From assembly GCF_027587175.1 (NCBI RefSeq), contig NZ_JAPCID010000026.1, positions 1-64,000 of the forward strand: a DNA stretch of 64,000 nt. The letters are read 5' to 3'. This DNA is from Solirubrobacter deserti. Its GTDB lineage: Bacteria; Actinomycetota; Thermoleophilia; Solirubrobacterales; Solirubrobacteraceae. This document shows positions 1-64,000 of the stretch, piece by piece. Both the position numbers and the translations under genes were made by a program. Each line of letters starts with the position of its first letter. The stretch's first letter is position 1. The notes beneath the pieces were generated by a model, which did not search any database, had not been told where the DNA came from, and worked only from the letters and a program-made list of their open reading frames with translations.

Positions 1-43
1 ATGCTCACGGCTGGTCATGACCGCCACCTTGCAATCACAGGCG

Positions 44-63
44 AAAGTGGTCTTTCTCGACGA
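44..63 (+). repeat. cassette-boundary repeat, copy 1 (sub-family A)
   Basis: Reads AAAGTGGTCTTTCTCGACGA. This is the first of 14 same-orientation copies that punctuate 1-13.5 kb. Sub-family A carries AAAGTGG before the core TCGACG. Bases 1-43 and 64-139 hold no gene I can support. Confidence 0.75.
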
Positions 64-139
64 ATTGACGCATTACCGGGACAGCTACCGAGGCGCTGAC
101 CGGAGCGTCGAACCGCTCGCCCGCGTCGTGGTGTCCTCG

Positions 140-661
140 CTACTCGGGAGGGGCCACGTCGAGAAGCCTACGTGCGCGGAAACGATCTAGCAGCGCGGGC
201 GGAATGGTCGCTTTCAACTGCGCCTCGAGTTCATGCTGCTCGTTGATGTCCATGGAGGTGTTGGCGAAGACCACGAAGTCCTTGGACGTCGGCAGCGAGC
301 TCCAGTCGTACGCGGCCAGCGCTCGCGCTACGCCACCCATGAACGCAAACCAGTCTTCGTCCATCTCCCAGGCATCGCGCAGGTCATCGGCGATGAGGGC
401 CGCTTGCTCGGGGACCGGGAGCGCTTCCCCGATGCTGTACTCGCCCGGGTTCCACAGCGTGAGGCCAATCCCCCACGGGTCCGGCTCCGCGAGCCATTCG
501 TTCCACTCGGCGGACGTGACCAGTCCCACGACCGGGATCGGGGCCCACCCCGCGCCATACGCCAACCCAAGCGCAGCGACAGGCTCGTCTGGCCAGTGGT
601 CTGCCGCCCACGCGAGCACGCGCTCTACAACGACGTCGTGGAGCTGCTCGGCGCGAGACAC
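140..661 (-). CDS. hypothetical protein in cassette 1
   Basis: I do not recognise this 173-aa protein. It is acidic and looks soluble, with many Trp and Asp residues (AWAADHWPDEP, AEWNEWLAEPDPWGIG, WEMDEDWFAFMGGVARAL); there is no signal peptide or membrane segment. The frame stays open upstream to 778, but that extension is translated from the repeat at 721-740. I therefore place the start at the GTG at 661 (VSRAEQLHDVVVERVLAW). No strong ribosome-binding site is visible. It lies alone between repeat copies 1 and 2, reading against the repeat orientation. Coding likelihood rests on the sensible amino-acid composition and the clean fit between the repeats. Confidence 0.6.
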   Translation of the reverse strand: MSRAEQLHDVVVERVLAWAADHWPDEPVAALGLAYGAGWAPIPVVGLVTSAEWNEWLAEPDPWGIGLTLWNPGEYSIGEALPVPEQAALIADDLRDAWEMDEDWFAFMGGVARALAAYDWSSLPTSKDFVVFANTSMDINEQHELEAQLKATIPPALLDRFRARRLLDVAPPE

Positions 662-720
662 GCAGCTCAACCTAACGCTGCCGTCTAACGATTCGTATCT
701 GGGTGAGCCGTCGTACGGGC

Positions 721-740
721 AAAGTGGTCTTTCTCGACGG
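721..740 (+). repeat. cassette-boundary repeat, copy 2 (sub-family A)
   Basis: Reads AAAGTGGTCTTTCTCGACGG and matches copy 1 in 19 of 20 positions. It lies upstream of the gene at 140-661 and downstream of the gene at 823-2790. Confidence 0.8.
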
Positions 741-822
741 AGACACGCCTTGCGATCTGCAGCTCGGGCTGATCTCACGAGCCGCGCGCTAGGTGTCTTC
801 GTCGAATTCGACGGCGCTTACC

Positions 823-2790
823 CTAGTCCAGGCTATTGCGGTTCAAGGAGTCGGCTAGTTGCGCAGCCGTGTCCAGAAGCGCCGCGATCTTCGGCGGCTC
901 TATCCAACCGAGGATTGTGCAGATGGCGCGGCTCGCGCGTAGCAGCGCGGCCGCGGCGACCAACAGCGCTAATGGGTCCATCTCCCGGGAATTCGCGTGC
1001 GGTCCGCCGACCATGACTGTGTCGTCGGCTGTGCGGCTGAATCTCGAGAGTTTTGCGAGGCCAGGGTGTCCGGTCGCCAACACGGCGCTTTGCGCCGTTG
1101 CCCAGTCCTCCTTGAGTCCGATAGATCGCGCGATCTCCTCATAATCCGGTGTCCAGCTGCTGCCGGGAGCGCCTGCGGCTCGAGCCCGAGCCTCGAGGCT
1201 CTCGTAGGCTCCCCCGTTCGAACTAGCGATGCGGCTCATCCAGGCGTCCACCTGTTGCAGCCCGTCGAGATGTAGGCCGGCAACCCGGTCCGCGCGGCTC
1301 TCTGGCGCTTCGCTGGCAAGCTCCGACAGGAGCAAGGCATCCCGAAAGATCGCGGTGGCTATGCCGATCGCCTCTGACGAGAAACCCTGTTTGACGAGGA
1401 GCAGTACCGCGGCGTGGCGGTGTCGACAGTGGTCATACGTGGCGAGAAGGCCGACGTTCGACCCCGCTCGTTCAAGCATTTCGCCACCTCCCAATCCCGC
1501 AGCCAGCTGGTCGACCTCGCCCGCTAGAGCAGCGAAGGGGTCTACCTTCGCGGTCGAGACGTCGACATCAGGCTGGCCTTCTGCCACCGACGCTCCGGAG
1601 GCCGCGGCACCCCAGATCTCCCAGCGTGTCGGCTGGAAGGAAATTCCGTCGGCCAGCGACGGGGTGATCGTGTCCTCGGGTTGCATGAGAAGGCGATCGG
1701 GGTCGTCTGGGTTGGCCCGGACTGACTTCAGTCGAGACCGCCAGAGCAGCCGCGGATACTCCTGGTCCGGTGCGGCGAGGTCTTCGCCAGCGCCCAGAAG
1801 TGTTCCCCACACGTAGCGCGTGAGAAAGGAGCGAAGTGGCTTGTCATAGGGCTTGCTCTTGAGCGTTTCGACCGACTTGGCATCCAGCTCACTGAGATCC
1901 AGGATGGCTGCACGCAGATAGTCAGCAGTGACGTTGACTATCGGCTCGGCAATCTCGCGAACGCGCTTGAAGTCGAGGAATGAGTGCGAGAAGCCGTTTC
2001 GGGCCTCTTGAGCCGCTTTCGCGGTCGCGTTGTCGCCGGCGAACAGAATCCGCCGTCGAACTTCCGAATCAAGGCGGTATCCCGGCTTGCCGCCCCGCGG
2101 ATCGGCTACGCCCCATTGATCGGCGAGCTCTTCTGCGGAGATGTCGCGGCGCTTGAGTTCGCGGTCACGAGCGAGCGTGGTAAGCGCTTCCATACCGATG
2201 AACAGGTGAGCCATGGCTAGCGTCTCTCGCCCCGGCATCCAGTGCGACAGGGCGAGGGCGTACTGGGCAATCGCGCGCAGGAGGCGTTCACGGCCTGGAT
2301 GCCCGTGCACCGCTTGAAGGAGCTGAACAGTCGTCGCGGCGTCAAGAATGCGGCGCGGCGAAGGCATGGTCTTCTGCGGTTCAGCCACAAAGTTCTGAAA
2401 GAAGCTTCGCTCAGCCAATGCAGGTGTCGCCTCGAATGCGATCTTCGGTTCGATGTCGCCTACCCATGCGTTCGCACTCGTCGCGATGGCGGGTAGAAAG
2501 CCAGCCGCCGCGTTTGCGTACGCGGTCACAACGTCGCTGAGCGCAGGTCCGTCAGCGACATCACCACGTACGTCAATCCACAATTCTCGGGGCACAGGGT
2601 GTTCGAATCCCTCAGGCGAATATCGCGTGCGGAAAACGATGTCGACCGGCCCCACGTCCGTTGGTACGCCGATCAGCCGCATCGGTACGACCTCATCACG
2701 AATACGAACATCACTGTCAGCAGCGAGAGCGACGATGAACCGTCGCCTGGCCGACCCGGAGTCGTCGCAGATCGGGGGAGAAGCGCTCAC
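823..2790 (-). CDS. large hypothetical protein with HEPN-like RNGFSH motif
   Basis: This 655-aa cytosolic protein has two recognisable halves. Residues about 150-300 are helical and contain a conserved-looking block (LSHWMPGRETLAMAHLFIGMEAL around 181-203) followed by RNGFSH at 264-269. That fits the R-x4-H signature of HEPN-fold proteins such as ApeA-type abortive-infection RNases. The C-terminal half (about 430-650) has a helical block, DHCRHRHAAVLLLVKQGF, reminiscent of DUF5677-like proteins. The start is GTG at 2790, with an alternative ATG 36 codons in; no clear ribosome-binding site is seen. It is the single gene of cassette 2. An RNA-cleaving or defence role is inference from one motif, and an unrelated helical protein is possible. 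Confidence 0.65.
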   Translation of the reverse strand: MSASPPICDDSGSARRRFIVALAADSDVRIRDEVVPMRLIGVPTDVGPVDIVFRTRYSPEGFEHPVPRELWIDVRGDVADGPALSDVVTAYANAAAGFLPAIATSANAWVGDIEPKIAFEATPALAERSFFQNFVAEPQKTMPSPRRILDAATTVQLLQAVHGHPGRERLLRAIAQYALALSHWMPGRETLAMAHLFIGMEALTTLARDRELKRRDISAEELADQWGVADPRGGKPGYRLDSEVRRRILFAGDNATAKAAQEARNGFSHSFLDFKRVREIAEPIVNVTADYLRAAILDLSELDAKSVETLKSKPYDKPLRSFLTRYVWGTLLGAGEDLAAPDQEYPRLLWRSRLKSVRANPDDPDRLLMQPEDTITPSLADGISFQPTRWEIWGAAASGASVAEGQPDVDVSTAKVDPFAALAGEVDQLAAGLGGGEMLERAGSNVGLLATYDHCRHRHAAVLLLVKQGFSSEAIGIATAIFRDALLLSELASEAPESRADRVAGLHLDGLQQVDAWMSRIASSNGGAYESLEARARAAGAPGSSWTPDYEEIARSIGLKEDWATAQSAVLATGHPGLAKLSRFSRTADDTVMVGGPHANSREMDPLALLVAAAALLRASRAICTILGWIEPPKIAALLDTAAQLADSLNRNSLD

Positions 2791-2990
2791 CGGAGAGATG
2801 CTGGCGCACGCAGCGGACAGGATCTGTCGCCGACGAACAACCCGCTCTACAACCTTCCAAGTCCGCCCGAAGGAGCGCTCAGTGTCATCTTGGCCGAGGG
2901 TTCGGCGGTCTGTCCGGTGGACTCGGTTGGGTCTCGGGACGGCGGCGGACTGACCGCGAAATAGCGAGTCGACGCGAGTCTGACTAGGAG

Positions 2991-3118
2991 AAGTTGTGTC
3001 GTCCGTCGCTGCCTGAGGATCGCTGGCGTGACTCGATAGGAGCTTGGCGATCGTGCCCTCACTGAGGTCTGTCCGTCGTGGTCCGTTTCGTGGTCAGCTC
3101 TTGAAGGGACGGTGGTCG
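2991..3118 (+). ncRNA. predicted bridge-RNA region of the IS110 element
   Basis: IS110-group elements are known to encode a bridge RNA in the non-coding left end, upstream of the recombinase gene. This 128-bp stretch is in that place and has no open frame. GTCCGTCG occurs twice (near 3000 and 3070), which could form part of a fold. I did not identify the target- and donor-binding loops, so this call rests on position only. The flanking 2791-2990 holds nothing else I can name. Confidence 0.35.
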
Positions 3119-4196
3119 ATGATCGTGCTCGGTGCCGACACGCATAAGCGCACGCATGCGCTGGCGGCGGTTGACGCCGGCAGCGGCGCCGTCCGCGCGC
3201 AACGGTCGATCACCGCTGACGAGCCTGGGCATCTGCAGGCGCTGCGGTGGGCGCGCGAACTCGATGACGAGCGCGTGTGGGCGATCGAGGACTGCCGTCA
3301 CGTGTCCGGTCGGCTCGAGCTCGCGCTGATCGCAGCCGGCGAGCGGGTGGTCAGGGTCGCCCCGCAGCTGATGGGCCAGTCTCGCCAGGCCGAACGTCGC
3401 CCCGGCAAGTCCGATCAGATCGACGCGCTCGCGGTCGCGCGGGCCGTGGTGCGCGAGGGCATCGACCGCTTCCCGAGTGCCTTCTTGGACGAGCGCGCGA
3501 TGGAGATCCGGCTGCTCGCCGATCACCGCAACGACTTGATCGCCGAGCGCACCCGCATCGTGAACCGGCTGCGCTGGCATCTCGTGGACCTGTGCCCGCA
3601 GTTGGAGGCCCAGGTGCCTGCTCGATGCGTGGATCACCCGGTGTGGCTGGAGAAGATCGCTCGCAGGCTTCAACGGCTGCCCGCCAGCCAAGCACGAGTA
3701 AGATCGCGCGTCAGCTCGCCGCCTCGATCCGGCAACTCACGCGCCAAGCCAACGACATCGAAGCCCAGCTGCGCGTCCTGGTGCGCGCCTATCGCCCGCG
3801 CCTGTTCGCCGAGCTCGGCTGCGGCACGTTGACGGCCGCGACGTTGATCGGGCGCACCGCCGGCGCTTTGAAACCGACGCTCGTTTCGCCCGCCAGGCCG
3901 GCACGGCGCCGATCCCGGTCTCCTCCGGCAAACGCGACCGCCACCGACTGCACCGCGGCGGCGATCGCCAACTCAATCGCGCGCTTCACACGATCGCCAT
4001 CACCCGCGCCCAGCGCGACCCCGAGACGCGCGCCTACCTAGACCGCAAGCTTGCCGAAGGCAAGACCCGCAAAGAAGCCATCCGCTGCCTCAAACGCCAC
4101 CTCGCCCGACGCTTCCACCACCTCCTACGGGAACCACCTGACGCCCCAGCCCTGATGCCGGTCACCGCACCCCCGAGAGTCGCCTGCTTGATATAG
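3119..4196 (+). pseudogene. IS110-family transposase, two frameshifts
   Basis: The reading frame begins at ATG 3119 with the RuvC-like DEDD domain: GADTHKRTH near the N-terminus, IEDC, then GKSDQIDAL. Around 3690 the homology moves to another frame (SKIARQLAASIRQLTRQ, then GTLTAATLIGRTAG). Around 3860 it moves again, to the frame carrying the transposase_20 serine domain (AGTAPIPVSSGKRDRHRL, RALHTIAITR). The stop is TAG at 4194-4196. All three pieces are collinear, so the gene was complete and has suffered two small indels. The recombinase is predicted inactive unless the shifts are sequencing errors. Confidence 0.85.
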
Positions 4197-4198
4197 GA

Positions 4199-4213
4199 GC
4201 AACTTCTCGACGG
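4199..4213 (+). repeat. cassette-boundary repeat, copy 3 (beside the IS)
   Basis: Reads GCAACTTCTCGACGG and is very close to copy 7 (AGCAACTTTTCGACGA). It continues into GTTGCGCCCATCTGC, which nearly matches the sequence after copy 13 (GTTCCGCCCATCTGCC). GCAAC and GTTGC pair across the core in this copy. Confidence 0.7.
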
Positions 4214-4366
4214 TTGCGCCCATCTGCGTGCGACGTCAGGACATCGCCCTACCGGCTTTACGTGGGGCGCCGGGCAGGTCGCTCTGGGACGATCTGCGTG
4301 CAACTGTGCATGGTCGAACCTTGAGCGCGCTGCTGCGATTGGCGGCTCGGCGGGTTGGAAGCAGCG

Positions 4367-4666
4367 ATGCTCGTCGCCGCCTGGGTCAGTACGATGCCGC
4401 CCGCAATGACCGCCGTCCAGCGCGAGAATCTCTACCGCAAGATCTTCCTCGCCGGTGGCGAGCTCGAGATAACGATCGAGGAGCTACTGGCGACCTTCGA
4501 TCGGAAGAAGCTCACCGAGAAGGCGCGGGACGAGATGTTGGAGCAGCTCACGTTCCGACGACAGATTCACGTGTCCCCGGCCCTCACCGAGGTGCAGCCC
4601 GGAGACCGCGTCAGGTTGCGGGGGCGCGGTGCGCCTCGAGTGGATACTGACTCGTCGTCCGCTTAG
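4367..4666 (+). CDS. small hypothetical protein
   Basis: I do not recognise this 99-aa protein. After a variable start it runs AVQRENLYRKIFLAGGELEI, then TIEELLATFDRKKLTEKARD, and ends with VQPGDRVRLRGRG, a basic beta-like tail. The start is uncertain: ATG 4367 follows GGAAG, and ATG 4394 and 4406 are alternatives. The charged helical middle with regular Leu spacing argues for real coding. It shares a cassette (copies 3 to 4) with the gene on the other strand at 4801-5043. Confidence 0.5.
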   Translation: MLVAAWVSTMPPAMTAVQRENLYRKIFLAGGELEITIEELLATFDRKKLTEKARDEMLEQLTFRRQIHVSPALTEVQPGDRVRLRGRGAPRVDTDSSSA

Positions 4667-4800
4667 CTGCTCACGAGTCCTGAAAGGAGCACGGGCGCTA
4701 ACGCCGCTGCGGTGCGGCGCGCATGGTCGGCGTGCGGTGCCTTCCTGGAACCTGGGGACACCCTCCGACGCTCAGATCGTCCGCCCAAGTCGGCGTCGTC

Positions 4801-5043
4801 TCACAGCCGTGAAATTCCGCGCCACCGCAAAGCAGCTCGATCGGCCAGCAACGCGTTGCTGATCAGCTCGTGAGTGAGCTCGCCGCGATCGGCAATCGCC
4901 GCGAACAGCTGACTGACCATCGTCGGCCCAGCGAGGGCGCCGTAAGCGCTCGTGTCGTCGCGGGCGTAGGTGAGCATCGAGATCAACAGCGTCCCCACGG
5001 CGAATGCCCACACCGGGCGCGTACGCGCCCTGTTCGCGAGCAT
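4801..5043 (-). CDS. small hypothetical membrane protein
   Basis: This 80-aa frame has one predicted membrane segment (VWAFAVGTLLISMLTYA, residues about 11-27). A soluble, Ala/Leu-rich tail with amphipathic helices follows (GPTMVSQLFAAIADRGELTH). It starts at ATG 5043. A different open frame continues upstream (MALISAFSKLDAREQ), so a frameshift near the start is possible. No function can be assigned. Base composition is like that of the other cassette genes. The 5044-5214 interval has nothing else recognisable. Confidence 0.4.
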   Translation of the reverse strand: MLANRARTRPVWAFAVGTLLISMLTYARDDTSAYGALAGPTMVSQLFAAIADRGELTHELISNALLADRAALRWRGISRL

Positions 5044-5214
5044 CGAGCTTGGAAAACGCGGAGATGAGAGCCATAGCCGTCGAACGATCCATCCGTCATC
5101 GTGACCGTGTGCCGGGACAGCCGCTCGGGCCGGCCGGGAATACGGTCGCGCTACATGGCCTGCATCGCCGAGACCCGGTCGTCACCGAAGAACGCCTCGG
5201 GTCCGGACTGAAAT

Positions 5215-5230
5215 AGGTGTTTGTCGACGA
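5215..5230 (+). repeat. cassette-boundary repeat, copy 4
   Basis: Reads AGGTGTTTGTCGACGA, a shortened form keeping GTTTGTCGACG, which it shares with copy 5. It ends 14 bases before the start of the Imm7-like gene. Confidence 0.6.
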
Positions 5231-5244
5231 ACTGATCACAATGG

Positions 5245-5688
5245 ATGGACGTGTTCGAGTATCACGGCTGGGCCACGATCCTGGATTCGACCGGGGAGCA
5301 GGAGTTCGACGAGGACCCTTCGCGCACCACGCTCAACGCCGTTCGCAACGCGATGGCGAACTCGGGCTTGGGAAACCGTGTCGCCCTCGATGTGCGCAAC
5401 GGCTTGTGGTTTCTCGCCATCCACGGTTTCAACAACCACCGAAATCCAGCAGTCGTGGAGCTCTTTGAGGCCGTCGCTCGCATCGCCCCGGGGTCATACG
5501 GGATCCTCTTCACCCACGATGACGAAGCGGGCCTTCGGAACTTCGTGGCGGGGCCATACGAAGCGGGCGAGCACGAGAACTGGTGGTACTGCCGCGTCAT
5601 GAAGCGCGGTCGTGTCGAGCGTCACGCCGACGCGTTGCTGTCGCCGCACGTCCCGACGGTCGAAGACGACCTCTCAAACTCCGCCTGA
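5245..5688 (+). CDS. Imm7-family immunity protein
   Basis: This 147-aa cytosolic protein opens with MDVFEYHGWATILDSTG, the hallmark start of Imm7-type immunity proteins. These protect cells from polymorphic or contact-dependent toxins. The middle (ALDVRNGLWFLAIHGFNNHR) and end (GSYGILFTHDDE, NWWYCRVMKRGRVE) also fit the family, as does the length. ATG 5245 is chosen over the overlapping ATG 5241, which is in another frame. No toxin gene is adjacent, so this is an orphan immunity gene forming a one-gene cassette just after repeat copy 4. The family assignment is from memory of its N-terminal signature. Confidence 0.7.
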   Translation: MDVFEYHGWATILDSTGEQEFDEDPSRTTLNAVRNAMANSGLGNRVALDVRNGLWFLAIHGFNNHRNPAVVELFEAVARIAPGSYGILFTHDDEAGLRNFVAGPYEAGEHENWWYCRVMKRGRVERHADALLSPHVPTVEDDLSNSA

Positions 5689-5718
5689 ACCGGTTCGGTC
5701 GCGAAGGGCCGGCCGTGC

Positions 5719-5738
5719 AAAGTGGCGTTTGTCGACGG
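5719..5738 (+). repeat. cassette-boundary repeat, copy 5 (sub-family A)
   Basis: Reads AAAGTGGCGTTTGTCGACGG. GTGC before it and GCAC after it could pair. From here to 5990 (about 250 bp) I see only a leader for the next gene. Confidence 0.75.
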
Positions 5739-5990
5739 TTCGCACCCCCTTCCCGTGCCTCGTGACGCCGCGGCCGCGTGCGTGGCGACGCGCTGGCATG
5801 CACGAGACAAGATGTGTCACACCATTTTGATGCACGCAGGCACGCCGAGCTAAGGCGCGACGATCGCGAAAACCGCCGAGCTCGTCGTCTCGAGCCGGAT
5901 TGCTCACGACGACGCGTCTACGAACGGCGCGCACACGTTTGGCCAATGGTGAACGCTCTTTGGCTCCGCAGACCGGTACGGTCCGCAGTG

Positions 5991-7907
5991 ATGAAGGCCG
6001 AGACTCGCACCGTCAAGGGCATCTTCCATGGCGAACGTCGCTTCGAGGTGCCCGTCTACCAGCGCCCGTACGTCTGGAACCGTGAGCGCCAATGGGAAGC
6101 GCTCTGGCACGACATTGAGGCGACCGCGATCCGCCTCGCGGAGGCGCGGATCGCCGGGCACGGGAAGGGCATCGATGCCGCGGTGGCCGATAAGCTGGCC
6201 GCCCCTCATTTCCTCGGCGCGCTGGTGATCGAGGACCAGCCTGTGATGACGGGTGCTGTCGACACGCGGCTCGTAGTCGACGGGCAGCAGCGGCTGACGA
6301 CGTTGCAGTTGCTGTTGCGCGGCGTTCTGGACGCGCTAGACGCCGTAAACGCGCCGAAGCCGCTGCGAGCGCAGGTCCGTAAGGCCATCCGCAACGACGA
6401 GGAGGTTGTCGGCGAGGACGAACTGCTCAAGCTTGCGCCGCGGCACGCGGAACGGCAGCAATTCGCGGCAGCGATGGATCCGGTAATACCGGCGCCGACC
6501 GCGTCTCGCTTCGCGGACGCGCGGGCCTACTTCCGTGACGACGCTGCAGAGTTCTTGGCGGACGCGGACGTGCCGGCGGACCCATACTTCGACGGTGATG
6601 CCGTTGCGGCTCGCGCATCGTTGCTGGTCGCGACGCTCCTCGGCCTCGTGAAGCTCGTCGTGATCGATCTCGAGGGCGTCGACGACGCACAGGTGATCTT
6701 CGAGGCGCTGAATGCTCGCAACACGCCGCTTTCAGCGACCGACCTAGTCAAAAACCTGCTGTTTATGCGGGCCCAGGCCCAACAGCACGATCCCCAGGTG
6801 CTCTACGACACGCTGTGGAAGCGGTTCGACGATGAGAGCGACTGGTGGCTGGAACTTGTCGGCGTCGGTCATGCACAGCGAGCTCGGCAGGATTGGTTGC
6901 TCGGCGATTGGCTGATTGCCCAGCGCGGGATGACGATCAATGTCGGTCGACTTTATGGCGAGTTCCGCACGTGGCTAGACACAAGCGGTGTCGAGCCGTT
7001 TGAGGCGCTGTCGACACTCAACCAGTACGCGGACGCGTACGAGGTGCTCAACGGGCGACGAGAGGGCGCAAGCCTGCCCGAGCAGCAGGCGTTCCTACGG
7101 ATCGAGCAACTCAACATCACCGTCGCGACACCGGTCATCTTGTGGCTCTTGGTCCAGCCTGCCGCGCGGCTGGAGCCCGACGAGCGCGAGCGCGCGATCC
7201 TCGCGATCGAGTCCTTCGTGATGCGGCGCATGGCCGTCAAATGGCAGACGCGGGCCTACGGGCCAATGTTCGTCGAGGTGCTCAAGGCCGCTCAGGCAGC
7301 AGAGACGAATCCCGGCCAGGCGGTCGTTGATGCGCTACGAGCTCAACCGCACGGCTACAGCTGGCCATCGGACGCCGACATCGTGACTGCGTTCGAGGAA
7401 GGCCGCTACTACGGAAACGGCGGGATCAACCGTGAGCGCCTTCGGATGGTGCTAGGGGCGATCGATCGTCGGCTTCAGCAGCAGGCCCTCAAGAGTGAGC
7501 CGTCGATCGTCGATTACGACGGACTGCAAATTGAGCACGTGATCCCGCAGAACTGGCGTACGCACTGGCCAGTAACTGTGCAGGAGCCAGGCGAGCGGCT
7601 GATCGCTGAGCAGGAACGGGACCGCCACGTCAACCGCATCGGCAACCTGACGCTCGCCACGAAGCATCTGAACCCGTCGATGAGCAACGATCCGTGGGCA
7701 GAAAAGCGTGCCGAGTTGCAGAAGCACAGCGTGCTGCAGCTGAACGCCGCGCTTGTGGCCGAACCAGAGTGGGACGAGCAGCGCGTGCGAGCTCGAGGCG
7801 CTTGGCTTGCTGGCCACTTCGGCAGCATCTGGCGCGGCCCCGACGACGCCATATGGGAGGGCGCCACTCCTATCCCAAAAGGCGTCGGCGACCACGGCCC
7901 AGCGTAG
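5991..7907 (+). CDS. DUF262/DUF1524 (GmrSD-like) nuclease
   Basis: The 638-aa protein has an N-terminal DUF262 domain: FEVPVYQRPYVWNRERQW at about 18-35 and LVVDGQQRLTTLQLLL with the DGQQR motif at 97-101. A DUF1524 HNH domain lies at the C-terminus: IEHVIPQNW near 513, RIGNLTL near 548, and a final NPSMSNDPWAEKR. This is the single-chain arrangement of GmrSD-type type IV restriction enzymes, in which DUF262 uses nucleotide and senses modified DNA and the HNH domain cuts. ATG 5991 begins the conserved domain; in-frame ATG 5946 would add 15 residues. It is followed after 17 bases by a zinc-ribbon gene. Anti-phage function is inferred from the family; the target modification is unknown. Confidence 0.85.
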   Translation: MKAETRTVKGIFHGERRFEVPVYQRPYVWNRERQWEALWHDIEATAIRLAEARIAGHGKGIDAAVADKLAAPHFLGALVIEDQPVMTGAVDTRLVVDGQQRLTTLQLLLRGVLDALDAVNAPKPLRAQVRKAIRNDEEVVGEDELLKLAPRHAERQQFAAAMDPVIPAPTASRFADARAYFRDDAAEFLADADVPADPYFDGDAVAARASLLVATLLGLVKLVVIDLEGVDDAQVIFEALNARNTPLSATDLVKNLLFMRAQAQQHDPQVLYDTLWKRFDDESDWWLELVGVGHAQRARQDWLLGDWLIAQRGMTINVGRLYGEFRTWLDTSGVEPFEALSTLNQYADAYEVLNGRREGASLPEQQAFLRIEQLNITVATPVILWLLVQPAARLEPDERERAILAIESFVMRRMAVKWQTRAYGPMFVEVLKAAQAAETNPGQAVVDALRAQPHGYSWPSDADIVTAFEEGRYYGNGGINRERLRMVLGAIDRRLQQQALKSEPSIVDYDGLQIEHVIPQNWRTHWPVTVQEPGERLIAEQERDRHVNRIGNLTLATKHLNPSMSNDPWAEKRAELQKHSVLQLNAALVAEPEWDEQRVRARGAWLAGHFGSIWRGPDDAIWEGATPIPKGVGDHGPA

Positions 7908-7924
7908 CCTCGAAGGAGGGCACG

Positions 7925-8059
7925 ATGACCTGCCAGATCTGCGGCGAGGTGAAACCCGTGACGAAGTTCCCAACCGTGGATTCCGCGACCGGACGCCGGG
8001 GCGGCGAATGTCGTGCATGCCGCGACGAGCGTCGTGCCCTTGCACGCGCCGGAGGGTAA
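7925..8059 (+). CDS. 44-aa zinc-ribbon protein
   Basis: A tiny protein with two Cys pairs (CQICGEVKPVTKFP and CRACRDERRALA), which should bind one zinc in a treble-clef-like knuckle. GGAGG stands six bases before ATG 7925, a good ribosome-binding site. It lies 17 bp after the nuclease gene on the same strand, so the two are probably co-transcribed and form a two-gene cassette. Similar short CxxC...CxxC proteins often accompany HNH enzymes, but a role as partner, inhibitor or regulator here is speculation. Confidence 0.65.
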   Translation: MTCQICGEVKPVTKFPTVDSATGRRGGECRACRDERRALARAGG

Positions 8060-8492
8060 GGGGACGGACGGGAGCGCCGTCGAACGTACTCAGAATCAGT
8101 TCTTGTCTCCCAGCTGACGCGGCCGGACGAGCGAGGCCGCAGTGCGGTCCTCCGCAGCGCGGACACGCGGTCGGCGGCACCCGAACGAGGACGCCCTTCC
8201 GGCCAGCCTCCGCGCTGTGCACTGGCTTGCCCTCGACAGCAGGACACTGGGCATGGGCTCACACAGCCAGTCGAGCGAACAACAGCGGCCGGTCGTTGAT
8301 CAAGGCGGCAAGGTCGGCGCCGATCTTGCGCTTGACGATGAGCCGGTTCGAGCCGCAGAGTCGCCGCTGAGCAGGTACGACCTCTCCTCAAGAGGTGCCG
8401 GCGCCCCCGAGTACCTATCGGTGGGTGGGTCGTCGCGTGGGCGCAGTGTCCGCAGGTCACGGGGCCCGGGCAGAGGGCCTCCACGGGCTGGT
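8060..8492. other. 433 bp without an intact gene; possible decayed coding DNA
   Basis: No frame here looks intact. On the minus strand scraps in different frames resemble a zinc-ribbon and basic tail (VTCGHCAHATTHPP, YLLSGDSA, then SNRLIVKRKIGADLAALIND). They could be a frameshifted recombinase-like or other small DNA-binding protein. I see no repeat copy in this interval, although the spacing of the array would allow one. Confidence 0.3.
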
Positions 8493-8791
8493 CTACTGCG
8501 AACCACGTAACCCTTTCTGTTGGCAGATCGGTAAGTCCTCCGCGTCGGCCTCGTGGATGCGACCCCGGCCCGCTACGCCCCGCCGGTTGGCGTCGTAGTG
8601 CCTGCGGTTGGTGATGGGCGGGGCCGGTTCTGAGGGAAGCGTGGCGATCTCCTCGCGAGCGAGCAGCTTCAGTCGCGTCCCGCGGTAGCTCTGGATGTAT
8701 GGCGGCTTCTGGAAAGTCGCGTCGCGGCGGCTACCATGTCGTCCAGGAGCGCCGTCTCTTCGGCGGTCAGCTTCAATTGGTCGCGCGTCAT
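8493..8791 (-). pseudogene. frameshifted small cassette protein
   Basis: ATG 8791 has an excellent ribosome-binding site (GAGGAG, nine bases upstream) and begins MTRDQLKLTAEETALLDDMV. That frame stops at 8669. From about 8730 the neighbouring frame continues in similar style (FQKPPYIQSYRGTRLKLLAR, then EIATLPSEPAPPITNRRHYD) to a stop at 8493. Joining the two gives a protein of about 98 aa. I infer a single-base indel near 8730, either a true pseudogene or a sequence error. Function unknown. Confidence 0.5.
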
Positions 8792-8940
8792 GGAGCCACT
8801 TCTCCTCGGTGTAAGGGATGCTCACGGGGAGTAGTGGCGTGGCCTCGAAGTCCGCCCTTCGAATGGGGCGCGGCAATGCGGCCGCGAGAAGCGGGCCGGC
8901 CGAGCTCCACCCGCGGCTGAGGCTGCTTCGATGCAGAGGC

Positions 8941-8959
8941 GAAGTGGTGTTCTCGACGG
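8941..8959 (+). repeat. cassette-boundary repeat, copy 6 (sub-family A)
   Basis: Reads GAAGTGGTGTTCTCGACGG. CTTCG just upstream (near 8927) can pair with its CGAAG to form a small hairpin. Confidence 0.75.
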
Positions 8960-9056
8960 TTTTAGTCCCTCCTTCGGCTCGGATCCCGCGTCGAATACGG
9001 GACCCGGAGAAGCGCCAGGCCAGGCAGCAGTGCGACCAGATCGCTCGTGGTCCTCC

Positions 9057-9593
9057 CTAACCGAAGCATGTGCCGCAACGGCGTGGCAGCGATCCCGTCT
9101 CCTCGCGGCAGTGGTGCTCGAGGACGCGCAGCGAGCTGCAGCACGACCTCGGCTTGGCCGTGCGGAGCGTGAAGTCGCTGCCGTCGAGGCCGAGATGCCA
9201 GCACTCGGCGTGGTGGAGGATGTGATCGTCGGTAACGCGGTCCCCAGGTTTGACGACATAGCCGTTCGGGTGGAGGCGGACCCAGTTCTCGTAGGCGTCG
9301 TCGTCCCCGGGCCCGAACACGAAAATCTCGGCAGTGGGCAACGGTCGAGGCTCGATCGCGGGTGGTTTCGGTGCCGGGACGACGGCCGTGATCCGATACC
9401 GGGTCGGTCGCGCGGCGGCGACCGTGACCGTTTCGCCGACGGATCGCCCAATCAGCGCTTGTGCGACGGGAGTGGCCGCGGAAATCTCGCCGGCTGAGGG
9501 ATCTGCGCGGACGATCGTCCACGTCCGCGCTTCTCCAGTGGTTTGGTTCTCCACGGAGACGGTCGCGCCCACCTGAACGACTGGAGTGCTCAT
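9057..9593 (-). CDS. GreA/GreB C-terminal-domain-like protein with Cys/His tail
   Basis: In this 178-aa protein residues about 5-65 match the FKBP-like C-terminal domain of GreA/GreB transcript-cleavage factors: VGATVSVENQTTGEARTWTI, GEISAATPVAQALIGRSVGE, then TVTVAAARPTRYRI. The N-terminal coiled coil that reaches into RNA polymerase is absent. After a Pro-rich linker comes a second region (GYVVKPGDRVTDDHILHH) and a Cys/His-rich end that could bind zinc (AECWHL, SCCSS, EHHC, RRCGTC). ATG 9593 begins the Gre-like domain. It is the sole gene between repeat copies 6 and 7. It could bind RNA polymerase without cleavage activity; this is inference. Confidence 0.6.
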   Translation of the reverse strand: MSTPVVQVGATVSVENQTTGEARTWTIVRADPSAGEISAATPVAQALIGRSVGETVTVAAARPTRYRITAVVPAPKPPAIEPRPLPTAEIFVFGPGDDDAYENWVRLHPNGYVVKPGDRVTDDHILHHAECWHLGLDGSDFTLRTAKPRSCCSSLRVLEHHCREETGSLPRRCGTCFG

Positions 9594-9674
9594 GGGGCAC
9601 GGATACCCACAACGGTGCGCCACGGTGATGACCGATAGTCGTGCAACCGCATCGGGTCCACGCCCGGCGGGAAT

Positions 9675-9690
9675 AGCAACTTTTCGACGA
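9675..9690 (+). repeat. cassette-boundary repeat, copy 7
   Basis: Reads AGCAACTTTTCGACGA (sub-family B, AGCAACTT form) and is almost identical to the copy beside the IS at 4199. Confidence 0.7.
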
Positions 9691-9724
9691 TCTGGCTCCT
9701 CTTGACGCCGTATACGTTGTTGCC

Positions 9725-9906
9725 GTGGACCACCGCAAGCGATTCGTGGCTCGCGCGGAAGCGGGTCGCGGATGGAGGATCTGGAACAAGCAGCAAAGCG
9801 CTGGTGGGGTCCCGTGCTGTCGCGTCAGCCCGACGCGCTGATCGCTGAGCTGAACGAACTGAAGCGTCCGGAGCGGCTCGCCGAGCTCCTCCGTTCGGCT
9901 TCGTAA
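9725..9906 (+). pseudogene. small GWRIWN...RWWG protein, frameshifted
   Basis: From GTG 9725 one frame reads VDHRKRFVARAEAGRGWRIW and is soon lost, stopping at 9839-9841. A second frame opens at ATG 9772 and reads AAKRWWGPVLSRQPDALIAE to a stop at 9904-9906. Small actinobacterial proteins of about 60 aa commonly read as an Arg-rich start, GGWxVxD, RRWWG and then an amphipathic Leu-rich helix. Joining the frames near 9795 rebuilds that pattern. I infer a one-base indel in this short cassette (266 bp between copies 7 and 8). The 44-aa downstream frame alone could also be a gene. Confidence 0.45.
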
Positions 9907-9939
9907 GCCTGACGCCGGCGCTCGAGGCCGAAGCCAAGA

Positions 9940-9957
9940 AGTAGCGCTCCTCGACGG
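9940..9957 (+). repeat. cassette-boundary repeat, copy 8
   Basis: Reads AGTAGCGCTCCTCGACGG, a divergent copy. Just upstream GGCTTCG (near 9897) and CGAAGCC (near 9929) form an inverted repeat. Confidence 0.55.
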
Positions 9958-9977
9958 GATGACCATCATCGCCTCGG

Positions 9978-10310
9978 TCAGGTGCCCGGGCCGCCGGGCT
10001 GGGGTGGCGGGTCCATCGGTGATCGCAGCCGAGGCACGACCGAACCTGTGCAAGCGTCGATGACCCGGCGATCGCCCAGGGGCGCTGCGAGAACGACGGT
10101 CAGAGAGTGCATGTGGCCGGCGGCGCGCGTCTGCCCGCGTGGCGCGGTGACGACGATCGCGATCTCGACGGCTTCCTGCGCTTCTTCCACCGAAACCGAG
10201 TCAAACCGGTGCGACGGGCGAGTGACGTAGTCGATTCGTAGCTGGCGATCGACGGGCTCTGCGTCGTAAGCATCGATGCGCGCTGGTACGCGAAAGCGTC
10301 CTGAGGCCAC
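9978..10310 (-). CDS. hypothetical cassette protein
   Basis: This 110-aa frame starts at GTG 10310 and reads MASGRFRVPARIDAYDAEPV. It goes on as alternating hydrophobic/charged beta-like sequence (RIDYVTRP, SVSVEEAQEAVEIAIVV, MHSLTVVLAAPLGDRR) with a Pro-rich end. I do not recognise it. Its start is only about 10 bp from repeat copy 9 and its end is 20 bp from copy 8, so it fills its cassette. The beta-rich pattern and snug fit support coding. There is no signal peptide. Confidence 0.55.
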   Translation of the reverse strand: MASGRFRVPARIDAYDAEPVDRQLRIDYVTRPSHRFDSVSVEEAQEAVEIAIVVTAPRGQTRAAGHMHSLTVVLAAPLGDRRVIDACTGSVVPRLRSPMDPPPQPGGPGT

Positions 10311-10320
10311 GTCCGCTAAG

Positions 10321-10336
10321 TATCACTTTTCGACGG
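10321..10336 (+). repeat. cassette-boundary repeat, copy 9
   Basis: Reads TATCACTTTTCGACGG (sub-family B), followed by TTTCGCTCC. Confidence 0.65.
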
Positions 10337-10431
10337 TTTCGCTCCTTTGGCGGCCGTAGCGGTCGGTCATGACGGGCATGCTCGGCCCGGCCAGACATGA
10401 CGCCCACGCCGTCCGGCTTGACCGCGGTGAG

Positions 10432-10920
10432 TCAGGCGGACGGCTGGCGAATAGCTAGCCCGGCATCGGCGAGGCGTGCGTGGATGGCTCGCAGCGCTTC
10501 CGTGGCGTGCCGGCCCCAGTGCGTGTAGAAGCTGAAGCGCCACTCCCAGGCGACGTCGTCTGGACAGGCGCCGCCGTGCAGCGCGAGCAAGCCGCGCTTC
10601 AAGTCGCGCCAGATGTCCGCGAGGTCGTCACCTAGTGGCAACAGGACCGCATCGGTTCCGCTGGGGCCCATGGGGTCGACAGTCGTCCAGTAGCGCGCCC
10701 AGTCGTCGAGCGTCGCCTGAACCGCGGCGAACCTTTCGCGCCATTGTTCGTCAACTGGGCCGTCCGGCAGTTCGGCGCTGGTCGGTTGAAGATCCGGCAT
10801 AGTCGACGCGGCTGCGATGAGGCTCGCGAGCGAGTCTGCGAGGTCGGCTGCGAACGTGTCCCGTTGCGACGTCTCCGCGCTCTCGACAAGAGCGCAGTAG
10901 CGCTCGGCTTCGTTTCGCAT
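10432..10920 (-). CDS. DUF5063-family protein
   Basis: This 162-aa soluble protein matches DUF5063 in layout. It has an N-terminal NEAERYCALVESAE, a central stretch with DDLADIWRDLKRGLLALHG, and the strongly conserved end AWEWRFSFYTHWGRHATEAL followed by RAIHARLADAG. The biochemical role of the family is unknown; members are common in actinobacteria and proteobacteria as free-standing cytosolic proteins. ATG 10920 is preferred; GTG two codons upstream is possible. It is the only gene between copies 9 and 10. Family membership is from recognition of the WEWRFSFxxHWGRHA motif. Confidence 0.8.
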   Translation of the reverse strand: MRNEAERYCALVESAETSQRDTFAADLADSLASLIAAASTMPDLQPTSAELPDGPVDEQWRERFAAVQATLDDWARYWTTVDPMGPSGTDAVLLPLGDDLADIWRDLKRGLLALHGGACPDDVAWEWRFSFYTHWGRHATEALRAIHARLADAGLAIRQPSA

Positions 10921-11002
10921 GCTCACGCGACGATTGTCGTCGATGAAGGGCTTGGACGGTGCAAACCGCTGTCACATACCTGCTCTACGCCCCGTTGACG
11001 AA

Positions 11003-11019
11003 GGCGCGCTTTTCGACGA
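11003..11019 (+). repeat. cassette-boundary repeat, copy 10
   Basis: Reads GGCGCGCTTTTCGACGA. Flanking CGAAGGCG and CGCCGTTCG form an imperfect inverted repeat around the core (about 10999-11029). Confidence 0.65.
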
Positions 11020-11129
11020 TCTCGCCGTTCGTCGGCCATGCTCGCGGCAGATGGCGAGGCTCCTGGGGCGCTCGCTCGGGATCCGGCGACCAGCTCGTTG
11101 GAAATGTTGCGCCATCAGAATCCGCGAGC

Positions 11130-11648
11130 ATGGACACGCGGCTTCCTGCAGGCACGGATTTCGCGGGGCTGGATTCCCATGAGGTCTACTTCGCGGTCTT
11201 CGACCCGCTCGACGAGCGCAGCCCCAACGGCCTGTGGGGCTTCAACGAACGCGACTTCGAACTCATGACAAAGGGCCAGCGAGCGGTCTTCAATCTGAAC
11301 TGGCTGCGTAACTACATGGAGGCCGACACAATCCTCGAATACGCCGACGAGCCGGGGCTACGTGCACACGCTCACCGGCTTGTCGCGGACGCAGAACTCG
11401 TGGGTGCGTGGCCTTTCACTGCTGTGTTGGCGGAGATTGCGCCGGTTGTCGCGCAGGAACAGGAGCTGCCGTTCGACGATTCGCTCCTTGACGAAGTCGA
11501 GCGCCTCGAAGCGACCTTCTTCGCACTCGAAGACGACCACGGCGCGTTGTGGCACTTCCTGGCCGACTACATCCGTCGTACGCCCGAGGAATTCATCCAA
11601 TCCGAAGCAGCGACTCTGTGGAGACGCCCAGCCGACGGTGCCCGCTGA
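11130..11648 (+). CDS. hypothetical cassette protein
   Basis: This 172-aa acidic cytosolic protein starts at ATG 11130 (MDTRLPAGTDFAGLDSHEVY). It is rich in aromatic and acidic residues (AVFDPLDERSPNGLWGFNER, ALEDDHGALWHFLADYIRRT). The frame is open upstream to 10959 but would read through repeat copy 10, so the later start is chosen. I do not recognise a family. The pattern is helical. It ends 15 bp before repeat copy 11. The acidic, Trp-rich style recalls immunity or antitoxin-like cassette proteins, but nothing specific supports that. Confidence 0.6.
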   Translation: MDTRLPAGTDFAGLDSHEVYFAVFDPLDERSPNGLWGFNERDFELMTKGQRAVFNLNWLRNYMEADTILEYADEPGLRAHAHRLVADAELVGAWPFTAVLAEIAPVVAQEQELPFDDSLLDEVERLEATFFALEDDHGALWHFLADYIRRTPEEFIQSEAATLWRRPADGAR

Positions 11649-11663
11649 GATCGAGCCAGCGAT

Positions 11664-11679
11664 TAGAGCTTTTCGACGA
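11664..11679 (+). repeat. cassette-boundary repeat, copy 11
   Basis: Reads TAGAGCTTTTCGACGA (sub-family B). Confidence 0.65.
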
Positions 11680-11719
11680 TTCGGTCATCCCCCGCTCGTC
11701 GACGGCTGGGCAACCAGGT

Positions 11720-12301
11720 TCAGCACCATTCGCTCCGGCGCACGTCGCGTAGGTAGCGAGCGACCGCATCGCAGGCCGGCCCGGAATACACGAGCGGTGG
11801 CGGCTGGCGGCGGTCCAGGCGGATCGGAAGCACGAGCCCGCGCACAGCCGCGCGGCCTCGCGGTGGGATAATGACTCGCCGGAAATCGTACGGCCCGTGG
11901 TAAATGATCAACGCGCGATTCCCGGTGGGTTCGGCCAAGGTAAGCGTCATCTGGCGTTCGAAGCCGAGCGCCGGGCATCCATGTCCGGGAGGAAGGATCT
12001 GGTCGCGCATCTGCGCCCATACGGTGACTGTCCGGGTGGTTCGCCGCGCGCGGAAGCGGTCGAACTTGGAACAGACGCCTTCCGTCACGATGACCTCGAA
12101 GCGGCGCTGACCACGCGCGCGCTCGATTGAACCGACGACAGCGATTCCAAAGCCGGCAGCCGAGAACCGCGACGCGTACGTCGGCTTGTCGTCGGGTCGG
12201 GCGATCACCACGACACCGAGAATCCCGGCCGCCACCAAGACCAGCAGCGACACGGCGATCCACCTGCGACCGACGCTTGGCCTAGACATCGCTTTGCGCA
12301 T
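11720..12301 (-). CDS. membrane-anchored hypothetical protein
   Basis: In this 193-aa protein, after a basic start (MRKAMSRPSVGRRW), residues about 15-34 form one membrane segment (IAVSLLVLVAAGILGVVVIA). An exported domain of about 155 aa follows, with beta-like sequence (FGIAVVGSIERARGQRRFEV, MTLTLAEPTGNRALIIYHG) and four Cys that could form disulfides. ATG 12289 is an alternative start. No family is recognised. It is alone in the cassette between copies 11 and 12 and reads against the repeats. An N-terminally anchored extracytoplasmic protein is the safest description. Confidence 0.6.
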   Translation of the reverse strand: MRKAMSRPSVGRRWIAVSLLVLVAAGILGVVVIARPDDKPTYASRFSAAGFGIAVVGSIERARGQRRFEVIVTEGVCSKFDRFRARRTTRTVTVWAQMRDQILPPGHGCPALGFERQMTLTLAEPTGNRALIIYHGPYDFRRVIIPPRGRAAVRGLVLPIRLDRRQPPPLVYSGPACDAVARYLRDVRRSEWC

Positions 12302-12400
12302 CGGCTGGCACCACCATCCTGGGAAACGTAGCTGCGACACTCTTCGCTGGGTGCCGCACGGTCCGACGGCGCGTTAGCTCGGCCTCATACCAGTCATGCG

Positions 12401-12418
12401 AGTGGTCTTTCTCGACGG
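12401..12418 (+). repeat. cassette-boundary repeat, copy 12 (sub-family A)
   Basis: Reads AGTGGTCTTTCTCGACGG and is identical to copy 2 over 18 bases although 11.7 kb away. Confidence 0.8.
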
Positions 12419-12519
12419 AAAGGTTCTTCGGGGTAGCTGCGATCCGCTTCGTCGCCGCTCGTTGCCGGTGGCGGCTCCTTGCGTCGGCGCTCGCTCAGAA
12501 CGGCAAGTAGTTCTGGCGG

Positions 12520-13008
12520 GTGACGCGGGGACCCTACGCTCGGCTTGTGGACGATGGGCACCCGGGACCGCGTCAGAACTACGCTTTGCAAGTCCTTTTG
12601 ACCGAGATCGATGGCATCGAGGTGTGGCTTGAGCGTGTAACGCTGCGGAGCGACGCCGTCGCCGTCGCGCTACGCGCCCAGCAGAATGACGCGACCCGAA
12701 CGCTGGACTCGCGCTACGAGGCCGTCTTCGAGGCGTGGGCGGAGATGGCGCAAAAAGATCGACAGCGCGGTCGCAAGCTATCGGGTCAGCCACCAGCGCA
12801 GCCAGGCGAGTGGCTTGCGGAGATTCCGCTTCATCTCGGGGACGACGCCGGAACCAAGTACCGCCCGGTTAAACGTCAGGCCGCTGGGACCGGAACTGAG
12901 TGGGAGGCGACGTGGGTCTTCTCGCCGGCTCCAGCGGAGAGAGCTACGGCGATATCGATCTGGGTCGGCGACCCGGACGACCGCTCGCGCGTGCACGTGA
13001 CGCTGTAG
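12520..13008 (+). CDS. hypothetical cassette protein
   Basis: This 162-aa protein starts with GTG 12520 (VTRGPYARLVDDGHPGPRQN) and is beta-rich at first (YALQVLLTEIDGIEVWLERV). It then has a charged helical middle (RYEAVFEAWAEMAQKDRQRG) and an end with TATSIWV-like strands and DDRSRVHVTL. There is no signal peptide, metal motif or known catalytic signature. It occupies the cassette between copies 12 and 13 in the repeat direction. Coding is supported by composition and length; function unknown. Confidence 0.55.
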   Translation: MTRGPYARLVDDGHPGPRQNYALQVLLTEIDGIEVWLERVTLRSDAVAVALRAQQNDATRTLDSRYEAVFEAWAEMAQKDRQRGRKLSGQPPAQPGEWLAEIPLHLGDDAGTKYRPVKRQAAGTGTEWEATWVFSPAPAERATAISIWVGDPDDRSRVHVTL

Positions 13009-13095
13009 ACATCGACGCGGTAACTACCCCTGATGCGGCGATCTCGGACCGGGCCATGACGAGGTAAGGCTGCGACGCCATCAGCAGACACAGAA

Positions 13096-13112
13096 GCGGT
13101 GCGTTTCGACGG
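13096..13112 (+). repeat. cassette-boundary repeat, copy 13
   Basis: Reads GCGGTGCGTTTCGACGG, followed by TTCCGCCCATCTGCC, which nearly repeats the sequence after copy 3. Confidence 0.6.
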
Positions 13113-13160
13113 TTCCGCCCATCTGCCAGCCGCCTGAATCGTGACCCTGCCTGCGCGGGG

Positions 13161-13460
13161 TCACGCACAGGCCGCGGCCGTCGTCGACTCGACGTCCGGC
13201 GGCGTGGCGAGGTCGCCGTGCGTCGGCAAGCCTTTCTCGCGCGCGTACACGTCCCAGTTCACGGCGCGCTCGATCGCTTCGTCGGCGCTCATCGGGACCA
13301 CGCCGCAATGAGTTGGGCTACAGGCGGACAACCCGCCGCCAAGGACGAGCGAGATGCCCTCGAGCGTGTCGTCGGCGTGATCGACTGAGACGCAGAGCAT
13401 CGGGTGGTAGCGGCAATCCTCGTAGAAGTCACCGCGCGCTATCCGGTTGGACTTGCTCAT
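13161..13460 (-). CDS. small Cys/His hypothetical protein (SKSNRI...GDFYEDC type)
   Basis: This 99-aa protein starts at ATG 13460 with MSKSNRIARGDFYEDCRYHP. It continues LCVSVDHADDTLEGISLVLG, GGLSACSPTHCGVVPMSADE and AIERAVNWDVY. The DFYEDCxYHP, GISLxxG and CSxxHCGV blocks are familiar from short uncharacterised proteins found in many bacteria; Cys and His could bind a metal. The frame is open upstream but would read through repeat copy 14, so the internal ATG is used. It is the last cassette gene before the array ends. Confidence 0.65.
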   Translation of the reverse strand: MSKSNRIARGDFYEDCRYHPMLCVSVDHADDTLEGISLVLGGGLSACSPTHCGVVPMSADEAIERAVNWDVYAREKGLPTHGDLATPPDVESTTAAACA

Positions 13461-13490
13461 CCCGGGGACCGTACCTCGGCGCGCACGGAT

Positions 13491-13507
13491 GGAGCGCTTC
13501 TCGACGA
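13491..13507 (+). repeat. cassette-boundary repeat, copy 14 (last)
   Basis: Reads GGAGCGCTTCTCGACGA. CGGAT before and ATCCG after make a five-base inverted repeat enclosing the core. No further copy is seen to the right. Confidence 0.65.
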
Positions 13508-13583
13508 ATCCGCGCATTCCACGGCCGCCGCAAAAGCCGACGAGAGGTGCCTTAGCCCGCCGCAACGGCGGCTAAGTTGCTGG

Positions 13584-13620
13584 CCGACTTCCCGGGCTGA
13601 GGTGGCGCCCAGGAAGTCGG
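13584..13620 (-). terminator. hairpin, probable terminator of the 13644-14252 gene
   Basis: CCGACTTCC (13584-13592) pairs with GGAAGTCGG (13612-13620), and an inner GGGC/GCCC extends the stem. It lies 23 bases past the stop of the adjacent minus-strand gene. There is no T-run, so the terminator role is probable rather than certain. Confidence 0.45.
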
Positions 13621-13643
13621 GTTCCGTCAGACGCTCGGGGCTG

Positions 13644-14252
13644 TCAGCAGGACACGAGCAAGTGGAACGGGGCGGGCGTCGGAGTCCCGGCGCCGTCGTA
13701 GGTCCGGACCAACACGTTCGCGCCGCCCGCGGACTGCGCGCTGATGCGCCCGCCGGCTGGGGGCTGCTCGAGGACCGGACCGTTCTGGACCGCGCTCAGC
13801 GTCGCCGCGTACAGACATCCGGAGACGTCACGCGAGAACTGCACCGTGTACTCGTTCGAGCCGCCCGCATGCGTGACTCCGACAGCGTTGCCGAGCGCCC
13901 GTCCACCGCCGGAGTCAACAGCCGCGCGGTCGCCGACGCCCGACGGACCTGAGGGACCGGCGGGTCCAGCGGCCCCTGCCGGGCCTTGGTTGCCGCGCAG
14001 CTGCGCACGGGCGTTGGTGGAGATGTCAGTCAGGCGGATGCTGCCGTCGGCGATTTCGCTGCTGCGCACCGCGCGGGAACGGATCTCTGAGGCGCCGACG
14101 GAGTTCGTTCGCAGCTGTGCCGAGCCGACGCTGTTGCGCGGGAGCGCGGTGGCGGCGTAGGCGCCGCCGCCGAGGGCGAGAAACAACGCCAGCGAAGCGA
14201 CCACGTTGGCGTACGTGAGGTGCCCGCGCACACGGGCCGATAGATCCTTCAT
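13644..14252 (-). CDS. exported protein with short collagen-like segment
   Basis: In this 202-aa protein residues about 10-35 form an export/anchor segment (ANVVASLALFLALGGGAYAA). It is followed by LPRNSVGSAQLRTNSVGASE and IRSRAVRSSEIADGSIR, a pseudo-repeat found in many Thermoleophilia and actinobacterial surface proteins. A short Gly-x-y collagen-like run (GPAGAAGPAGPSGPSG) comes next, then a beta-rich C-terminal domain with a disulfide-ready Cys pair. ATG 14252 has GAGGAG about nine bases upstream. It is likely secreted or wall-associated. The function of the globular end is unknown. It marks the start of the non-cassette DNA. Confidence 0.8.
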   Translation of the reverse strand: MKDLSARVRGHLTYANVVASLALFLALGGGAYAATALPRNSVGSAQLRTNSVGASEIRSRAVRSSEIADGSIRLTDISTNARAQLRGNQGPAGAAGPAGPSGPSGVGDRAAVDSGGGRALGNAVGVTHAGGSNEYTVQFSRDVSGCLYAATLSAVQNGPVLEQPPAGGRISAQSAGGANVLVRTYDGAGTPTPAPFHLLVSC

Positions 14253-14341
14253 GGGCGATGACTCCTCATCGATCGGTGCCCCCTTGCCTGGACGATAACC
14301 ACCGAGGCACGAAGAGTTGCGGCCCACCCGTCACTGGGCGG

Positions 14342-16507
14342 CTAGAGGCCGCGAACCCTGACATGAACGGTACGGGTGTGGCCGGTGGTGAATGGCAGCC
14401 CGGGCTGACGGCGGATGCGGGCTCGGAAGGTGAACCGTGCGCCGCCTTGCACGGTTTGGAAGCGGTAGCGGTAGGACCAGCGTCCGGTTTGGGCGCTTGC
14501 GCGGGGCTGAGCGAAGGTGCGCCACTGCCCGCGGGTGCGGACTTGCAGCTCCACCAGCGCGCCGGCGGCGGGAATCCAGCCGCCGGTCAGGCGTCCGCGG
14601 AAGGTGACGTATTCGCCGTTGATGACGGTGCGTCGGCCCGCGCGGATAGTGCTGGCGGCGCGCACGCGCAGCGCGACGTCGCCGTTGCGACCGCGGATTT
14701 GGCCGCTGCCTGGGTAGCGGAATCGGATGGTGCGCGCCGGCCCGCGCGGAGCTAGGTAGCTGAAGCGGCCGGTCCGGGAGGTGGTGACGGTGGCGATCTG
14801 TTCCCACGCGCCGGTGCCGGTGAGGTCCAGCTGGCGCCAGACCTGCACCGGCGCGTTGGGCATCGGCTGCCCGGCGACCGTGAGCCGCCCGTATAGGCGG
14901 GTCTGGCGTCCGACACGAACGGTCGGGCGCGCCACCAGGCGGTTGTGGCAGCGGCGGTGTCTGCCGCGGCCGGTGCAGCGCTTGCTGCCGCGGCGGCCGG
15001 CTTGGAGTCGGCTGGCGAGCCGGACCGGCAGCTTGGTTGTTGCGGGCAGCCCGTCGCCGGCGCGGTCGTTGGAGGCTTCCAGCCCGGCGGCGTCACGCAC
15101 GCGGGCGCGCAAGAAGTACAGGCCTTTGGGCAGCGTCTCGTCGTCCATCAGTGCGCTCAATCCGCTGGCGTCGACGCGGGTGTCCAGGGGCTGCCATGCG
15201 CTTTGGTCTTCGCGCCGGATCTCGATCACGCCCGCGGCGAGCCCGGAGACTGGGTCGCTGGCCGCGAAGCGCACGCGCGCGGGGTCCTGCGGATCCGGGG
15301 CCTGGAAGGCGATCGCTTCCGGAGGCGCATCGTCGTAGCCGAGCCCGTAGAGCTCGACGGCGGTCGCCGAGTGCTGGTTGCCGGCCGCGTCGATCAACCA
15401 CAGCTGCAGCCGCCACAGTCCCGGCCCGGGGAGCTCGAGGTCCTTGATCTCCGTCAGGCTGTTGCCCCAGCGCGCGCCTGACCGGCAACGGGCCTGCGCC
15501 GCCGCCGTGGTCGTGGCGTCCGCGTCAGCTGCCGGTTGCGGGCACAGGCGATAGCCGACGCCCGCGACCGGCGCCGCGTTCTGCGGCGGATTGCGCCAGC
15601 TGACTGACACCTCGTCCTGTGCGCGCCAACCAGCACCGCCCCGGACCTGCGGCTCCAGCGGCTCCGCGGGCGCCGTGTTGTCGACATAGAAGGTGCCAGC
15701 GGCCGCGATCGTGTTCAGGTTGCCCGAGGCGTCGATAGCCTCGACGCCGATCGTGTGTGCGCCATCTGCCAGGCCGCCGAGTCCAAGCTCGAGCGTCGTC
15801 TGACCGTTCGAGCACGGCACCTTCTGCGAGAAGTCGCAGGCACGCACGACGCTGCTCACACGCACACCGTCGACCAGGGCGCGGACCTCGCGGATGCCGA
15901 TGTTGTCGGCTGCATTGACCGTCAGGGTCTGTTTGCCGCTCTTCCAGCCGCCGCTGACCAGCGAGCCGCCGGCGACCGACAGCGAGGGCGCGCTGCCGTC
16001 CGACAAGGTGATGGTCGAGCTGTTGAGGACGGCTTGGGAGTATAGGCCTGCGCCTGAGCATCCGCCGGGTGCGACGCAGCGCACGCCCACGACGAGGGCG
16101 CCGCTGTTGAAGGCGGGGTAGTCGGTGAGCCCGGTGCTGCCCTGCGGGCAGCTGACGCTCGGGCAGGCGACCATCTCGCGCGCCGAGATGCCTTCGCTGG
16201 CGACCCATGCTTGCCAGCCGTTGCCGCCGACCAGCGAGCCGCGCAAGCCGGCCGTCGCGATCGCCGTCCCAGGGGGTGGGTCAAAGCGCCAGCCGCCATA
16301 CGCGCCGTAGGGCGTCAGCCACGGCTGGCCGATGTTGCGGGCCACCAGGTCGGGGCAGGCGGGAAAGATCGCGACTTGTCCGCCCCAGCCGGCCCAGTGC
16401 CCGCACGTTCCTGAGACCGTGTAGTAGCCGGCGCGCGCTGGACCGGCGGCGAAGAGCCCGACGAGCAGGGTGATGACGACGGTGGCGGTCAGATGGCGTG
16501 TGCGCAT
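14342..16507 (-). CDS. large secreted beta-domain protein
   Basis: This 721-aa protein has a signal peptide at residues 1-26 (TATVVITLLVGLFAAGPARA). The mature N-terminal part has Cys and Trp residues (GTCGHWAGWGGQVAIFPACP). Ig-like bacterial modules follow: DNIGIREVRALVDGVRV, GAHTIGVEAIDASGNLNTIA, LWRLQLWLIDAAGNQHSA. Toward the C-terminus two beta-sandwich stalk modules follow basic linkers (VRVGRQTRLYGRLTVAGQPM and RAGRRTVINGEYVTFRGRLT). There is no sortase motif or enzyme signature. It is probably a secreted adhesive or structural protein, encoded on the same strand as the sigma-fusion gene 23 bp upstream. Similar architectures accompany mobile elements in this group, which is inference. 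Confidence 0.75.
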   Translation of the reverse strand: MRTRHLTATVVITLLVGLFAAGPARAGYYTVSGTCGHWAGWGGQVAIFPACPDLVARNIGQPWLTPYGAYGGWRFDPPPGTAIATAGLRGSLVGGNGWQAWVASEGISAREMVACPSVSCPQGSTGLTDYPAFNSGALVVGVRCVAPGGCSGAGLYSQAVLNSSTITLSDGSAPSLSVAGGSLVSGGWKSGKQTLTVNAADNIGIREVRALVDGVRVSSVVRACDFSQKVPCSNGQTTLELGLGGLADGAHTIGVEAIDASGNLNTIAAAGTFYVDNTAPAEPLEPQVRGGAGWRAQDEVSVSWRNPPQNAAPVAGVGYRLCPQPAADADATTTAAAQARCRSGARWGNSLTEIKDLELPGPGLWRLQLWLIDAAGNQHSATAVELYGLGYDDAPPEAIAFQAPDPQDPARVRFAASDPVSGLAAGVIEIRREDQSAWQPLDTRVDASGLSALMDDETLPKGLYFLRARVRDAAGLEASNDRAGDGLPATTKLPVRLASRLQAGRRGSKRCTGRGRHRRCHNRLVARPTVRVGRQTRLYGRLTVAGQPMPNAPVQVWRQLDLTGTGAWEQIATVTTSRTGRFSYLAPRGPARTIRFRYPGSGQIRGRNGDVALRVRAASTIRAGRRTVINGEYVTFRGRLTGGWIPAAGALVELQVRTRGQWRTFAQPRASAQTGRWSYRYRFQTVQGGARFTFRARIRRQPGLPFTTGHTRTVHVRVRGL

Positions 16508-16530
16508 GGCGGTGCGGCTCCTGTCTGGGG

Positions 16531-17898
16531 TCAGAAGAACTCGTTGGCTCCCGGCGCCGCGGGCACCGGTGCCGGTGCGGGCTGGCTGGGTTGGTAGGTG
16601 GGGTCGAACTCGCTCGCGCCGTTTGGAGCGGCGTTGGCGGGCGCCGGCGAGGCCGGAGTCTGCTCATGGCTGCGCGGCCCGGTGCCGCCCTGGGTCTTGC
16701 TCGTGCTGCGCTTGGGCGTGGCTTTGCGCCGCGGGGCCGCGGTCGCGGTCGGCGTGGGCGTCGCGGTGACGATGCCGTGCCGAAGGCGCGGCTCAGGCTC
16801 GGACGGCCGGCGTGGTGTTGGGGTGGGGGTCGGCGTGGCCTGTTCGACCTTGGCCGGCGCGTTGTCGCGTACCGGCGGTGGAAGCACGCCGGTAGCGATG
16901 CACGCGCCGAGGGTGCCGGCACCGCCCAAGCAGAACGCCGCCAGGTGCGCGGCGGCGGTGGTCGCCAGCCCGCGGCCGGCGCCGCCGGCCGCCAGTTGCG
17001 CGGCGGTGCCGGCAGGTTCGGTGATCGCGCGTGCGGCCCAATCGGGGAGCAGGTCGCGGAGGCCGCTGGTGCGGGCGCGTTCGGCGATCTCGGGGGCGGG
17101 TAGCAGCGCGGCGACCTTGGTGTGGAAGCGCGCTCCGCGCAGGTAGCGCAGATGGCGCGCGTAGTCGGCGATGCACGTGGGGCAGCGCTCGACCTGCAGG
17201 TGCACGCGGGCGGCGAACTCCCGCGTCCCGGTCACCGGCGGATCGGCGGCGGGGTTGTCGTGCTCGGCGGCGAGCGTCGCGACGCCGGGCGCGAGGTACC
17301 CGCACAGGCGGCCGGCGGTGTAGATGATCGCGAACCGCTCGCGCTTGGCTTCGATCGCGCGCAACGCTTTGCGGACGGTCCCGATCGGCATGTCCAGCTC
17401 GCGCGCGAGGCCAGTCGCCCCGAACTCGCGCGGGTCATCGAGGTGGTCGCGTTGGCACCAGAACACGTCGCTTTCGTCGGGCGCCAGCAGCGCGGAGAAC
17501 TGCAAGACGACCGTGCGCTCGGCGAGCGCCAGGACCTCGTCTTCCGGGGTCTCGGTGACGGCCAGCTCCTCCAGTGCTGCGAGGTCCACGCGCCGGTTGT
17601 TTTTGCCGCGCACGATCTCGTGGCGCCCGTCGGCGGCGCGCTGGACGCGCCGGTCGGCGGCGTTCCAGAACACGCGCTCAAGCTCGGCGCGGCTGTGGAT
17701 CGGCCGGTCGCGGTAGTGCAGCGCTGCGAACTCGATCGCGTCGTCGACGACCCATTCGCGCGCATCCGGGCCCAACCGATCGCTCTGCGGGAGCTTGCGC
17801 GTGAGCCGATCAAGCAGGTACTGGCGGCGCGGCGCCAGCGCACGGGCACGCTTGTCCGGGTCCCAACCGCCCGCCGGCCGGGGCTCAAGCGCAGTCAC
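16531..17898 (-). CDS. sigma-factor-like/zinc-finger/membrane fusion protein
   Basis: In this 455-aa protein residues about 20-195 look like a sigma-70 (ECF-like) protein. There is a region-2-like helical part (FAALHYRDRPIHSRAELERV, FWNAADRRVQRAADGRHEIV) and a region-4-like HTH (LARELDMPIGTVRKALRAIE). Residues about 230-245 resemble an anti-sigma zinc finger (HLQVERCPTCIADYARHL; H-x5-C-x2-C, not the strict HxxxCxxC). One membrane segment lies near 312-340, and the rest is Pro/Thr-rich (TPTPTPTPRR). Sigma-like and anti-sigma-like parts in one chain suggest a self-tethered regulator with an exported tail. It sits between a secreted-protein gene and the coupling ATPase gene. Confidence 0.6.
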   Translation of the reverse strand: MTALEPRPAGGWDPDKRARALAPRRQYLLDRLTRKLPQSDRLGPDAREWVVDDAIEFAALHYRDRPIHSRAELERVFWNAADRRVQRAADGRHEIVRGKNNRRVDLAALEELAVTETPEDEVLALAERTVVLQFSALLAPDESDVFWCQRDHLDDPREFGATGLARELDMPIGTVRKALRAIEAKRERFAIIYTAGRLCGYLAPGVATLAAEHDNPAADPPVTGTREFAARVHLQVERCPTCIADYARHLRYLRGARFHTKVAALLPAPEIAERARTSGLRDLLPDWAARAITEPAGTAAQLAAGGAGRGLATTAAAHLAAFCLGGAGTLGACIATGVLPPPVRDNAPAKVEQATPTPTPTPRRPSEPEPRLRHGIVTATPTPTATAAPRRKATPKRSTSKTQGGTGPRSHEQTPASPAPANAAPNGASEFDPTYQPSQPAPAPVPAAPGANEFF

Positions 17899-18031
17899 GC
17901 GCGCCTCCCACCCGCGCGAGCGGACTGTGTCGGTGTGGGCGATGGCGCGGGCATCACTTGCTTAAGCCCGGCGAGCTGCGCTGGCGCGCAAAGAGATTTC
18001 CGCAGCCCGCCGCTGCGGCCCGCCCGAATGC

Positions 18032-19861
18032 TCATAGAGCCTCATCCACCCCGGGTAGGTCCGAGCTCCCGCAGACTCGCCCCCCGGCCGTCACGGTTGG
18101 CGCGTCCGCGCTCTCGCCGGGGAGGCGGGTCGGACCGCATGGCTGGTACAGCCCGTCGATCGCGGCCGGCGGCCGGTCGTGATCGGGCAGCTCCGCGGGC
18201 TGGACCTGCACACGTTCCGGGGGCGGACCGAGCGTGCTCCACACGTACGCCTCCCCGGTCGCGAGCGCACGAAAGTCGTCGGGGCGCACGAGAAACTCCC
18301 GGACCCGGCGGCGACTGCCCACGCCGTCGGTGGCGGCTCCGGAGCGGGTGGTGCGGTCGGTGTACTGCCACACCTCGCGCGTGCCGATCAGCTTCGACAG
18401 CCAGTCCTTGGACTCCGGCGCGCTCTGGCGATGGAAGATCCCCGCGGCGAAATTGTCGGCCAGCGCGTCCAACAACGCCGGGTTGCCGGTCGCGGCCGCG
18501 AAGTCCGTAACGCTCTGCGTGGTGACCGCGACCTGGCCGCCCGCCGAGCGCGCGCGCTGCATCAACGCCAACGCGCGCTCGCCAGCACCCGTCGAGAGCA
18601 CGCCACCGAACTCGTCAATCAACGCCGCCCACTCGCCTCCCTCCGGCAAGGTCAGCGCGGCCGCCGCGGCGTCAGCGAGAAACAGCGTGGTGATCGCGCG
18701 CGCCTCATCCGGGAGGTCATCCACCCAGGTCCTCACGAGGACCACCGCCCCGGCCGCAAGCGCTGCGGGAAGCGTGATCGCGCCCCGGGCGCCGTCCGGG
18801 GCCAGGACGGTGCGCCAGCTCTCGCCGGCGACCACGCGCAAGCGCAGAATGCCGCCGGTGAGATCGCGCCGCCCCTCCGGCGTGGCCAGCGTGGCGCGAT
18901 GCGCGCGCATGCGCTCGACGACGTCGGCGTGCTCGCCGGCGCTCACACGGACCAGCGCGAGCAGCTCGTCGTAGCGATTCAGCTGCGCGGCGTCGAGCAG
19001 CAGCGGCAGATTCGCGGGCCACAGCCCGGCGGCGCGCAGCCCGGCCGCGACCGTGCCCAGGTGCACCTGCAGCAGGTCGGCGTAGTAACGCGCGTTGCCG
19101 TCGCCGGCGCCGATCGGTGCAACCAGCCGACTCACCACCGCGCCGATGTCATCGCTCCACAGCGGATTCCACCGATCCCCGACCGGGTCGCGCGGATCGA
19201 ACACGACCATCGGCCGCCCAGCCAGCCGAGCGCCCGCCCGCAGGTCGCGCTCGAGCCCGCGGTCGCCCTTGGGATCACACACGAGCACCCCGACCTGGTC
19301 GCGGAGCATCCGCGCCAACAGCCACCGCCGCGCCGAAACCGTCTTGCCCGACCCCGTCGCGCCCACGATCAACAAATGCCGCCCCGCGCGACTCGGAACG
19401 AGTCCGGTCCCGTCGGCGGCCATCGGCACAAACGGCTCATCCACGGGCCACGCGCGCTCGCGCACCAACTCGCCCTGTCCCGCGATCCGCACTCGCTCCC
19501 CGCGCGCATACTTCGCGGCGCGCCGGGCCCGGGCGCCCGGCCCGAGCAGCGACCAGACCATCACTCGCGCACGCTCGAACTCGCGCAACTCCCCGCCCGC
19601 ACCCAACGCCGCCAACCGCAACCGCCGAGCCAACGAGGCCGCCACGAGCGCGCCCGACAGCACGGGCGCCGCGACGATCAACAACGGCGGCTGGCGGAAG
19701 AGCAGCGCCAGCGTCCACAAGCCCATGCCGACCGGCGCGAGCGCGTACAGGTTCCACGCCGACAAGCGCGTGCGCCGATGCGCCCACCACGCCCCCACAG
19801 CGCCCGAGCAGCCTCCCGCGATGAACGCTCCCGCCAGCGCCCCCACCAACACCACGCTCAC
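18032..19861 (-). CDS. TraG/VirD4-like conjugative coupling ATPase
   Basis: This 609-aa protein has two or three N-terminal membrane segments within residues 1-80. Walker A is GATGSGKT at 167-174, followed by VLVCDPKGDRGLERDL and VVFDPRDPVGDRWNPL, typical of TraG/TraD/VirD4 coupling proteins. Walker B is WAALIDEFGG near residue 410, then a TQSVTDF sensor-like segment. Such ATPases hand a DNA-relaxase complex to the secretion channel. The start GTG 19861 overlaps the stop of the upstream gene (GTGA). No other type IV secretion gene is in the window, so the element may be mobilizable only, or its channel genes lie elsewhere. Confidence 0.8.
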   Translation of the reverse strand: MSVVLVGALAGAFIAGGCSGAVGAWWAHRRTRLSAWNLYALAPVGMGLWTLALLFRQPPLLIVAAPVLSGALVAASLARRLRLAALGAGGELREFERARVMVWSLLGPGARARRAAKYARGERVRIAGQGELVRERAWPVDEPFVPMAADGTGLVPSRAGRHLLIVGATGSGKTVSARRWLLARMLRDQVGVLVCDPKGDRGLERDLRAGARLAGRPMVVFDPRDPVGDRWNPLWSDDIGAVVSRLVAPIGAGDGNARYYADLLQVHLGTVAAGLRAAGLWPANLPLLLDAAQLNRYDELLALVRVSAGEHADVVERMRAHRATLATPEGRRDLTGGILRLRVVAGESWRTVLAPDGARGAITLPAALAAGAVVLVRTWVDDLPDEARAITTLFLADAAAAALTLPEGGEWAALIDEFGGVLSTGAGERALALMQRARSAGGQVAVTTQSVTDFAAATGNPALLDALADNFAAGIFHRQSAPESKDWLSKLIGTREVWQYTDRTTRSGAATDGVGSRRRVREFLVRPDDFRALATGEAYVWSTLGPPPERVQVQPAELPDHDRPPAAIDGLYQPCGPTRLPGESADAPTVTAGGRVCGSSDLPGVDEAL

Positions 19862-20676
19862 CGCACACCCCCACGCTCGTCAACCGCACCGATCGCCGCA
19901 GCCCTCGCGTCAACGGCTCCTTCGCGCGGCCGATTGGGGTCGCGGGCGGGCGGAACCGGCCGCCCCGCCCTTAGCTCGCGGGTCAGACGCCGGACCTCCG
20001 CTTGGACGTCGGCCAGCGACCGGGTCCGGAAGCGGCTCTCCGGCAGGCCGGCGCGCTCGGCCGCGCGGCTGACCGCGTCGAGCACGTCCGCGCGATCGCA
20101 GACGTAGATCAGCCCGCCGGCGATCTGGCCGGACGCGATCGCTTGCTCGTGCCCGGCGAAGATCGCGCGCAGGCGCCGCGGCGACTTCAGCGACAACTCC
20201 ACCTCCACCGCCACGCGAGCTTGGCCGGGCATCACGACGCCCAAGTCCGGGCGGTGCCGACCGCGCGAAGCGGCCCACACCACCGGGATCTCCCATCCGT
20301 TCTGTCCGCGCAGCTCGCGCTCGCTGAGCCACTCGCGGCCGCGTAGCGTCAGCAGCGCTGCGACCCACGACACCGCTCGCCCGTGCCGCAGCCCTGAGCC
20401 GTGCGTGGCGCCGGCACGTACGTCGCCGCGATCTGCTCCGACCGCGCGGCGACCCGCCGCGGTGATCGCGACCACGCTGCCCTCGGCGTCGAACGCGCGC
20501 GCCAGCAAGCCCGCGCGGCGCAACCGGGCGACGTGCGAATACGTGCTGCGACGCCCGAACCCCATCGCCAGCCCCAACGGCTCAATCCCGGCCACCTCCA
20601 CCCGCGCCAACCACGCCAACGCCTGCAAGCTTCGCCACCCCGGCCCACGCGCCTTACCGCCCCGACCGCTCACCAC
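19858..20676 (-). CDS. replication-relaxation family protein
   Basis: In this 272-aa protein residues about 10-85 form a winged helix (LQALAWLARVEVAGIEPLGL, RRSTYSHVARLRRAGLLARA). The C-terminal half is nuclease-like, with RPDLGVVMPGQARVAVEVEL followed by SLKSPRRLRAIF. That D...ExE pattern is the mark of the replication-relaxation family found in actinobacterial plasmids and integrative elements. The role may be DNA nicking or control of replication or transfer; it is not settled for the family. I start at GTG 20676; in-frame upstream codons would add Cys-rich unlikely sequence. It is translationally coupled to the coupling ATPase and lies next to the iteron/inverted-repeat locus. Confidence 0.7.
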   Translation of the reverse strand: MVSGRGGKARGPGWRSLQALAWLARVEVAGIEPLGLAMGFGRRSTYSHVARLRRAGLLARAFDAEGSVVAITAAGRRAVGADRGDVRAGATHGSGLRHGRAVSWVAALLTLRGREWLSERELRGQNGWEIPVVWAASRGRHRPDLGVVMPGQARVAVEVELSLKSPRRLRAIFAGHEQAIASGQIAGGLIYVCDRADVLDAVSRAAERAGLPESRFRTRSLADVQAEVRRLTRELRAGRPVPPARDPNRPREGAVDARAAAIGAVDERGGVR

Positions 20677-21077
20677 ACACCACCCGCACTCGCGCCCGCG
20701 ACCGCACACCCGCCTCGACCGCTTGCTCTCGCCCGACGCTTTTGCCCTCGCTTGCCGGCCTGCGCTGCCTCCTCTCCCTTTCTCCCGCTGGCCGTTGCCG
20801 TTGTTGCTGTTGCTGGTTCTGCTGTCTTCTTCTCCGTTCTATCTCTGTGTTTTCTGATCCCTGCACCACCTCTCAGCCCGTCCGCTGATCCCTGCACCAC
20901 CACTTCTTGGGGGGACTGGATCCGACCCCTCCTGCCCCCATCTCTTGTCACGTAGGGCGGGAGGGGTCGGAACCAGGCCCCCCACCAACACCGCCCCACA
21001 CCAGGGATCAGCGGACGGGCGCTGTTCACAGCGATGAACAGCAAAATGAACAGCGCCTCGATGTCGTAGACGCTCAT
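20670..21077 (-). CDS. doubtful small membrane-peptide gene over the repeat locus
   Basis: ATG 21077 overlaps the stop of the upstream gene (ATGA) and begins MSVYDIEALFILLFIAVNSA, a credible short membrane segment. The remaining residues, to 135, run through the inverted-repeat locus and are low-complexity (TEKKTAEPATATTATASGRK). The start may be real and the C-terminus non-native, or the frame may be chance. I list it because the coupling matches its neighbours, but with low confidence. Confidence 0.25.
   Translation of the reverse strand: MSVYDIEALFILLFIAVNSARPLIPGVGRCWWGAWFRPLPPYVTRDGGRRGRIQSPQEVVVQGSADGLRGGAGIRKHRDRTEKKTAEPATATTATASGRKGEEAAQAGKRGQKRRARASGRGGCAVAGASAGGVW
20854..21019. repeat. 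iteron pair and nested inverted repeats (candidate oriV/oriT)
   Basis: CTGATCCCTGCACCACC is repeated exactly at 20854-20870 and 20885-20901. CCCGTCCGCTGATCCCT (20877-20893) has a perfect 17-bp inverted partner at 21003-21019. Inside, CCGACCCCTCCTGCCC (20922-20937) pairs with 20955-20970 with one mismatch around a 17-nt loop. Such nesting could extrude a cruciform. It is flanked by replication-relaxation and partition genes, which suggests an origin of replication or transfer. Confidence 0.6.
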
Positions 21078-21457
21078 CTCTCCGCCTCCGACTGCCGTGC
21101 TCCGGCCGCGATGAGCGCCGCCCTCGCGCGCGCCTTCATCGCCTCGACATCGCCGGCCTCGACGCCCCACATGTCGACCTCGACCTCGCTCAGCAGCTCA
21201 ACCGCGGCCATCAACACGCCGGTGGCGACAAACTTGCTGCCATGCGATCGCGGCTGCCCGGTGCGGTCCGGACGGGAGAGACCGCGCAGGTAGGAGACTT
21301 CTTCCTCAAGCAGCTCGACGCACTGGCGGAGCGTCCTGCTCGCCGACATGCTGGAAGGCGCCGGGGCGGGTTCGCGCGTGGCCAGCCCTCCGGTCGCCGT
21401 CGAGCGCGCGAACAGCCCGGCGACCGCCGCGCCCGCATCGGTCCGCCGACCGTTCAT
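21074..21457 (-). CDS. small ParA-partner-like protein
   Basis: This 127-aa protein starts at ATG 21457, overlapping the ParA stop (ATGA), so the two are co-translated. The N-terminus is loose (GAAVAGLFARSTATGGLATR). The rest is helical: RTLRQCVELLEEEVSYLRGL, then LMAAVELLSEVEVDMWGVEA and MKARARAALIAAGARQ. There is no classic ParB or ribbon-helix-helix motif I can point to. Position directly after ParA, as in type Ib/III partition loci with a small second protein, suggests a centromere-binding or adaptor role. This is inferred from context only. Confidence 0.6.
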   Translation of the reverse strand: MNGRRTDAGAAVAGLFARSTATGGLATREPAPAPSSMSASRTLRQCVELLEEEVSYLRGLSRPDRTGQPRSHGSKFVATGVLMAAVELLSEVEVDMWGVEAGDVEAMKARARAALIAAGARQSEAER

Positions 21458-22287
21458 CGCGCCACCTCGGCACCGAGCTCGAGGCCGGCACGGTCGGCGA
21501 GCTCGGCGGCGAGCGCGCGGTAGTCGGCGCTGACCGGATGGCCCGGGTCGAGCTGGCCGACCGCCAGGCCGGCGGCGTGTGCGTCGCGCACGCGGGTGCT
21601 GTGGCGGATCGTCGCCCGGCAAAGCGCGCCGCCAGCCGTTCGGCCGAACAGCTGCTCGAGCTGGGCGTGGATCTCGCGCGCGTGCCGCGTGCGGCCCTCA
21701 ACTTGGCAGCCGACAATCCCCAGGTAGCCGAGCTGCGGGTTCTCGTACTCGCGGACCTCCTCGACGGTCTCGGTCAGCACCGCCAGACCGGCGACCGAGA
21801 GGAAGTCCAGCTGGGTCGGGACCAGCACGCGGTCCGCTGCGACGAGGGCGTTCATCGTCAGCGGCGTCATCCCGGGCGGGCAATCGATCAGGACTACGTC
21901 AAACCGCTCGCCGGCGGCCAGGCGCTGCAGGCCGCGCTTGAGGCGCTGGGACGGGCCGCCGCGGCCCGGCTCGCCGAGCGCCCGCTCGGCCGACGCCAGC
22001 GCCTTGCTGGCCGGAATCAGCCACGTTCCCCAACGGGTCTCGTGCACCACCCGCTCCAACTGGCCGGGGTCGCCGAACTCCTCCGGGACCAGCAGCCGGC
22101 TGACCGTGCGATCCGGCGGCGTATCGAACCCCAGCCCAGCGAGCACCTCCAAGGACGACTGCGGGTCCAGGCCGACCTGCAGCACCCGCACGCCAGCGTC
22201 AGCGAGTGCGAACCCGAGGTCCTTGGTCAGCGACGTCTTGCCCGCGCCGCCCTTGCGGTTGAGCACTGCGACCACCACGGCGCTCAT
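21454..22287 (-). CDS. parA: ParA-family partition ATPase
   Basis: The 277-aa protein begins MSAVVVAVLNRKGGAGKTSL. It has the deviant Walker A KGGAGKT at residues 12-18, GLDPQSSLEVLAG (Walker A' type), VVLIDCPPGMTPLTMNAL (Walker B), and VLVPTQLDFLSVAGL. This is the Soj/ParA fold of plasmid and ICE partition systems: it binds ATP and DNA and moves or positions DNA with a centromere-binding partner. ATG 22287 starts exactly at the conserved fold; the long upstream extension is not needed. The region just upstream contains a cluster of TGCGCA sites. It is coupled to the 127-aa gene downstream. Confidence 0.85.
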   Translation of the reverse strand: MSAVVVAVLNRKGGAGKTSLTKDLGFALADAGVRVLQVGLDPQSSLEVLAGLGFDTPPDRTVSRLLVPEEFGDPGQLERVVHETRWGTWLIPASKALASAERALGEPGRGGPSQRLKRGLQRLAAGERFDVVLIDCPPGMTPLTMNALVAADRVLVPTQLDFLSVAGLAVLTETVEEVREYENPQLGYLGIVGCQVEGRTRHAREIHAQLEQLFGRTAGGALCRATIRHSTRVRDAHAAGLAVGQLDPGHPVSADYRALAAELADRAGLELGAEVAR

Positions 22288-22303
22288 CGCGCCGCTCCCG
22301 AGC

Positions 22304-22408
22304 TGCGCAGTTGCGCATTCGCGGTCCTGCGCATCGGCGCGGCTGCGCGACGGCGTCGAAAGTTGGGGATGCAGTGACGTCGGCGCGCGCCTGCGCAACT
22401 GGTGCGCA
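22304..22408. repeat. cluster of five TGCGCA palindromes (candidate parS/operator)
   Basis: TGCGCA occurs at 22304, 22312, 22328, 22392 and 22403, with a near-match TGCGCG at 22344, all in 105 bp between parA and the putative Rep gene. A single hexamer at this density is unlikely by chance. The location is where a partition centromere or a ParA-autoregulation operator is normally found. Confidence 0.5.
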
Positions 22409-22435
22409 CACCGCGTCGTCGGGCCTGGTTGCTGC

Positions 22436-24190
22436 TCATCGGAGGTCCTCCGTGTTGGTTGGGAATCGAAGATCGGGTACCTGCCAGCTGCCGCGGGCGA
22501 GCTCGGCGCGGTAGCGGGTCGCGCGAGCGCCGACGCCGTCGAGCTCCTCGCAGCGATCGCTCTCCCGCAACCGCGGGCTGGCACCGAGGCCAGGCAGGCG
22601 CTGAAGCGCGAGCTCGGCATTCGGCCAGCGCGCCGGATCGCCGCCCGCGAGCAGCACCTGGTCGCGCACGCGGACTCGGCGGCCCTCAGAGCTCTCAAAG
22701 CGCGCGGCGGGTAGGCGAAACTGCAGCCCCGGGCGCGGCGCCCGGCGCGCCCTGGCCCGCTCACGAGCCCGGTCCAGCCGCGCCTCATCGTCGATCAGCG
22801 CGGCGGCGCGCATGCCCTTGGCCAGCACCAGCAGCCGCGCGACATCGCCGGCGAACACCGTCGCGCGGCGCTGTGCGGCCAGTGCGCACAACGCAGCCGC
22901 GCCGCTCTGCGGCCATCCATCGGGGCGGTGCTCGGCGTGATCCTCGTAGAGCGCGATCGCGCGCCCCGTTCGGGCCGCGAGCCCCACATCCGCTCGGCCG
23001 GCGAACGCGGTCCCGCAGTCCACCACCTTGGCCAGCCCGTACCGGTGCGCCACCCACGCCTCACGCAACCGCCCCAACGGACAGCTGCGACCGTCTGGCC
23101 ACGCCAGTACCGCCGCGACCCTCGCGCTCGCCTGCACCCGGATCGCTGCCGACCGCCACGCGACCCTGGCGCGATGCGCCGCCAGCCGCTCGTTCACCAA
23201 GGCGTTGAACTCGCCGGGCGAAATGCGCCCCACCTCCTCGGTGCCCGCCGTTTGCGCCGCCTGTGCCCCCACGCCGCCCGTGGTTGCCGCGCGAGCGCAC
23301 GCGCCCGTCTCAACAACAACCGTCCCGTTCTCCATCACCGCCCGAGCTGCACCAGACGCCGCCCAACCCTCACTACGAGACGTCGCAGCTCTCCGCGAAC
23401 GGTTCGCGGAGACCAGTGAGGGCGCCGACGTAGGAGGCGCTCCGAAGGGATGCGTCAAATCTCCTGAAGCCCTCCGAGCACAGGCGCGGGCGATCTGAGC
23501 CTCGGCTGCGGCCCGCCGGCGACGCTCGTGACCGACCAGCTCGCGCGCCAGCGAGACCCGCGCGCGCGTCGCAGCGGTTGGGACGCCGCTCCGAGCCCGG
23601 ATGCCGGTCAGCGCCGGGGCCCGTCGGTCCGTACGCGACCGTCGCCGCTCGCGAGCCCTCCACGACCGGGCCCGGGCACGCGCCACCGCCAGCTCGGCGT
23701 CCTCAGGGGCAGGCGCCGCCAGCAGCACGATCTGCGTGCGCCACCAAACGTCGTCCCCGTCGCGCTCGGGCTCGTGCGCCACCACGCCCGCGGCCTGCAG
23801 GTCGTCGAGCCAGCGCTGCACGCTCCGTCGGTGCTTGCGGACGAACGCCGCTCGCGCGACGCGCCCGCGTGGAACCGGGCCCCAACCGATCACCGGCGCC
23901 AACCCCACGACCAACTGCCCGATCGACGTCGCGTACCGGCCCGACTTGGCCGCGTGCCCCAGCCGGAACAAGTAGCGCTTGACCGCGTACGCCCGCGTCT
24001 CCAACCGATCGTCGCCTGGCGTCGTGCAACCCCTCTCGCGGCGGGCGCGCCCCAGGAGCGCGACCACCACGAGGCGGCCCGGCTCAGCGGGCAGCGGCTC
24101 GATCGCCGGGCGGTACCAGCGACGCCCGCGAGACGAAGAAGTCGGAAGCTCCAGCGGCACCGCCAACGCCCGAAGGCGCCGCGGCAGCAC
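22436..24190 (-). CDS. large winged-helix protein, candidate replication initiator
   Basis: I do not recognise this 584-aa protein as a named family. Residues about 65-160 look like a replication-initiator-type winged helix: KRYLFRLGHAAKSGRYATSI, then VRKHRRSVQRWLDDLQAAGV and VAHEPERDGDDVWWRT. The middle is Arg/Ala-rich and helical (about 170-300). The C-terminal third is again helical, with many Ala and Arg (NALVNERLAAHRARVAWRSA). There is no Walker motif or HUH relaxase triad. Gene order Rep-ParA-small partner is a common plasmid backbone, so a replication initiator is the best guess. The start at 24190 is uncertain. Confidence 0.5.
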   Translation of the reverse strand: MLPRRLRALAVPLELPTSSSRGRRWYRPAIEPLPAEPGRLVVVALLGRARRERGCTTPGDDRLETRAYAVKRYLFRLGHAAKSGRYATSIGQLVVGLAPVIGWGPVPRGRVARAAFVRKHRRSVQRWLDDLQAAGVVAHEPERDGDDVWWRTQIVLLAAPAPEDAELAVARARARSWRARERRRSRTDRRAPALTGIRARSGVPTAATRARVSLARELVGHERRRRAAAEAQIARACARRASGDLTHPFGAPPTSAPSLVSANRSRRAATSRSEGWAASGAARAVMENGTVVVETGACARAATTGGVGAQAAQTAGTEEVGRISPGEFNALVNERLAAHRARVAWRSAAIRVQASARVAAVLAWPDGRSCPLGRLREAWVAHRYGLAKVVDCGTAFAGRADVGLAARTGRAIALYEDHAEHRPDGWPQSGAAALCALAAQRRATVFAGDVARLLVLAKGMRAAALIDDEARLDRARERARARRAPRPGLQFRLPAARFESSEGRRVRVRDQVLLAGGDPARWPNAELALQRLPGLGASPRLRESDRCEELDGVGARATRYRAELARGSWQVPDLRFPTNTEDLR

Positions 24191-24279
24191 GAAGCACTGC
24201 GCGCACGAACAGACGCTCGCGGCACAGCTGGATCAGGCCCCAACCACCAGGAGCGGGCCGCTCGAAGCGCACGCCGCCG

Positions 24280-24300
24280 CAACCCCTCAAAAAGGGGTTG
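24280..24300. terminator. short perfect hairpin
   Basis: CAACCCCT (24280-24287) and AGGGGTTG (24293-24300) enclose CAAAA. It is 90 bp upstream of the putative Rep gene, so it may be a terminator for rightward-ending transcription or a control element. The 24191-24680 stretch otherwise holds only the hairpins listed and a tandem CGTCACCTTTT pair at 24557-24578. Confidence 0.4.
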
Positions 24301-24385
24301 GCGATCTGTCCGGCACCCGGGTACAGTTGGGGAAGGCATTTATGTGGCTCCTCACGGAGCGGATGGGCGGCGAAGCCGCAGTACG

Positions 24386-24409
24386 AAGACCGGGTTGCCC
24401 CCCGGTCTT
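24386..24409 (+). terminator. rho-independent terminator-like hairpin
   Basis: AAGACCGGG (24386-24394), loop TTGCCC, CCCGGTCTT (24401-24409), followed by TGTCGTT. The stem is nine perfect pairs and ends in T residues. No intact plus-strand gene precedes it, so it may end a short untranslated transcript. Confidence 0.55.
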
Positions 24410-24622
24410 TGTCGTTCTGCGGCCAGGTTGTGGCGGTCCGCGCGGACCGCGGGCAGCCGACGTCAACCACGATTGAGTGCGCGTCGCCCGGCCGCTAGGC
24501 GGTCTCTCGCAACTGGCGTTGCGGAGAGGTGCGGGCCGGGGCGCTGTGCACCCGCCCGTCACCTTTTCGTCACCTTTTTACGCGCGAGCCCAGCGAACTG
24601 CTGCTGAGCCTTGCGGATCGCT

Positions 24623-24675
24623 ACTGGACCGGGGCGCCGCGAAAGTCCTGCATTTGCGGCGCGCTGCGGTCCAGT
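24623..24675. repeat. strong inverted repeat beside tRNA-Asp
   Basis: ACTGGACC (24623-24630) pairs with GGTCCAGT (24668-24675), and inner GCGCCGC (24634-24640) with GCGGCGC (24656-24662), around a 15-nt loop. It begins seven bases beyond the 3' end of the tRNA gene. It could be a terminator for the tRNA transcript or part of an element-chromosome junction. Confidence 0.5.
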
Positions 24676-24681
24676 GCGGAA

Positions 24682-24755
<74 letters not shown>

Positions 24756-24881
24756 TTGGCGCGGAGGAAGATAGTAGCGCCCCACCGCCGGGTCCGAGCC
24801 GCGGACTTCCGGCGAGCCGCAACTCGACGGCTCGAACGGGTTTCCACGGGGTGTCAACCGATGGGAGCCCGGAGGTAGGGC

Positions 24882-25589
24882 ATGTTCAGGGTAATGGCGG
24901 GCGGCGCCGTCTCGACGGTGCTGGCGACGCTTGCGTTCAGCGGGTCGGCGCAGGCTGTGCAGATCACGGGAACTCCGGGGAGCGACCGCATCCGGGCGAC
25001 CGGTCAGGCGGACGTGGTGGACGGTGCGGCCGGGGACGACCGGATCGGCGCGCGGTCCGGGCCGGACACGGTCACGGGCGGTGAAGGGCTGGACCGGATC
25101 TGGGGCGGGCGAGGCGCGGATCGGCTGTTCGGCGGCGTCGGGGACGACCGGATCTGGGGCAATCACGGCCACGACCACAGCTGGGGCGAGGACGGCAACG
25201 ACCACATGGGCGGGGCCGCCGGCAACGACAAGCAGTGGGGCGGAACGGGGAACGACCTGATCTACGCCGCGCGCGGGAACGACGAGACGTGGGGCGAGGA
25301 CGGCGACGACCAGCTGTGGGCGATGGCGCGGGCCGACGTGCACGGGCCCAACGACACGGCGGGTGACGTCCTCCATGGCGGGCCGGGCAACGACACGTTC
25401 CGCGTGCGCGACGGAGAGGCCGACACGGTTGACTGCGGAGCGGGCGTGGACACGGTCTACGCGGACTTCAAGGATGTGCTCAGCAATCCGGGCGAGTGCG
25501 AGGTCGTCAACCGGGCACGACGGGCCAAGAAGGGCGAGGATCAGCGTGAGAACGTGGATCCGGCCGAGTCGGTGAGCGTCCGCGAGTAG
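24882..25589 (+). CDS. secreted RTX-type calcium-binding repeat protein
   Basis: This 235-aa protein has a signal peptide at residues 1-25 (STVLATLAFSGSAQA), then about eight RTX-like nonapeptide repeats of the GGxGxDxL/I type (GGEGLDRIWGGRGADRLFGG, GGVGDDRIWGN, GGTGNDLIYA, GGPGNDTF). Many repeats carry an unusual W or H (DDRIWGNHGHDHSWGEDGND). These form a calcium-bound beta-roll outside the cell. The C-terminal part (DTVDCGAGVDTVYADFKD, NPGECEVV) is the usual cap in actinobacterial members. GGAGG lies six bases before ATG 24882. It has no enzymatic domain, so a structural or binding role is likely. Confidence 0.85.
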   Translation: MFRVMAGGAVSTVLATLAFSGSAQAVQITGTPGSDRIRATGQADVVDGAAGDDRIGARSGPDTVTGGEGLDRIWGGRGADRLFGGVGDDRIWGNHGHDHSWGEDGNDHMGGAAGNDKQWGGTGNDLIYAARGNDETWGEDGDDQLWAMARADVHGPNDTAGDVLHGGPGNDTFRVRDGEADTVDCGAGVDTVYADFKDVLSNPGECEVVNRARRAKKGEDQRENVDPAESVSVRE

Positions 25590-25618
25590 TGCCAGATGGG
25601 GCGGGGTATGTCGGTGAC

Positions 25619-25687
25619 ATGTACATCGGCATTGGCACCCTCCTCCTCATCATCATCATCCTGCTGCTGGTCTTCGTGGTCCTGTAG
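25619..25687 (+). CDS. 22-aa hydrophobic peptide
   Basis: The frame reads MYIGIGTLLLIIIILLLVFV plus VL, a single membrane helix with almost no soluble residues. It resembles very short hydrophobic proteins such as the DUF3309 type. It lies 30 bp after the RTX gene, and a hairpin at 25710-25731 follows it. A G-rich stretch precedes the start without a perfect ribosome-binding site. The run of Leu/Ile codons is not low-complexity at DNA level, which supports selection for a membrane helix. Confidence 0.45.
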   Translation: MYIGIGTLLLIIIILLLVFVVL

Positions 25688-25709
25688 CAGCGGGCGGAGC
25701 TATGGCTTC

Positions 25710-25731
25710 CCCCACCCTCGAGTCGGTGGGG
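25710..25731 (+). terminator. hairpin after RTX and small peptide genes
   Basis: CCCCACC (25710-25716) pairs with GGTGGGG (25725-25731) around CTCGAGTC. It has no T-run but lies 22 bases after the small gene and before the MMPL gene, so it is a plausible terminator or attenuator. Confidence 0.45.
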
Positions 25732-25796
25732 TGCTGTAGCCCAAGAGGCCGGTGTGCGCGAGTGAAGTCCGGCCCCATTCTCGGGACGCTGCGCAC

Positions 25797-27980
25797 ATGC
25801 CTAAGAGGAACCTCGCCGCGCGTGCCGGACACTGGAGCGCGCGGCACCGGAAGACCGCCATCTTCGGATGGCTCGCGTTCGTCGTCATCGCGTTCGTGCT
25901 GGGTGGAGCGATCGGCACGAACTCGCTCGAGCCCGAGGACACGGGCAACGGCTCCTCGGCGGTCGCCGACAAGGCGATCGCCGCCGCGGACTTTCCCGAC
26001 AAGGCCGACGAGCAGGTCCTGGTCACCGCCCGCGATGGTGGCCTGAAGGCGTCGGACCCGCAGTTCAGACAGGGCGTCGACACGGTCGTCGCCCAGTTGC
26101 AGAAGACCAAGCACGTCGAGGAGATCGCCTCGCCCTACGAGCAGGGCAACGAGGGCCAGATCTCCAAGGGCCAGGACGCGGCGCTGGTCACGTTCTCCAT
26201 CAAAGGGGACAGCGACGCGACCGACGAACGCGTCGACTCGACGCTGAACGCCACCAAGGCCGCCCAGCAACAGCACCCGGACCTGCGGATCGAGCAGTTC
26301 GGTGACGCGTCCGCCGACAAGGCGCTGTCCGCCTCGCTGGACGACGACTTCAAGCGCGCGGAGTTCCTCTCGCTCCCGATCACGCTGATCATCCTGATCG
26401 TCGCCTTCGGCGCGCTCGTCGCCGCCGGCGTGCCGCTGCTGCTCGGCATCACCGCCGTGATCGGCACGCTCGGCCTCGTCGCGCCGATCAGCCAGATCAT
26501 CCCGATGGAGGAGTCCGCGGCTTCGGTCATCCTGCTCATCGGCCTCGCCGTCGGCGTCGACTATTCACTCTTCTACTTGCGGCGCAAGATGGAGGAACGG
26601 GATGCCGGACGCTCCTCGGAGGCCGCGCTCGAGTTCGCCGCCGCCACGTCCGGCAAGGCCGTGCTCATCTCCGGCCTCACGGTCCTGATCGCGATGGCCG
26701 GCATGTTCATCGCGGGCAACGCCGTCTTCACCTCGTTCGCCGTGGGCACGATGCTCGTCGTCGCGGTCGCGATGCTCGGCAGCGTCACCGTCCTGCCGGC
26801 CGTGATCTCCAAGCTCGGCGACAAGGTCGAGAAGGGCCGCGTGCCGTTCATCGGCCGCCTGCGCCACCGCAACCACGGCGAGTCGCGCGTGTGGAACTTC
26901 GTCATCGACCGCAGCCTCCGGCGGCCGGTCCTGGCCGTCGTGCTGTCCGCCGGGTTTCTCCTGCTGCTCGCCTACCCGGCGCTGCACATGCGCACGGTCA
27001 ACCCGGGCGCCGCGGGCCTGCCGCACGACCTGCCGATCATGCAGACCTACGAGCGCATCCAGGACGAGTTCCCGGGTGGCCCGATGCCGGCGATCGTCGC
27101 CATCCAGGCCAAGGACGTCACGACGCCCGAGGTCCAGGACGGCATCAAGGCGCTGATCGCCGACGCCTCCGGCCCGACGTCGACCATCGTCTCCCCCAAC
27201 AAGGAAGTCGCGATCGTCTCCATCCCGCTGCCGGGCAACGGCACCGACGACGCGTCCGAGGCCGCCCTCGCCACGCTGCGCGACAAGACGATCCCGGCCA
27301 CGATCGACCGGGTCCCGGGCGCCGAGGCCAACGTGACGGGCATGACCGCCGGCTCGAAGGACTTCAACGACCGCATGAACTCGCGCCTGCCGTTCGTGTT
27401 CGCGTTCGTGCTCGGCCTGGCGTTCCTGCTGCTGCTCGTGACGTTCCGCAGCATCGTCATCCCGCTCAAGGCGATCGTGCTGAACCTGCTCTCAGTGGGC
27501 GCCGCCTACGGCGTGATGACGTGGATCTTCCAGGACGGCCACCTCGAAGGGCTGTTGAACTTCGAGTCCGTCGGCGGCATCACGTCCTGGCTGCCGCTGT
27601 TTATGTTCGTGATCCTGTTCGGCCTCTCGATGGACTACCACGTGTTCATCCTCAGCCGCATCCGCGAGGCGTTCGACCGGGGCGAGTCCACCGAGGACGC
27701 CGTCGCGCACGGCATCAAGGCCACGGCGGGGGTCGTCACCAGCGCCGCGATCGTGATGGTCGCCGTGTTCGCGATCTTCGCGACGCTCTCGATGATCGAG
27801 TTCAAGCAGATGGGCGTCGGCCTGGCCGTGGCCATCCTGCTGGACGCGACGCTCGTGCGCGCGGTCCTGCTCCCCGCCGCGATGAAGCTGCTGGGCGAGC
27901 GCAACTGGTACCTGCCGCGCGGCCTGCGCTGGTTGCCGAAGTGGGACCACGAGCCGACTCCGGAGCCGGTGCACGCATAA
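25797..27980 (+). CDS. MMPL-family RND transporter
   Basis: This 727-aa protein has one N-terminal membrane helix (TAIFGWLAFVVIAFVLGGAI), an extracytoplasmic domain, and a five-helix block around residues 185-350 containing LIGLAVGVDYSLFYLRRKME. A second such block lies near 530-700 with FGLSMDYHVFILSRIREAFD. The paired GVDYSLF and SMDYHVF motifs are the proton-relay signatures of MMPL/HAE2 exporters. Actinobacterial members export lipids, pigments or drugs. ATG 25797 is chosen as the start of the typical basic N-terminus (MPKRNLAARAGHWSARHRKT). It lies 10 bp before the phosphofructokinase gene. The substrate cannot be told from sequence. Confidence 0.9.
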   Translation: MPKRNLAARAGHWSARHRKTAIFGWLAFVVIAFVLGGAIGTNSLEPEDTGNGSSAVADKAIAAADFPDKADEQVLVTARDGGLKASDPQFRQGVDTVVAQLQKTKHVEEIASPYEQGNEGQISKGQDAALVTFSIKGDSDATDERVDSTLNATKAAQQQHPDLRIEQFGDASADKALSASLDDDFKRAEFLSLPITLIILIVAFGALVAAGVPLLLGITAVIGTLGLVAPISQIIPMEESAASVILLIGLAVGVDYSLFYLRRKMEERDAGRSSEAALEFAAATSGKAVLISGLTVLIAMAGMFIAGNAVFTSFAVGTMLVVAVAMLGSVTVLPAVISKLGDKVEKGRVPFIGRLRHRNHGESRVWNFVIDRSLRRPVLAVVLSAGFLLLLAYPALHMRTVNPGAAGLPHDLPIMQTYERIQDEFPGGPMPAIVAIQAKDVTTPEVQDGIKALIADASGPTSTIVSPNKEVAIVSIPLPGNGTDDASEAALATLRDKTIPATIDRVPGAEANVTGMTAGSKDFNDRMNSRLPFVFAFVLGLAFLLLLVTFRSIVIPLKAIVLNLLSVGAAYGVMTWIFQDGHLEGLLNFESVGGITSWLPLFMFVILFGLSMDYHVFILSRIREAFDRGESTEDAVAHGIKATAGVVTSAAIVMVAVFAIFATLSMIEFKQMGVGLAVAILLDATLVRAVLLPAAMKLLGERNWYLPRGLRWLPKWDHEPTPEPVHA

Positions 27981-27990
27981 GCTGAGGTGC

Positions 27991-29019
27991 ATGCGAATTG
28001 GAGTGCTCACCGGGGGCGGCGACTGCCCCGGACTGAATGCGGTCATCCGGGGCGTCGTCCGTAAGGGGATCAACGCCCACGGGCACGAGTTCTTCGGCTT
28101 CCGGCACGGGTGGGCCGGCGTCATCAACAACGAAGGCGTCGACCTCACCCTCGATAGCACGCGCGGGATCCTGCACCGTGGCGGGACGATCCTCGGGTCG
28201 TCCCGCACCAACGTGTACAAGGTCGAGGACGGCCTGAACAAGGTCAAGGCCGCGATGGAGGCCAACAACCTCGACGCGCTGATCCCGATCGGCGGCGAGG
28301 ACACGCTCGGCGTCGCGGGCCGGCTGCACGAGGACGGCATCCCCGTCGTCGGCGTCCCGAAGACGATCGACAACGACCTCGCCGCCACGGACTTCACGTT
28401 CGGCTTCCAGACCGCGGTGCAGATCGCCACGGACGCGATCGACCGCCTGCACACGACCGCGGAGTCGCACAACCGCGTGCTCGTGTGCGAGGTCATGGGC
28501 CGCCACGCCGGCTGGCTCGCCGTGTACTCCGGCCTGGCCGGCGGCGCCGACGTGATCCTCATCCCGGAGCGCCCGTTCGACATCGACGAGGTCGTCGACC
28601 ACCTCAAGCGCCGCCACGACCGCGGCGCGACGTTCTCGATCGTCGTCGTCGCCGAGGGCGCCACGCCCAAGGACGGCGGCCTGCTCACGCAGTACGAGAC
28701 CAAGGACGCCTTCGGTCACGTCCGCCTCGGCGGCATCGGCTCGATGCTCGAGCGTCAGATCGAAGAGAAGACGGGCTTCGAGTCGCGCACGACGATCCTC
28801 GGCCACATCCAGCGCGGCGGCACGCCGCTCGCGTTCGACCGCGTGCTCGGCAGCCGCTTCGGCGTCGCCGCCGTGGACGCCATCACCGAGGGCAACTACG
28901 GCAAGATGGCCGCGCTGCGCGGCACGGCCATCGAGATGGTGCCCCTCGCCGAGGCGCTCGCCGAGCCCAAGCTCGTCGACGCGGAGCTCTACGAGACCGC
29001 TGCGGTCTTCTTCGGTTAG
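27991..29019 (+). CDS. pfp: 6-phosphofructokinase, probably diphosphate-dependent
   Basis: This 342-aa enzyme phosphorylates fructose 6-phosphate in glycolysis. The N-terminal phosphoryl-donor site is LTGGGDCPGLNAVIR; the catalytic loop is PKTIDND; the sugar-phosphate site is VMGRHAGWLA. At position 104 it has Asp (GGEDT) and at position 124 Lys (PKTIDND). Asp104 with Lys124 is the pattern of PPi-dependent enzymes such as that of Amycolatopsis, whereas ATP-dependent Streptomyces homologues have Gly104. I therefore predict diphosphate as donor and a reversible reaction. ATG 27991 follows the MMPL stop by 10 bp. Confidence 0.9.
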   Translation: MRIGVLTGGGDCPGLNAVIRGVVRKGINAHGHEFFGFRHGWAGVINNEGVDLTLDSTRGILHRGGTILGSSRTNVYKVEDGLNKVKAAMEANNLDALIPIGGEDTLGVAGRLHEDGIPVVGVPKTIDNDLAATDFTFGFQTAVQIATDAIDRLHTTAESHNRVLVCEVMGRHAGWLAVYSGLAGGADVILIPERPFDIDEVVDHLKRRHDRGATFSIVVVAEGATPKDGGLLTQYETKDAFGHVRLGGIGSMLERQIEEKTGFESRTTILGHIQRGGTPLAFDRVLGSRFGVAAVDAITEGNYGKMAALRGTAIEMVPLAEALAEPKLVDAELYETAAVFFG

Positions 29020-30151
29020 AGCATTAGCAGTCCCCGTCCTGCTGACGGGGCTGAATCTGCGGCCGCTCTTCGGGAGCCTGCCGCCGCTGCTGGCCGACGT
29101 CCGGGCTGAGCTCGGGCTGTCGGCCGCGGCGGCGGGGCTGCTGACGACCGGCCCGCTGCTGTGCCTGGGCATCCTCGCGCCGCTCGGCCCGCGGATCGCC
29201 CGCCGCTACCCGGTGGAGCGAATCATCGCGCTCGCGCTCCTCTGCACGGCGATCGGGACGGCGCTGCGCGGACTCGGCGGGATCGCGCCGCTGTATCTCG
29301 GCACGTTGATGGCCGGCGCGGCGATCGCGCTCACGCAGGTCGTCACGCCCGCGTGGGTGCGGGCCAAGACCGACCAGGGCGCGGGCCTGCTCACCGGGCT
29401 GTTCTCGACCGCACTGGTCGCGGGAGCCACGATCGCGACCTTCACCGCGATCCCGTTCGAGGAGGCGCTCGGCGGGTGGGAGCCGTCGCTGGCGATCTGG
29501 GCCCTGCCGGCGCTGATCGGGTTCGCCGTCTGGGTCCCGTACGCGCTGCGCGCGCGGGAGCCCGTCGCCGCGACCGTCGGTCACCCGCTGTGGCGCAACC
29601 GCACCGCGTGGTCGATCGCGCTGCTGATGGGCCTGCAGTCGATGGCGTTCTTCTCAACCATCTCGTGGCTGCCGGAGATCCTCGTCGACGACGGGATGAG
29701 CGAGGGCTACGCGGGCTTCCTCTCGGGCGTGACGCAGCTCGTGCAGATGATCCCGGCGTTCGCGATGCCGGTGCTCGCCGCGCGCCGTGAGACCCAGCTC
29801 GATCTGCTGCTGGTGATCGTCGGCACGGCGCTGGTCGGCCTGCTCGGCGTGATGCTCCTGCCGGACCTCTCGCTGTTGTGGATGGTGCCGCTGGGCATCG
29901 GCCAGGGCGGCGCGCTCGGGCTGGCGCTGATGCTGCCGGTGCTGCGCGGGCGCGACCCCGGCGAGGTGGCGGGGATGACCGCGATGGCGATGGGCGTCGG
30001 CTACCTGATCGCGGCCGGCGGGCCCGCGCTGGTCGGCGCCGTGCACGACATCTCGGACGAGTGGAACTGGCCGCTCGGCGTGCTGCTGGTGATGACGATC
30101 GTGCAGCTGCCCGCCGCGCTTCACGCGGTGATGAAGGGCAAGCCGACGTAG
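29000..30151 (+). CDS. MFS permease, CynX/NimT-like; start unclear
   Basis: The frame from about 29000 reads ALAVPVLLTGLNLRPLFGSL, PPLLADVRAELGLSAAAAGL and LTTGPLLCLGILAPLGPRIA. That is the N-terminus of CynX/NimT-type transporters (LNLRP...S..PLL...R..LGLS). Twelve membrane helices follow over about 383 residues. No ATG, GTG or TTG occurs in frame before this conserved start; CTG at 29000, inside the end of the phosphofructokinase gene, would fit. The GTG at 29213 would delete two helices. The gene may use a rare start or depend on translational coupling. The substrate is probably a small anion or nitroimidazole-like compound. Confidence 0.75.
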   Translation: MRSSSVRALAVPVLLTGLNLRPLFGSLPPLLADVRAELGLSAAAAGLLTTGPLLCLGILAPLGPRIARRYPVERIIALALLCTAIGTALRGLGGIAPLYLGTLMAGAAIALTQVVTPAWVRAKTDQGAGLLTGLFSTALVAGATIATFTAIPFEEALGGWEPSLAIWALPALIGFAVWVPYALRAREPVAATVGHPLWRNRTAWSIALLMGLQSMAFFSTISWLPEILVDDGMSEGYAGFLSGVTQLVQMIPAFAMPVLAARRETQLDLLLVIVGTALVGLLGVMLLPDLSLLWMVPLGIGQGGALGLALMLPVLRGRDPGEVAGMTAMAMGVGYLIAAGGPALVGAVHDISDEWNWPLGVLLVMTIVQLPAALHAVMKGKPT

Positions 30152-31245
30152 TTCTCGGCCAGCGCCGTCGCCTGCGCCTCGCTGGTGACCGTGTAGCGCA
30201 GCTGCGAGCGCTGGAGCTGCGTCTCGAACGGGTCGTCGCTCATGCGGTGCAGCATCGAAGTCATCCACCAGCTGAAGTGCTGGACGCGCCAGACGCGTTC
30301 GAGCGCGCGCTGCGTGTAGGCGGCCAGGGCGCCTTCATCGCCGAACGAGGACGCCAGCAGCGCGACGTCCGCCATCGCCGTGTTCAGGCCCTTCGCGCCC
30401 GTCGGCGGGACGATGTGCGCGGCGTCACCGGCGAGGAACAGCTTGCCGTGCTGCATCGGCTCGACCACGAACGAGCGCATCGGCGTGACGCCCTTCTCGA
30501 AGATCGGCCCGCGGTTGACGGACATGCCGAAGCGGCGGTCGAGCTCGTCCCAGATCTCCTCGTCGGGCAGCGGCTCGGCGTCGGGCGCGCACTGCAGGTA
30601 CATCCGCGTGATCTGGTGTGAGCGCATCGACGCCAGCGCGAACCCGCGCTCATGGTGCGCGTAGATGAGCTCCTCCGAGGCGGGCGCGCACTCGGCGAGG
30701 ATCCCCATCCAGCCGAACGGGTACTCGCGCTCGTAGACGGTCAGGACGTCGGCGATCGCCGGCCGGCAGACGCCGTGGAAGCCGTCGCAACCGGCGATCA
30801 GGTCGGCTTCGAGCGTGTGGGATTCGCCCTCGTGCGTGTAGGTCACCGTGCCGGCGGGATCCACGACCACGTCACTGACCTCGAAGTGCAGCGGGAGGCC
30901 GGACTGCAGGCGCGCCTCGATCAGGTCCTTGACGACCTCCTGCTGGCCATAGATCGTGATTGCCCGGCCGGTCAGGTCCTTGAGCGGGATGCGGTGGCCC
31001 TCGCCGTCGAAGCGCAGCTCGACGCCCTCGTGCACGAGCCCTTCGCGGTGCATCCGCGCGCCCAGACCGACCTCGTCCATCAGGTCCATCGTCGCCTGCT
31101 CGAGCACGCCGGCGCGCACGCGCTGCTGCACGTACTCACGCTCCCGCGCCTCGAGGATCACCGACTCGATCCCCCGCCGCTCCAGCAGCCGCCCGAGCAT
31201 CAGCCCGGCCGGCCCGCCCCCCACGATCGCGACCTGCGTGCGCAT
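30121..31245 (-). CDS. pobA: 4-hydroxybenzoate 3-monooxygenase
   Basis: This 374-aa FAD monooxygenase converts 4-hydroxybenzoate to protocatechuate with NAD(P)H and oxygen. It has the Rossmann motif GGGPAGLMLGRLL near the start, the EAREREYVQQRVRAGVLEQ block that is diagnostic of PobA, the DG motif (AGCDGFHGVCR) and the second FAD motif LFLAGDAAHIVPPTGAKGLN. ATG 31245 starts the conserved MRTQVAIVGGGPAG. It converges with the MFS gene, with 31 bp of overlap at the 3' ends. The product feeds the pca operon at 45-52 kb. An ArsR gene is divergent on the other side, 36 bp away. Confidence 0.93.
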   Translation of the reverse strand: MRTQVAIVGGGPAGLMLGRLLERRGIESVILEAREREYVQQRVRAGVLEQATMDLMDEVGLGARMHREGLVHEGVELRFDGEGHRIPLKDLTGRAITIYGQQEVVKDLIEARLQSGLPLHFEVSDVVVDPAGTVTYTHEGESHTLEADLIAGCDGFHGVCRPAIADVLTVYEREYPFGWMGILAECAPASEELIYAHHERGFALASMRSHQITRMYLQCAPDAEPLPDEEIWDELDRRFGMSVNRGPIFEKGVTPMRSFVVEPMQHGKLFLAGDAAHIVPPTGAKGLNTAMADVALLASSFGDEGALAAYTQRALERVWRVQHFSWWMTSMLHRMSDDPFETQLQRSQLRYTVTSEAQATALAENYVGLPFITA

Positions 31246-31272
31246 GCCGTCACGATACGGCCCGTGGTAACC

Positions 31273-31290
31273 TATAACCGAATGGTTGTA
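31273..31290. promoter_or_regulatory. palindromic operator over the ArsR start codon
   Basis: TATAACC-GAAT-GGTTGTA (31273-31290) has six of seven paired positions and covers the ATG at 31282. ArsR-type repressors linked to SRPBCC genes typically bind ATAACC-N4-GGTTAT sites, so autoregulation is likely, possibly with effect on the divergent pobA. Confidence 0.55.
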
Positions 31291-31596
31291 GATGCGGACG
31301 CCCTCTTCCATGCCCTGGCCGACCCGACCCGGCGCGACATCCTCGCCGTGGTGCTGCACGAGCAGCACTCGGTCTCGGATCTGGCGCGCCGCTATCCGAT
31401 CAGCTTCGCCGCGGTGCACAAGCACGTTGGTGCGCTCGAGCGCGCGGGGCTCGTGACCAAGACCCGCCACGGGCGCGAGCAGCGCGTGCGGGGCGACGTC
31501 GCGACGCTGCGCAGCGCCCACCGGCTGCTGGACGAGCTGGAGACGCTGTGGCGCGGGCGCATCGATCGCATGGAGCAGGTGCTCGAGTGCCCGTGA
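31282..31596 (+). CDS. ArsR-family transcriptional regulator
   Basis: This 104-aa winged-helix protein has LFHALADPTRRDILAVVLHE, the recognition region VSDLARRYPISFAAVHKHVG and the wing KTRHGREQRVRGD. It lacks the Cys pair of metal sensors, so it belongs to the non-metal ArsR group that is usually co-transcribed with SRPBCC proteins. ATG 31282 lies inside a palindrome. Its stop overlaps the start of the SRPBCC gene (GTGA). Confidence 0.85.
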   Translation: MVVDADALFHALADPTRRDILAVVLHEQHSVSDLARRYPISFAAVHKHVGALERAGLVTKTRHGREQRVRGDVATLRSAHRLLDELETLWRGRIDRMEQVLECP

Positions 31597-32063
31597 CGAG
31601 CGTCGTCAAGGACGCCGACGCCCGGACACTGACGATCACCGCGCGCTTCGACGCGTCTGTCGAGCGCGTGTGGCGGCTGTGGAGCGACCCGCGCCAGCTG
31701 GAGCGCTGGTGGGGCCCGCCGGGCTACCCCGCGACGGTGACCGAGCACGACCTCGTGCCGGGCGGCACCGTGGCCTACTTCATGACCGGCCCCGACGGCG
31801 AGCAGCACCATGGCTGGTGGCGTGTGCGCGGGGTCGACCCGCCCCGCGCGCTCGAGTTCGACGACGGCGGACCGGACATGCCGACCGGCGCGATCAGCGT
31901 CGCGCTCTCCGAGCTGGCAGGCGGCGACACGCAGATGATCGTCACCGCGTCCTGGGAGAGCGCCGAGGCGATGCGACGGATCTTCGACACGGGCACGGAC
32001 GCCGGGATGACGGCCGCGGTGGGCCAGATCGACGAGCTACTCGACCCGAAGGGGACGACATGA
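31593..32063 (+). CDS. SRPBCC (AHSA1-like) domain protein
   Basis: This 156-aa protein has the START/AHSA1 fold: LTITARFDASVERVWRLWSD, PRQLERWWGPPGYPATVTEH and GGTVAYFMTGPDGEQHHGWW. It binds small hydrophobic ligands, and the family is often linked to stress or detoxification operons with ArsR regulators. The start GTG 31593 overlaps the regulator stop. The last codons overlap the next gene (ATGA), making a three-gene operon with the reductase-like protein. The ligand is unknown. Confidence 0.85.
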   Translation: MTSVVKDADARTLTITARFDASVERVWRLWSDPRQLERWWGPPGYPATVTEHDLVPGGTVAYFMTGPDGEQHHGWWRVRGVDPPRALEFDDGGPDMPTGAISVALSELAGGDTQMIVTASWESAEAMRRIFDTGTDAGMTAAVGQIDELLDPKGTT

Positions 32064-32644
32064 CGGCGACGTACACCTGGGACATCTTCTGCACCCTCGA
32101 CGGCTACGGCTCCTACGACGCGAATGGGCCCGGCGACTGGGGCGGCTACTGGAGCAAGCAGGGTCCGGAGTTCCTGGCGCACCGCGAGGCGATGTACGAC
32201 GCGGAACAGCGGATGGTCTTCGGGGCGAAGACCTACAAGCAGTACGTGGAGATGCTGGGCGCGAGCGCCCCGGACCCGCTGCTCAGCGCCGGGTGGATCA
32301 CGCGGATGCGCAACTCGCCGACGTTCGTGGCCTCTAAGACGCTCAAGGATCCCCTCGAGTGGGAGACCGCGACCGTCATGCCCGACGCCGTCGACGACGT
32401 CGCCCGGTTCAAGCGGGAGTCCGACGTGCCGCTGCGCTCACACGGCAGCCTGTCGCTGAACTGGGCGCTGATGGCCGCCGGCCTCGTCGATCGTGTGCAG
32501 GTGGCGATCTTCCCCGTCATCTCCGGCCGTACCGGTACCGAGCCGATCCTCGGCGGCGCGGCCGACTTCGACCTGGAGCTGCTCGAGCACCGCACGCTCG
32601 ACGGCCGCATCCAGGAGCTCGTCTACAAGCCGAGCCTGCACTAG
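32060..32644 (+). CDS. RibD C-terminal/dihydrofolate-reductase-like protein
   Basis: This 194-aa protein reads TYTWDIFCTLDGYGSYDANG, then RMVFGAKTYKQYVEML, HGSLSLNWALMAAGLVDRVQ and FPVISGRTGTEPIL. This is the RibD_C reductase fold that binds NADPH. Stand-alone members in ArsR/SRPBCC operons are common, and their substrates are unknown. ATG 32060 overlaps the SRPBCC stop. It ends by overlapping the stop codon of the convergent membrane-protein gene by four bases. Confidence 0.85.
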   Translation: MTATYTWDIFCTLDGYGSYDANGPGDWGGYWSKQGPEFLAHREAMYDAEQRMVFGAKTYKQYVEMLGASAPDPLLSAGWITRMRNSPTFVASKTLKDPLEWETATVMPDAVDDVARFKRESDVPLRSHGSLSLNWALMAAGLVDRVQVAIFPVISGRTGTEPILGGAADFDLELLEHRTLDGRIQELVYKPSLH

Positions 32645-33153
32645 GCGACGGCCACGGCCCTCCGCGCGCGGAAGGTCGACACCAGGTACAGGACGGCACC
32701 GACCGCGGCGTAGCCGGCCAGCATCGCGAGTTGCGCCTCCTCACGGGAGGAGGCGGCGACGAAGCTCACGCCAGCGAGCGTCGAGAGGCCGCCGCTGACG
32801 ATCATCGGCCACCCGTCGCGGTGGCGCAGCGCGAGGGCGAGCTGCAGCGCGCCGGACACGGCGGCCCAGGCGCCGAACACGAGCAGCGCGTCACGCGCGT
32901 CGCCGGCGAAGCCCGTGACGGCCAGGGCCACGGCGGCGAGCGTGCTGAGCGCGCCGTTGACCCAGCGCCGCTCGACGAAGGACGAGACGGCGTCGATAAG
33001 CGGATAGGCGGCGAGGAGCAGCGCGATCGCCGCGGTCAGCTCGGTGGCGGTCGTCGGGACCCGGTCGCCCACGGCGACGACGAAGGCGACGGCCCAGACG
33101 ACCGCGAGCGCGGCCCGGCCGCGGGTAAGAAGAGAGAACGTTCGTTCTTGCAT
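32641..33153 (-). CDS. DUF308/HdeD-like membrane protein
   Basis: This 170-aa protein has about six membrane helices: ALAVVWAVAFVVAVGD, ELTAAIALLLAAYPLIDA, ALSTLAAVALAVTGFAG, and ALLVFGAWAAVSGALQLALA. Later helices include GGLSTLAGVSFVAA and LAGYAAVGAVLYLVS. The arrangement resembles HdeD/DUF308 small integral proteins. ATG 33153 is preceded by an inverted repeat that matches the one near the divergent TetR gene, so it is the likely target of that repressor. Function is unknown. Confidence 0.75.
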   Translation of the reverse strand: MQERTFSLLTRGRAALAVVWAVAFVVAVGDRVPTTATELTAAIALLLAAYPLIDAVSSFVERRWVNGALSTLAAVALAVTGFAGDARDALLVFGAWAAVSGALQLALALRHRDGWPMIVSGGLSTLAGVSFVAASSREEAQLAMLAGYAAVGAVLYLVSTFRARRAVAVA

Positions 33154-33203
33154 GGCCCGGAGTGAAGCAGGCAGCAGCGCCCTTGTCAAGAACAATCGTT
33201 CTT
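33135..33203. promoter_or_regulatory. paired TetR operators in the divergent promoter region
   Basis: AGAACGTTCGTTCT (33135-33148) and AAGAACAATCGTTCTT (33188-33203) both have the form AGAAC-N4-GTTCT. One lies next to each start of the divergent gene pair. This points to a single regulator, most likely the adjacent TetR protein, repressing itself and the membrane-protein gene. Confidence 0.65.
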
Positions 33204-33720
33204 TCTATCTTCGAGGCATGCGGATCGCGACGCTGCCCACCGCCAAGAACTCGGAGGCGCGCGACCGGCTGCTCCGGACCGCCTCGGCGATCTTCTACAC
33301 CGAGGGCATCAACAGCGTCGGCGTCGACTACATCGTGGCCGCCAGCAAGGTCACGCGAGCGACGTTCTATCGCCACTTCCCGAGCAAGACCGACCTGGTG
33401 CTCGCCTACTTGCAGGCGGCGCACGACGCGATCGCGGCGCAGCTCACGGGCGCCACCGTCGAGGCGCTGATCGAGGACGTCCGCGCGTCGATCCAGCGGC
33501 GCGAGTTCCACGGGTGCGCGTTCATCTGCGCCGCCGCGGAGTTCGAGGAGGAGGACCATCCCGTCCGGCGGGCGGTCGCCGCGCACCGCGAGTGGTACTT
33601 CGGCGTGGTCCGCGACGCCTTCGGCGACGAGGACGCCGCGCGGCACTTCGTCATGCTCCGCGACGGCGCGTTCGTCGGCGCGCATCTCGGCGACGCGGAG
33701 CTCGCCGCCGAGACGTTCCG

Positions 33721-35138
<1,418 letters not shown>

Positions 35139-35142
<4 letters not shown>

Positions 35143-35999
35143 AGCCCCAGCAGCCGCGCCGCGTTCTCCTTGAGCACGAGCGGCCGCACCTCGTCGCGGA
35201 TGTCGATCTGCTCGAAGTCCCGCAGCCAGCGGTCCGGCGTGATCAACGGATAGTCGGAGCCAAACAGCATCTTGTGCTTGAGCAGGGTGTTCGTGTACCG
35301 CACCAGGCTCTCGGGGAAGTACTTCGGCGACCAGCCGCTCAGGTCGATGTACACGTTCGGCTTGTGGACTGCGATCGCGAGCGCCTCGTCCTGCCACGGG
35401 AACGACGGGTGGGCGAGGATGATGTTCAGGCCGCCGAAGTCCGCGGCGACGTCGTCGACCGCCATCGGGTTGGAGTACTTCAGGCGCACCCCGCCGCCGC
35501 CCGGCAGCCCGGCTCCGATCCCGGTCGTCCCCGAGTGGAAGAGCGCGATCAGCCCCGCCTCCTCGATCACCTCGTAGAGCGGATAGAACGTTCGGTCGTT
35601 GGGCCAGAACGCCTGCGTGTTCGGGTGGAACTTGAACCCGCGCGCGCCCCGCTCGATCCACTCGCGCGCCTCGCGCACGGCCAGCTTGCCCTTGTGCGGA
35701 TCGACAGACGCGAACGGGATCAGCACGTCCGGGTTCGCCTCGGCGGCCGCCAGCACCTCCGCGTTGCCCAGCCGCTTGCGCCCCATCCCCGCTTCGTCGT
35801 CCACGGTGAAGATCACGGCGGCGATGCGGCGCTCGCGGTAGTAGTCGGCGACCTCCTGCGCGGTCGGCTGCGGCGGCGAGCCCCCGAAGTACTTGCCCGC
35901 CGCCTCCAGCACCTCCGCCGTCACCGGGTCCTGCGGCTCACCGTCGTTGCGCTCGGCGTGCGTGTGCACGTCGATCGCGACCAGGTCCGCGACGTTCAC
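35139..35999 (-). CDS. amidohydrolase-2 family metal enzyme
   Basis: This 286-aa TIM-barrel enzyme of the ACMSD/gamma-resorcylate-decarboxylase-like family has the metal ligands IDVHTHAE (HxH), FKFHPN, ILAHPSFPW and LFGSDYP. Members decarboxylate or hydrolyse aromatic acids and ring-cleavage products. The GTG start at 35999 overlaps the SDR stop, and the end overlaps the ligase start. In this operon it could remove CO2 or open a ring after CoA activation, but the exact reaction is unknown. Confidence 0.82.
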
Positions 36000-36862
36000 G
36001 TCAGATCCAGCTCCGGCAGCCGCACCCCGTACGGCTGCGGCTCGAAGGCCGCGACGGCGTCGGCGATCGCGTCCGCGGTCCAGCCCCCGTCGCGCAGCTC
36101 GAAGGCGATCTCGGCCGGGTGCGAGTGCAGCGACAGCCGGTCGCCGCCGATCCCGATCGCCTGCCCCGTGACGCCCGCCGACGCATCCGACGCGAAGTAC
36201 ACCACCAGCGGCGCGCAGTCGGACGCAGGGCCGAGCGCGTGCTCACGCCGCACCTCGGGCGGGAACTCGTCGCGGCCCACCAAAGGCGCATACATCGGAA
36301 TCGTCTCGGTCATCGCCGTCCACGCCGTCGGCACGATCGCGTTGACGGTCACCTGCGCCCGCGCGAGCTCCAGCGCCCACGTGCGCGCGAACGCGACCAC
36401 CCCCGCCTTCGCCGCCGCGTAGTTCGTCTGCCCGAAGTTGCCGTACTGCCCGGCGGGTGACCCGACGACGACGATCCGGCCGCCCTCCCCCTGCTCGCGG
36501 AGCCGGATCGCCGCCGCCCGGGCACAGGTGAACGTGCCGCGCAGGTGCGTCTCCACGACGAGGTCGAAGTCCTCGTCGGTCATCTTCCACAGCACCTTGT
36601 CGCGCAGCACGCCGGCGTTGGTGACCATCACATCCAGCCGGCCGTAGGCCTCCACCGCGGTCGCGACGAGCATGTCCGCCGTCTCCGCCGACCCCACCGG
36701 GCCGGGCGCGGCGACGCCGCCGATCGCCGACGCCACCTCGTCCGCGCCCTCGAGGTCGTTCACCACGACCGAGGCGCCCGCCGCCGCCAGCGCCTCCGCG
36801 TAGGCGCGCCCCAGCCCGCGCCCCGCGCCCGTGACGATCGCGACCTTCCCGTCGAGCCTCAT
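35996..36862 (-). CDS. short-chain dehydrogenase/reductase
   Basis: This 288-aa NAD(P)-dependent SDR has TGAGRGLGRAYAEALAAAGA at residues 11-30, NAGVLRD, an active-site region with GSPAGQYGNFGQTNYAAAKA (YxxxK) and an extended C-terminus. It resembles the (3R)-hydroxyacyl-CoA dehydrogenase part of multifunctional enzyme 2, which acts on products of MaoC-type hydratases. The MaoC gene is directly upstream with overlapping start and stop, so the two probably catalyse successive beta-oxidation steps. Confidence 0.85.
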   Translation of the reverse strand: MRLDGKVAIVTGAGRGLGRAYAEALAAAGASVVVNDLEGADEVASAIGGVAAPGPVGSAETADMLVATAVEAYGRLDVMVTNAGVLRDKVLWKMTDEDFDLVVETHLRGTFTCARAAAIRLREQGEGGRIVVVGSPAGQYGNFGQTNYAAAKAGVVAFARTWALELARAQVTVNAIVPTAWTAMTETIPMYAPLVGRDEFPPEVRREHALGPASDCAPLVVYFASDASAGVTGQAIGIGGDRLSLHSHPAEIAFELRDGGWTADAIADAVAAFEPQPYGVRLPELDLT

Positions 36863-37299
36863 GCGTAGTACCGGAACAGGCAGTCGGCGACCACCGCGGG
36901 CTTGTCCTGGTCGCGCACCTCGACCGTCATCGTGACCTTCACCTGCACGCCTCCTCGCACTTCACTGACTTCGCCGACTTCCGCCACGCCCCGGAACGAC
37001 GCCCCCACCGGCAGCGGCGCCGGAAAGCGCAGCCGATCCATCCCGTAGTTGACGCCGGTCGCGCCGGACACGTCCAGCAGCTCCTGCGAGATCGGCGCCA
37101 GCAGCGCCACGCTCAGGTAGCCGTGGGCGATCGTCCCGCCGAACGGCGAGTCCTTCGCCCGCTCGGGGTCGACGTGGATGTAGTTGTGGTCCTCGGTCAC
37201 GTCGGCGAACGCGTTCACGCGCTCCTGCGTCATCTCGCGCCACGCCGTCGGGCCGAGGCGCTGCCCGGCCAGGCCGGGCAGCTCCGCCAGGGCCGGCAT
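36859..37299 (-). CDS. MaoC-like enoyl-CoA hydratase
   Basis: This 146-aa hot-dog fold protein has the R-specific hydratase motif EDHNYIHVDPERAKDSPFGG followed by TIAHGYLSVALLAP (catalytic Asp and His). It hydrates 2-enoyl-CoA to (3R)-hydroxyacyl-CoA, a substrate fit for the adjacent SDR. ATG 37299 overlaps the stop of the binding-protein gene by one base (TGATG). Confidence 0.88.
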   Translation of the reverse strand: MPALAELPGLAGQRLGPTAWREMTQERVNAFADVTEDHNYIHVDPERAKDSPFGGTIAHGYLSVALLAPISQELLDVSGATGVNYGMDRLRFPAPLPVGASFRGVAEVGEVSEVRGGVQVKVTMTVEVRDQDKPAVVADCLFRYYA

Positions 37300-38549
37300 C
37301 AGAACGAGTAGCCCTCGGCGTCGGCGGCCTGGGCCGGCTCACCGAGCGCCTCGAGCCCGCCCGGCGCGTCCTTGCTCACCTTCGCGATGTACACCAGCGA
37401 GCCCGGAGGCGAGGCCGGGTCGCTGAAGTCGAGCGTTCCCGCGACGGTCCCGCCCGTGTCCAGCGCCGTCAGCGAGTGCAGCGCGTCGAGCACGCCCTTG
37501 CGCGTGAGGTCCTTGTTCTCGCACGCCTTCGTCAGCGCCGCGTCGGCGATCTGCGCGCCCGCGTACGCGTACAGCGAGCCGTTGGAGGACGGCGTGCCCT
37601 TCGGGTACTTGGCCTGGTACTCGGACAGGAACTTGGTCACGCCCTCGCTCTGCACCGACAGCGGCGCCATCGAGGAGACGACGAAGTAGTTCGCCTCCAT
37701 CGCGTCGGCGGCGGGCGTGGTGAGCAGCTGCGGCGTCCAGCCCGGCCCGTTCGCCACGATCGGCACGTCCAGCTTCTGGGACGCGGCCAAACCGGCCAGC
37801 GAAGCGGCCTGCGGCGGCGCGGCGCTGAACAGGATCGCCTTCACGCCCGCCTTCTTGAACGCGGACACCTGGCCGGTCATGTCCTGGTCGGCCGGCGTGA
37901 TCTTCTGCTCGAGGATCTCCAGCCCGTGCTTCTCAGCGGCGAACTTCGAGCCCTTGAGCGCGTTCTCGCCGTAGTCGCCCTCGAAGTACAGGTGACCGAT
38001 CGTGTCCCCGGACGCGACCCCGTGCTCCTTCATCAAGAAGTCGACGGCGTTGATGGCCTCGATGTCGTAGGTCGTGCCCGCGATGGCGACGTTCTCGCTC
38101 GGCAGGATGTCCGACGTCCAGCCCGCGAAGTTGAGGAACATCTGGTCCTGCTGGACGTTGGGCAGCAGCGCGTTGACGATCGAGGAGCCGAGCACCAGGC
38201 CCAGCCCGATCACGTCGCCCGACAACTGCTGGTAGGCGGCGACCGCCTTCTGGGGGTCGTAGCCCGTGTCCTGGACCTTGACCTCGATCTGGCGTCCGCA
38301 GATCCCGCCCGCCTTGTTCTTCGCGTCCCAGTAGAGGTTCGCGCCCTCCATCTGCGACTTGCCGTTGGGCGCGAACACGCCGCTGAGGTCCGGCAGGTAC
38401 CCGAGCGTGATGGTGTCGGCGGACGCGCCCGGACCGGTCTTGACCGCCTGCTCGCCCGAGCCCTTCGCGGGCTCCTCCTCCGCGCCGCCCTTGCCGCACG
38501 CCGTCACCGTGAACGCGAGCACCACCGCGAGCAGTCCGACACGCCTCAT
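37299..38549 (-). CDS. livJ-like: branched-chain-type ABC transporter substrate-binding lipoprotein
   Basis: This 416-aa protein has a lipoprotein signal (LLAVVLAFTVTAC, Cys at 18). It is followed by a Leu/Ile/Val-type periplasmic-binding fold: ITLGYLPDLSGVFAPNGKSQ, GANLYWDAKNKAGGICGRQI, VLGSSIVNALLPNVQQDQ. It should deliver a ligand to the LivHM channel. In actinobacteria such importers often carry aromatic or sterol-derived acids rather than amino acids, and the downstream CoA ligase, hydratase and SDR support that. The ligand is unknown. Confidence 0.88.
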   Translation of the reverse strand: MRRVGLLAVVLAFTVTACGKGGAEEEPAKGSGEQAVKTGPGASADTITLGYLPDLSGVFAPNGKSQMEGANLYWDAKNKAGGICGRQIEVKVQDTGYDPQKAVAAYQQLSGDVIGLGLVLGSSIVNALLPNVQQDQMFLNFAGWTSDILPSENVAIAGTTYDIEAINAVDFLMKEHGVASGDTIGHLYFEGDYGENALKGSKFAAEKHGLEILEQKITPADQDMTGQVSAFKKAGVKAILFSAAPPQAASLAGLAASQKLDVPIVANGPGWTPQLLTTPAADAMEANYFVVSSMAPLSVQSEGVTKFLSEYQAKYPKGTPSSNGSLYAYAGAQIADAALTKACENKDLTRKGVLDALHSLTALDTGGTVAGTLDFSDPASPPGSLVYIAKVSKDAPGGLEALGEPAQAADAEGYSF

Positions 38550-39550
38550 ACGACCCTCTCCTTTCGGTGAACGAGCCCCGCGAGCCCGTCACGGGCGAAC
38601 AGCAGGACGGCGACGATCGCCGCCCCGTAGAGCAACCGGCTGAACTCCGCGGCCCCCACTCCGCCGCTTCCGGGTTCAGCGAGCAGCGGCAGCGAGCCGC
38701 TGTAGTGGTTGAGGATCAGCGGCAGCGCGGTGACGAACACCGCGCCCGCGGCCGCGCCGCCGACCGATCCGGCGCCCCCGATCACGACCATCACCAGGAA
38801 GTCGATCGACAGCAGCAGCCCGAACGACTCGGGGACGATGCGCCCGAACGCGAGCGCCATCAGCACGCCGCCGAGCCCGGCGTACATCGAGGACACCGTG
38901 AACGCCGCGGCCTTGTAGCGGACGACATCGATGCCGTTGGTGGCCGCCGCGACCTCGCTGTCGCGCACCGTGGCGAGCGCACGGCCCGGCCGCGAGCGCA
39001 CGAGGTTGTGCCCGTACCAGAGCGAGAGCGCCACGAGGACCAGCCCGAGGTACCAGAGCTTCTCGAGCGGACCGTAGGGCACGCCGAGCACCACCAGCCC
39101 GTCCGCGCCGGTGAACTCGAAGCCGAACAGGCTGAACGGCGGCACGGCCACGCCGCGGTAGCCGCCTGTGATCCCGGTCGCGTTCTGGAAGATGTGCTGG
39201 CCGAGGAAGACGAGGCCGAGGCTGGCGAGCCCGAGGTAGATGCCGCGCACGCGGCCCGCGATCGGGCTGAAGAGCGCGCCCGCGACCCCCGCCAGCAGCA
39301 CCGCCGCGACCAGCGCGAGCAGCGGCGGGATGCGGTCCGCCAGGTACGCGTAGCCGTAGGCGCCGATCGCGACGAAGAACGCGTGCGCGAGCGAGAGCTG
39401 GCCCGCGATGCCGACCAGGATCGAGAGCCCGATCGCGGCGATGATCGCGGCCATCGCGAACAGCCCGGTCTGCAGCCAGAACGCCTCGAACCAGATCGGC
39501 ACCGCGGCCAGCAGCACGACGACCACCGCGGCTCCCAGCCACCTAGACAC
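38546..39550 (-). CDS. livM-like: ABC transporter permease, LivM type
   Basis: This 334-aa membrane protein has about ten helices and the LivM signature GIAGQLSLAHAFFVAIGAYG near the N-terminus and GRALATVRDSEVAAATNGID in the cytoplasmic EAA-like loop. It partners with the LivH-type permease. The GTG start at 39550 overlaps the LivH stop by eight bases, and the stop overlaps the binding-protein start. Confidence 0.9.
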   Translation of the reverse strand: MSRWLGAAVVVVLLAAVPIWFEAFWLQTGLFAMAAIIAAIGLSILVGIAGQLSLAHAFFVAIGAYGYAYLADRIPPLLALVAAVLLAGVAGALFSPIAGRVRGIYLGLASLGLVFLGQHIFQNATGITGGYRGVAVPPFSLFGFEFTGADGLVVLGVPYGPLEKLWYLGLVLVALSLWYGHNLVRSRPGRALATVRDSEVAAATNGIDVVRYKAAAFTVSSMYAGLGGVLMALAFGRIVPESFGLLLSIDFLVMVVIGGAGSVGGAAAGAVFVTALPLILNHYSGSLPLLAEPGSGGVGAAEFSRLLYGAAIVAVLLFARDGLAGLVHRKERVV

Positions 39551-40433
39551 GCGTCACCTCCCGCGTCCCGAACAACCCCGAGGGCCGGACCAACAGCACG
39601 AGCAGCATCACCGCGAACGGCGCGACGCCGCCCAGCCCGCGGCCGAGGAACGACAGCTCCTCCTGGTAGCCCGCGGTGAGCACCGAGACGACGCCGATGA
39701 TCAAGCCGCCGAGCACGGCGCCGCCGGGCGAGTCGAACCCGCCGAGCACGACCGCCGGGATCGTGGCCAGGGCGAGCAGGCCCACGCTGCCGGTCACGCC
39801 CGCCGCCGGGAAGCTCGTCAGGAACAGCCCGCCGATCGCGGCCAGGGCGCCGGCGAGCGCCCACGCCGTCGCCGCCACGCGGTTGAGCCGGATGCCCATC
39901 AGCGACGCGACCTCGCCGTCCTCGGCCGCCGAGCGCATGGCGATCCCGAAGTCGGTGAACTTGAACGCGAGCCAGAAGCCCGCGACGAGCACGGCCGCCA
40001 CGCCGCCCGCGAGCACGCGCGAGGTGGCGACGCGGATGCCGGCGACCTCGGTCACGTCGCTGCCCCACGGCGCGCCGATGTTCAGCACGTCCGTGCCGAT
40101 CCGGCGCGAGAGCTCGGTCGCGAGCAGGATGTCGACGCCGAGCGTGAGGATCGCGAGCGTGCCGAGATCGGCGCGGCGGATGCGGCGGATCAGCACGGCG
40201 TCGATCAACACCGACGCCACCGCGGCCGCCAACACACCGAGCGCCACCGCGAGCGCGAACCCGACCGACTCGTGCGCGCGGGCGATCACGTACGCGCCCA
40301 GCAGCAGCACCGAGCCCTGCGCGAAGTTGATCACGTGCGTGGCCTTGAAGACGGTCACGAACCCGAGCGCGACGAGCGAGTAGATCGCCCCGAGGAACAG
40401 GCCGCCCACGAACAACGTCACGAACTGGTTCAC
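39543..40433 (-). CDS. livH-like: ABC transporter permease, LivH type
   Basis: This 296-aa membrane protein has GGLFLGAIYSLVALGFVTVF, THVINFAQGSVLLLGAYVIA and the loop FGIAMRSAAEDGEVASLMGI, all characteristic of LivH. GTG 40433 is the start, overlapping the stop of the fused ATPase gene (GTGA). The longer upstream frame is antisense-like read-through of that gene and is not used. It forms the channel with LivM. Confidence 0.9.
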   Translation of the reverse strand: MNQFVTLFVGGLFLGAIYSLVALGFVTVFKATHVINFAQGSVLLLGAYVIARAHESVGFALAVALGVLAAAVASVLIDAVLIRRIRRADLGTLAILTLGVDILLATELSRRIGTDVLNIGAPWGSDVTEVAGIRVATSRVLAGGVAAVLVAGFWLAFKFTDFGIAMRSAAEDGEVASLMGIRLNRVAATAWALAGALAAIGGLFLTSFPAAGVTGSVGLLALATIPAVVLGGFDSPGGAVLGGLIIGVVSVLTAGYQEELSFLGRGLGGVAPFAVMLLVLLVRPSGLFGTREVTRV

Positions 40434-41953
40434 GCCGCCGCTCCCAGATAGGCCTTGAGCACGTCCGGGTCGCGCTGGACCGTGGCCGGCGTCCCGTCGG
40501 CGATCCGCTTGCCGAAGTCGAGCACCGTGACCCGATCGGCCATCCCCATCACGAACGTCATGTCGTGCTCGACCAGCAGCACGGAGATGCCGAGCTCCGC
40601 GCGGGCGCGTGAGATCGCGTCGGCCATGGCCGCGGACTCGTCGCGGACCATGCCGGCGACGGGCTCGTCGAGCAGCAGCAACTCGGGCTCCGCGCACAGC
40701 GCGCGGGCGAGCTCCACGCGCTTGCGCGTGCCGTAGGAGAGCGTGCCGACGGGGCGTTCGAGCTCGGTCAGCCCGAGCAGCTCGGCGATCTCGCGCACGC
40801 GCGCCTCGTGCTCCGCCCGCTCCCGCCGCGCGCGGGGCAGCTTGAGCCCGTCGGCGAGGAACCCCGACCGCATCAGCCGGTGGCGCGCAACGAGCAGGTT
40901 GTCCAGCACGGACACCCGCGGAGAGAGCGCGATGTTCTGGAACGTGCGCGCGACGCCGAGCGCGGCGATCCGGTGCGGGCGCAGCCTCGTGAGCTCGTGG
41001 CTCCCGTAACGCACCGATCCGGCGCTCGCCGCGTAGACGCCGGAGAGCACGTTCAGGCACGTGGACTTGCCCGCGCCGTTCGGGCCGATCAGCGCGTGCA
41101 GCGAGCCGGGCTCGACGGTGAACGAGACGTCGGACAGCGCGGCCAGGCCACCGAAGCGGACGGACAGCGCTTCCACCGCGAGCGGCTGCGCGGAGCTCTC
41201 CACGCGCGTCCCGGTCGCGGCGGCCTGCGTGGACACGCCGAGGTAGCGCTCCCTGACGGCCTCGCTCTCGGCCAGCTCCTCCGCCGTCCCCCGCAGCGCG
41301 ACCTCACCGACTTCGAGCACGACCGCGTGATCGGCCACCGCCAGCGCCATCGCCGCGTTCTGCTCCACGAGCACGACGGTCACGCCGCGCGCGTTGATCT
41401 CACGGATCACCTCGCCGACGCGCTCGACGATCTTCGGCGCGAGCCCGAGCGAAGGCTCGTCGAGCAGCAGCACCTGGGGCGAGGCCATCAGCGCCCGGCC
41501 GATCGCGAGCATCTGCTGCTCGCCGCCGCTGAGCAGACCGGCGCGCTGGGTCGCGCGCTCGCGCAGGATCGGGAACAGCTCGTCGACCCACGCGCGCGCC
41601 TCGGCCCGCTTGGCCCTGTCGGGCGCGGCGAGGCCGCCGGCGCGCAGGTTCTCCTCCACCGTGAGGTTGGCGAACACGCGCCGGCCCTCCGGCACCTGGA
41701 CGAGCCCGGAGCGCGCGATCGAAGCGGCGTCGTCGCGCGGCAGCGCCTTGCCGCGCAGCTCGATCGTGCCACCCGTGATCGCGCCGCCCGAGGCCGGCAG
41801 CGTGCCGGATAGCGCGCGCAGCAGCGTGGACTTGCCCGCGCCGTTGTTGCCGAGCACAGCGACCACCGAGCCCTCGGGCACCGAGAGCGAGACACCGCGC
41901 AGCGCCTTCACGGCGCCCGCGTAGCTCACGCGCAGGTCGTGCACGTCCAGCAA
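40430..41953 (-). CDS. fused LivF-LivG type ABC ATPase
   Basis: This 507-aa protein has two complete nucleotide-binding domains. The first is LivF-like (residues 1-237: Walker A GNNGAGKST, signature LSGGEQQML, Walker B VLLLDEPSLGLAP). A linker of about 15 residues follows (QAAATGTRVESSAQ). The second is LivG-like (residues about 255-507: GPNGAGKST, LSYGTRKRVE, LLLLDEPVAGM). In most genomes these are two genes, so the fusion fixes the 1:1 stoichiometry. The second domain has a degenerate signature (SYGTR), as LivG proteins do. The start is TTG 41953, just after a good promoter. It is the first gene of the operon. Confidence 0.9.
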   Translation of the reverse strand: MLDVHDLRVSYAGAVKALRGVSLSVPEGSVVAVLGNNGAGKSTLLRALSGTLPASGGAITGGTIELRGKALPRDDAASIARSGLVQVPEGRRVFANLTVEENLRAGGLAAPDRAKRAEARAWVDELFPILRERATQRAGLLSGGEQQMLAIGRALMASPQVLLLDEPSLGLAPKIVERVGEVIREINARGVTVVLVEQNAAMALAVADHAVVLEVGEVALRGTAEELAESEAVRERYLGVSTQAAATGTRVESSAQPLAVEALSVRFGGLAALSDVSFTVEPGSLHALIGPNGAGKSTCLNVLSGVYAASAGSVRYGSHELTRLRPHRIAALGVARTFQNIALSPRVSVLDNLLVARHRLMRSGFLADGLKLPRARRERAEHEARVREIAELLGLTELERPVGTLSYGTRKRVELARALCAEPELLLLDEPVAGMVRDESAAMADAISRARAELGISVLLVEHDMTFVMGMADRVTVLDFGKRIADGTPATVQRDPDVLKAYLGAAA

Positions 41954-41993
41954 CTGCCCACCACACCTCTCTCCTCGCCGGTGGTCTGCGAGG

Positions 41994-42022
41994 AGCGTAT
42001 TCGGCTACCTGACTACTGTCAA
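41994..42022 (-). promoter_or_regulatory. sigma-70-type promoter of the Liv/catabolic operon
   Basis: On the minus strand TTGACA (42022-42017) is separated by 17 bases from TACGCT (41999-41994), about 40 bases before the TTG start at 41953. The -35 overlaps the stop codon of the upstream MarR gene. Confidence 0.65.
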
Positions 42023-42471
42023 CGGGGACCGAACCCCGCGCCGAGCCGGTAGACCGCGTTGACGAGCGCCCCCGTCAGCTGCTCGCGGCCGGCCTCGTCA
42101 AGGTCGGCGAGCATGGCGTTCTCCATGTGCCCGACGGCCCGGTCGCAGGCGGTCAAGACCTCGCGCCCGCGGTCGCTCAGGGTCACCTCGAGCACCCGCC
42201 CGTGGTTGGCCGCGGGCGAGCGGACGATGTACCCGTCGGCCTCGAGCGAGTTGAGAACTTCGGCCATGGACTGCGGTGTCACGTACGTCCGGCGCGCGAG
42301 CTGGGCGTTCGAGAGCCCGGGCCGGTCGCGCAGGATCGAGAGCGCGGTGTACTTCGGGACGGTGAGGTTGAAGGGGGCGACGAGCGCGCCGATCTCACGC
42401 CGGATCGCACGGTCCAGCCGACCGATGACGTAGCCGATGTGCGGAGTGATCACCTGCGGCTGCGAGGACAC
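42019..42471 (-). CDS. MarR-family transcriptional regulator
   Basis: This 150-aa winged-helix protein reads IGYVIGRLDRAIRREIGALV and has the HTH LSNAQLARRTYVTPQSMAEV followed by LNSLEADGYIVRSP, with wing NHGRVLEVTLSDRGRE. It starts at GTG 42471 or GTG 42453. It is immediately upstream of the Liv-type operon on the same strand, so it probably controls that operon, itself and perhaps the divergent DUF6351 gene. An inverted repeat sits just upstream of its start. The effector is likely an aromatic acid or CoA ester. Confidence 0.85.
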   Translation of the reverse strand: MSSQPQVITPHIGYVIGRLDRAIRREIGALVAPFNLTVPKYTALSILRDRPGLSNAQLARRTYVTPQSMAEVLNSLEADGYIVRSPAANHGRVLEVTLSDRGREVLTACDRAVGHMENAMLADLDEAGREQLTGALVNAVYRLGAGFGPR

Positions 42472-42477
42472 GCGGGC

Positions 42478-42505
42478 GACAGTACTGGACACGAGGAGTA
42501 TTGTC
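42478..42505. promoter_or_regulatory. inverted repeat between MarR and DUF6351 genes
   Basis: GACAGTACT (42478-42486) and AGTATTGTC (42497-42505) pair in eight of nine positions around a 10-base spacer. The location between divergent starts fits a MarR operator that could control both directions. Confidence 0.5.
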
Positions 42506-42550
42506 GAAACGAGTCTCAGGCCACCTGTCATCTGGGGAGAGGAGAGGGCC

Positions 42551-44998
42551 ATGGTCGGTCGCGCGTCGGCGGTCGCCGTGTTGCTGGTCGCAGGGCTGGG
42601 CGCGGGAAGCGCGCACGCGAGCGGGGTGCAGTCGCTCGAAGTGCTGTCCAACCGTGCGGACCTTGTCTCGGGCGGTGACGCGCTCGTCGCCGCGAAGGTC
42701 AGCGGGCCGGTCACGGTCGACCTCAACGGGACCGACGTGACGAGCGCGTTCGTGGCCGGCGACGGCGAGGTACGCGGCCTCGTCAGCGGCTTGCGAGTGG
42801 GCGAGAACGTCCTGACCGTGCGCGACGCCGGCGGTGCCGGCAAACGGCTCACGATCACCAACCACCCGATCGGCGGCCCGATCTTCTCCGGTCCACAGGT
42901 GACGCCCTACGCCTGCAACCCGAACGCGTCCAACCCGCCGCTCGGCGCGGCCACCGACGCCCAGTGCAACGCGCCGACCAAGGTGGAGCTGCTGTACCGC
43001 AACGCCGCGAACCAGTTCGCGCCGTATGACGTCGGGAACCCACCGGCCGACGTGCAGACGACGACCACCGACCGCGGCCTGACCGTCCCGTTCATCGTCC
43101 AGCGCGTCACCGGCACGGTCAACCGCGGCATCTACCAGCTCGCCGTGCTCGTGGACCCGAGCAAGCCGATCGAGCCGTTCGCGGCCGCGCAGCCGTGGAG
43201 CGGGAAGCTGCTCTACACGTTCGGCGGCGCGTGCGGCACCGAGCACCGCCAGCTCGGACCGGAGAACGTGCTCCGGCAGGTGCAGGCGCTCGGCACCGGC
43301 TTCGCGGTCGCGACCTCGAGCCTGAACATCTACGCGCAGAACTGCAACGACGTGGTCTCCGCCGAGGCGGCGATGATGACCAAGGAGATCGCGATCGAGC
43401 GCTTCGGGCCGGTGAAGTACACGCTCGGCACGGGCGGCTCGGCGGCGACGATGCAGCAGCACCTGCTGGCCGAGAACTACCCCGGGCTGCTGAACGGGCT
43501 GATGACGAGCCAGGCCTTCGAGGACCACTGGACGCAGGTGCAGGGCTCGCTCGACTGCCGCGTCCTGATGCACTACTTCTGGCCGACGAGCCCGCTGTCG
43601 CAGCCGGGGCACGCGACCGCGCCGCCCAACGCGCTGTTCCCGACCGCCGCTTCCCGCCAGCCCGTGTGGGGCTCGAACCCCACCAACCCGGACAACCTCT
43701 GCGGGCAGAAGGTGCTCGCGTTCGGCGCCGACCGCACGGAGCTCGTCCCGGGCGCGAACGTCGCGTGCGGCCTGCAGCCCGCCCAGGTCTGGCATCCGGT
43801 GAACAACCCGACGGGCGAGCGCTGCGGCATCGCGGACTACATGCGCGCGGTCTTCGGCGTCACCGTCACGCCGGATGCGCCGAACGGCAAGGGCAAGCTC
43901 GCGATCGACAACGTCGGCGTGCAGTACGGGCTGGTGGCGCTGCAACGCGGGCAGATCACGCCCGAGCAGTTCGTCGACCTCAACGCCAAGGTCGGCGGGA
44001 TCGACATCGACGGCAACTTCGTCGCGGCTCGTTCCGTCGCCGACCCGGACGCGCTGCGGATCGCATACGAGACCGGGCGTGTGAACAGCGCGACCGGCGC
44101 GGCGAACCTGCCGGAGATCGACAACCGGACGGGCGGGCAGATGGACGACACCGGCTTCCATCCGGCATTCCACTCCTTCACCTACCGCGCGCGGCTGGAT
44201 CGCTCCAACGGCCACCACGCCAACCAGGTGATCTGGCTCTCGCGCACGGGTGGGGCCGTGCCGAACCAGTTCGACGCGATGCGGCGCTGGTTGGACACCG
44301 GCGAGAAGCCGACGGAGGGCTGCTTCATGCCCGGCGGCGTGCGCGGCGACCTGAGCTGCAACGGCACGTGGACGCCGTACGGCAACCCGCGGCTCGCGGC
44401 GGGCGTCCCGTACACGCTGGACATCGTCAAGTGCCAGCTCAAGCCACTGGCGCGCGGCGACTACGCCGTGCCCTTCACCGACGAGCAGTGGGCGACGCTG
44501 CAGGCCACCTTCCCGGGCGGCGTCTGCGACTACAGCCAGCCGGGCGTGCGTCAGGGCCCGCCGAAGGCCCGCTGGCTGACGTTCGCCGACGGGCCGGGCG
44601 GCCGCGCGTTGGGCCACGCGCCGAGCGCGGTCGAGTTCGTTCCCGCGACGGTCGGCGGCACGGTGCCGGCGACGCTCGCACTCTCGATCGCGCCGGCCGC
44701 GTTCCCGCCGTTCGCTCCGGGCGTCGACCGCGACTACGAGGTCACGACCACCGCGACGGTCACGAGCACGGCTCAGAACGCGACGCTCTCGCACTCCGAA
44801 CCCGGGCACATGACCAACGGCGCGTTCACGCTGGCCGAGCCGCTGCGGATCGAGCTCGGCCGGACGACCTGGTCGGGGCCGACCTCCAGTGAGGCGGTGC
44901 CGGTCACGTTCAAGCAGTTGATCAAGTCCACCGACCCGCTGCGCACGGGTAGCTACTCGAGGACTGTGACCTTCACCTTGTCGACGACTTCGCCGTAG
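42551..44998 (+). CDS. secreted DUF6351-family protein with shared C-terminal domain
   Basis: This 815-aa protein has a signal peptide at residues 1-24 (VAVLLVAGLGAGSAHA). The body matches DUF6351, a secreted alpha/beta-hydrolase-like family: PIGGPIFSGPQVTPYACNPN, KLLYTFGGACGTEHRQ, and a nucleophile-elbow-like GTGGSAATMQQH. Residues about 705-815 form an extra beta domain (PGHMTNGAFTLAEPLRIELG, VTFKQLIKSTDPLRTGSYSR). That domain is closely shared with the peptidase gene at 62274-64000. A good ribosome-binding site (GGAGAGG) precedes ATG 42551. Substrate is unknown; a secreted esterase-like role is inferred. Confidence 0.8.
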   Translation: MVGRASAVAVLLVAGLGAGSAHASGVQSLEVLSNRADLVSGGDALVAAKVSGPVTVDLNGTDVTSAFVAGDGEVRGLVSGLRVGENVLTVRDAGGAGKRLTITNHPIGGPIFSGPQVTPYACNPNASNPPLGAATDAQCNAPTKVELLYRNAANQFAPYDVGNPPADVQTTTTDRGLTVPFIVQRVTGTVNRGIYQLAVLVDPSKPIEPFAAAQPWSGKLLYTFGGACGTEHRQLGPENVLRQVQALGTGFAVATSSLNIYAQNCNDVVSAEAAMMTKEIAIERFGPVKYTLGTGGSAATMQQHLLAENYPGLLNGLMTSQAFEDHWTQVQGSLDCRVLMHYFWPTSPLSQPGHATAPPNALFPTAASRQPVWGSNPTNPDNLCGQKVLAFGADRTELVPGANVACGLQPAQVWHPVNNPTGERCGIADYMRAVFGVTVTPDAPNGKGKLAIDNVGVQYGLVALQRGQITPEQFVDLNAKVGGIDIDGNFVAARSVADPDALRIAYETGRVNSATGAANLPEIDNRTGGQMDDTGFHPAFHSFTYRARLDRSNGHHANQVIWLSRTGGAVPNQFDAMRRWLDTGEKPTEGCFMPGGVRGDLSCNGTWTPYGNPRLAAGVPYTLDIVKCQLKPLARGDYAVPFTDEQWATLQATFPGGVCDYSQPGVRQGPPKARWLTFADGPGGRALGHAPSAVEFVPATVGGTVPATLALSIAPAAFPPFAPGVDRDYEVTTTATVTSTAQNATLSHSEPGHMTNGAFTLAEPLRIELGRTTWSGPTSSEAVPVTFKQLIKSTDPLRTGSYSRTVTFTLSTTSP

Positions 44999-45008
44999 GC
45001 ACGCTATG

Positions 45009-45042
45009 GTTCGCACTGCGAACTAGCGTTCACTATGCGAAC
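45009..45042. promoter_or_regulatory. twin palindromic operators of the pca operon
   Basis: GTTCGCACTGCGAAC (45009-45023) is a perfect palindrome. GTTCACTATGCGAAC (45028-45042) is a near-copy 19 bp downstream that contains the ATG of the first gene (45035). IclR/PcaR-type regulators bind such pairs, and the operon encodes one as its last regulator gene. Confidence 0.7.
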
Positions 45043-45829
45043 ACACGCCGAGATCTCATCCTTGACCGACGCCGTCGCGGACCTGGTGCGCGACGGCGAC
45101 ACGGTCGCCCTCGAGGGCTTCACCCACCTGATCCCCGTCGCCGCGGGGCAGGAGCTCATCCGCCAGCGCAAGCGCGACCTCACGCTCGTGCGGATGACGC
45201 CGGACATCGTCTACGACCAGCTGATCGGCGCCGGCTGCGCGCGCAAGCTGATCTTCTCCTGGGGCGGCAACCCCGGGGTGGGGTCGCTGCACCGGTTCCG
45301 GGCGGCCGTGCAGGCGGGCGAGCTGGAAATCGAGGAGCACTCGCACGCCGGCATGGCCAACCGCTATGCGGCGGCCGCCTCCGGCCTCCCGTTCGCCGTC
45401 CTGCGCGGCTACAACGGCACGTCGCTGCCAGACCACACGGACACGATCAAGCCGATCACGTGCCCATTCACCGGCGAGCAGCTGACGGCCGTCCCGGCTC
45501 TGGACCTCGACGTCGGGATCATCCACGCGCAGCGCGCCGACCGGCAGGGCAACGTCCAGCTGTGGGGCCAGACCGGCGTGCAGAAGGAGACCGTGTTGGG
45601 CGCCAGGCGCAGCATCGTCACCGTCGAGGAGATCGTCGACGAGCTCGACGACAAGCCGTACTCGGTCGTGCTGCCGCGTTGGGTGGTCACGCGCGTGTGC
45701 GAGGTGCCGGGCGGCGCGAAGCCCTCCTACGCGCAGGACTACTACGACCGCGACAACGACGCGTACAAGGCGTGGGACGCGACCTCGCGCGACGAGGCCG
45801 AGTTCGACAAGTGGCTGGAGGCGTTGTGA
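45035..45829 (+). CDS. pcaI: 3-oxoadipate CoA-transferase subunit A
   Basis: This 264-aa protein is the alpha subunit of a type I CoA-transferase that moves CoA from succinyl-CoA to 3-oxoadipate. Features are GDTVALEGFTHLIPVAAGQE, FSWGGNPGVGSLHRF and DVGIIHAQRADRQGNVQLWG. It is the first gene of an operon in which every junction overlaps. ATG 45035 lies inside an operator palindrome, so regulator binding would block initiation directly. Glutaconate CoA-transferase is related, but the pca context decides. Confidence 0.88.
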   Translation: MRTHAEISSLTDAVADLVRDGDTVALEGFTHLIPVAAGQELIRQRKRDLTLVRMTPDIVYDQLIGAGCARKLIFSWGGNPGVGSLHRFRAAVQAGELEIEEHSHAGMANRYAAAASGLPFAVLRGYNGTSLPDHTDTIKPITCPFTGEQLTAVPALDLDVGIIHAQRADRQGNVQLWGQTGVQKETVLGARRSIVTVEEIVDELDDKPYSVVLPRWVVTRVCEVPGGAKPSYAQDYYDRDNDAYKAWDATSRDEAEFDKWLEAL

Positions 45830-46568
45830 GCTCCTACGAGTCCGACGAGATGATGAGCGTCGAGGCCGCGCGCCAGCTGCGCGAGGTGACCGCGTGCTTC
45901 GTGGGCATCGGCCTGCCCAGCACGGGCGCGAACCTCGCCCGCCGCACGGTCAACCCGGACCTCGTGCTCGTGTACGAGGCGGGCGCGATCGGGGCCAAGC
46001 CGCCGCGGCTGCCGCTGTCGATCGGCGACGGCATGCTCGGCGAGACCGCCGACTACATCGCCTCCGTGCCCGAGATCTTCAACTACTGGGTGCAGCCCGG
46101 CCGGATCGAGGTCGGCTTCCTCGGCGCGGCCCAGCTGGACCGGTTCGCGAACATCAACACGACCGTCGTCGGTGACTACGCGAACCCGAAGGTGCGGCTG
46201 CCGGGCGCCGGCGGCGCGCCCGAGATCGCCGCGTCGTGCGGCGAGGTGATCGTGATCGTGCGCCAGTCGCCGCGCGCGTTCGTGGAGCGGGTGGACTTCA
46301 TCACGTCGGTCGGCCACGGCGACGGCCCCGGCGCCCGTGAGCGCCTCGGGCTGCGTGGGAAGGGTCCGACGAAGGTCATCACGGACCTCGGCATCCTCGA
46401 GCCCGACCCCGAGTCGCGCGAGCTGGTGCTCACCCACGTCCACCCGGGTGTCTCGGCGGAGCAGGCGCAGGAGGCGACGGGCTGGGACCTCAAGCTCGCC
46501 GACGAGTTGAAGACGACCGAACCGCCCACGCAAGAGGAGCTGAAGGCGTTGAGAGAGTTGGTGGCCGC

Positions 46569-46572
<4 letters not shown>
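45826..46572 (+). CDS. pcaJ: 3-oxoadipate CoA-transferase subunit B
   Basis: This 248-aa beta subunit partners with PcaI. It has CFVGIGLPSTGANLARRTVN, the catalytic-Glu region LVLVYEAGAIGAKPPRLPLS, and VVGDYANPKVRLPGAGGAPE. GTG 45826 overlaps the PcaI stop (GTGA). The end overlaps pcaF (ATGA). Confidence 0.88.
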
Positions 46573-47728
<1,156 letters not shown>

Positions 47729-47732
<4 letters not shown>

Positions 47733-48430
47733 CGCGATTCCGCGACGACGCAGAGGTCCATCCGCCGATGGACTACGCCGGGTACAAGTCGACCGCGCTC
47801 CGGCACCCCAAGGAACCACTGATCATCCTCCCGCACCGGCTCACCGAGGTCACGGCGCCCGTCTTCGGCGAGGACCGGCTGCGCGAGTACGACAACGACC
47901 TCACGCGCGGCCCGCAGGGCGAGGCGATCGGCCAGCGGATCATCGTCCACGGCCACGTCAAGGAGGACGACGGGCGCCCGGTCCCCAACACGCTCGTCGA
48001 GATCTGGCAGGCCAACGCCGGTGGGCGCTACCGCCACGCCGTCGACCAGTGGCCGTCGCCGCTGGACCCGAACTTCACCGGCGCGGGCCGGACGATCACG
48101 GACGACAAGGGCTACTTCCGCTTCCTGACGATCCGCCCGGGCGCGTACCCGTGGCGCAACCACCCGAACGCGTGGCGCCCGGCGCACATCCACTTCAGCC
48201 TGTTCGGGCGCGCGTTCACGCAGCGGCTCGTGACGCAGATGTACTTCCCGGACGACCCGCTGTTCTTCCAGGACCCGATGTACAACTCCGTCCGTGACGA
48301 GCGGGCGGCCAAGCGCATGGTGAGCGCGTTCGACTACGAGTCCACCGAGGATCACTGGGCGCTCGCCTACCGCTGGGACATCGTCCTGCGCGGCGAGGAG
48401 GCCACGCCGACCGAGGAGCCGCACGCGTGA
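47729..48430 (+). CDS. pcaH: protocatechuate 3,4-dioxygenase beta subunit
   Basis: This 233-aa iron-binding subunit of the intradiol dioxygenase opens protocatechuate to 3-carboxy-cis,cis-muconate. Fe(III) ligands are the Tyr in GGRYRHAVDQW, the Tyr in RPGAYPWRNHPNAWRPAHIH and the two His of AHIHFS. The N-terminal region (YKSTALRHPKEPLIILPHRL) is typical of PcaH. ATG 47729 overlaps the pcaF stop. Confidence 0.95.
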
Positions 48431-48930
48431 GCACCACGCCCTCCCAGACCGTGGGTCCGTACCTCGCGATCGGGCTGCCGTGGCCGGACGGCCCGGACGT
48501 CGTGCCGCCCGACACGCCCGGCCGCATCCGCATCCACGGCCGCGTGTTCGACGGCGCCGGCGATCCGATCGGCGACGCGATGATCGAGACCTGGCAGGCC
48601 GACCCCGACGGGAAGTTCGGCCCCGGGTTCCGCGGCTTCGGCCGCTGCCCGACCGACGCCGAGGGCGCGTGGGAGATCTTCACGCTCAAGCCCGGTCGCG
48701 TCGACGGCGAGCAGGCGCCACACATCGACGTCAGCGTGTTCGCGCGCGGGATGCTCAACCGCACCGTCACGCGGATCTACTTCGCCGACGAGGACAACGC
48801 GGGCGACCCGGTGCTGGAGAGTGTCCCCGAGGCGCGGCGCGCGACGCTGATCGCGCAGCCCGCCGACGACGGCTACGAGTTCGACGTCCACGTCCAGGGT
48901 GAGCGTGAGACCGTCTTCTTCAAGGTCTGA
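48427..48930 (+). CDS. pcaG: protocatechuate 3,4-dioxygenase alpha subunit
   Basis: This 167-aa subunit starts STTPSQTVGPYLAIGLPW. It has RIRIHGRVFDGAGDPIGDAM, IETWQADPDGKFG and HIDVSVFARGMLNRTVTRIY. It lacks the iron ligands, as alpha subunits do, and pairs with PcaH. GTG 48427 overlaps the pcaH stop. Its 3' end overlaps the pcaB start by 32 bp. Confidence 0.93.
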   Translation: MSTTPSQTVGPYLAIGLPWPDGPDVVPPDTPGRIRIHGRVFDGAGDPIGDAMIETWQADPDGKFGPGFRGFGRCPTDAEGAWEIFTLKPGRVDGEQAPHIDVSVFARGMLNRTVTRIYFADEDNAGDPVLESVPEARRATLIAQPADDGYEFDVHVQGERETVFFKV

Positions 48931-49990
48931 GGACGTCTTCGCGGGCGTGCTCGCGCGCGGCGGCGCAGCCGAGCAGGTCTCGGGCCGCGCCTGGCTGCGC
49001 GCGTTGCTCGACTTCGAGGCCGCGCTGGCGCGCGCGCAGGCGGGCGCTGGGCTCATCAGCGCCGAGGACGCGCTCGCGATCGAGGCCGCGTGCGACCCGG
49101 ACCTCTACGACCCGGCCGAGATCGGCGCGGGCGCGGCGACGATCGGCAACCCCGCGGGCGCGGTCGTGCAGGTGCTGAAGGCCGCTGTGCCCGACGCGCC
49201 CGTGCACCAGGACGCGACGAGCCAGGACGCCGTCGACACCGCCGCGATGCTGGTGGCCAAGCGCGCGCTCGTCCCGCTCCTGCACGACCTGCGCGGCGCC
49301 GCCGACGCGGCCGCCGCGCTCGCCGAAGCGCACCGCGACACGCCGATCATCGGCCGCACGCTGCTCCAGCAGGCGCGGCCGACCACGTTCGGCCTCAAGG
49401 CCGCGGGCTGGATGGTCGCGCTCGACGAGGCCGCCGACCAACTGCACAGCGTCCGGCTCGCCTACCAGCTGGGTGGCCCGGCCGGCACGCTCGACCCGCC
49501 GTACACCCTGGATCTGGGGCTCGATCGGCCGCTGCTGCCCTGGCACACGCTGCGGGGCCGGGTCGGCGAGCTCGCCGGGGCGCTCGGCGTCGCGGCCGGC
49601 GCCGTCGGCAAGGCGGCGCTCGACGTCGTCCTGCTCAGCCAGTCCGAGGTGGCCGAGGTGCGGGAGGCCGCGGGCGGCGGCTCCACCTCGATGCCGCACA
49701 AGCACAACCCCGTCGCGGCCGTGTCCGCGCTCGGCTGCGCCAAGCAGGCGCCCGGGCTCGTCGCGACGCTGCTCGCGGCGATGGTGCAGGAGCACGAGCG
49801 CGCCGCGGGCGCCTGGCACTCGGAGTGGCGCCCGCTCACCGAGCTGCTGACCGTGACCGGCTCGGCGGCGAGCTGGCTGCGCACGTCGCTGGAAACGCTC
49901 GAGGTCGACGCGGACGCGATGTCCGCCCGGGCCGAAGGCGACACCGGCGCCGCCGCGACCCTCGTCCAACGCGCACTGGAGCACCGATGA
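48899..49990 (+). CDS. pcaB: 3-carboxy-cis,cis-muconate cycloisomerase
   Basis: This 363-aa protein of the fumarase/argininosuccinate-lyase superfamily lactonises 3-carboxymuconate. Conserved regions are VHQDATSQDAVDTAAMLVAK, IIGRTLLQQARPTTFGLKAA and the signature GGGSTSMPHKHNP. It is shorter than many homologues (about 450 aa), lacking part of the C-terminal domain, as seen in several actinobacterial PcaB proteins. The start GTG 48899 lies within pcaG. Confidence 0.9.
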   Translation: MSVRPSSSRSEDVFAGVLARGGAAEQVSGRAWLRALLDFEAALARAQAGAGLISAEDALAIEAACDPDLYDPAEIGAGAATIGNPAGAVVQVLKAAVPDAPVHQDATSQDAVDTAAMLVAKRALVPLLHDLRGAADAAAALAEAHRDTPIIGRTLLQQARPTTFGLKAAGWMVALDEAADQLHSVRLAYQLGGPAGTLDPPYTLDLGLDRPLLPWHTLRGRVGELAGALGVAAGAVGKAALDVVLLSQSEVAEVREAAGGGSTSMPHKHNPVAAVSALGCAKQAPGLVATLLAAMVQEHERAAGAWHSEWRPLTELLTVTGSAASWLRTSLETLEVDADAMSARAEGDTGAAATLVQRALEHR

Positions 49991-50739
49991 TCCCGTACCA
50001 CCGCGTCACCGGGCCCGAGGACGCGCCCGTGCTCGTCCTCTCCAACTCGCTCGGCGCCACGCTGAAGATGTGGGACCCGCAGGCCAGGGCGCTGGCCCGC
50101 AAGTTCCGGCTCGTCCGCTACGACACGCGCGGGCACGGCCGCAGCGACACGCCGCCCGGGCCCTACTCGATCGACGACGCGGGCCGCGACGTGCTCGACC
50201 TGCTCGACCATCTGCAGGTCGAGCGGGCGCACTTCGCGGGCCTCTCGCTGGGCGGGATGACCGGGATCTGGCTCGGCATCAACGCGCCCGAGCGCGTCGA
50301 CCGGCTCGTCCTGCTGTGCACCTCGCCCAAGATGGGCCCGGCCGACCTGTGGATCGACCGCGCCAAGACCGTGCGGGAGAACGGCACGGAGGCGATCGTC
50401 GACGGCACCTTCGAGCGCTGGTTCACCGCGGACTATCGCGCCGGGCACGACCTGACGCCGTGGCGGGAGATGTTCGTCGGCGTCGACGACGAGGGCTACG
50501 CCAGCTGCTGCGGGATCATCGAGAAGATGGACCAGACGGACGGGCTGCCGCACGTCAAGGCGCCGACGCTGGTCATCGCGGGCGCGCAGGACCCCGCCAC
50601 CCCGCCGGACGACCACGGCGCCGTGATCGCGGGCGCGATCCCGCACGCGCGCCTGGAGGTCGTCGACCCCGGCGCGCACCTGCTCAACGTCGAGCGCCCC
50701 GACGTCGTCACCGACCTGATCCGGGAGCACCTGAGCTGA
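49987..50739 (+). CDS. pcaD: 3-oxoadipate enol-lactonase
   Basis: This 250-aa alpha/beta hydrolase turns 3-oxoadipate enol-lactone into 3-oxoadipate. It has VLSNSLGATLKMWDPQARAL, YDTRGHGRSDTPPGPYSIDD, nucleophile Ser in FAGLSLGGMTGIWLG, Asp in IAGAQDPATPP and His in PGAHLLNVERPD. ATG 49987 overlaps the pcaB stop (ATGA), and its stop overlaps pcaC (TGATG). PcaD and PcaC are separate genes here, not a fused PcaL. Confidence 0.93.
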   Translation: MIPYHRVTGPEDAPVLVLSNSLGATLKMWDPQARALARKFRLVRYDTRGHGRSDTPPGPYSIDDAGRDVLDLLDHLQVERAHFAGLSLGGMTGIWLGINAPERVDRLVLLCTSPKMGPADLWIDRAKTVRENGTEAIVDGTFERWFTADYRAGHDLTPWREMFVGVDDEGYASCCGIIEKMDQTDGLPHVKAPTLVIAGAQDPATPPDDHGAVIAGAIPHARLEVVDPGAHLLNVERPDVVTDLIREHLS

Positions 50740-51107
50740 TGGACGATCCCCGCTACGAAGCCGGCATGAAGGTCCGCCGCGAGGTGCTCGGCGACGAGCA
50801 CGTCGACCGCGCGACCGACAACGCCACGGACTTCACCCGCCCGTTCCAGGAGTACATCACCCGCTCGGCGTGGGGCGAGGCGTGGACGCGCCCCGGCCTG
50901 GACCGCAGGACCCGCTCGTGCATCACGCTCGCGATCCTGACCGCGCTGCGCGCCGAGAACGAGCTCCCGATGCACGTGCGCGCCGCCAAGCGCAACGGGC
51001 TCACCGACGAGGAGATCCTCGAGGTGCTCATCCACACCGCGGTCTACGCCGGCGTCCCCGCCGCGAACTCCGCGGTCGCGATCGCCAACCAGACCCTCAA
51101 CGAGTGA
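50739..51107 (+). CDS. pcaC: 4-carboxymuconolactone decarboxylase
   Basis: This 122-aa AhpD-like helical protein reads YEAGMKVRREVLGDEHVDRA, FQEYITRSAWGEAWTRPGLD, RRTRSCITLAILTALRAENE and then LPMHVRAAKRNGLTDEEILE. It is of standard family length. It removes CO2 from 4-carboxymuconolactone to give the enol-lactone that PcaD uses. Start and stop overlap neighbouring genes. Confidence 0.95.
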   Translation: MDDPRYEAGMKVRREVLGDEHVDRATDNATDFTRPFQEYITRSAWGEAWTRPGLDRRTRSCITLAILTALRAENELPMHVRAAKRNGLTDEEILEVLIHTAVYAGVPAANSAVAIANQTLNE

Positions 51108-51886
51108 GTGACTTCGTCCAGTCGCTCGAGCGCGGGCTCGCCGTCATCAAGGCCTTCACCGCCGAGGAACCGGAGCTGACGCTCGCCGACGTCGCCCGCC
51201 GCACCGAGCTCACGCGCGCGGCGGCGCGGCGCTTCCTGCTCACGCTCCAACAGCTCGGCTACGTGCGCTCCGACGGCAAGCGGTTCGCGCTCACGCCGCG
51301 CGTGCTCGAGCTCGGCTACGCGTACCTGTCCAGCCTCACGCTGCCCGAGATCGCCGAACCGCACCTGGAGCGGCTCGCGGCCGAGGTGCGCGAGTCCTCC
51401 AGCGTCTCGGTCCTCGACGGCGACGAGATCGTCTACGTCGGCCGCGTCCCGACGAGCCGCATCATGCGCGTGGCGATCAACGTCGGCACGCGCTTCCCCG
51501 CCCACGCGACCTCGATGGGCCGCGTGCTGCTCGCCGCGCTCCCGGACGCCGATCTGGAGGCCTACCTCGCGCGCGCGGACCTGCGCGCGCTCACGCCCCG
51601 GACGCTCACCGACCCGGAGGCGCTCACCGCGGAGCTGGCCACGATCCGCGCCCAGGGCTGGGCGCTCGTCGACCAGGAGCTCGAGGAGGGCCTGCGCTCG
51701 GTCGCCGCGCCCGTGCGCGGACGCGACGGTGCCGTCGTGGCCGCCGTCAACGTGTCCGCGCACGCCAGCCGCGCCTCCCGCGAAGCGGTCCAGACCACGC
51801 TGCTGCCGCCACTGCTGGCCACCGCGCAGCGCATCGAGGCCGACCTGCGCGACGTCGGGACGCCCCAGGCCCGCGCCTATCATTGA
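51104..51886 (+). CDS. pcaR: IclR-family regulator of the pca operon
   Basis: In this 260-aa protein the N-terminal winged HTH spans residues about 1-65 (FVQSLERGLAVIKAFTAEEP, TLADVARRTELTRAAARRFL). The effector domain has EIAEPHLERLAAEVRESSSV, TSMGRVLLAALPDADLEAYL and GWALVDQELEEGLRSVAAPV. It belongs to the PcaR/PobR/CatR-like IclR group, usually an activator or dual regulator that senses protocatechuate or 3-oxoadipate. GTG 51104 overlaps the pcaC stop, so it is made with the enzymes and probably binds the palindromes at 45009-45042. Confidence 0.88.
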   Translation: MSDFVQSLERGLAVIKAFTAEEPELTLADVARRTELTRAAARRFLLTLQQLGYVRSDGKRFALTPRVLELGYAYLSSLTLPEIAEPHLERLAAEVRESSSVSVLDGDEIVYVGRVPTSRIMRVAINVGTRFPAHATSMGRVLLAALPDADLEAYLARADLRALTPRTLTDPEALTAELATIRAQGWALVDQELEEGLRSVAAPVRGRDGAVVAAVNVSAHASRASREAVQTTLLPPLLATAQRIEADLRDVGTPQARAYH

Positions 51887-51891
51887 GCGCG

Positions 51892-52335
51892 ATGGCAGAG
51901 TGGTCCGAGCAGGCTCTGGAGAAGCTGTCCGGAGCCGGATACCGACGCGGGGGCGCCCGCGAGGCCGTCATCGAGCTGTTGAGCGAGCAGCCCTGCGCGC
52001 TCTCGGCGCTGGACATCGAGGATCGCCTGCGCACGGGTGACGGCCGGCGCGTCGGGCGCGCGTCGATCTACCGCGTCGTCGACGAGCTGGTGAACCTGAA
52101 CCTGCTCACCCGTGTGGACGTCGGCGACGGCGTCGCGCGCTACGAGCCGCAGCGGGGGGACGCGGCCCACGAGCACCATCACCACCTCGTGTGCGACGGC
52201 TGCGGACGCCTGGAGCCGTTCCAGGACGCCGCGCTCGAGCACGCCATCCACGCACTGGCCGCCCGTGTGTCGTTCGACGTCTCCGATCACGACGTCACGC
52301 TGCACGGCTGCTGTCAGAGCTGCCGCACCGTGTAG
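51892..52335 (+). CDS. Fur-family metal-dependent regulator
   Basis: This 147-aa protein has an N-terminal winged helix (SEQALEKLSGAGYRRGGARE, ALDIEDRLRTGDGRRVGRAS, IYRVVDELVNLNLLTRVDVG). The metal region has EHHHHLVCDGCGRLEPFQD and a second Cys pair, HGCCQSCRTV. Two CxxC pairs make a structural zinc site. It resembles Zur/Fur proteins; which metal it senses cannot be told. ATG 51892 begins six bases after the pcaR stop. Confidence 0.85.
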   Translation: MAEWSEQALEKLSGAGYRRGGAREAVIELLSEQPCALSALDIEDRLRTGDGRRVGRASIYRVVDELVNLNLLTRVDVGDGVARYEPQRGDAAHEHHHHLVCDGCGRLEPFQDAALEHAIHALAARVSFDVSDHDVTLHGCCQSCRTV

Positions 52336-52392
52336 CGACCTCAACACTTCTGTGATTGTCATCCAGCGCCCCCCGCGCTGCAATTGAGGCAA

Positions 52393-52412
52393 ACCCCGGT
52401 GAGGGCCGGGGT
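52393..52412 (+). terminator. terminator-like hairpin before the peptidase gene
   Basis: ACCCCGG (52393-52399) pairs with CCGGGGT (52406-52412), followed by GTTCGTTGCTCTT. It lies 57 bases after the Fur gene and ends about 30 bases before the next start. It would separate the pca/fur block from the peptidase gene. Confidence 0.5.
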
Positions 52413-52444
52413 GTTCGTTGCTCTTACAGGGGGGTTGCACCACA

Positions 52445-55400
52445 ATGCGCTTGCGCGCACCCGCGCTGCTGCTGGCGTCACTGGCAGCATGCGCCATCAC
52501 GCCGTCGATGGCTTCGGCGGCGGAGTCGATGATGCCTTACAAGATCGACGCGACTGCCGCGCAGTCGGAGATCTTGAAGGACCTCGGCTACGACATGCAC
52601 GAGGGCCACGTCCACGCCGACTCCGGGCTCAAGCACCTCGAGATCATCGCCACCAAGAGCGAGGTGGCCGAGCTCAAGCGCGCGGGCATCACCGCGACGG
52701 CGCTCCAGATCGATGCGCCGGTCGCCAAGGACCCGGCGCTCGGCGACAGCCCGAACCAGTTCTTCAACGTCTACCGGACGTACATGGAGCCGGGCGGCAT
52801 CAAGGACGAGATCCTGAAGACCGCCGCCGAGAACCCGGACGTCTTCAAGGCCGTCAAGATCGGCACCTCGACGCTCGGCAAGCCGATCTACGCGCTGAAG
52901 ATGACCGAGAACGCGCGCAACGTGAAGGACGGGTCCCGCGACGCGATCCTGTTCTCCTCGGTCAACCACGCGCGTGAGTGGATCGCGGCCGAGATGGGCC
53001 GCCGACTGCCGGTGTGGTTCGCCGAGCACAAGGACGACCCGAAGATCCGCGAGCTGATCCAGACGCGCGAGCTGTGGTTCCTGCCGATCCAGAACCCGGA
53101 CGGCTACGACTACACGTTCACCTGCGGCGTCGGCATCAGCACCGATCCGGCCAAGAACAAGGCCGTCCCGTGCGACTACCGCACGCTCGGCAACAACCCG
53201 AGCTCCCAGGTCACCAACCGGTACTGGCGCAAGACGCTGCGCGACAACAACGGCAACGGCGTCTACGGCGAGCCGTCCTCCGGCGGCGTCGGCGACGGCG
53301 TCGACCCGAACCGCAACTATCCGGCCAAGCGCGGCATCGACGAGGAGGGCGCGAGCAACTCCACTGGCAGCGAGACCTACCGCGGCCCGTACGCGCTGTC
53401 CGAGCCCGAGAACCTCGCCGTCGACCGTCTGCAGCGGCGCGTCAAGTTCACGGCCAACATCAACTACCACTCCGCGGGCCAGCTGCTGCTGACGCCGGTC
53501 TCCTACACGACCGACTACTACCCGCCGGACTCCACGCTGTTCGACGCCATCACCGGCACGGACGGCGACGAGGCCGTGTTCCCGTATCGCTCGCAGCACT
53601 CGTCGGACCTCTACGAGTCCAACGGCGACACGATCGACAACGCGTACATGAACTACGGCATCATCGGCTGGACGCCGGAGATGGACACGTGCTCCACGCT
53701 GGGCGACCCGCAGGGCTGCAACCAGTTCGCCTCGCCGGACGACGAGGAGATCGTCCAGGCGGTCTTCCAGAAGAACCTGCAGTTCGCGCTCAACGTGACC
53801 AAGTCGCTGCCGAACATGGGCCGTCCGAAGGAGTTCGAGGACGACCCGAGCCACTACCAGATCAAGCCCACGCAGGACATCCAGCCGAACCGCTTCGACG
53901 TCTCCTACGGCGCCCAGGGCCAGCAGGTCGAGGCCATCATCCGCAAGGAGCTCGGCCCGTCCTTCATCACGGTCTCGGTCGTCGGCCAGGGCAACACCAA
54001 CGTCACCGTCCGCATGGCGCCCGCGCCGGCCGGTGAGCGCTACAACGAGGTCAACGGCTACTACTTCGAGCGCCGCCGGGCCACGATTCCGTCCCGGATC
54101 GGCAATCGCGACCTGCAGGCCGGCGACATCGTCAACGTCGTCGTCAAGGCCGGCGGCCTCCAGCAGGAGTTCCGCTACCGCATCCAGGCGACGCCCGATC
54201 CCGTCCCCGCGGGCCAGACCGCCAAGAAGCGCGTCCTGGTCGTCGCCGCCGAGGACTACACCGGCAAGTCGCCGAACGTCGACGCCGGCTACGCCGCGGC
54301 CCCGCGCTACCTGACCCAGCACGTCGCCGCGCTCGAGGCGGCCGGCTACGAGGTCGAGACGTTCAACATCGACGCCCCGCCGCAGAACGGCGGCACACCG
54401 AACGGCGTCGTGCACCCGCCGATCAAGTACCCGACGGCGATCGGCGTGCTCTCGCACTTCGACGCGGTCAACTACTACTCGGGCGACGACTTCGTCCCGC
54501 AGGACGCGGGGGAGACCGACCCGCGCCGCATCACTTCGGCGACGGAGCAGGCCGGCTCGTTCGAGATGGCGCCGTGGGCGCACAAGGTCATGATCGAGCT
54601 GCGCGAGTACGCCAACGAGGGCGGCAAGCTGCTCGTCGACGGCCGCAACGTGCACCAGGCGTTCACGAGCAACAACGCGACCCTCGGCGCGACGGGTCCG
54701 TACACCTGGACGCCGGACAAGCTGTACGGCTTCTATTACCCGCCGAACAACAGCGGTGACGACGACCTGCCGGGCACCGCGTGGCAGCGGTCGCGCGGCA
54801 GCTCCAATGACACGTGGCAGAACTACCTCGGCGTGATCGGTCGTCAGTCCGGCGTCGGCACGCCCGAGCTCGAGGTCCTCACCGTCAAGAACAACAACGG
54901 TCAGGACATCCCCAACCCCAACCCGCTGGTCTCGCCGTACCCGGCGGCGCCGAAGCCGGGCGGCATCCTCGCCGGCATGAGCCCGCTGGTGATCGACACC
55001 GGCTCGGCGAACGAGCCGAACGAGGCCGCCGACGGCTCGCCGCTGCCGCAGGCCCGCAAGCCGCTGCGCCTGCGCGACTGGGGACCGACGAACGAGCCGC
55101 TGCGCGCCGAGCGCGTCGAGGCCGACTTCGCCACCCCGCTCACCTACACGACCACCGGCGGCGCCGTGATCTCCACGCGAGACGCCGTGGCTCTGGGCTT
55201 CGGCCTCGAGCAGCTGAGCCAGGCCCAGCGCAATGAGGTCGTCCAGCGCGCGATGGCGCACCTGCTGCCCGCCGGCGCCGACACGACGCCGCCGACGATC
55301 AACGGGTTCAAGTACCCGGCCAACAACCACGTCGCGACGCCGCACGATCCGGTCGACCTCGAGCTGACCACGTTCGACGAGCGCGGCGACATGGACAAGG

Positions 55401-56194
55401 TGGAGCTCTACGCCGACGGCCAGTACGTGGCCACGACCGAGGTCTATCCGTTCCAGTTCCGCTACACGCCGCCGGCCTCGGCCGTCGGCAAGACGGTCCG
55501 GCTGACGGCGAAGTCGATCGACGCCGCCGGCAACGCCGCGACGTCCGGCGCGCTGTTCGTCAACGTGGTCGCGGGCGAGACGCGAGCGGAGTCCCCGCTG
55601 CCGATCGCCGATCCGACGCTCGACGGCCTGCCGATCGTGGGCGAGACGCTGACCTGTGTCAGCGGCGGCTTCCTGAACGGGCCGGAGGAGTTCGAGTACG
55701 AGTGGGTGCGCAACGGCGCAGCCATCGAGGGCGCCACGGACGCGTCCTACGTCCCGACCACGGCCGACATCGGCCGCTCGGTGGGCTGCCGCATGTTCGC
55801 GAGCAACAGCGCGGGCACCGCGGACGCGTGGTCCGAGGCGCTCTTCGTCTCGCCGGCGGCGCCGAAGCCGCAGCCGGCCGCGACGCCGACGCCCACCGCG
55901 ACGCCCACGCCGCAGTCGGCGGTCCGGTTCACGGCCCGTGCGACCTGCAAGATGGCGTCCTCCCGCAAGGCCGTGACGTGCACGATCACGCGTGTCACCC
56001 CGAAGGGCTCGAAGACCACGCTCACCGCCACCGGGCGGGTGCAGGGCACGTCGAAGACGTACCGCAAGGCGAGCACCAGCGACTCCGTGAAGGTCACGGT
56101 GCGCTCGACCAAGCGCCTGAAGAAGGGCGCGAAGGTCGTCCTCGCCGTCAAGAGCGGCAGCACCACGCGGAACATGACGATCAAGTCCCGCTAG
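52445..56194 (+). CDS. very large secreted M14 zinc carboxypeptidase
   Basis: This 1249-aa protein has a signal peptide at residues 1-27 (LLASLAACAITPSMASA). The M14 catalytic domain (about 90-460) has zinc ligands in VNHAREWIAAEM (HxxE near 175) and NINYHSAGQ (near 341), the PNRNYPAK substrate region, and catalytic Glu in GWTPEMDTC (near 410). It continues with beta-rich domains, a glutamine-amidotransferase-like segment (RVLVVAAEDYTGKSPNVDAG), Ig-like modules, a TPTPTATPTP linker and a basic stalk. The family is normally 350-450 aa. G-rich sequence precedes ATG 52445. It should digest peptides outside the cell. Confidence 0.9.
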   Translation: MRLRAPALLLASLAACAITPSMASAAESMMPYKIDATAAQSEILKDLGYDMHEGHVHADSGLKHLEIIATKSEVAELKRAGITATALQIDAPVAKDPALGDSPNQFFNVYRTYMEPGGIKDEILKTAAENPDVFKAVKIGTSTLGKPIYALKMTENARNVKDGSRDAILFSSVNHAREWIAAEMGRRLPVWFAEHKDDPKIRELIQTRELWFLPIQNPDGYDYTFTCGVGISTDPAKNKAVPCDYRTLGNNPSSQVTNRYWRKTLRDNNGNGVYGEPSSGGVGDGVDPNRNYPAKRGIDEEGASNSTGSETYRGPYALSEPENLAVDRLQRRVKFTANINYHSAGQLLLTPVSYTTDYYPPDSTLFDAITGTDGDEAVFPYRSQHSSDLYESNGDTIDNAYMNYGIIGWTPEMDTCSTLGDPQGCNQFASPDDEEIVQAVFQKNLQFALNVTKSLPNMGRPKEFEDDPSHYQIKPTQDIQPNRFDVSYGAQGQQVEAIIRKELGPSFITVSVVGQGNTNVTVRMAPAPAGERYNEVNGYYFERRRATIPSRIGNRDLQAGDIVNVVVKAGGLQQEFRYRIQATPDPVPAGQTAKKRVLVVAAEDYTGKSPNVDAGYAAAPRYLTQHVAALEAAGYEVETFNIDAPPQNGGTPNGVVHPPIKYPTAIGVLSHFDAVNYYSGDDFVPQDAGETDPRRITSATEQAGSFEMAPWAHKVMIELREYANEGGKLLVDGRNVHQAFTSNNATLGATGPYTWTPDKLYGFYYPPNNSGDDDLPGTAWQRSRGSSNDTWQNYLGVIGRQSGVGTPELEVLTVKNNNGQDIPNPNPLVSPYPAAPKPGGILAGMSPLVIDTGSANEPNEAADGSPLPQARKPLRLRDWGPTNEPLRAERVEADFATPLTYTTTGGAVISTRDAVALGFGLEQLSQAQRNEVVQRAMAHLLPAGADTTPPTINGFKYPANNHVATPHDPVDLELTTFDERGDMDKVELYADGQYVATTEVYPFQFRYTPPASAVGKTVRLTAKSIDAAGNAATSGALFVNVVAGETRAESPLPIADPTLDGLPIVGETLTCVSGGFLNGPEEFEYEWVRNGAAIEGATDASYVPTTADIGRSVGCRMFASNSAGTADAWSEALFVSPAAPKPQPAATPTPTATPTPQSAVRFTARATCKMASSRKAVTCTITRVTPKGSKTTLTATGRVQGTSKTYRKASTSDSVKVTVRSTKRLKKGAKVVLAVKSGSTTRNMTIKSR

Positions 56195-56209
56195 TGGAGC
56201 AGTAGCGCC

Positions 56210-56243
56210 ACGAGGGCCCCGCCGTCTCGGCGGGGCCCTTCGT
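56210..56243 (+). terminator. strong rho-independent-type terminator
   Basis: GGGCCCCGCCG (56214-56224), loop TCT, CGGCGGGGCCC (56228-56238), then TTCGT. It lies 20 bases after the carboxypeptidase stop. The 11-bp perfect GC stem also serves to separate it from the convergent regulator gene. Confidence 0.8.
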
Positions 56244-56283
56244 GATGCACCGGGTGGGCTCGCCGCCCCCCGGACCCCCTGCT

Positions 56284-56892
56284 TTAGGCGGCGCGCTTGA
56301 AATGAAGGACGGCGAGCTCGGTCGGGAACACGTCGGTGTCCCCTTCGTTGTGGCGGTTCGCGCTTTCCTCCGCGATCGCCAGCGCCTGCTCGTGCGTCTT
56401 GGCCAGCAGCTTGTTGAGCTTCTTGAACGCCTTCTCGTCCAGTTCGAGCGGCGTGCGGTCGAGGATGACGTCAGGGTCTTGCAGGTGGCCGGCGTCAGCC
56501 GCCCCGGCGAGGTCGTTGACGAGTTCGGACAACGTTTCGCCGGTCAGCTCCCCGCGCAGCCCGGCGGGAAGCGTGCGCCACTGGTCGTCGTCCAGGTTCG
56601 GACGCGCCGTGGCCCGGTAGAAATGTTGCAACGCGCCCCGGCGCGGTTCGGTCCGCACGAGCTCGACGCAGTCGTAGTCGCGCAGCATGCGGACGTGGTA
56701 GCTGACGACCCCGAGCGGGGCTCCGAGCTCCACCGCGAGATCGCCCGGGCTGGCGACGCGCTCGCCGAGTCGCTGCAGGATGCGCGCCCGCAAGGGGTGC
56801 GCAAGCGCTTTCGCGATCCGGGCTTCCGAGGTCTCCCCCGGTGGTCGATTCCGTCCGGTATTACCGGATGGGGTTGATGGACTGGTGGGCAT
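56284..56892 (-). CDS. winged-helix (ArsR-like, HTH_20) regulator
   Basis: In this 202-aa protein residues about 25-95 form the HTH: IAKALAHPLRARILQRLGER, VASPGDLAVELGAPLGVVSY, then HVRMLRDYDCVELVRTEPRR. The C-terminal part is helical, with LSELVNDLAGAADAGH and KAFKKLNKLLAKTHEQALAI. This combination is common in Thermoleophilia and Streptomyces regulators of unknown ligand. The start is ATG 56892. It stands alone, convergent with the peptidase gene. Confidence 0.8.
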   Translation of the reverse strand: MPTSPSTPSGNTGRNRPPGETSEARIAKALAHPLRARILQRLGERVASPGDLAVELGAPLGVVSYHVRMLRDYDCVELVRTEPRRGALQHFYRATARPNLDDDQWRTLPAGLRGELTGETLSELVNDLAGAADAGHLQDPDVILDRTPLELDEKAFKKLNKLLAKTHEQALAIAEESANRHNEGDTDVFPTELAVLHFKRAA

Positions 56893-56989
56893 GGTCGCCC
56901 GCAAGCCTACCCGTCAGCGCCCTTACCGCCCCGGAAAAGAGTCCGCGCGCGCCAACTCGCACGAAACGCAACCGCATTCGAGCGCCGCA

Positions 56990-57003
56990 TGAAACCGGTT
57001 TCA
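56990..57003. promoter_or_regulatory. LacI-family operator
   Basis: TGAAACCGGTTTCA is a perfect 14-bp palindrome with a central CG, the classical LacI/GalR-family operator form. It lies 34 bp upstream of the -35 of the promoter at 57037-57066. No LacI gene is in the window, so the regulator is elsewhere. Confidence 0.7.
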
Positions 57004-57036
57004 AGCCAACAAAGCATTCAGTGCGGTCGAGAACCC

Positions 57037-57066
57037 TTGCGTTTGGCTCGCGACCCTGTTTACGAT
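57037..57066 (+). promoter_or_regulatory. sigma-70-type promoter of a short transcript
   Basis: TTGCGT (57037-57042), 18-base spacer, TACGAT (57061-57066). No coding start follows within a useful distance; instead a structured region and a terminator do. Confidence 0.5.
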
Positions 57067-57071
57067 CTCCA

Positions 57072-57215
57072 TGCCCAACGGTCGGCACCCCTCACGGACC
57101 CCCCGAAAGAGCGACCCTGCCGACCTCCCGCTCGGACCTGACCAGTCCAGCCCTTTGGCTGAAAGAGCGGTATTAGAGGCAGGGAGGGCCGGCGGTGCGC
57201 CGGCCCTCCCTTCAT
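57072..57215 (+). ncRNA. candidate structured small RNA
   Basis: Downstream of the promoter, GGTCGGCA (57080-57087) pairs with TGCCGACC (57118-57125). The pairing encloses a C-rich, A-rich loop with CCCCTCACGG and CCCCCCGAAAGAGCG. A small AGCC-CTTT-GGCT hairpin follows near 57150, and GAAAGAGCG recurs near 57161. The transcript would end at the terminator 57181-57211, giving about 145 nt. No open frame is present. I cannot match it to a named Rfam family with confidence; C-rich loops recall actinobacterial 6C RNA. Confidence 0.45.
57181..57211 (+). terminator. strong terminator hairpin of the short transcript
   Basis: AGGGAGGGCCGGC (57181-57193), loop GGTGC, GCCGGCCCTCCCT (57199-57211), 13 perfect pairs, followed by TCATC. 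No protein gene lies upstream on this strand within 980 bp, so it must end a non-coding transcript. The 57216-57423 stretch holds only the leader of the next gene. Confidence 0.75.
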
Positions 57216-57423
57216 CTCCGCGCGCCGGCTGACGGCGTCGGGGCCAGAGCCGCTCGGCACGGCGCGTGCGGTTGACGAGGAATGCGTCGAGACGGCAGAA
57301 AGTGGCCGCGACCTCACGTTCGGCGTACGTAAAGTTCGTGTGAGGCGCGGACCGCGTTCACGCAGTCGACGTGGTCGTCAGGCGTGCCATCCGGGTGACG
57401 CGGTCGGGCGCGACAATGGGGGG

Positions 57424-58449
57424 ATGCGCGCCGCCGTCATGCAGTCCTTCGGATCGCCCCTGTCGCTCGAGCGGGTCGACGACCCGGTGTGCGCGCCGGA
57501 CGGCGCGGTCGTGAAGGTGCTCGCGACCGGGGTCTGCCGGTCCGACTGGCACGGCTGGATGGGCCACGACCCGTCGATCACGCTGCCGCACGTGGGCGGT
57601 CACGAGCTGTGCGGCGAGATCCTCGAGGTCGGCTCCGAGGTGCACGGGTTCGCGCCGGGCGATCGCGTGACGGTGCCGTTCTGCTGCGGCTGCGGCGTGT
57701 GCGAGCCGTGTCGGCTCGGCGAGACGCAGGTGTGCGAGCGCGACGTGCAGCCGGGCTTCACGATCTGGGGATCGTTCGCCGAGCTGGTCGCGCTGCCCAA
57801 GGCCGACCTGAACCTCGTGCGGGTGCCCGCGGAGCTGTCCTCCGTGCACGCGGCCTCGCTCGGCTGCCGGTTCATGACCGCGTGGGCCGCGCTGCACGTG
57901 CACGCGAGGGTGCGCGCGGGCGAGTGGGTCGCCGTCCACGGCTGCGGCGGCGTCGGGCTGGCGGCGGTGATGATCGCCGCGGCCGCAGGCGCACAGGTGA
58001 TCGCCGTGGACATCGACGAGCGCAAGCTGCAGCGGGCGCGCGAGCTGGGCGCGGTCGCCGGCGTGTCAGGGCAGGTCGTCGCGTCGATCGTCGAGCTCAC
58101 CGGGGGCGGCGCGCACGTGTCGCTCGACGCACTCGGCTCGGTGACGACGTGCGTGAACTCGGTCTCGTGCCTGCGCCGCCGCGGCCGCCACGCGCAGGTC
58201 GGCCTGCTGCTGGGCGACCAGGCCGCGCCGCAGGTGCCGATGGGCCGCGTGATCTCCCGCGAGCTGCAGGTCCTCGGCGTCCACGGGATGGCGGTGCGCC
58301 ACTACGACGGGATGCTGCGCGCGGTCGCCTCCGGCGCGGTCCAGCCCGGCGAGCTGGTGGCGAAGACGATCGGGCTGGACGGGGTCGGCGAGGAGGTCGC
58401 TTCGATGGGACGGTTTGCGCAGGACGGTGTGACGGTGATGGTGCCGTGA
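57424..58449 (+). CDS. zinc-dependent alcohol dehydrogenase
   Basis: This 341-aa MDR-family enzyme has the catalytic zinc site GVCRSDWHGW and HVGGHELCGEI, the four-Cys structural zinc site CCGCGVCEPCRLGETQVC, and the NAD(P) Rossmann motif GCGGVGLAAVMIAAAAGAQV. It oxidises an alcohol or reduces an aldehyde; the substrate is unknown. ATG 57424 has a G-rich leader. Its stop overlaps the start of the acyl-CoA dehydrogenase gene (TGATG), suggesting linked alcohol/acid catabolism. Confidence 0.9.
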   Translation: MRAAVMQSFGSPLSLERVDDPVCAPDGAVVKVLATGVCRSDWHGWMGHDPSITLPHVGGHELCGEILEVGSEVHGFAPGDRVTVPFCCGCGVCEPCRLGETQVCERDVQPGFTIWGSFAELVALPKADLNLVRVPAELSSVHAASLGCRFMTAWAALHVHARVRAGEWVAVHGCGGVGLAAVMIAAAAGAQVIAVDIDERKLQRARELGAVAGVSGQVVASIVELTGGGAHVSLDALGSVTTCVNSVSCLRRRGRHAQVGLLLGDQAAPQVPMGRVISRELQVLGVHGMAVRHYDGMLRAVASGAVQPGELVAKTIGLDGVGEEVASMGRFAQDGVTVMVP

Positions 58450-59603
58450 TGACGGACTTCTACCTGCTCGACGAGAAGCTCACCGACGACGAGCGCGCCA
58501 TCCGCGACCGTCTGCGCGCGTTCTGCGAGGCCGAGATCATGCCGGTGATCAACGGCTACTGGGAGCGGGCGGAGTTCCCGCTGCAGCTGGTCCCGAAGAT
58601 TGCGGCGCTGCGGATGGCGGGCGGGACGATCGAGGGCTACGGCTGCCCCGGCATGAGCGCGACCGCGGCCGGCCTGGTGAGCATGGAGTGGGCGCGCGCG
58701 GACGGCAGCATGGGCACGTTCTACGGCGTGCACTCGAACCTCGCGATGCAGTCGATCGCGATGCTCGGCTCCGACGAGCAGAAGGAGCGCTGGCTGCCGC
58801 CGATGGCCGACCTGGACGCGATCGGCGCGTTCGCGCTCACCGAGCCCGAGCACGGCTCGGACGCGGTGCACCTCGAGTCCAGCGTGCGCCGGGACGGGGA
58901 CGAGTACGTCATCAGCGGCCGCAAGCGCTGGATCGGCAACGCGTCGATCGCCGACGTGGTGATCGTGTGGGCGCGCGACGAGGACGGGCATGTCGGCGGC
59001 TACCTGGTCGAGAAGGGCACGCCCGGGTTCGAGGCGACGGTGATGACGGGCAAGACCGCGCTGCGCGCCGTCTGGCAGGCCGACATCACCATGACCGACG
59101 TGCGCGTGCCGGCCGAGAACCGGCTCCCGGGCTGCCGCAACTTCCGGGACGTCGCCGGCGTGCTCGCCCGCACCCGCTACACCGTCGCCTGGCGCGCGCT
59201 CGGGATGGCGCTCGCCGCGTACGAGGCCGCGCTCGCCTACGCGCAGCGGCGCGAGCAGTTCGGCAAGCCGATCGCGTCCTACCAGCTCGTGCAGGACAAG
59301 CTCAGCCGCATGCTGGCCGAGATCACCGCCATGCAGCTGCTGTGCCTGCGGCTCTCCGAGCTCGCCGAGGACGGGCGGCTGACGGCGGGCATGGCGAGCC
59401 TGGCGAAGATGAACCACGCCGCCAAGGCGCGCGAGATCGTCGGTCTGGCGCGCGACATCCTCGGCGGCAACGGCATCCTGCTCGAGAACCACGTCGCGCG
59501 CCAGCACGCCGACATGGAGGCGATCTTCACCTTCGAGGGGACCGACTCGATCCAGTCGCTGATCGTGGCCCGCGAGATCACGGGCCACAACGCCATCACG
59601 TGA
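58449..59603 (+). CDS. acyl-CoA dehydrogenase
   Basis: This 384-aa flavoenzyme removes two hydrogens from an acyl-CoA. It has the FAD-binding AFALTEPEHGSDAVHLESSV and WIGNASIADVVIVWAR, the C-terminal helical YAQRREQFGKPIASYQLVQD, and the catalytic Glu in AIFTFEGTDSIQSLIVARE. It is closest to the glutaryl-CoA dehydrogenase subgroup, like its neighbour on the other strand, but the two are clearly different in sequence. It is translationally coupled to the alcohol dehydrogenase gene. Confidence 0.88.
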   Translation: MTDFYLLDEKLTDDERAIRDRLRAFCEAEIMPVINGYWERAEFPLQLVPKIAALRMAGGTIEGYGCPGMSATAAGLVSMEWARADGSMGTFYGVHSNLAMQSIAMLGSDEQKERWLPPMADLDAIGAFALTEPEHGSDAVHLESSVRRDGDEYVISGRKRWIGNASIADVVIVWARDEDGHVGGYLVEKGTPGFEATVMTGKTALRAVWQADITMTDVRVPAENRLPGCRNFRDVAGVLARTRYTVAWRALGMALAAYEAALAYAQRREQFGKPIASYQLVQDKLSRMLAEITAMQLLCLRLSELAEDGRLTAGMASLAKMNHAAKAREIVGLARDILGGNGILLENHVARQHADMEAIFTFEGTDSIQSLIVAREITGHNAIT

Positions 59604-60780
59604 AGGCCGGAAGCCCCGTGATCGCCTGACCGAGGATCAGCGTGTGCATCTCGTGCGTGCCCTCGTAGGTGAGCACGGACTCCAGGTTGTTCGCGTGCCG
59701 CAGCACCGGGTACTCGAGCGTCACGCCGTTCGCGCCCAGCACGGTCCGCGCCGTGCGCGCGACGTCGATCGCCGTGCTGACGTTGTGGTACTTGCCGTAG
59801 GAGACGTGCTGAGGCGTGAGCGTCCCCGCGTCCTTCATCCGGCCCAGGTGCAGCGCGAGCATCGTCGAGTTGCCGACTTTGACCGCCATGTCCGCGAGCT
59901 TGGCCTGCGTGAGCTGGTAGCCCGCGATCGGCTTGTCGAACTGCACGCGGGTCTTGGCGTAGTCCAGCGCCGCCTCGTAGCATGCGCGCGCGGCGCCCGC
60001 GGCCCCGAAGACGATCCCGAAGCGCGCCTCGTTCAAGCAGGACAGCGGCGCGCGCAGCGACGTCGCCTCCGGCAGGCGGTTCGCTTCCGGCACCTCGACG
60101 CCGTCCAGCACGAGCTCGCTCGTCACCGACGCGCGCAGCGACAGCTTGCCGTGCATGTTCGGCGCGCTGAACCCGGGTGTCCCCTTCTCGACCAGGAAGC
60201 CGTTGACCTTGCCTTCCTCGGTACGCGCCCACACGACGGCGACATCCGCCAGCGACCCGTTCGTGATCCACATCTTGGCGCCGTCGAGCACCCACCCGGC
60301 GTCCGTCTTCTTCGCGCGCGTGCGCATCGCGGCCGGGTTGGAGCCTGCGTCCGGCTCGGTCAGCCCGAAGCAGCCGATCAGCTTGCCCTCCGCCATCCCG
60401 GGCAGCCAACGCTCCTTCTGCTCCTCCGAGCCCCACTTCCAGATCGCGTACATCGCCAGCGAGCCCTGCACCGAGCAGAACGACCGCAGCCCTGAGTCGC
60501 CCGCCTCGAGCTCCAGGCACGTGAGCCCGTAGGCGGTCGCCGACGCGCCCGCGCAGCCGTAGCCCTCGAGGTGCATGCCGAGCAGGCCCAGTGCGCCCAG
60601 GTCCTGCCCGATCGACTCCGGGAGCGTCCCGGCCTCGAAGTGCTCGGCCACCACCGGCAGGAACTTCTCGCGCACGTACTGGCGCACGGTGCTGCGGATG
60701 AGCCGCTCCTCCTCGTCGAGCTGCGCGTCCAGCGCGAGCGGGTCGAGCGGATCGAAGGTCGGGAGCGTGGCGGTGGACAT
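59596..60780 (-). CDS. gcdH: glutaryl-CoA dehydrogenase
   Basis: The 394-aa acyl-CoA dehydrogenase has CFGLTEPDAGSNPAAMRTRA, WITNGSLADVAVVWART, LNEARFGIVFGAAGAARACY and YAKTRVQFDKPIAGYQLTQA. It ends with catalytic Glu in VLTYEGTHEMHTLILGQAIT. The EARFGIxxGxxGAA and YEGTHxMHxLILG forms fit GcdH, which oxidises and decarboxylates glutaryl-CoA to crotonyl-CoA in lysine, tryptophan and benzoate breakdown. It overlaps the previous gene by eight bases at the 3' ends and is divergent from an MFS gene 55 bp away. Confidence 0.85.
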   Translation of the reverse strand: MSTATLPTFDPLDPLALDAQLDEEERLIRSTVRQYVREKFLPVVAEHFEAGTLPESIGQDLGALGLLGMHLEGYGCAGASATAYGLTCLELEAGDSGLRSFCSVQGSLAMYAIWKWGSEEQKERWLPGMAEGKLIGCFGLTEPDAGSNPAAMRTRAKKTDAGWVLDGAKMWITNGSLADVAVVWARTEEGKVNGFLVEKGTPGFSAPNMHGKLSLRASVTSELVLDGVEVPEANRLPEATSLRAPLSCLNEARFGIVFGAAGAARACYEAALDYAKTRVQFDKPIAGYQLTQAKLADMAVKVGNSTMLALHLGRMKDAGTLTPQHVSYGKYHNVSTAIDVARTARTVLGANGVTLEYPVLRHANNLESVLTYEGTHEMHTLILGQAITGLPAFT

Positions 60781-60835
60781 GACCGCAGCGTACCCCGGTC
60801 GGATTCGTCTGACCTTTACCGGGTATTTAGGCGAA

Positions 60836-62299
60836 ATGAGGAGAGCCTGGCCCGCCTACCGCACCCTCTGGATCTTCCTGCTGCTCGGCTGGACCGTCAG
60901 CGCCGCCGACCGCGCGCTCACCGGCCCGGTGGTCACGTGGATGATCGAGAACGAAGTCGGGTTCCTCGCGGGTGTCGAGAAGCCCTACGCGCTCGCGGGC
61001 CTGATCGGCGGCCTGTTCTTCGCCGGCTACATGCTCACCCAGTTCCCGGGCGGCTACCTCGGCGACAAGTACGGGCACCGCACGATCATCGTCATCAGCC
61101 TGATCTGGGCCGGCATCGCGACGATCATCAGCGGCGTCATCACCGGCCTGGTCGCGTTCATCGCCGTGCGCGTGATCACCGGCCTCGGGGAGGGCGCGTT
61201 CTACTCCAACGACCGCTCGCTGATCGCCGAGCAGACGCCGCGCGAGAAGCGCAGCCTCGGCATGGGCGTCGTGATCACCGGCCTCGCGCTCGGCATCACG
61301 ATCGCGACCGTGTTCGCGCCGAACATGATCGGCCTCGGCGGCGACGTGTTCGGCGGGGAGGACGCGTGGCGGATGCCGTTCCTCATCCTCGGCGCGGCGA
61401 CGCTCGTGGTCGGCATCGCCGTCGCGGCCTACTTCCGCCGCCAGGAGCCCGGCCTGCCGTACGGCCGGGCGCTCGTGCACATGCTGGCCTACAGCGCGAT
61501 CGGCCTCGCCGCCGTGATGGCGGTCTACTTCGTCGGCGACGCCGCCGGGCTCAGCGACCTCTGGATCGCGGTGCTCGAGGTGGGCCTCGCGCTCGGCCTG
61601 GTCGCGTTCGTGTTCGCCCGCAAGCAGGGCGAGCTCGCACCGGTCCTGCGCAACCGCGACCTGATGCTGATCAACGTCGCGTTCATCGCCGTGCTGTGGA
61701 ACCTGTGGTTCTTCAGCTTCTGGTCGGTGTCGATCGTCGCCGACGCGGCGGGCTCGAGCTTCGGACGCTCCGCGCTGATCGCGGCGTTCAACGCCGGCGC
61801 GGGCATCCTCGGCTTCCCGACGGGCGGCTGGCTGTCCGACGTCGCCGTCCGGCGCGGGATCGGCCGCAAGCCGCTCGTCGTCGCGTTCACCACGTTGCAG
61901 TGCGTGCTGACCGTGATCTTCGGCTTCGTCGTCGCGGGCGGTGGCGCCAACGTGTGGGTGATGGCCGCGCTGCTGTTCTCCGCCAGCACGTTCTTCAACG
62001 CCATGCAGCCGATCGCGCAGGCGATGCTGGCCGACATCGCCGACCCCGCCCATCACGGCGCGGCGTTCGGGATGAACAACCTGATCGGCGAGATCGGCGC
62101 CGTCCTCTCCCCCGCCGTCAGCGGGGCGCTGCGCGACGCCACGGGCGGCTGGTCGACCGCCGTCTTCGTGGACGCCGCGCTGATCGGAGGCGCCGTGATC
62201 CTCTTCCTGCTCGTGCGCGAGGCGACGGGCGGGGAGGAGCGGCCCGCCGGACGGTTCCGGCGGGCCAGATCCCTTACGGGTTCGTCGTCGACAGCGTGA
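60836..62299 (+). CDS. MFS transporter, anion/organic-acid type
   Basis: This 487-aa protein has about 12 membrane helices. LWIFLLLGWTVSAADRALTG, FAGYMLTQFPGGYLGDKYGH (MFS signature loop) and GLGEGAFYSNDRSLIAEQTP resemble the anion:cation symporter/aromatic-acid branch. ATG 60836 starts the first helix region. Divergent from gcdH, it may import a dicarboxylic or aromatic acid for that pathway. Its end overlaps the convergent peptidase gene by 26 bp. Confidence 0.85.
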   Translation: MRRAWPAYRTLWIFLLLGWTVSAADRALTGPVVTWMIENEVGFLAGVEKPYALAGLIGGLFFAGYMLTQFPGGYLGDKYGHRTIIVISLIWAGIATIISGVITGLVAFIAVRVITGLGEGAFYSNDRSLIAEQTPREKRSLGMGVVITGLALGITIATVFAPNMIGLGGDVFGGEDAWRMPFLILGAATLVVGIAVAAYFRRQEPGLPYGRALVHMLAYSAIGLAAVMAVYFVGDAAGLSDLWIAVLEVGLALGLVAFVFARKQGELAPVLRNRDLMLINVAFIAVLWNLWFFSFWSVSIVADAAGSSFGRSALIAAFNAGAGILGFPTGGWLSDVAVRRGIGRKPLVVAFTTLQCVLTVIFGFVVAGGGANVWVMAALLFSASTFFNAMQPIAQAMLADIADPAHHGAAFGMNNLIGEIGAVLSPAVSGALRDATGGWSTAVFVDAALIGGAVILFLLVREATGGEERPAGRFRRARSLTGSSSTA

Positions 62300-64000
62300 A
62301 CGTCACCGTCTTGGAGTAGGTCCCCGTCCGCAGCGGATCGGTGGCCTTGATCAGCTGCTTGAACGTGACGCCGACCTTCTCGCCCGAGGTCGGTCCGGTC
62401 CAGGTCGACTTGGCGAGCTCGGCGCGCAGCGGCTCCGCGAGCGAGAACGCGCCGTTGGTCATGTGGCCGAGGTTGCTGACCGTCAGCGTCGCGTCACCGG
62501 CCGTCGAGGTGACGGTGGCGTCCGTGGTCGCCGTGTACTCCTGCTGGCGGCCCGGGATGAACGGATCGAACGCGGCCGGCGTGCCCAGCGTCAGCGAGAG
62601 CGTGGCCGGGACGGTTCCCGTCACATCGCCCGGCGTGGACGTGACGCCCTCGCCGATCGCGGACGCCAGCGCGCCCGAGCCACCGACGACCGGCAGCGTG
62701 ACCGTGCTGCCGGCCAGGTCGAGCGACACCTGCGTCCCGGCGGCCGGGCGGATCGTGTACTCCCGGTCGCTCGAGAACACCATCAGGGCGAGCCGGCGGC
62801 CGGCCGGGATGACCGCGTCCTTGGCCTGCATCGTGAAGTTCAGGCGGTAGAACGTGCCGGGCGTGGTCGGCTCGGAGGTGTACTCGGAGTTCCGGTTCTC
62901 CGGGTCCATCCAGCCGCGCGTGATGATCGTGCCGTTGCCCGTCTCGGGGAAGGAGACGAGCGCGGCGCTGAAGTTCGCGCGCTTGCTGAAGGACGCGTTG
63001 AGCGAGAGCTTGGGCGTGCCGCTGATGCGGATCGCGCTCTTGAGCGGAGCCGTCTGGTAGATCAGGCGGTTGGGCGAGCTGGCCGCGTTCATCAGCGCGC
63101 CGGCGGTGATCGACGCGTCGTCGGTCAGCGTCTCCGCGCCGGCCGAGGGCCGCGGGTCGAACGTGAGGCCGCCGCGGGTGGCGCCGCCCGGCTTGAGCTT
63201 GAGCGTCGCGTCCTGCGTCGCGGGATCGGGCCAGTCGGCGTACGCCGTCGGGTTCTCGTTGCCGCACGCGAGGCTGACCGCCGCGCCGTCGGTGGCCGTG
63301 ACCGTGCCGCTGAGCGTGAGGGTGTTGCCGTTGATCAGCTTGATCGTGCGAGCGGCGTTGCCCGCGATCGTCACCGCGTTGCCCACCATGTAGGCGCTCG
63401 CGTCGGCGACCGTGACCTTGTCGGACGCCGAGACGGCGCCGGCGACCGTCGTGTTGCGCGGCGGGCACGCATCCGCCTCGCGCACGACCCAGGACTTCAC
63501 GCTGTCCACGCCGTTCTCGTGGCCCCACAGGTACTTCGTGAACCAGCGGTTGAGCATGTCGTACGGGATCGCCCGCGTGTGGCCGCCCTGGTGGAAGTAG
63601 AACTGGCGCGCGACGTTGTTGCGCTTGAGCACGTCCCACAGCTGGGCCGCGTTCTTGGTCATGACGTTGAAGTCGTTGCCGCCGTGGACGAGCAGGGTGG
63701 CGGCCTTGATCTTGTCCGCGTCCTTCATGTAGTTGCGCTCGTCCCAGGTGGCGTTGCGGTTGCCCGTGACGCGGTCCTGGGTGGCCGTGATCTCGTCGAT
63801 GATCGGCCAGCACACCGAGCGGTTCGGGCGCGTGTCCTCGAGGCGGGAGTACGTGTACTCGGCCAGCACGTCGAGGTCCTCACCGAGGTAGGCGTTGGTG
63901 CCGCTCTGGCCGCCCGCGTCGCGGTGCGGGGCGCGCACGAGCCCGTACGAGCGGTAGTAGTCGTACCAGTCCGAGATCGCGGCGATCGGCGCGATGGCCG
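62274..64000 (-). CDS. CocE/PepX-type X-prolyl peptidase, 5' part outside the window
   Basis: At least 575 residues of a secreted S15-type hydrolase are visible; the N-terminus lies beyond base 64000. Visible parts include APIAAISDWYDYYRSYGLVR, ATLLVHGGNDFNVMTKNAAQ (catalytic-Asp region), FYFHQGGHTRAIPYDMLNRW (catalytic His) and the C-terminal jelly roll (GRRLALMVFSSDREYTI). The last 110 residues are an extra domain (LGHMTNGAFSLAEPLRAELA, VTFKQLIKATDPLRTGTYSK). That domain is nearly the same as the end of the DUF6351 protein at 42551-44998. It cleaves peptides or esters outside the cell. Confidence 0.88.
   Translation of the reverse strand, partial: AIAPIAAISDWYDYYRSYGLVRAPHRDAGGQSGTNAYLGEDLDVLAEYTYSRLEDTRPNRSVCWPIIDEITATQDRVTGNRNATWDERNYMKDADKIKAATLLVHGGNDFNVMTKNAAQLWDVLKRNNVARQFYFHQGGHTRAIPYDMLNRWFTKYLWGHENGVDSVKSWVVREADACPPRNTTVAGAVSASDKVTVADASAYMVGNAVTIAGNAARTIKLINGNTLTLSGTVTATDGAAVSLACGNENPTAYADWPDPATQDATLKLKPGGATRGGLTFDPRPSAGAETLTDDASITAGALMNAASSPNRLIYQTAPLKSAIRISGTPKLSLNASFSKRANFSAALVSFPETGNGTIITRGWMDPENRNSEYTSEPTTPGTFYRLNFTMQAKDAVIPAGRRLALMVFSSDREYTIRPAAGTQVSLDLAGSTVTLPVVGGSGALASAIGEGVTSTPGDVTGTVPATLSLTLGTPAAFDPFIPGRQQEYTATTDATVTSTAGDATLTVSNLGHMTNGAFSLAEPLRAELAKSTWTGPTSGEKVGVTFKQLIKATDPLRTGTYSKTVTFTLSTTNP

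What the first reader, a model, noticed from the sequence alone, without database searches (positions are those of the whole stretch)
44..13507. Integron-like array of small-gene cassettes punctuated by 14 same-orientation repeats
The core CTTTTCGACG(A/G) and its longer form AAAGTGGTCTTTCTCGACGG recur 14 times over 13.5 kb, all on the plus strand. Almost every interval holds a single small gene, on either strand, filling the gap to within 10-100 bp. Copies 2 and 12 match over 18 bases although 11.7 kb apart. The cargo is mostly hypothetical or defence/immunity-like, the GC is lower, and an IS abuts one repeat. This is the logic of a mobile gene-cassette array, in a group where integrons are little described. 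If the repeats are not attC sites, the array would be a new cassette-exchange system.
Basis: partly seen in the sequence, partly recalled or inferred. Interest (0 to 1): 0.88.

Follow-up and report, generated by a model that had tools for sequence, protein, structure and literature searches.

The report
Integron-like gene-cassette arrays in Solirubrobacter
The window holds one end of a real mobile gene-cassette array, built on a 32-bp recombination site unlike that of any integron; single cassettes are shared between species exactly from site to site, so this soil bacterium appears to have its own way of stockpiling genes.

Summary
Confirmed, and larger than reported. Fourteen same-strand copies of a 32-bp imperfect inverted repeat (S: AAAGTAGCGCTTYTCGACGATTYCGCTACTTT) divide window 44-13519 into cassettes; one copy is split by an IS110. 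In ~165 kb of this genome 45 sites score above 18 bits against 0.1 expected. Arrays occur in five of six Solirubrobacter genomes; 55 relatives from other genera or families show none above chance. Cassette behaviour is visible in sequence: the Imm7 cassette (5224-5737) recurs alone in another species' array with both ends within 3 bp of the S cores; homology ends at cores far beyond chance (6 against 0.03); assembly branch points lie exactly at S cores. It is not an integron: no attC boxes, no IntI, genes on both strands. Arrays open with a second, attI-like site E (core TCCACA). In two species E lies 21-42 bp behind a 295-aa tyrosine recombinase (one copy broken) related to Tn3-transposon resolvases, the best candidate enzyme; that role is inferred, and the window's genome lacks it. 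XerCD is the main rival: dif shares the TCGACG core in four of six genomes, but its arms differ. No description was found in the papers searched; complete integrons are unreported in Actinobacteria. Recombination itself is untested.

The parts
44..75 (+). S site 1
   Evidence: PWM 38.6 bits. Contigs C200 and C393 share exactly 71 bp and diverge right after its core.
140..655 (-). cassette 1 gene, hypothetical (start codon uncertain; ORF runs to 778)
   Evidence: no Pfam or PADLOC match
721..752 (+). S site 2
   Evidence: 31.8 bits
823..2790 (-). cassette 2 gene, 655-aa hypothetical
   Evidence: no Pfam match
2869..2879 (+). left half of S site 3, split by IS110
2880..4204 (+). IS110-family element inserted within an S site
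   Evidence: PF01548 match; a relative at 88.6% identity sits at the same position of another S site on contig C2
4205..4225 (+). right half of S site 3
   Evidence: joined halves score 35.9 bits
4355..4666 (+). possible cassette gene, hypothetical
   Evidence: no Pfam match
5211..5242 (+). S site 4
   Evidence: 27.6 bits
5245..5688 (+). Imm7 immunity-protein cassette gene
   Evidence: PF15585 E=4.9e-26. The cassette 5224-5737 recurs in S. phytolaccae (G003) with both ends at cores.
5719..5750 (+). S site 5
   Evidence: 29.4 bits
5778..7907 (+). GmrSD-type restriction gene, 709 aa
   Evidence: PF03235 and PF07510; PADLOC restriction-type models
8941..8972 (+). S site 6 (one base offset)
9057..9623 (-). 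cassette gene with GreA/GreB C-terminal domain
   Evidence: PF01272 E=8.8e-16
9671..9702 (+). S site 7
   Evidence: 28.6 bits
9938..9969 (+). S site 8
   Evidence: 25.9 bits
9978..10310 (-). small hypothetical gene; cassette shared with S. phytolaccae (G003)
   Evidence: 9971-10342, 83.9% identity
10317..10348 (+). S site 9
   Evidence: 38.1 bits
10432..10926 (-). DUF5063 gene
   Evidence: PF16702 E=8e-25
11000..11031 (+). S site 10
   Evidence: 29.6 bits
11100..11648 (+). hypothetical gene (start uncertain)
   Evidence: no Pfam match
11660..11691 (+). S site 11
   Evidence: 28.5 bits
11720..12340 (-). hypothetical gene
   Evidence: no Pfam match
12399..12430 (+). S site 12
   Evidence: 27.6 bits
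12520..13008 (+). hypothetical gene
   Evidence: no Pfam match
13093..13124 (+). S site 13
   Evidence: 32.2 bits
13161..13565 (-). hypothetical gene; ORF crosses the last site, so the true start is probably lower
   Evidence: no Pfam match
13488..13519 (+). S site 14, 3' end of the array; chromosomal DNA follows
   Evidence: 32.4 bits, last site in the window

Best explanation
This is a mobile gene-cassette array maintained by site-specific tyrosine recombination at S, a short duplex-type core site: two inverted ~11-bp arms around a conserved asymmetric core TCGACG. Sites lie in direct orientation, so recombination between two S sites should excise a circular cassette (one or a few genes on either strand), and recombination of a circle with an S site should insert it. 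Each array whose 5' end could be read opens with a distinct full site E (same arm type, core TCCACA), which plays the positional part of attI. The likely enzyme is a dedicated ~295-aa tyrosine recombinase, derived from Tn3-transposon tyrosine resolvases and encoded directly upstream of E in some species; other arrays, including the window's, would be served in trans or be relics without an enzyme. Shown by sequence: sites, shared orientation, E at the 5' edge, precise core-to-core cassette exchange and duplication. Inferred: the chemistry, circular intermediates, the enzyme's identity (about 50%) and the direction of insertion.
For: Sites: 45 above 18 bits against 0.1 expected, one orientation per array; arrays in five of the six genus genomes, chance level in 55 genomes of other genera and families. 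Cassette exchange: W:5224-5737 = G003 C114 cassette at 80.7%, ends -3/+2 bp from the core centre in both genomes; W:9971-10342 shared likewise; different cassettes lie between them. Cross-species homology ends at cores in both loci 6 times, random mean 0.03, maximum 3 in 2,000 shifts. Two species share a 92% identical stretch that starts exactly at the E core at unrelated chromosomal places. In this genome, contigs C200/C393, C69/C399 and C93/C424 share 71 bp and diverge at S cores; C211 (5,182 bp) runs exactly from S core to S core and links {C93, C424} to {C69, C399}. E upstream of the S sites and in their orientation in 12 arrays, 5 of them found after the E model was built. Recombinase: an intact copy ends 21 bp before an E-like site in G005; an 80% identical broken copy ends 42 bp before E in G001; that E-like spot is the only hit besides known E sites in 3.5 Mb of scanned strand; G005's S arms are a GTGCT variant and the E next to its recombinase is closest to that type. 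Two relatives checked sit directly upstream of Tn3 transposases.
Against: No copy of the 295-aa recombinase was found in G000, G003 or G004, which have arrays; G002 has the gene but almost no S sites. E and S cores differ, which a classical tyrosine recombinase would not readily join. The E-specific features include its right half, inside the array, so E may be an element end rather than an insertion point. No circular intermediate has been seen; recombination is untested. The assembly is fragmented with ~5% contamination, so some branch points could reflect mixed strains (that would still place the differences at S cores).
Confidence: 0.72

Rival explanations
1. The host XerC/XerD pair recombines the S sites, making the array a chromosomal relative of Acinetobacter dif modules.
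For: XerC- and XerD-like proteins are the only tyrosine recombinases found in all six genus genomes. The chromosomal dif (ATGCTCGCTAA TCGACG TTATGTGAACC, one copy each) has the same central hexamer as S in four of six genomes.
Against: dif scores only -5.8 to 6.1 bits with the S matrix, and S lacks the XerD arm TTATGTGAA. S arms mirror each other, unlike dif. G003 and G002 have TCAACG in dif while G003's sites keep TCGACG. Other genera should also have Xer proteins and dif (general knowledge, not tested) but show no S arrays.
Confidence: 0.2
2. The small 237-aa tyrosine recombinase without an N-terminal domain, found inside one G001 array, is the enzyme.
For: Intact in a cassette of G001; decayed copies lie in arrays of G001, G004 and G005.
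Against: The family occurs in 41 of 120 family genomes, mostly genera without S sites; copies outside arrays have no S sites nearby; no close copy in G000. It looks like a mobile gene that is itself cargo.
Confidence: 0.08
3. The true enzyme is another, unrecognised recombinase, or one carried by plasmids or phages and absent from these assemblies, so that most chromosomal arrays are relics.
For: Three array-bearing genomes show no array-linked recombinase; integrons have comparable enzyme-less clusters (CALINs, PMC9024848). No recombinase family recurs among 136 array proteins.
Against: The 295-aa gene directly behind E in two species is hard to explain otherwise.
Confidence: 0.2
4. The repeats are promoters, terminators, a coded peptide motif or chance.
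For: The S sequence resembles codons for EVALFDD, and single matches occur in coding-like DNA of unrelated bacteria.
Against: 160 sites show no reading-frame preference; genes lie on either strand relative to the sites (116 of 266 ORFs co-oriented); cassette ends coincide with cores.
Confidence: 0.02

Closest known systems
Integrons (IntI, attI, attC cassettes), including CALINs
   Same: Long arrays of very diverse small-gene cassettes between same-orientation sites; a distinct site at the 5' edge; enzyme-less arrays; IS110-family insertion into the sites (for attC this is from general knowledge).
   Different: Site is a 32-bp inverted repeat without R'/R'' boxes or a long foldable stem; genes on both strands about equally; no IntI; the candidate recombinase matches the IntI model only in split pieces. 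Complete integrons were not found in Actinobacteria (PMC9024848).
Acinetobacter dif (pdif) modules moved by XerC/XerD
   Same: Short duplex core sites around accessory genes; insertion sequences that target the sites (PMC10132070); core hexamer equal to chromosomal dif in four of six genomes.
   Different: S arms are not XerC/XerD arms; all S sites of an array point one way; chromosomal arrays of up to ~27 sites with a special edge site E.
Tn3-family transposons with a tyrosine resolvase (TnpI/IRS type)
   Same: The candidate recombinase is 37-75% identical to recombinases of other genera; in the two cases checked the next gene is a Tn3 transposase.
   Different: No Tn3 transposase was seen at the arrays; the gene sits behind E instead.
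XerA/XerD/XerH recombinases
   Same: Best structural and sequence matches of the candidate enzyme (XerA 5hxy, XerC-like 4a8e, XerD 1a0p).
   Different: Far below the XerC and XerD curated cut-offs (131 of 335 bits; 112 of 330).

Membership tests
Integron | IntI integrase with its specific insertion | tested here: not met
   No TIGR02249 match over the cut-off in the genome; the candidate recombinase scores 62 of 265 bits in split pieces.
Integron | attC sites: RYYYAAC ... GTTRRRY, 55-150 bp, foldable | tested here: not met
   Conservation is limited to 32 bp; no invariant GTT triplet (A or G, then A or T at its place). A dedicated attC covariance model (HattCI/IntegronFinder) was not run.
Integron | attI site next to the integrase gene | tested here: inconclusive
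   E sits at the 5' array edge and within 42 bp of a recombinase gene in two species, but the enzyme is not IntI.
Integron | Cassettes gained and lost one by one at the sites | tested here: met
dif/pdif modules | XerC and XerD arms matching chromosomal dif | tested here: not met
   dif scores at most 6.1 bits with the S matrix
dif/pdif modules | 6-bp core shared with dif | tested here: inconclusive
   TCGACG in four of six genomes, TCAACG in two
Tn3 tyrosine resolvase (TnpI-like) | Homology to recombinases linked to Tn3 TnpA | tested here: met
   75% (G141) and 43% (G063) identical relatives are followed directly by Tn3-family transposases
Tn3 transposon | TnpA and terminal repeats at the arrays | tested here: inconclusive
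   No Tn3 family among the 25 commonest Pfam families of 136 array proteins and none apparent near the G005 gene; terminal repeats were not searched
Tyrosine recombinase | Catalytic R, K, HxxR, H/W, Y | tested here: met
   R145, K172, H242-R245, H of the LGH motif and Y278 in the G005 protein
Any of these | Recombination activity on S and E | not testable with these tools
   needs bench work

The most novel reading that the evidence does not exclude
An independently evolved counterpart of the integron: a Tn3-resolvase-derived tyrosine recombinase, a platform site (E) and cassette sites (S) that together stockpile and shuffle accessory and defence genes in a group of bacteria in which complete integrons have not been found.
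Probability: 0.5. Interest if true: 0.93.

Novelty: new variant of a known kind. Interest (0 to 1): 0.86.

Why it matters
Integrons are treated as the gene-cassette stockpiling system of bacteria and are almost absent from Actinobacteria. A second system with an unrelated site and a different recombinase lineage would show that cassette arrays have arisen more than once, would explain how Solirubrobacter gathers many rare genes (immunity, restriction, cyclase, kinase and unknown families), and gives defined sites and a candidate enzyme that can be tested directly. The arrays are also a ready catalogue of uncharacterised defence-like genes.

Tried and rejected
attC/IntI: rejected. Rfam scan of the window: only a tRNA. 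Coding-motif idea: no frame bias. Serine recombinases: none near the arrays by position. Small 237-aa recombinase as the enzyme: widespread without S sites. XerCD: shared core but unlike arms. Conserved ~160-340-bp DNA upstream of several E sites, first thought to be a gene or structured RNA: appears non-coding, no Rfam match, fold z-score -1.2, also found away from arrays. Genome-wide pattern scan: one genuine array hit, Solirubrobacter phytolaccae; the others were single matches, those inspected lying in coding-like DNA. Viral contigs: one weak hit. Motif search beside the small recombinase in other genera: no arrays evident. S pattern in genomes carrying relatives of the 295-aa enzyme outside the genus: no clear excess over the control. 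Literature: no description of such arrays found.
Full report
Where it is. The window is G000:C200:9-64008, so it starts 8 bp from the end of a 947-kb contig. The genus is Solirubrobacter: an S-bearing contig of genus member G003 is 35,723 bp long, as is the S. phytolaccae KCTC 29190 contig hit in the named collection, and the same three sites are on both.

The repeat. Aligning the copies gives a 32-bp conserved unit and almost nothing beyond it: AAAGTAGCGCTTYTCGACGATTYCGCTACTTT in its most regular form. The outer arms are inverted repeats, the centre is asymmetric. With a matrix built on this unit, the window and seven other stretches of this genome (~165 kb) hold 45 sites above 18 bits; a Markov control predicts 0.1. 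All strong sites of an array point the same way. In the window there are 14, one of them cut by an IS110 placed inside the site; a related IS110 is inserted at the same position of another site on contig C2.

Taxonomic range. A 19-base pattern with up to two mismatches finds 5-41 matches per genome in six genus genomes; 55 genomes of other genera and families stay near the level of the reversed control. Arrays were read in G001, G003, G004 and G005; the longest, G004:C120, has 27 sites above 16 bits over ~43 kb. G002 has hardly any.

Cassettes move. The window cassette 5224-5737 (Imm7) is present in a G003 array with 80.7% identity, and both ends fall -3 and +2 bp from the core centre in both genomes. 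A second cassette (9971-10342) is shared too; the cassettes between them differ. Over all cross-species matches used, ends lie at a core in both loci 6 times of 32; shifting the sites at random gives a mean of 0.03 and a maximum of 3 in 2,000 trials. In G004 and G005 a 92% identical stretch begins exactly at an edge-site core, with unrelated chromosomal DNA to its left. In this genome's own assembly, contig pairs share exactly 71 bp (apparently the assembler's k-mer) and then part at an S core; contig C211 starts and ends at S cores and is joined to two different contigs on each side. This is what precise recombination at S, or duplication of a core-to-core block, leaves behind.

Edge site E. 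At the 5' edge of the arrays lies a second kind of site: GTCGAAAATAGCGTCTATCCACANAANCGCTAATTTCGATCGTCGTCGAAC. Its arms are of the S type, its core is TCCACA. Seven were used to build the model; five more were found by it or by arm similarity. All twelve are upstream of the S sites and in their orientation. For the window's own array the 5' end is beyond the contig end.

The enzyme. No IntI passes the curated cut-off in the genome. In all six genus genomes only the two Xer-like proteins recur. Reading the DNA around E turned up a 295-aa tyrosine recombinase: an intact gene in G005:C35 whose stop codon is 21 bp before an E-like site and ~4 kb before an S array, and a broken 80% identical copy in G001 that ends 42 bp before E. 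It has the catalytic residues, is predicted with mean pLDDT 85 but pTM only 0.63, matches XerA, XerC-like and XerD structures, and is far below XerC, XerD and IntI cut-offs. Relatives at 37-75% identity occur in other genera; in the two cases checked (G063, G141) the next gene is a Tn3-family transposase. So it probably descends from a Tn3 tyrosine resolvase. G005's sites have variant arms (GTGCT), and the E-like site beside its recombinase is nearest to that variant. Because three array-bearing genomes lack the gene, I hold its role at about 50%.

Rivals. The chromosomal dif was identified in each genome; its centre TCGACG equals the S core in four of six, which keeps XerCD in play. But the arms differ, dif scores at most 6.1 bits with the S matrix, and in G003 the dif core is TCAACG while its S sites keep TCGACG. 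The small 237-aa recombinase inside one G001 array is common in genera without S sites and is more likely cargo.

Cargo. In the window: Imm7, a GmrSD restriction protein, a GreA/GreB-domain protein, DUF5063 and unknowns. Among 136 array proteins 115 Pfam families appear, nearly all once, and PADLOC models of cyclase, kinase and other defence types match single members. Genes lie on either strand (116 of 266 predicted ORFs with the sites), so cassettes probably bring their own promoters, unlike typical integron cassettes.

What is known. IntegronFinder 2.0 reports no complete integron in Actinobacteria (PMC9024848). Paper searches found no description of these arrays, within an open-access library only. 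The nearest systems are integrons and Acinetobacter dif modules; the present one meets the cassette criterion and fails the defining site and enzyme criteria of each as tested here.

Limits. Everything is sequence inference. The matrix was trained on these arrays; E was first defined from array edges. Assemblies are drafts. Gene starts and the ORF set used for strand counts are approximate. No dedicated attC covariance model was run.

Noticed in passing
window 2880-4204; L014 (G000:C2): IS110-family elements inserted within S sites at the same position, as if S were their programmed target.
   Followed up: partly
L074:7303-7645, L082:927-1271, L042:4808-4964, L044:4906-5160, L073:6057-6457, L009:1307-1517, L086:7402-7641: A conserved, apparently non-coding repeat of ~160-340 bp, dispersed in the genus, often between a chromosomal gene and an array edge.
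   Followed up: partly
L042:9395-10108 and 41 of 120 family genomes: A 237-aa tyrosine recombinase without an N-terminal domain, multi-copy and often decayed, probably a mobile gene in its own right.
   Followed up: partly
G000 contig C211 (L012): A 5.2-kb block bounded exactly by S cores and linked to two contigs on each side.
   Followed up: yes
L042:5109-7937 (G001): First cassette of one array carries a TIR-like protein and a nucleotidyltransferase resembling a CBASS cyclase (by eye; a cyclase model matched one array protein).
   Followed up: no
E core in the arrays: The E core (TNTCCACA) resembles a DnaA box; it may be coincidence.
   Followed up: no
L208-L213: Chromosomal dif of six Solirubrobacter genomes, with core TCGACG in four and TCAACG in two.
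   Followed up: yes
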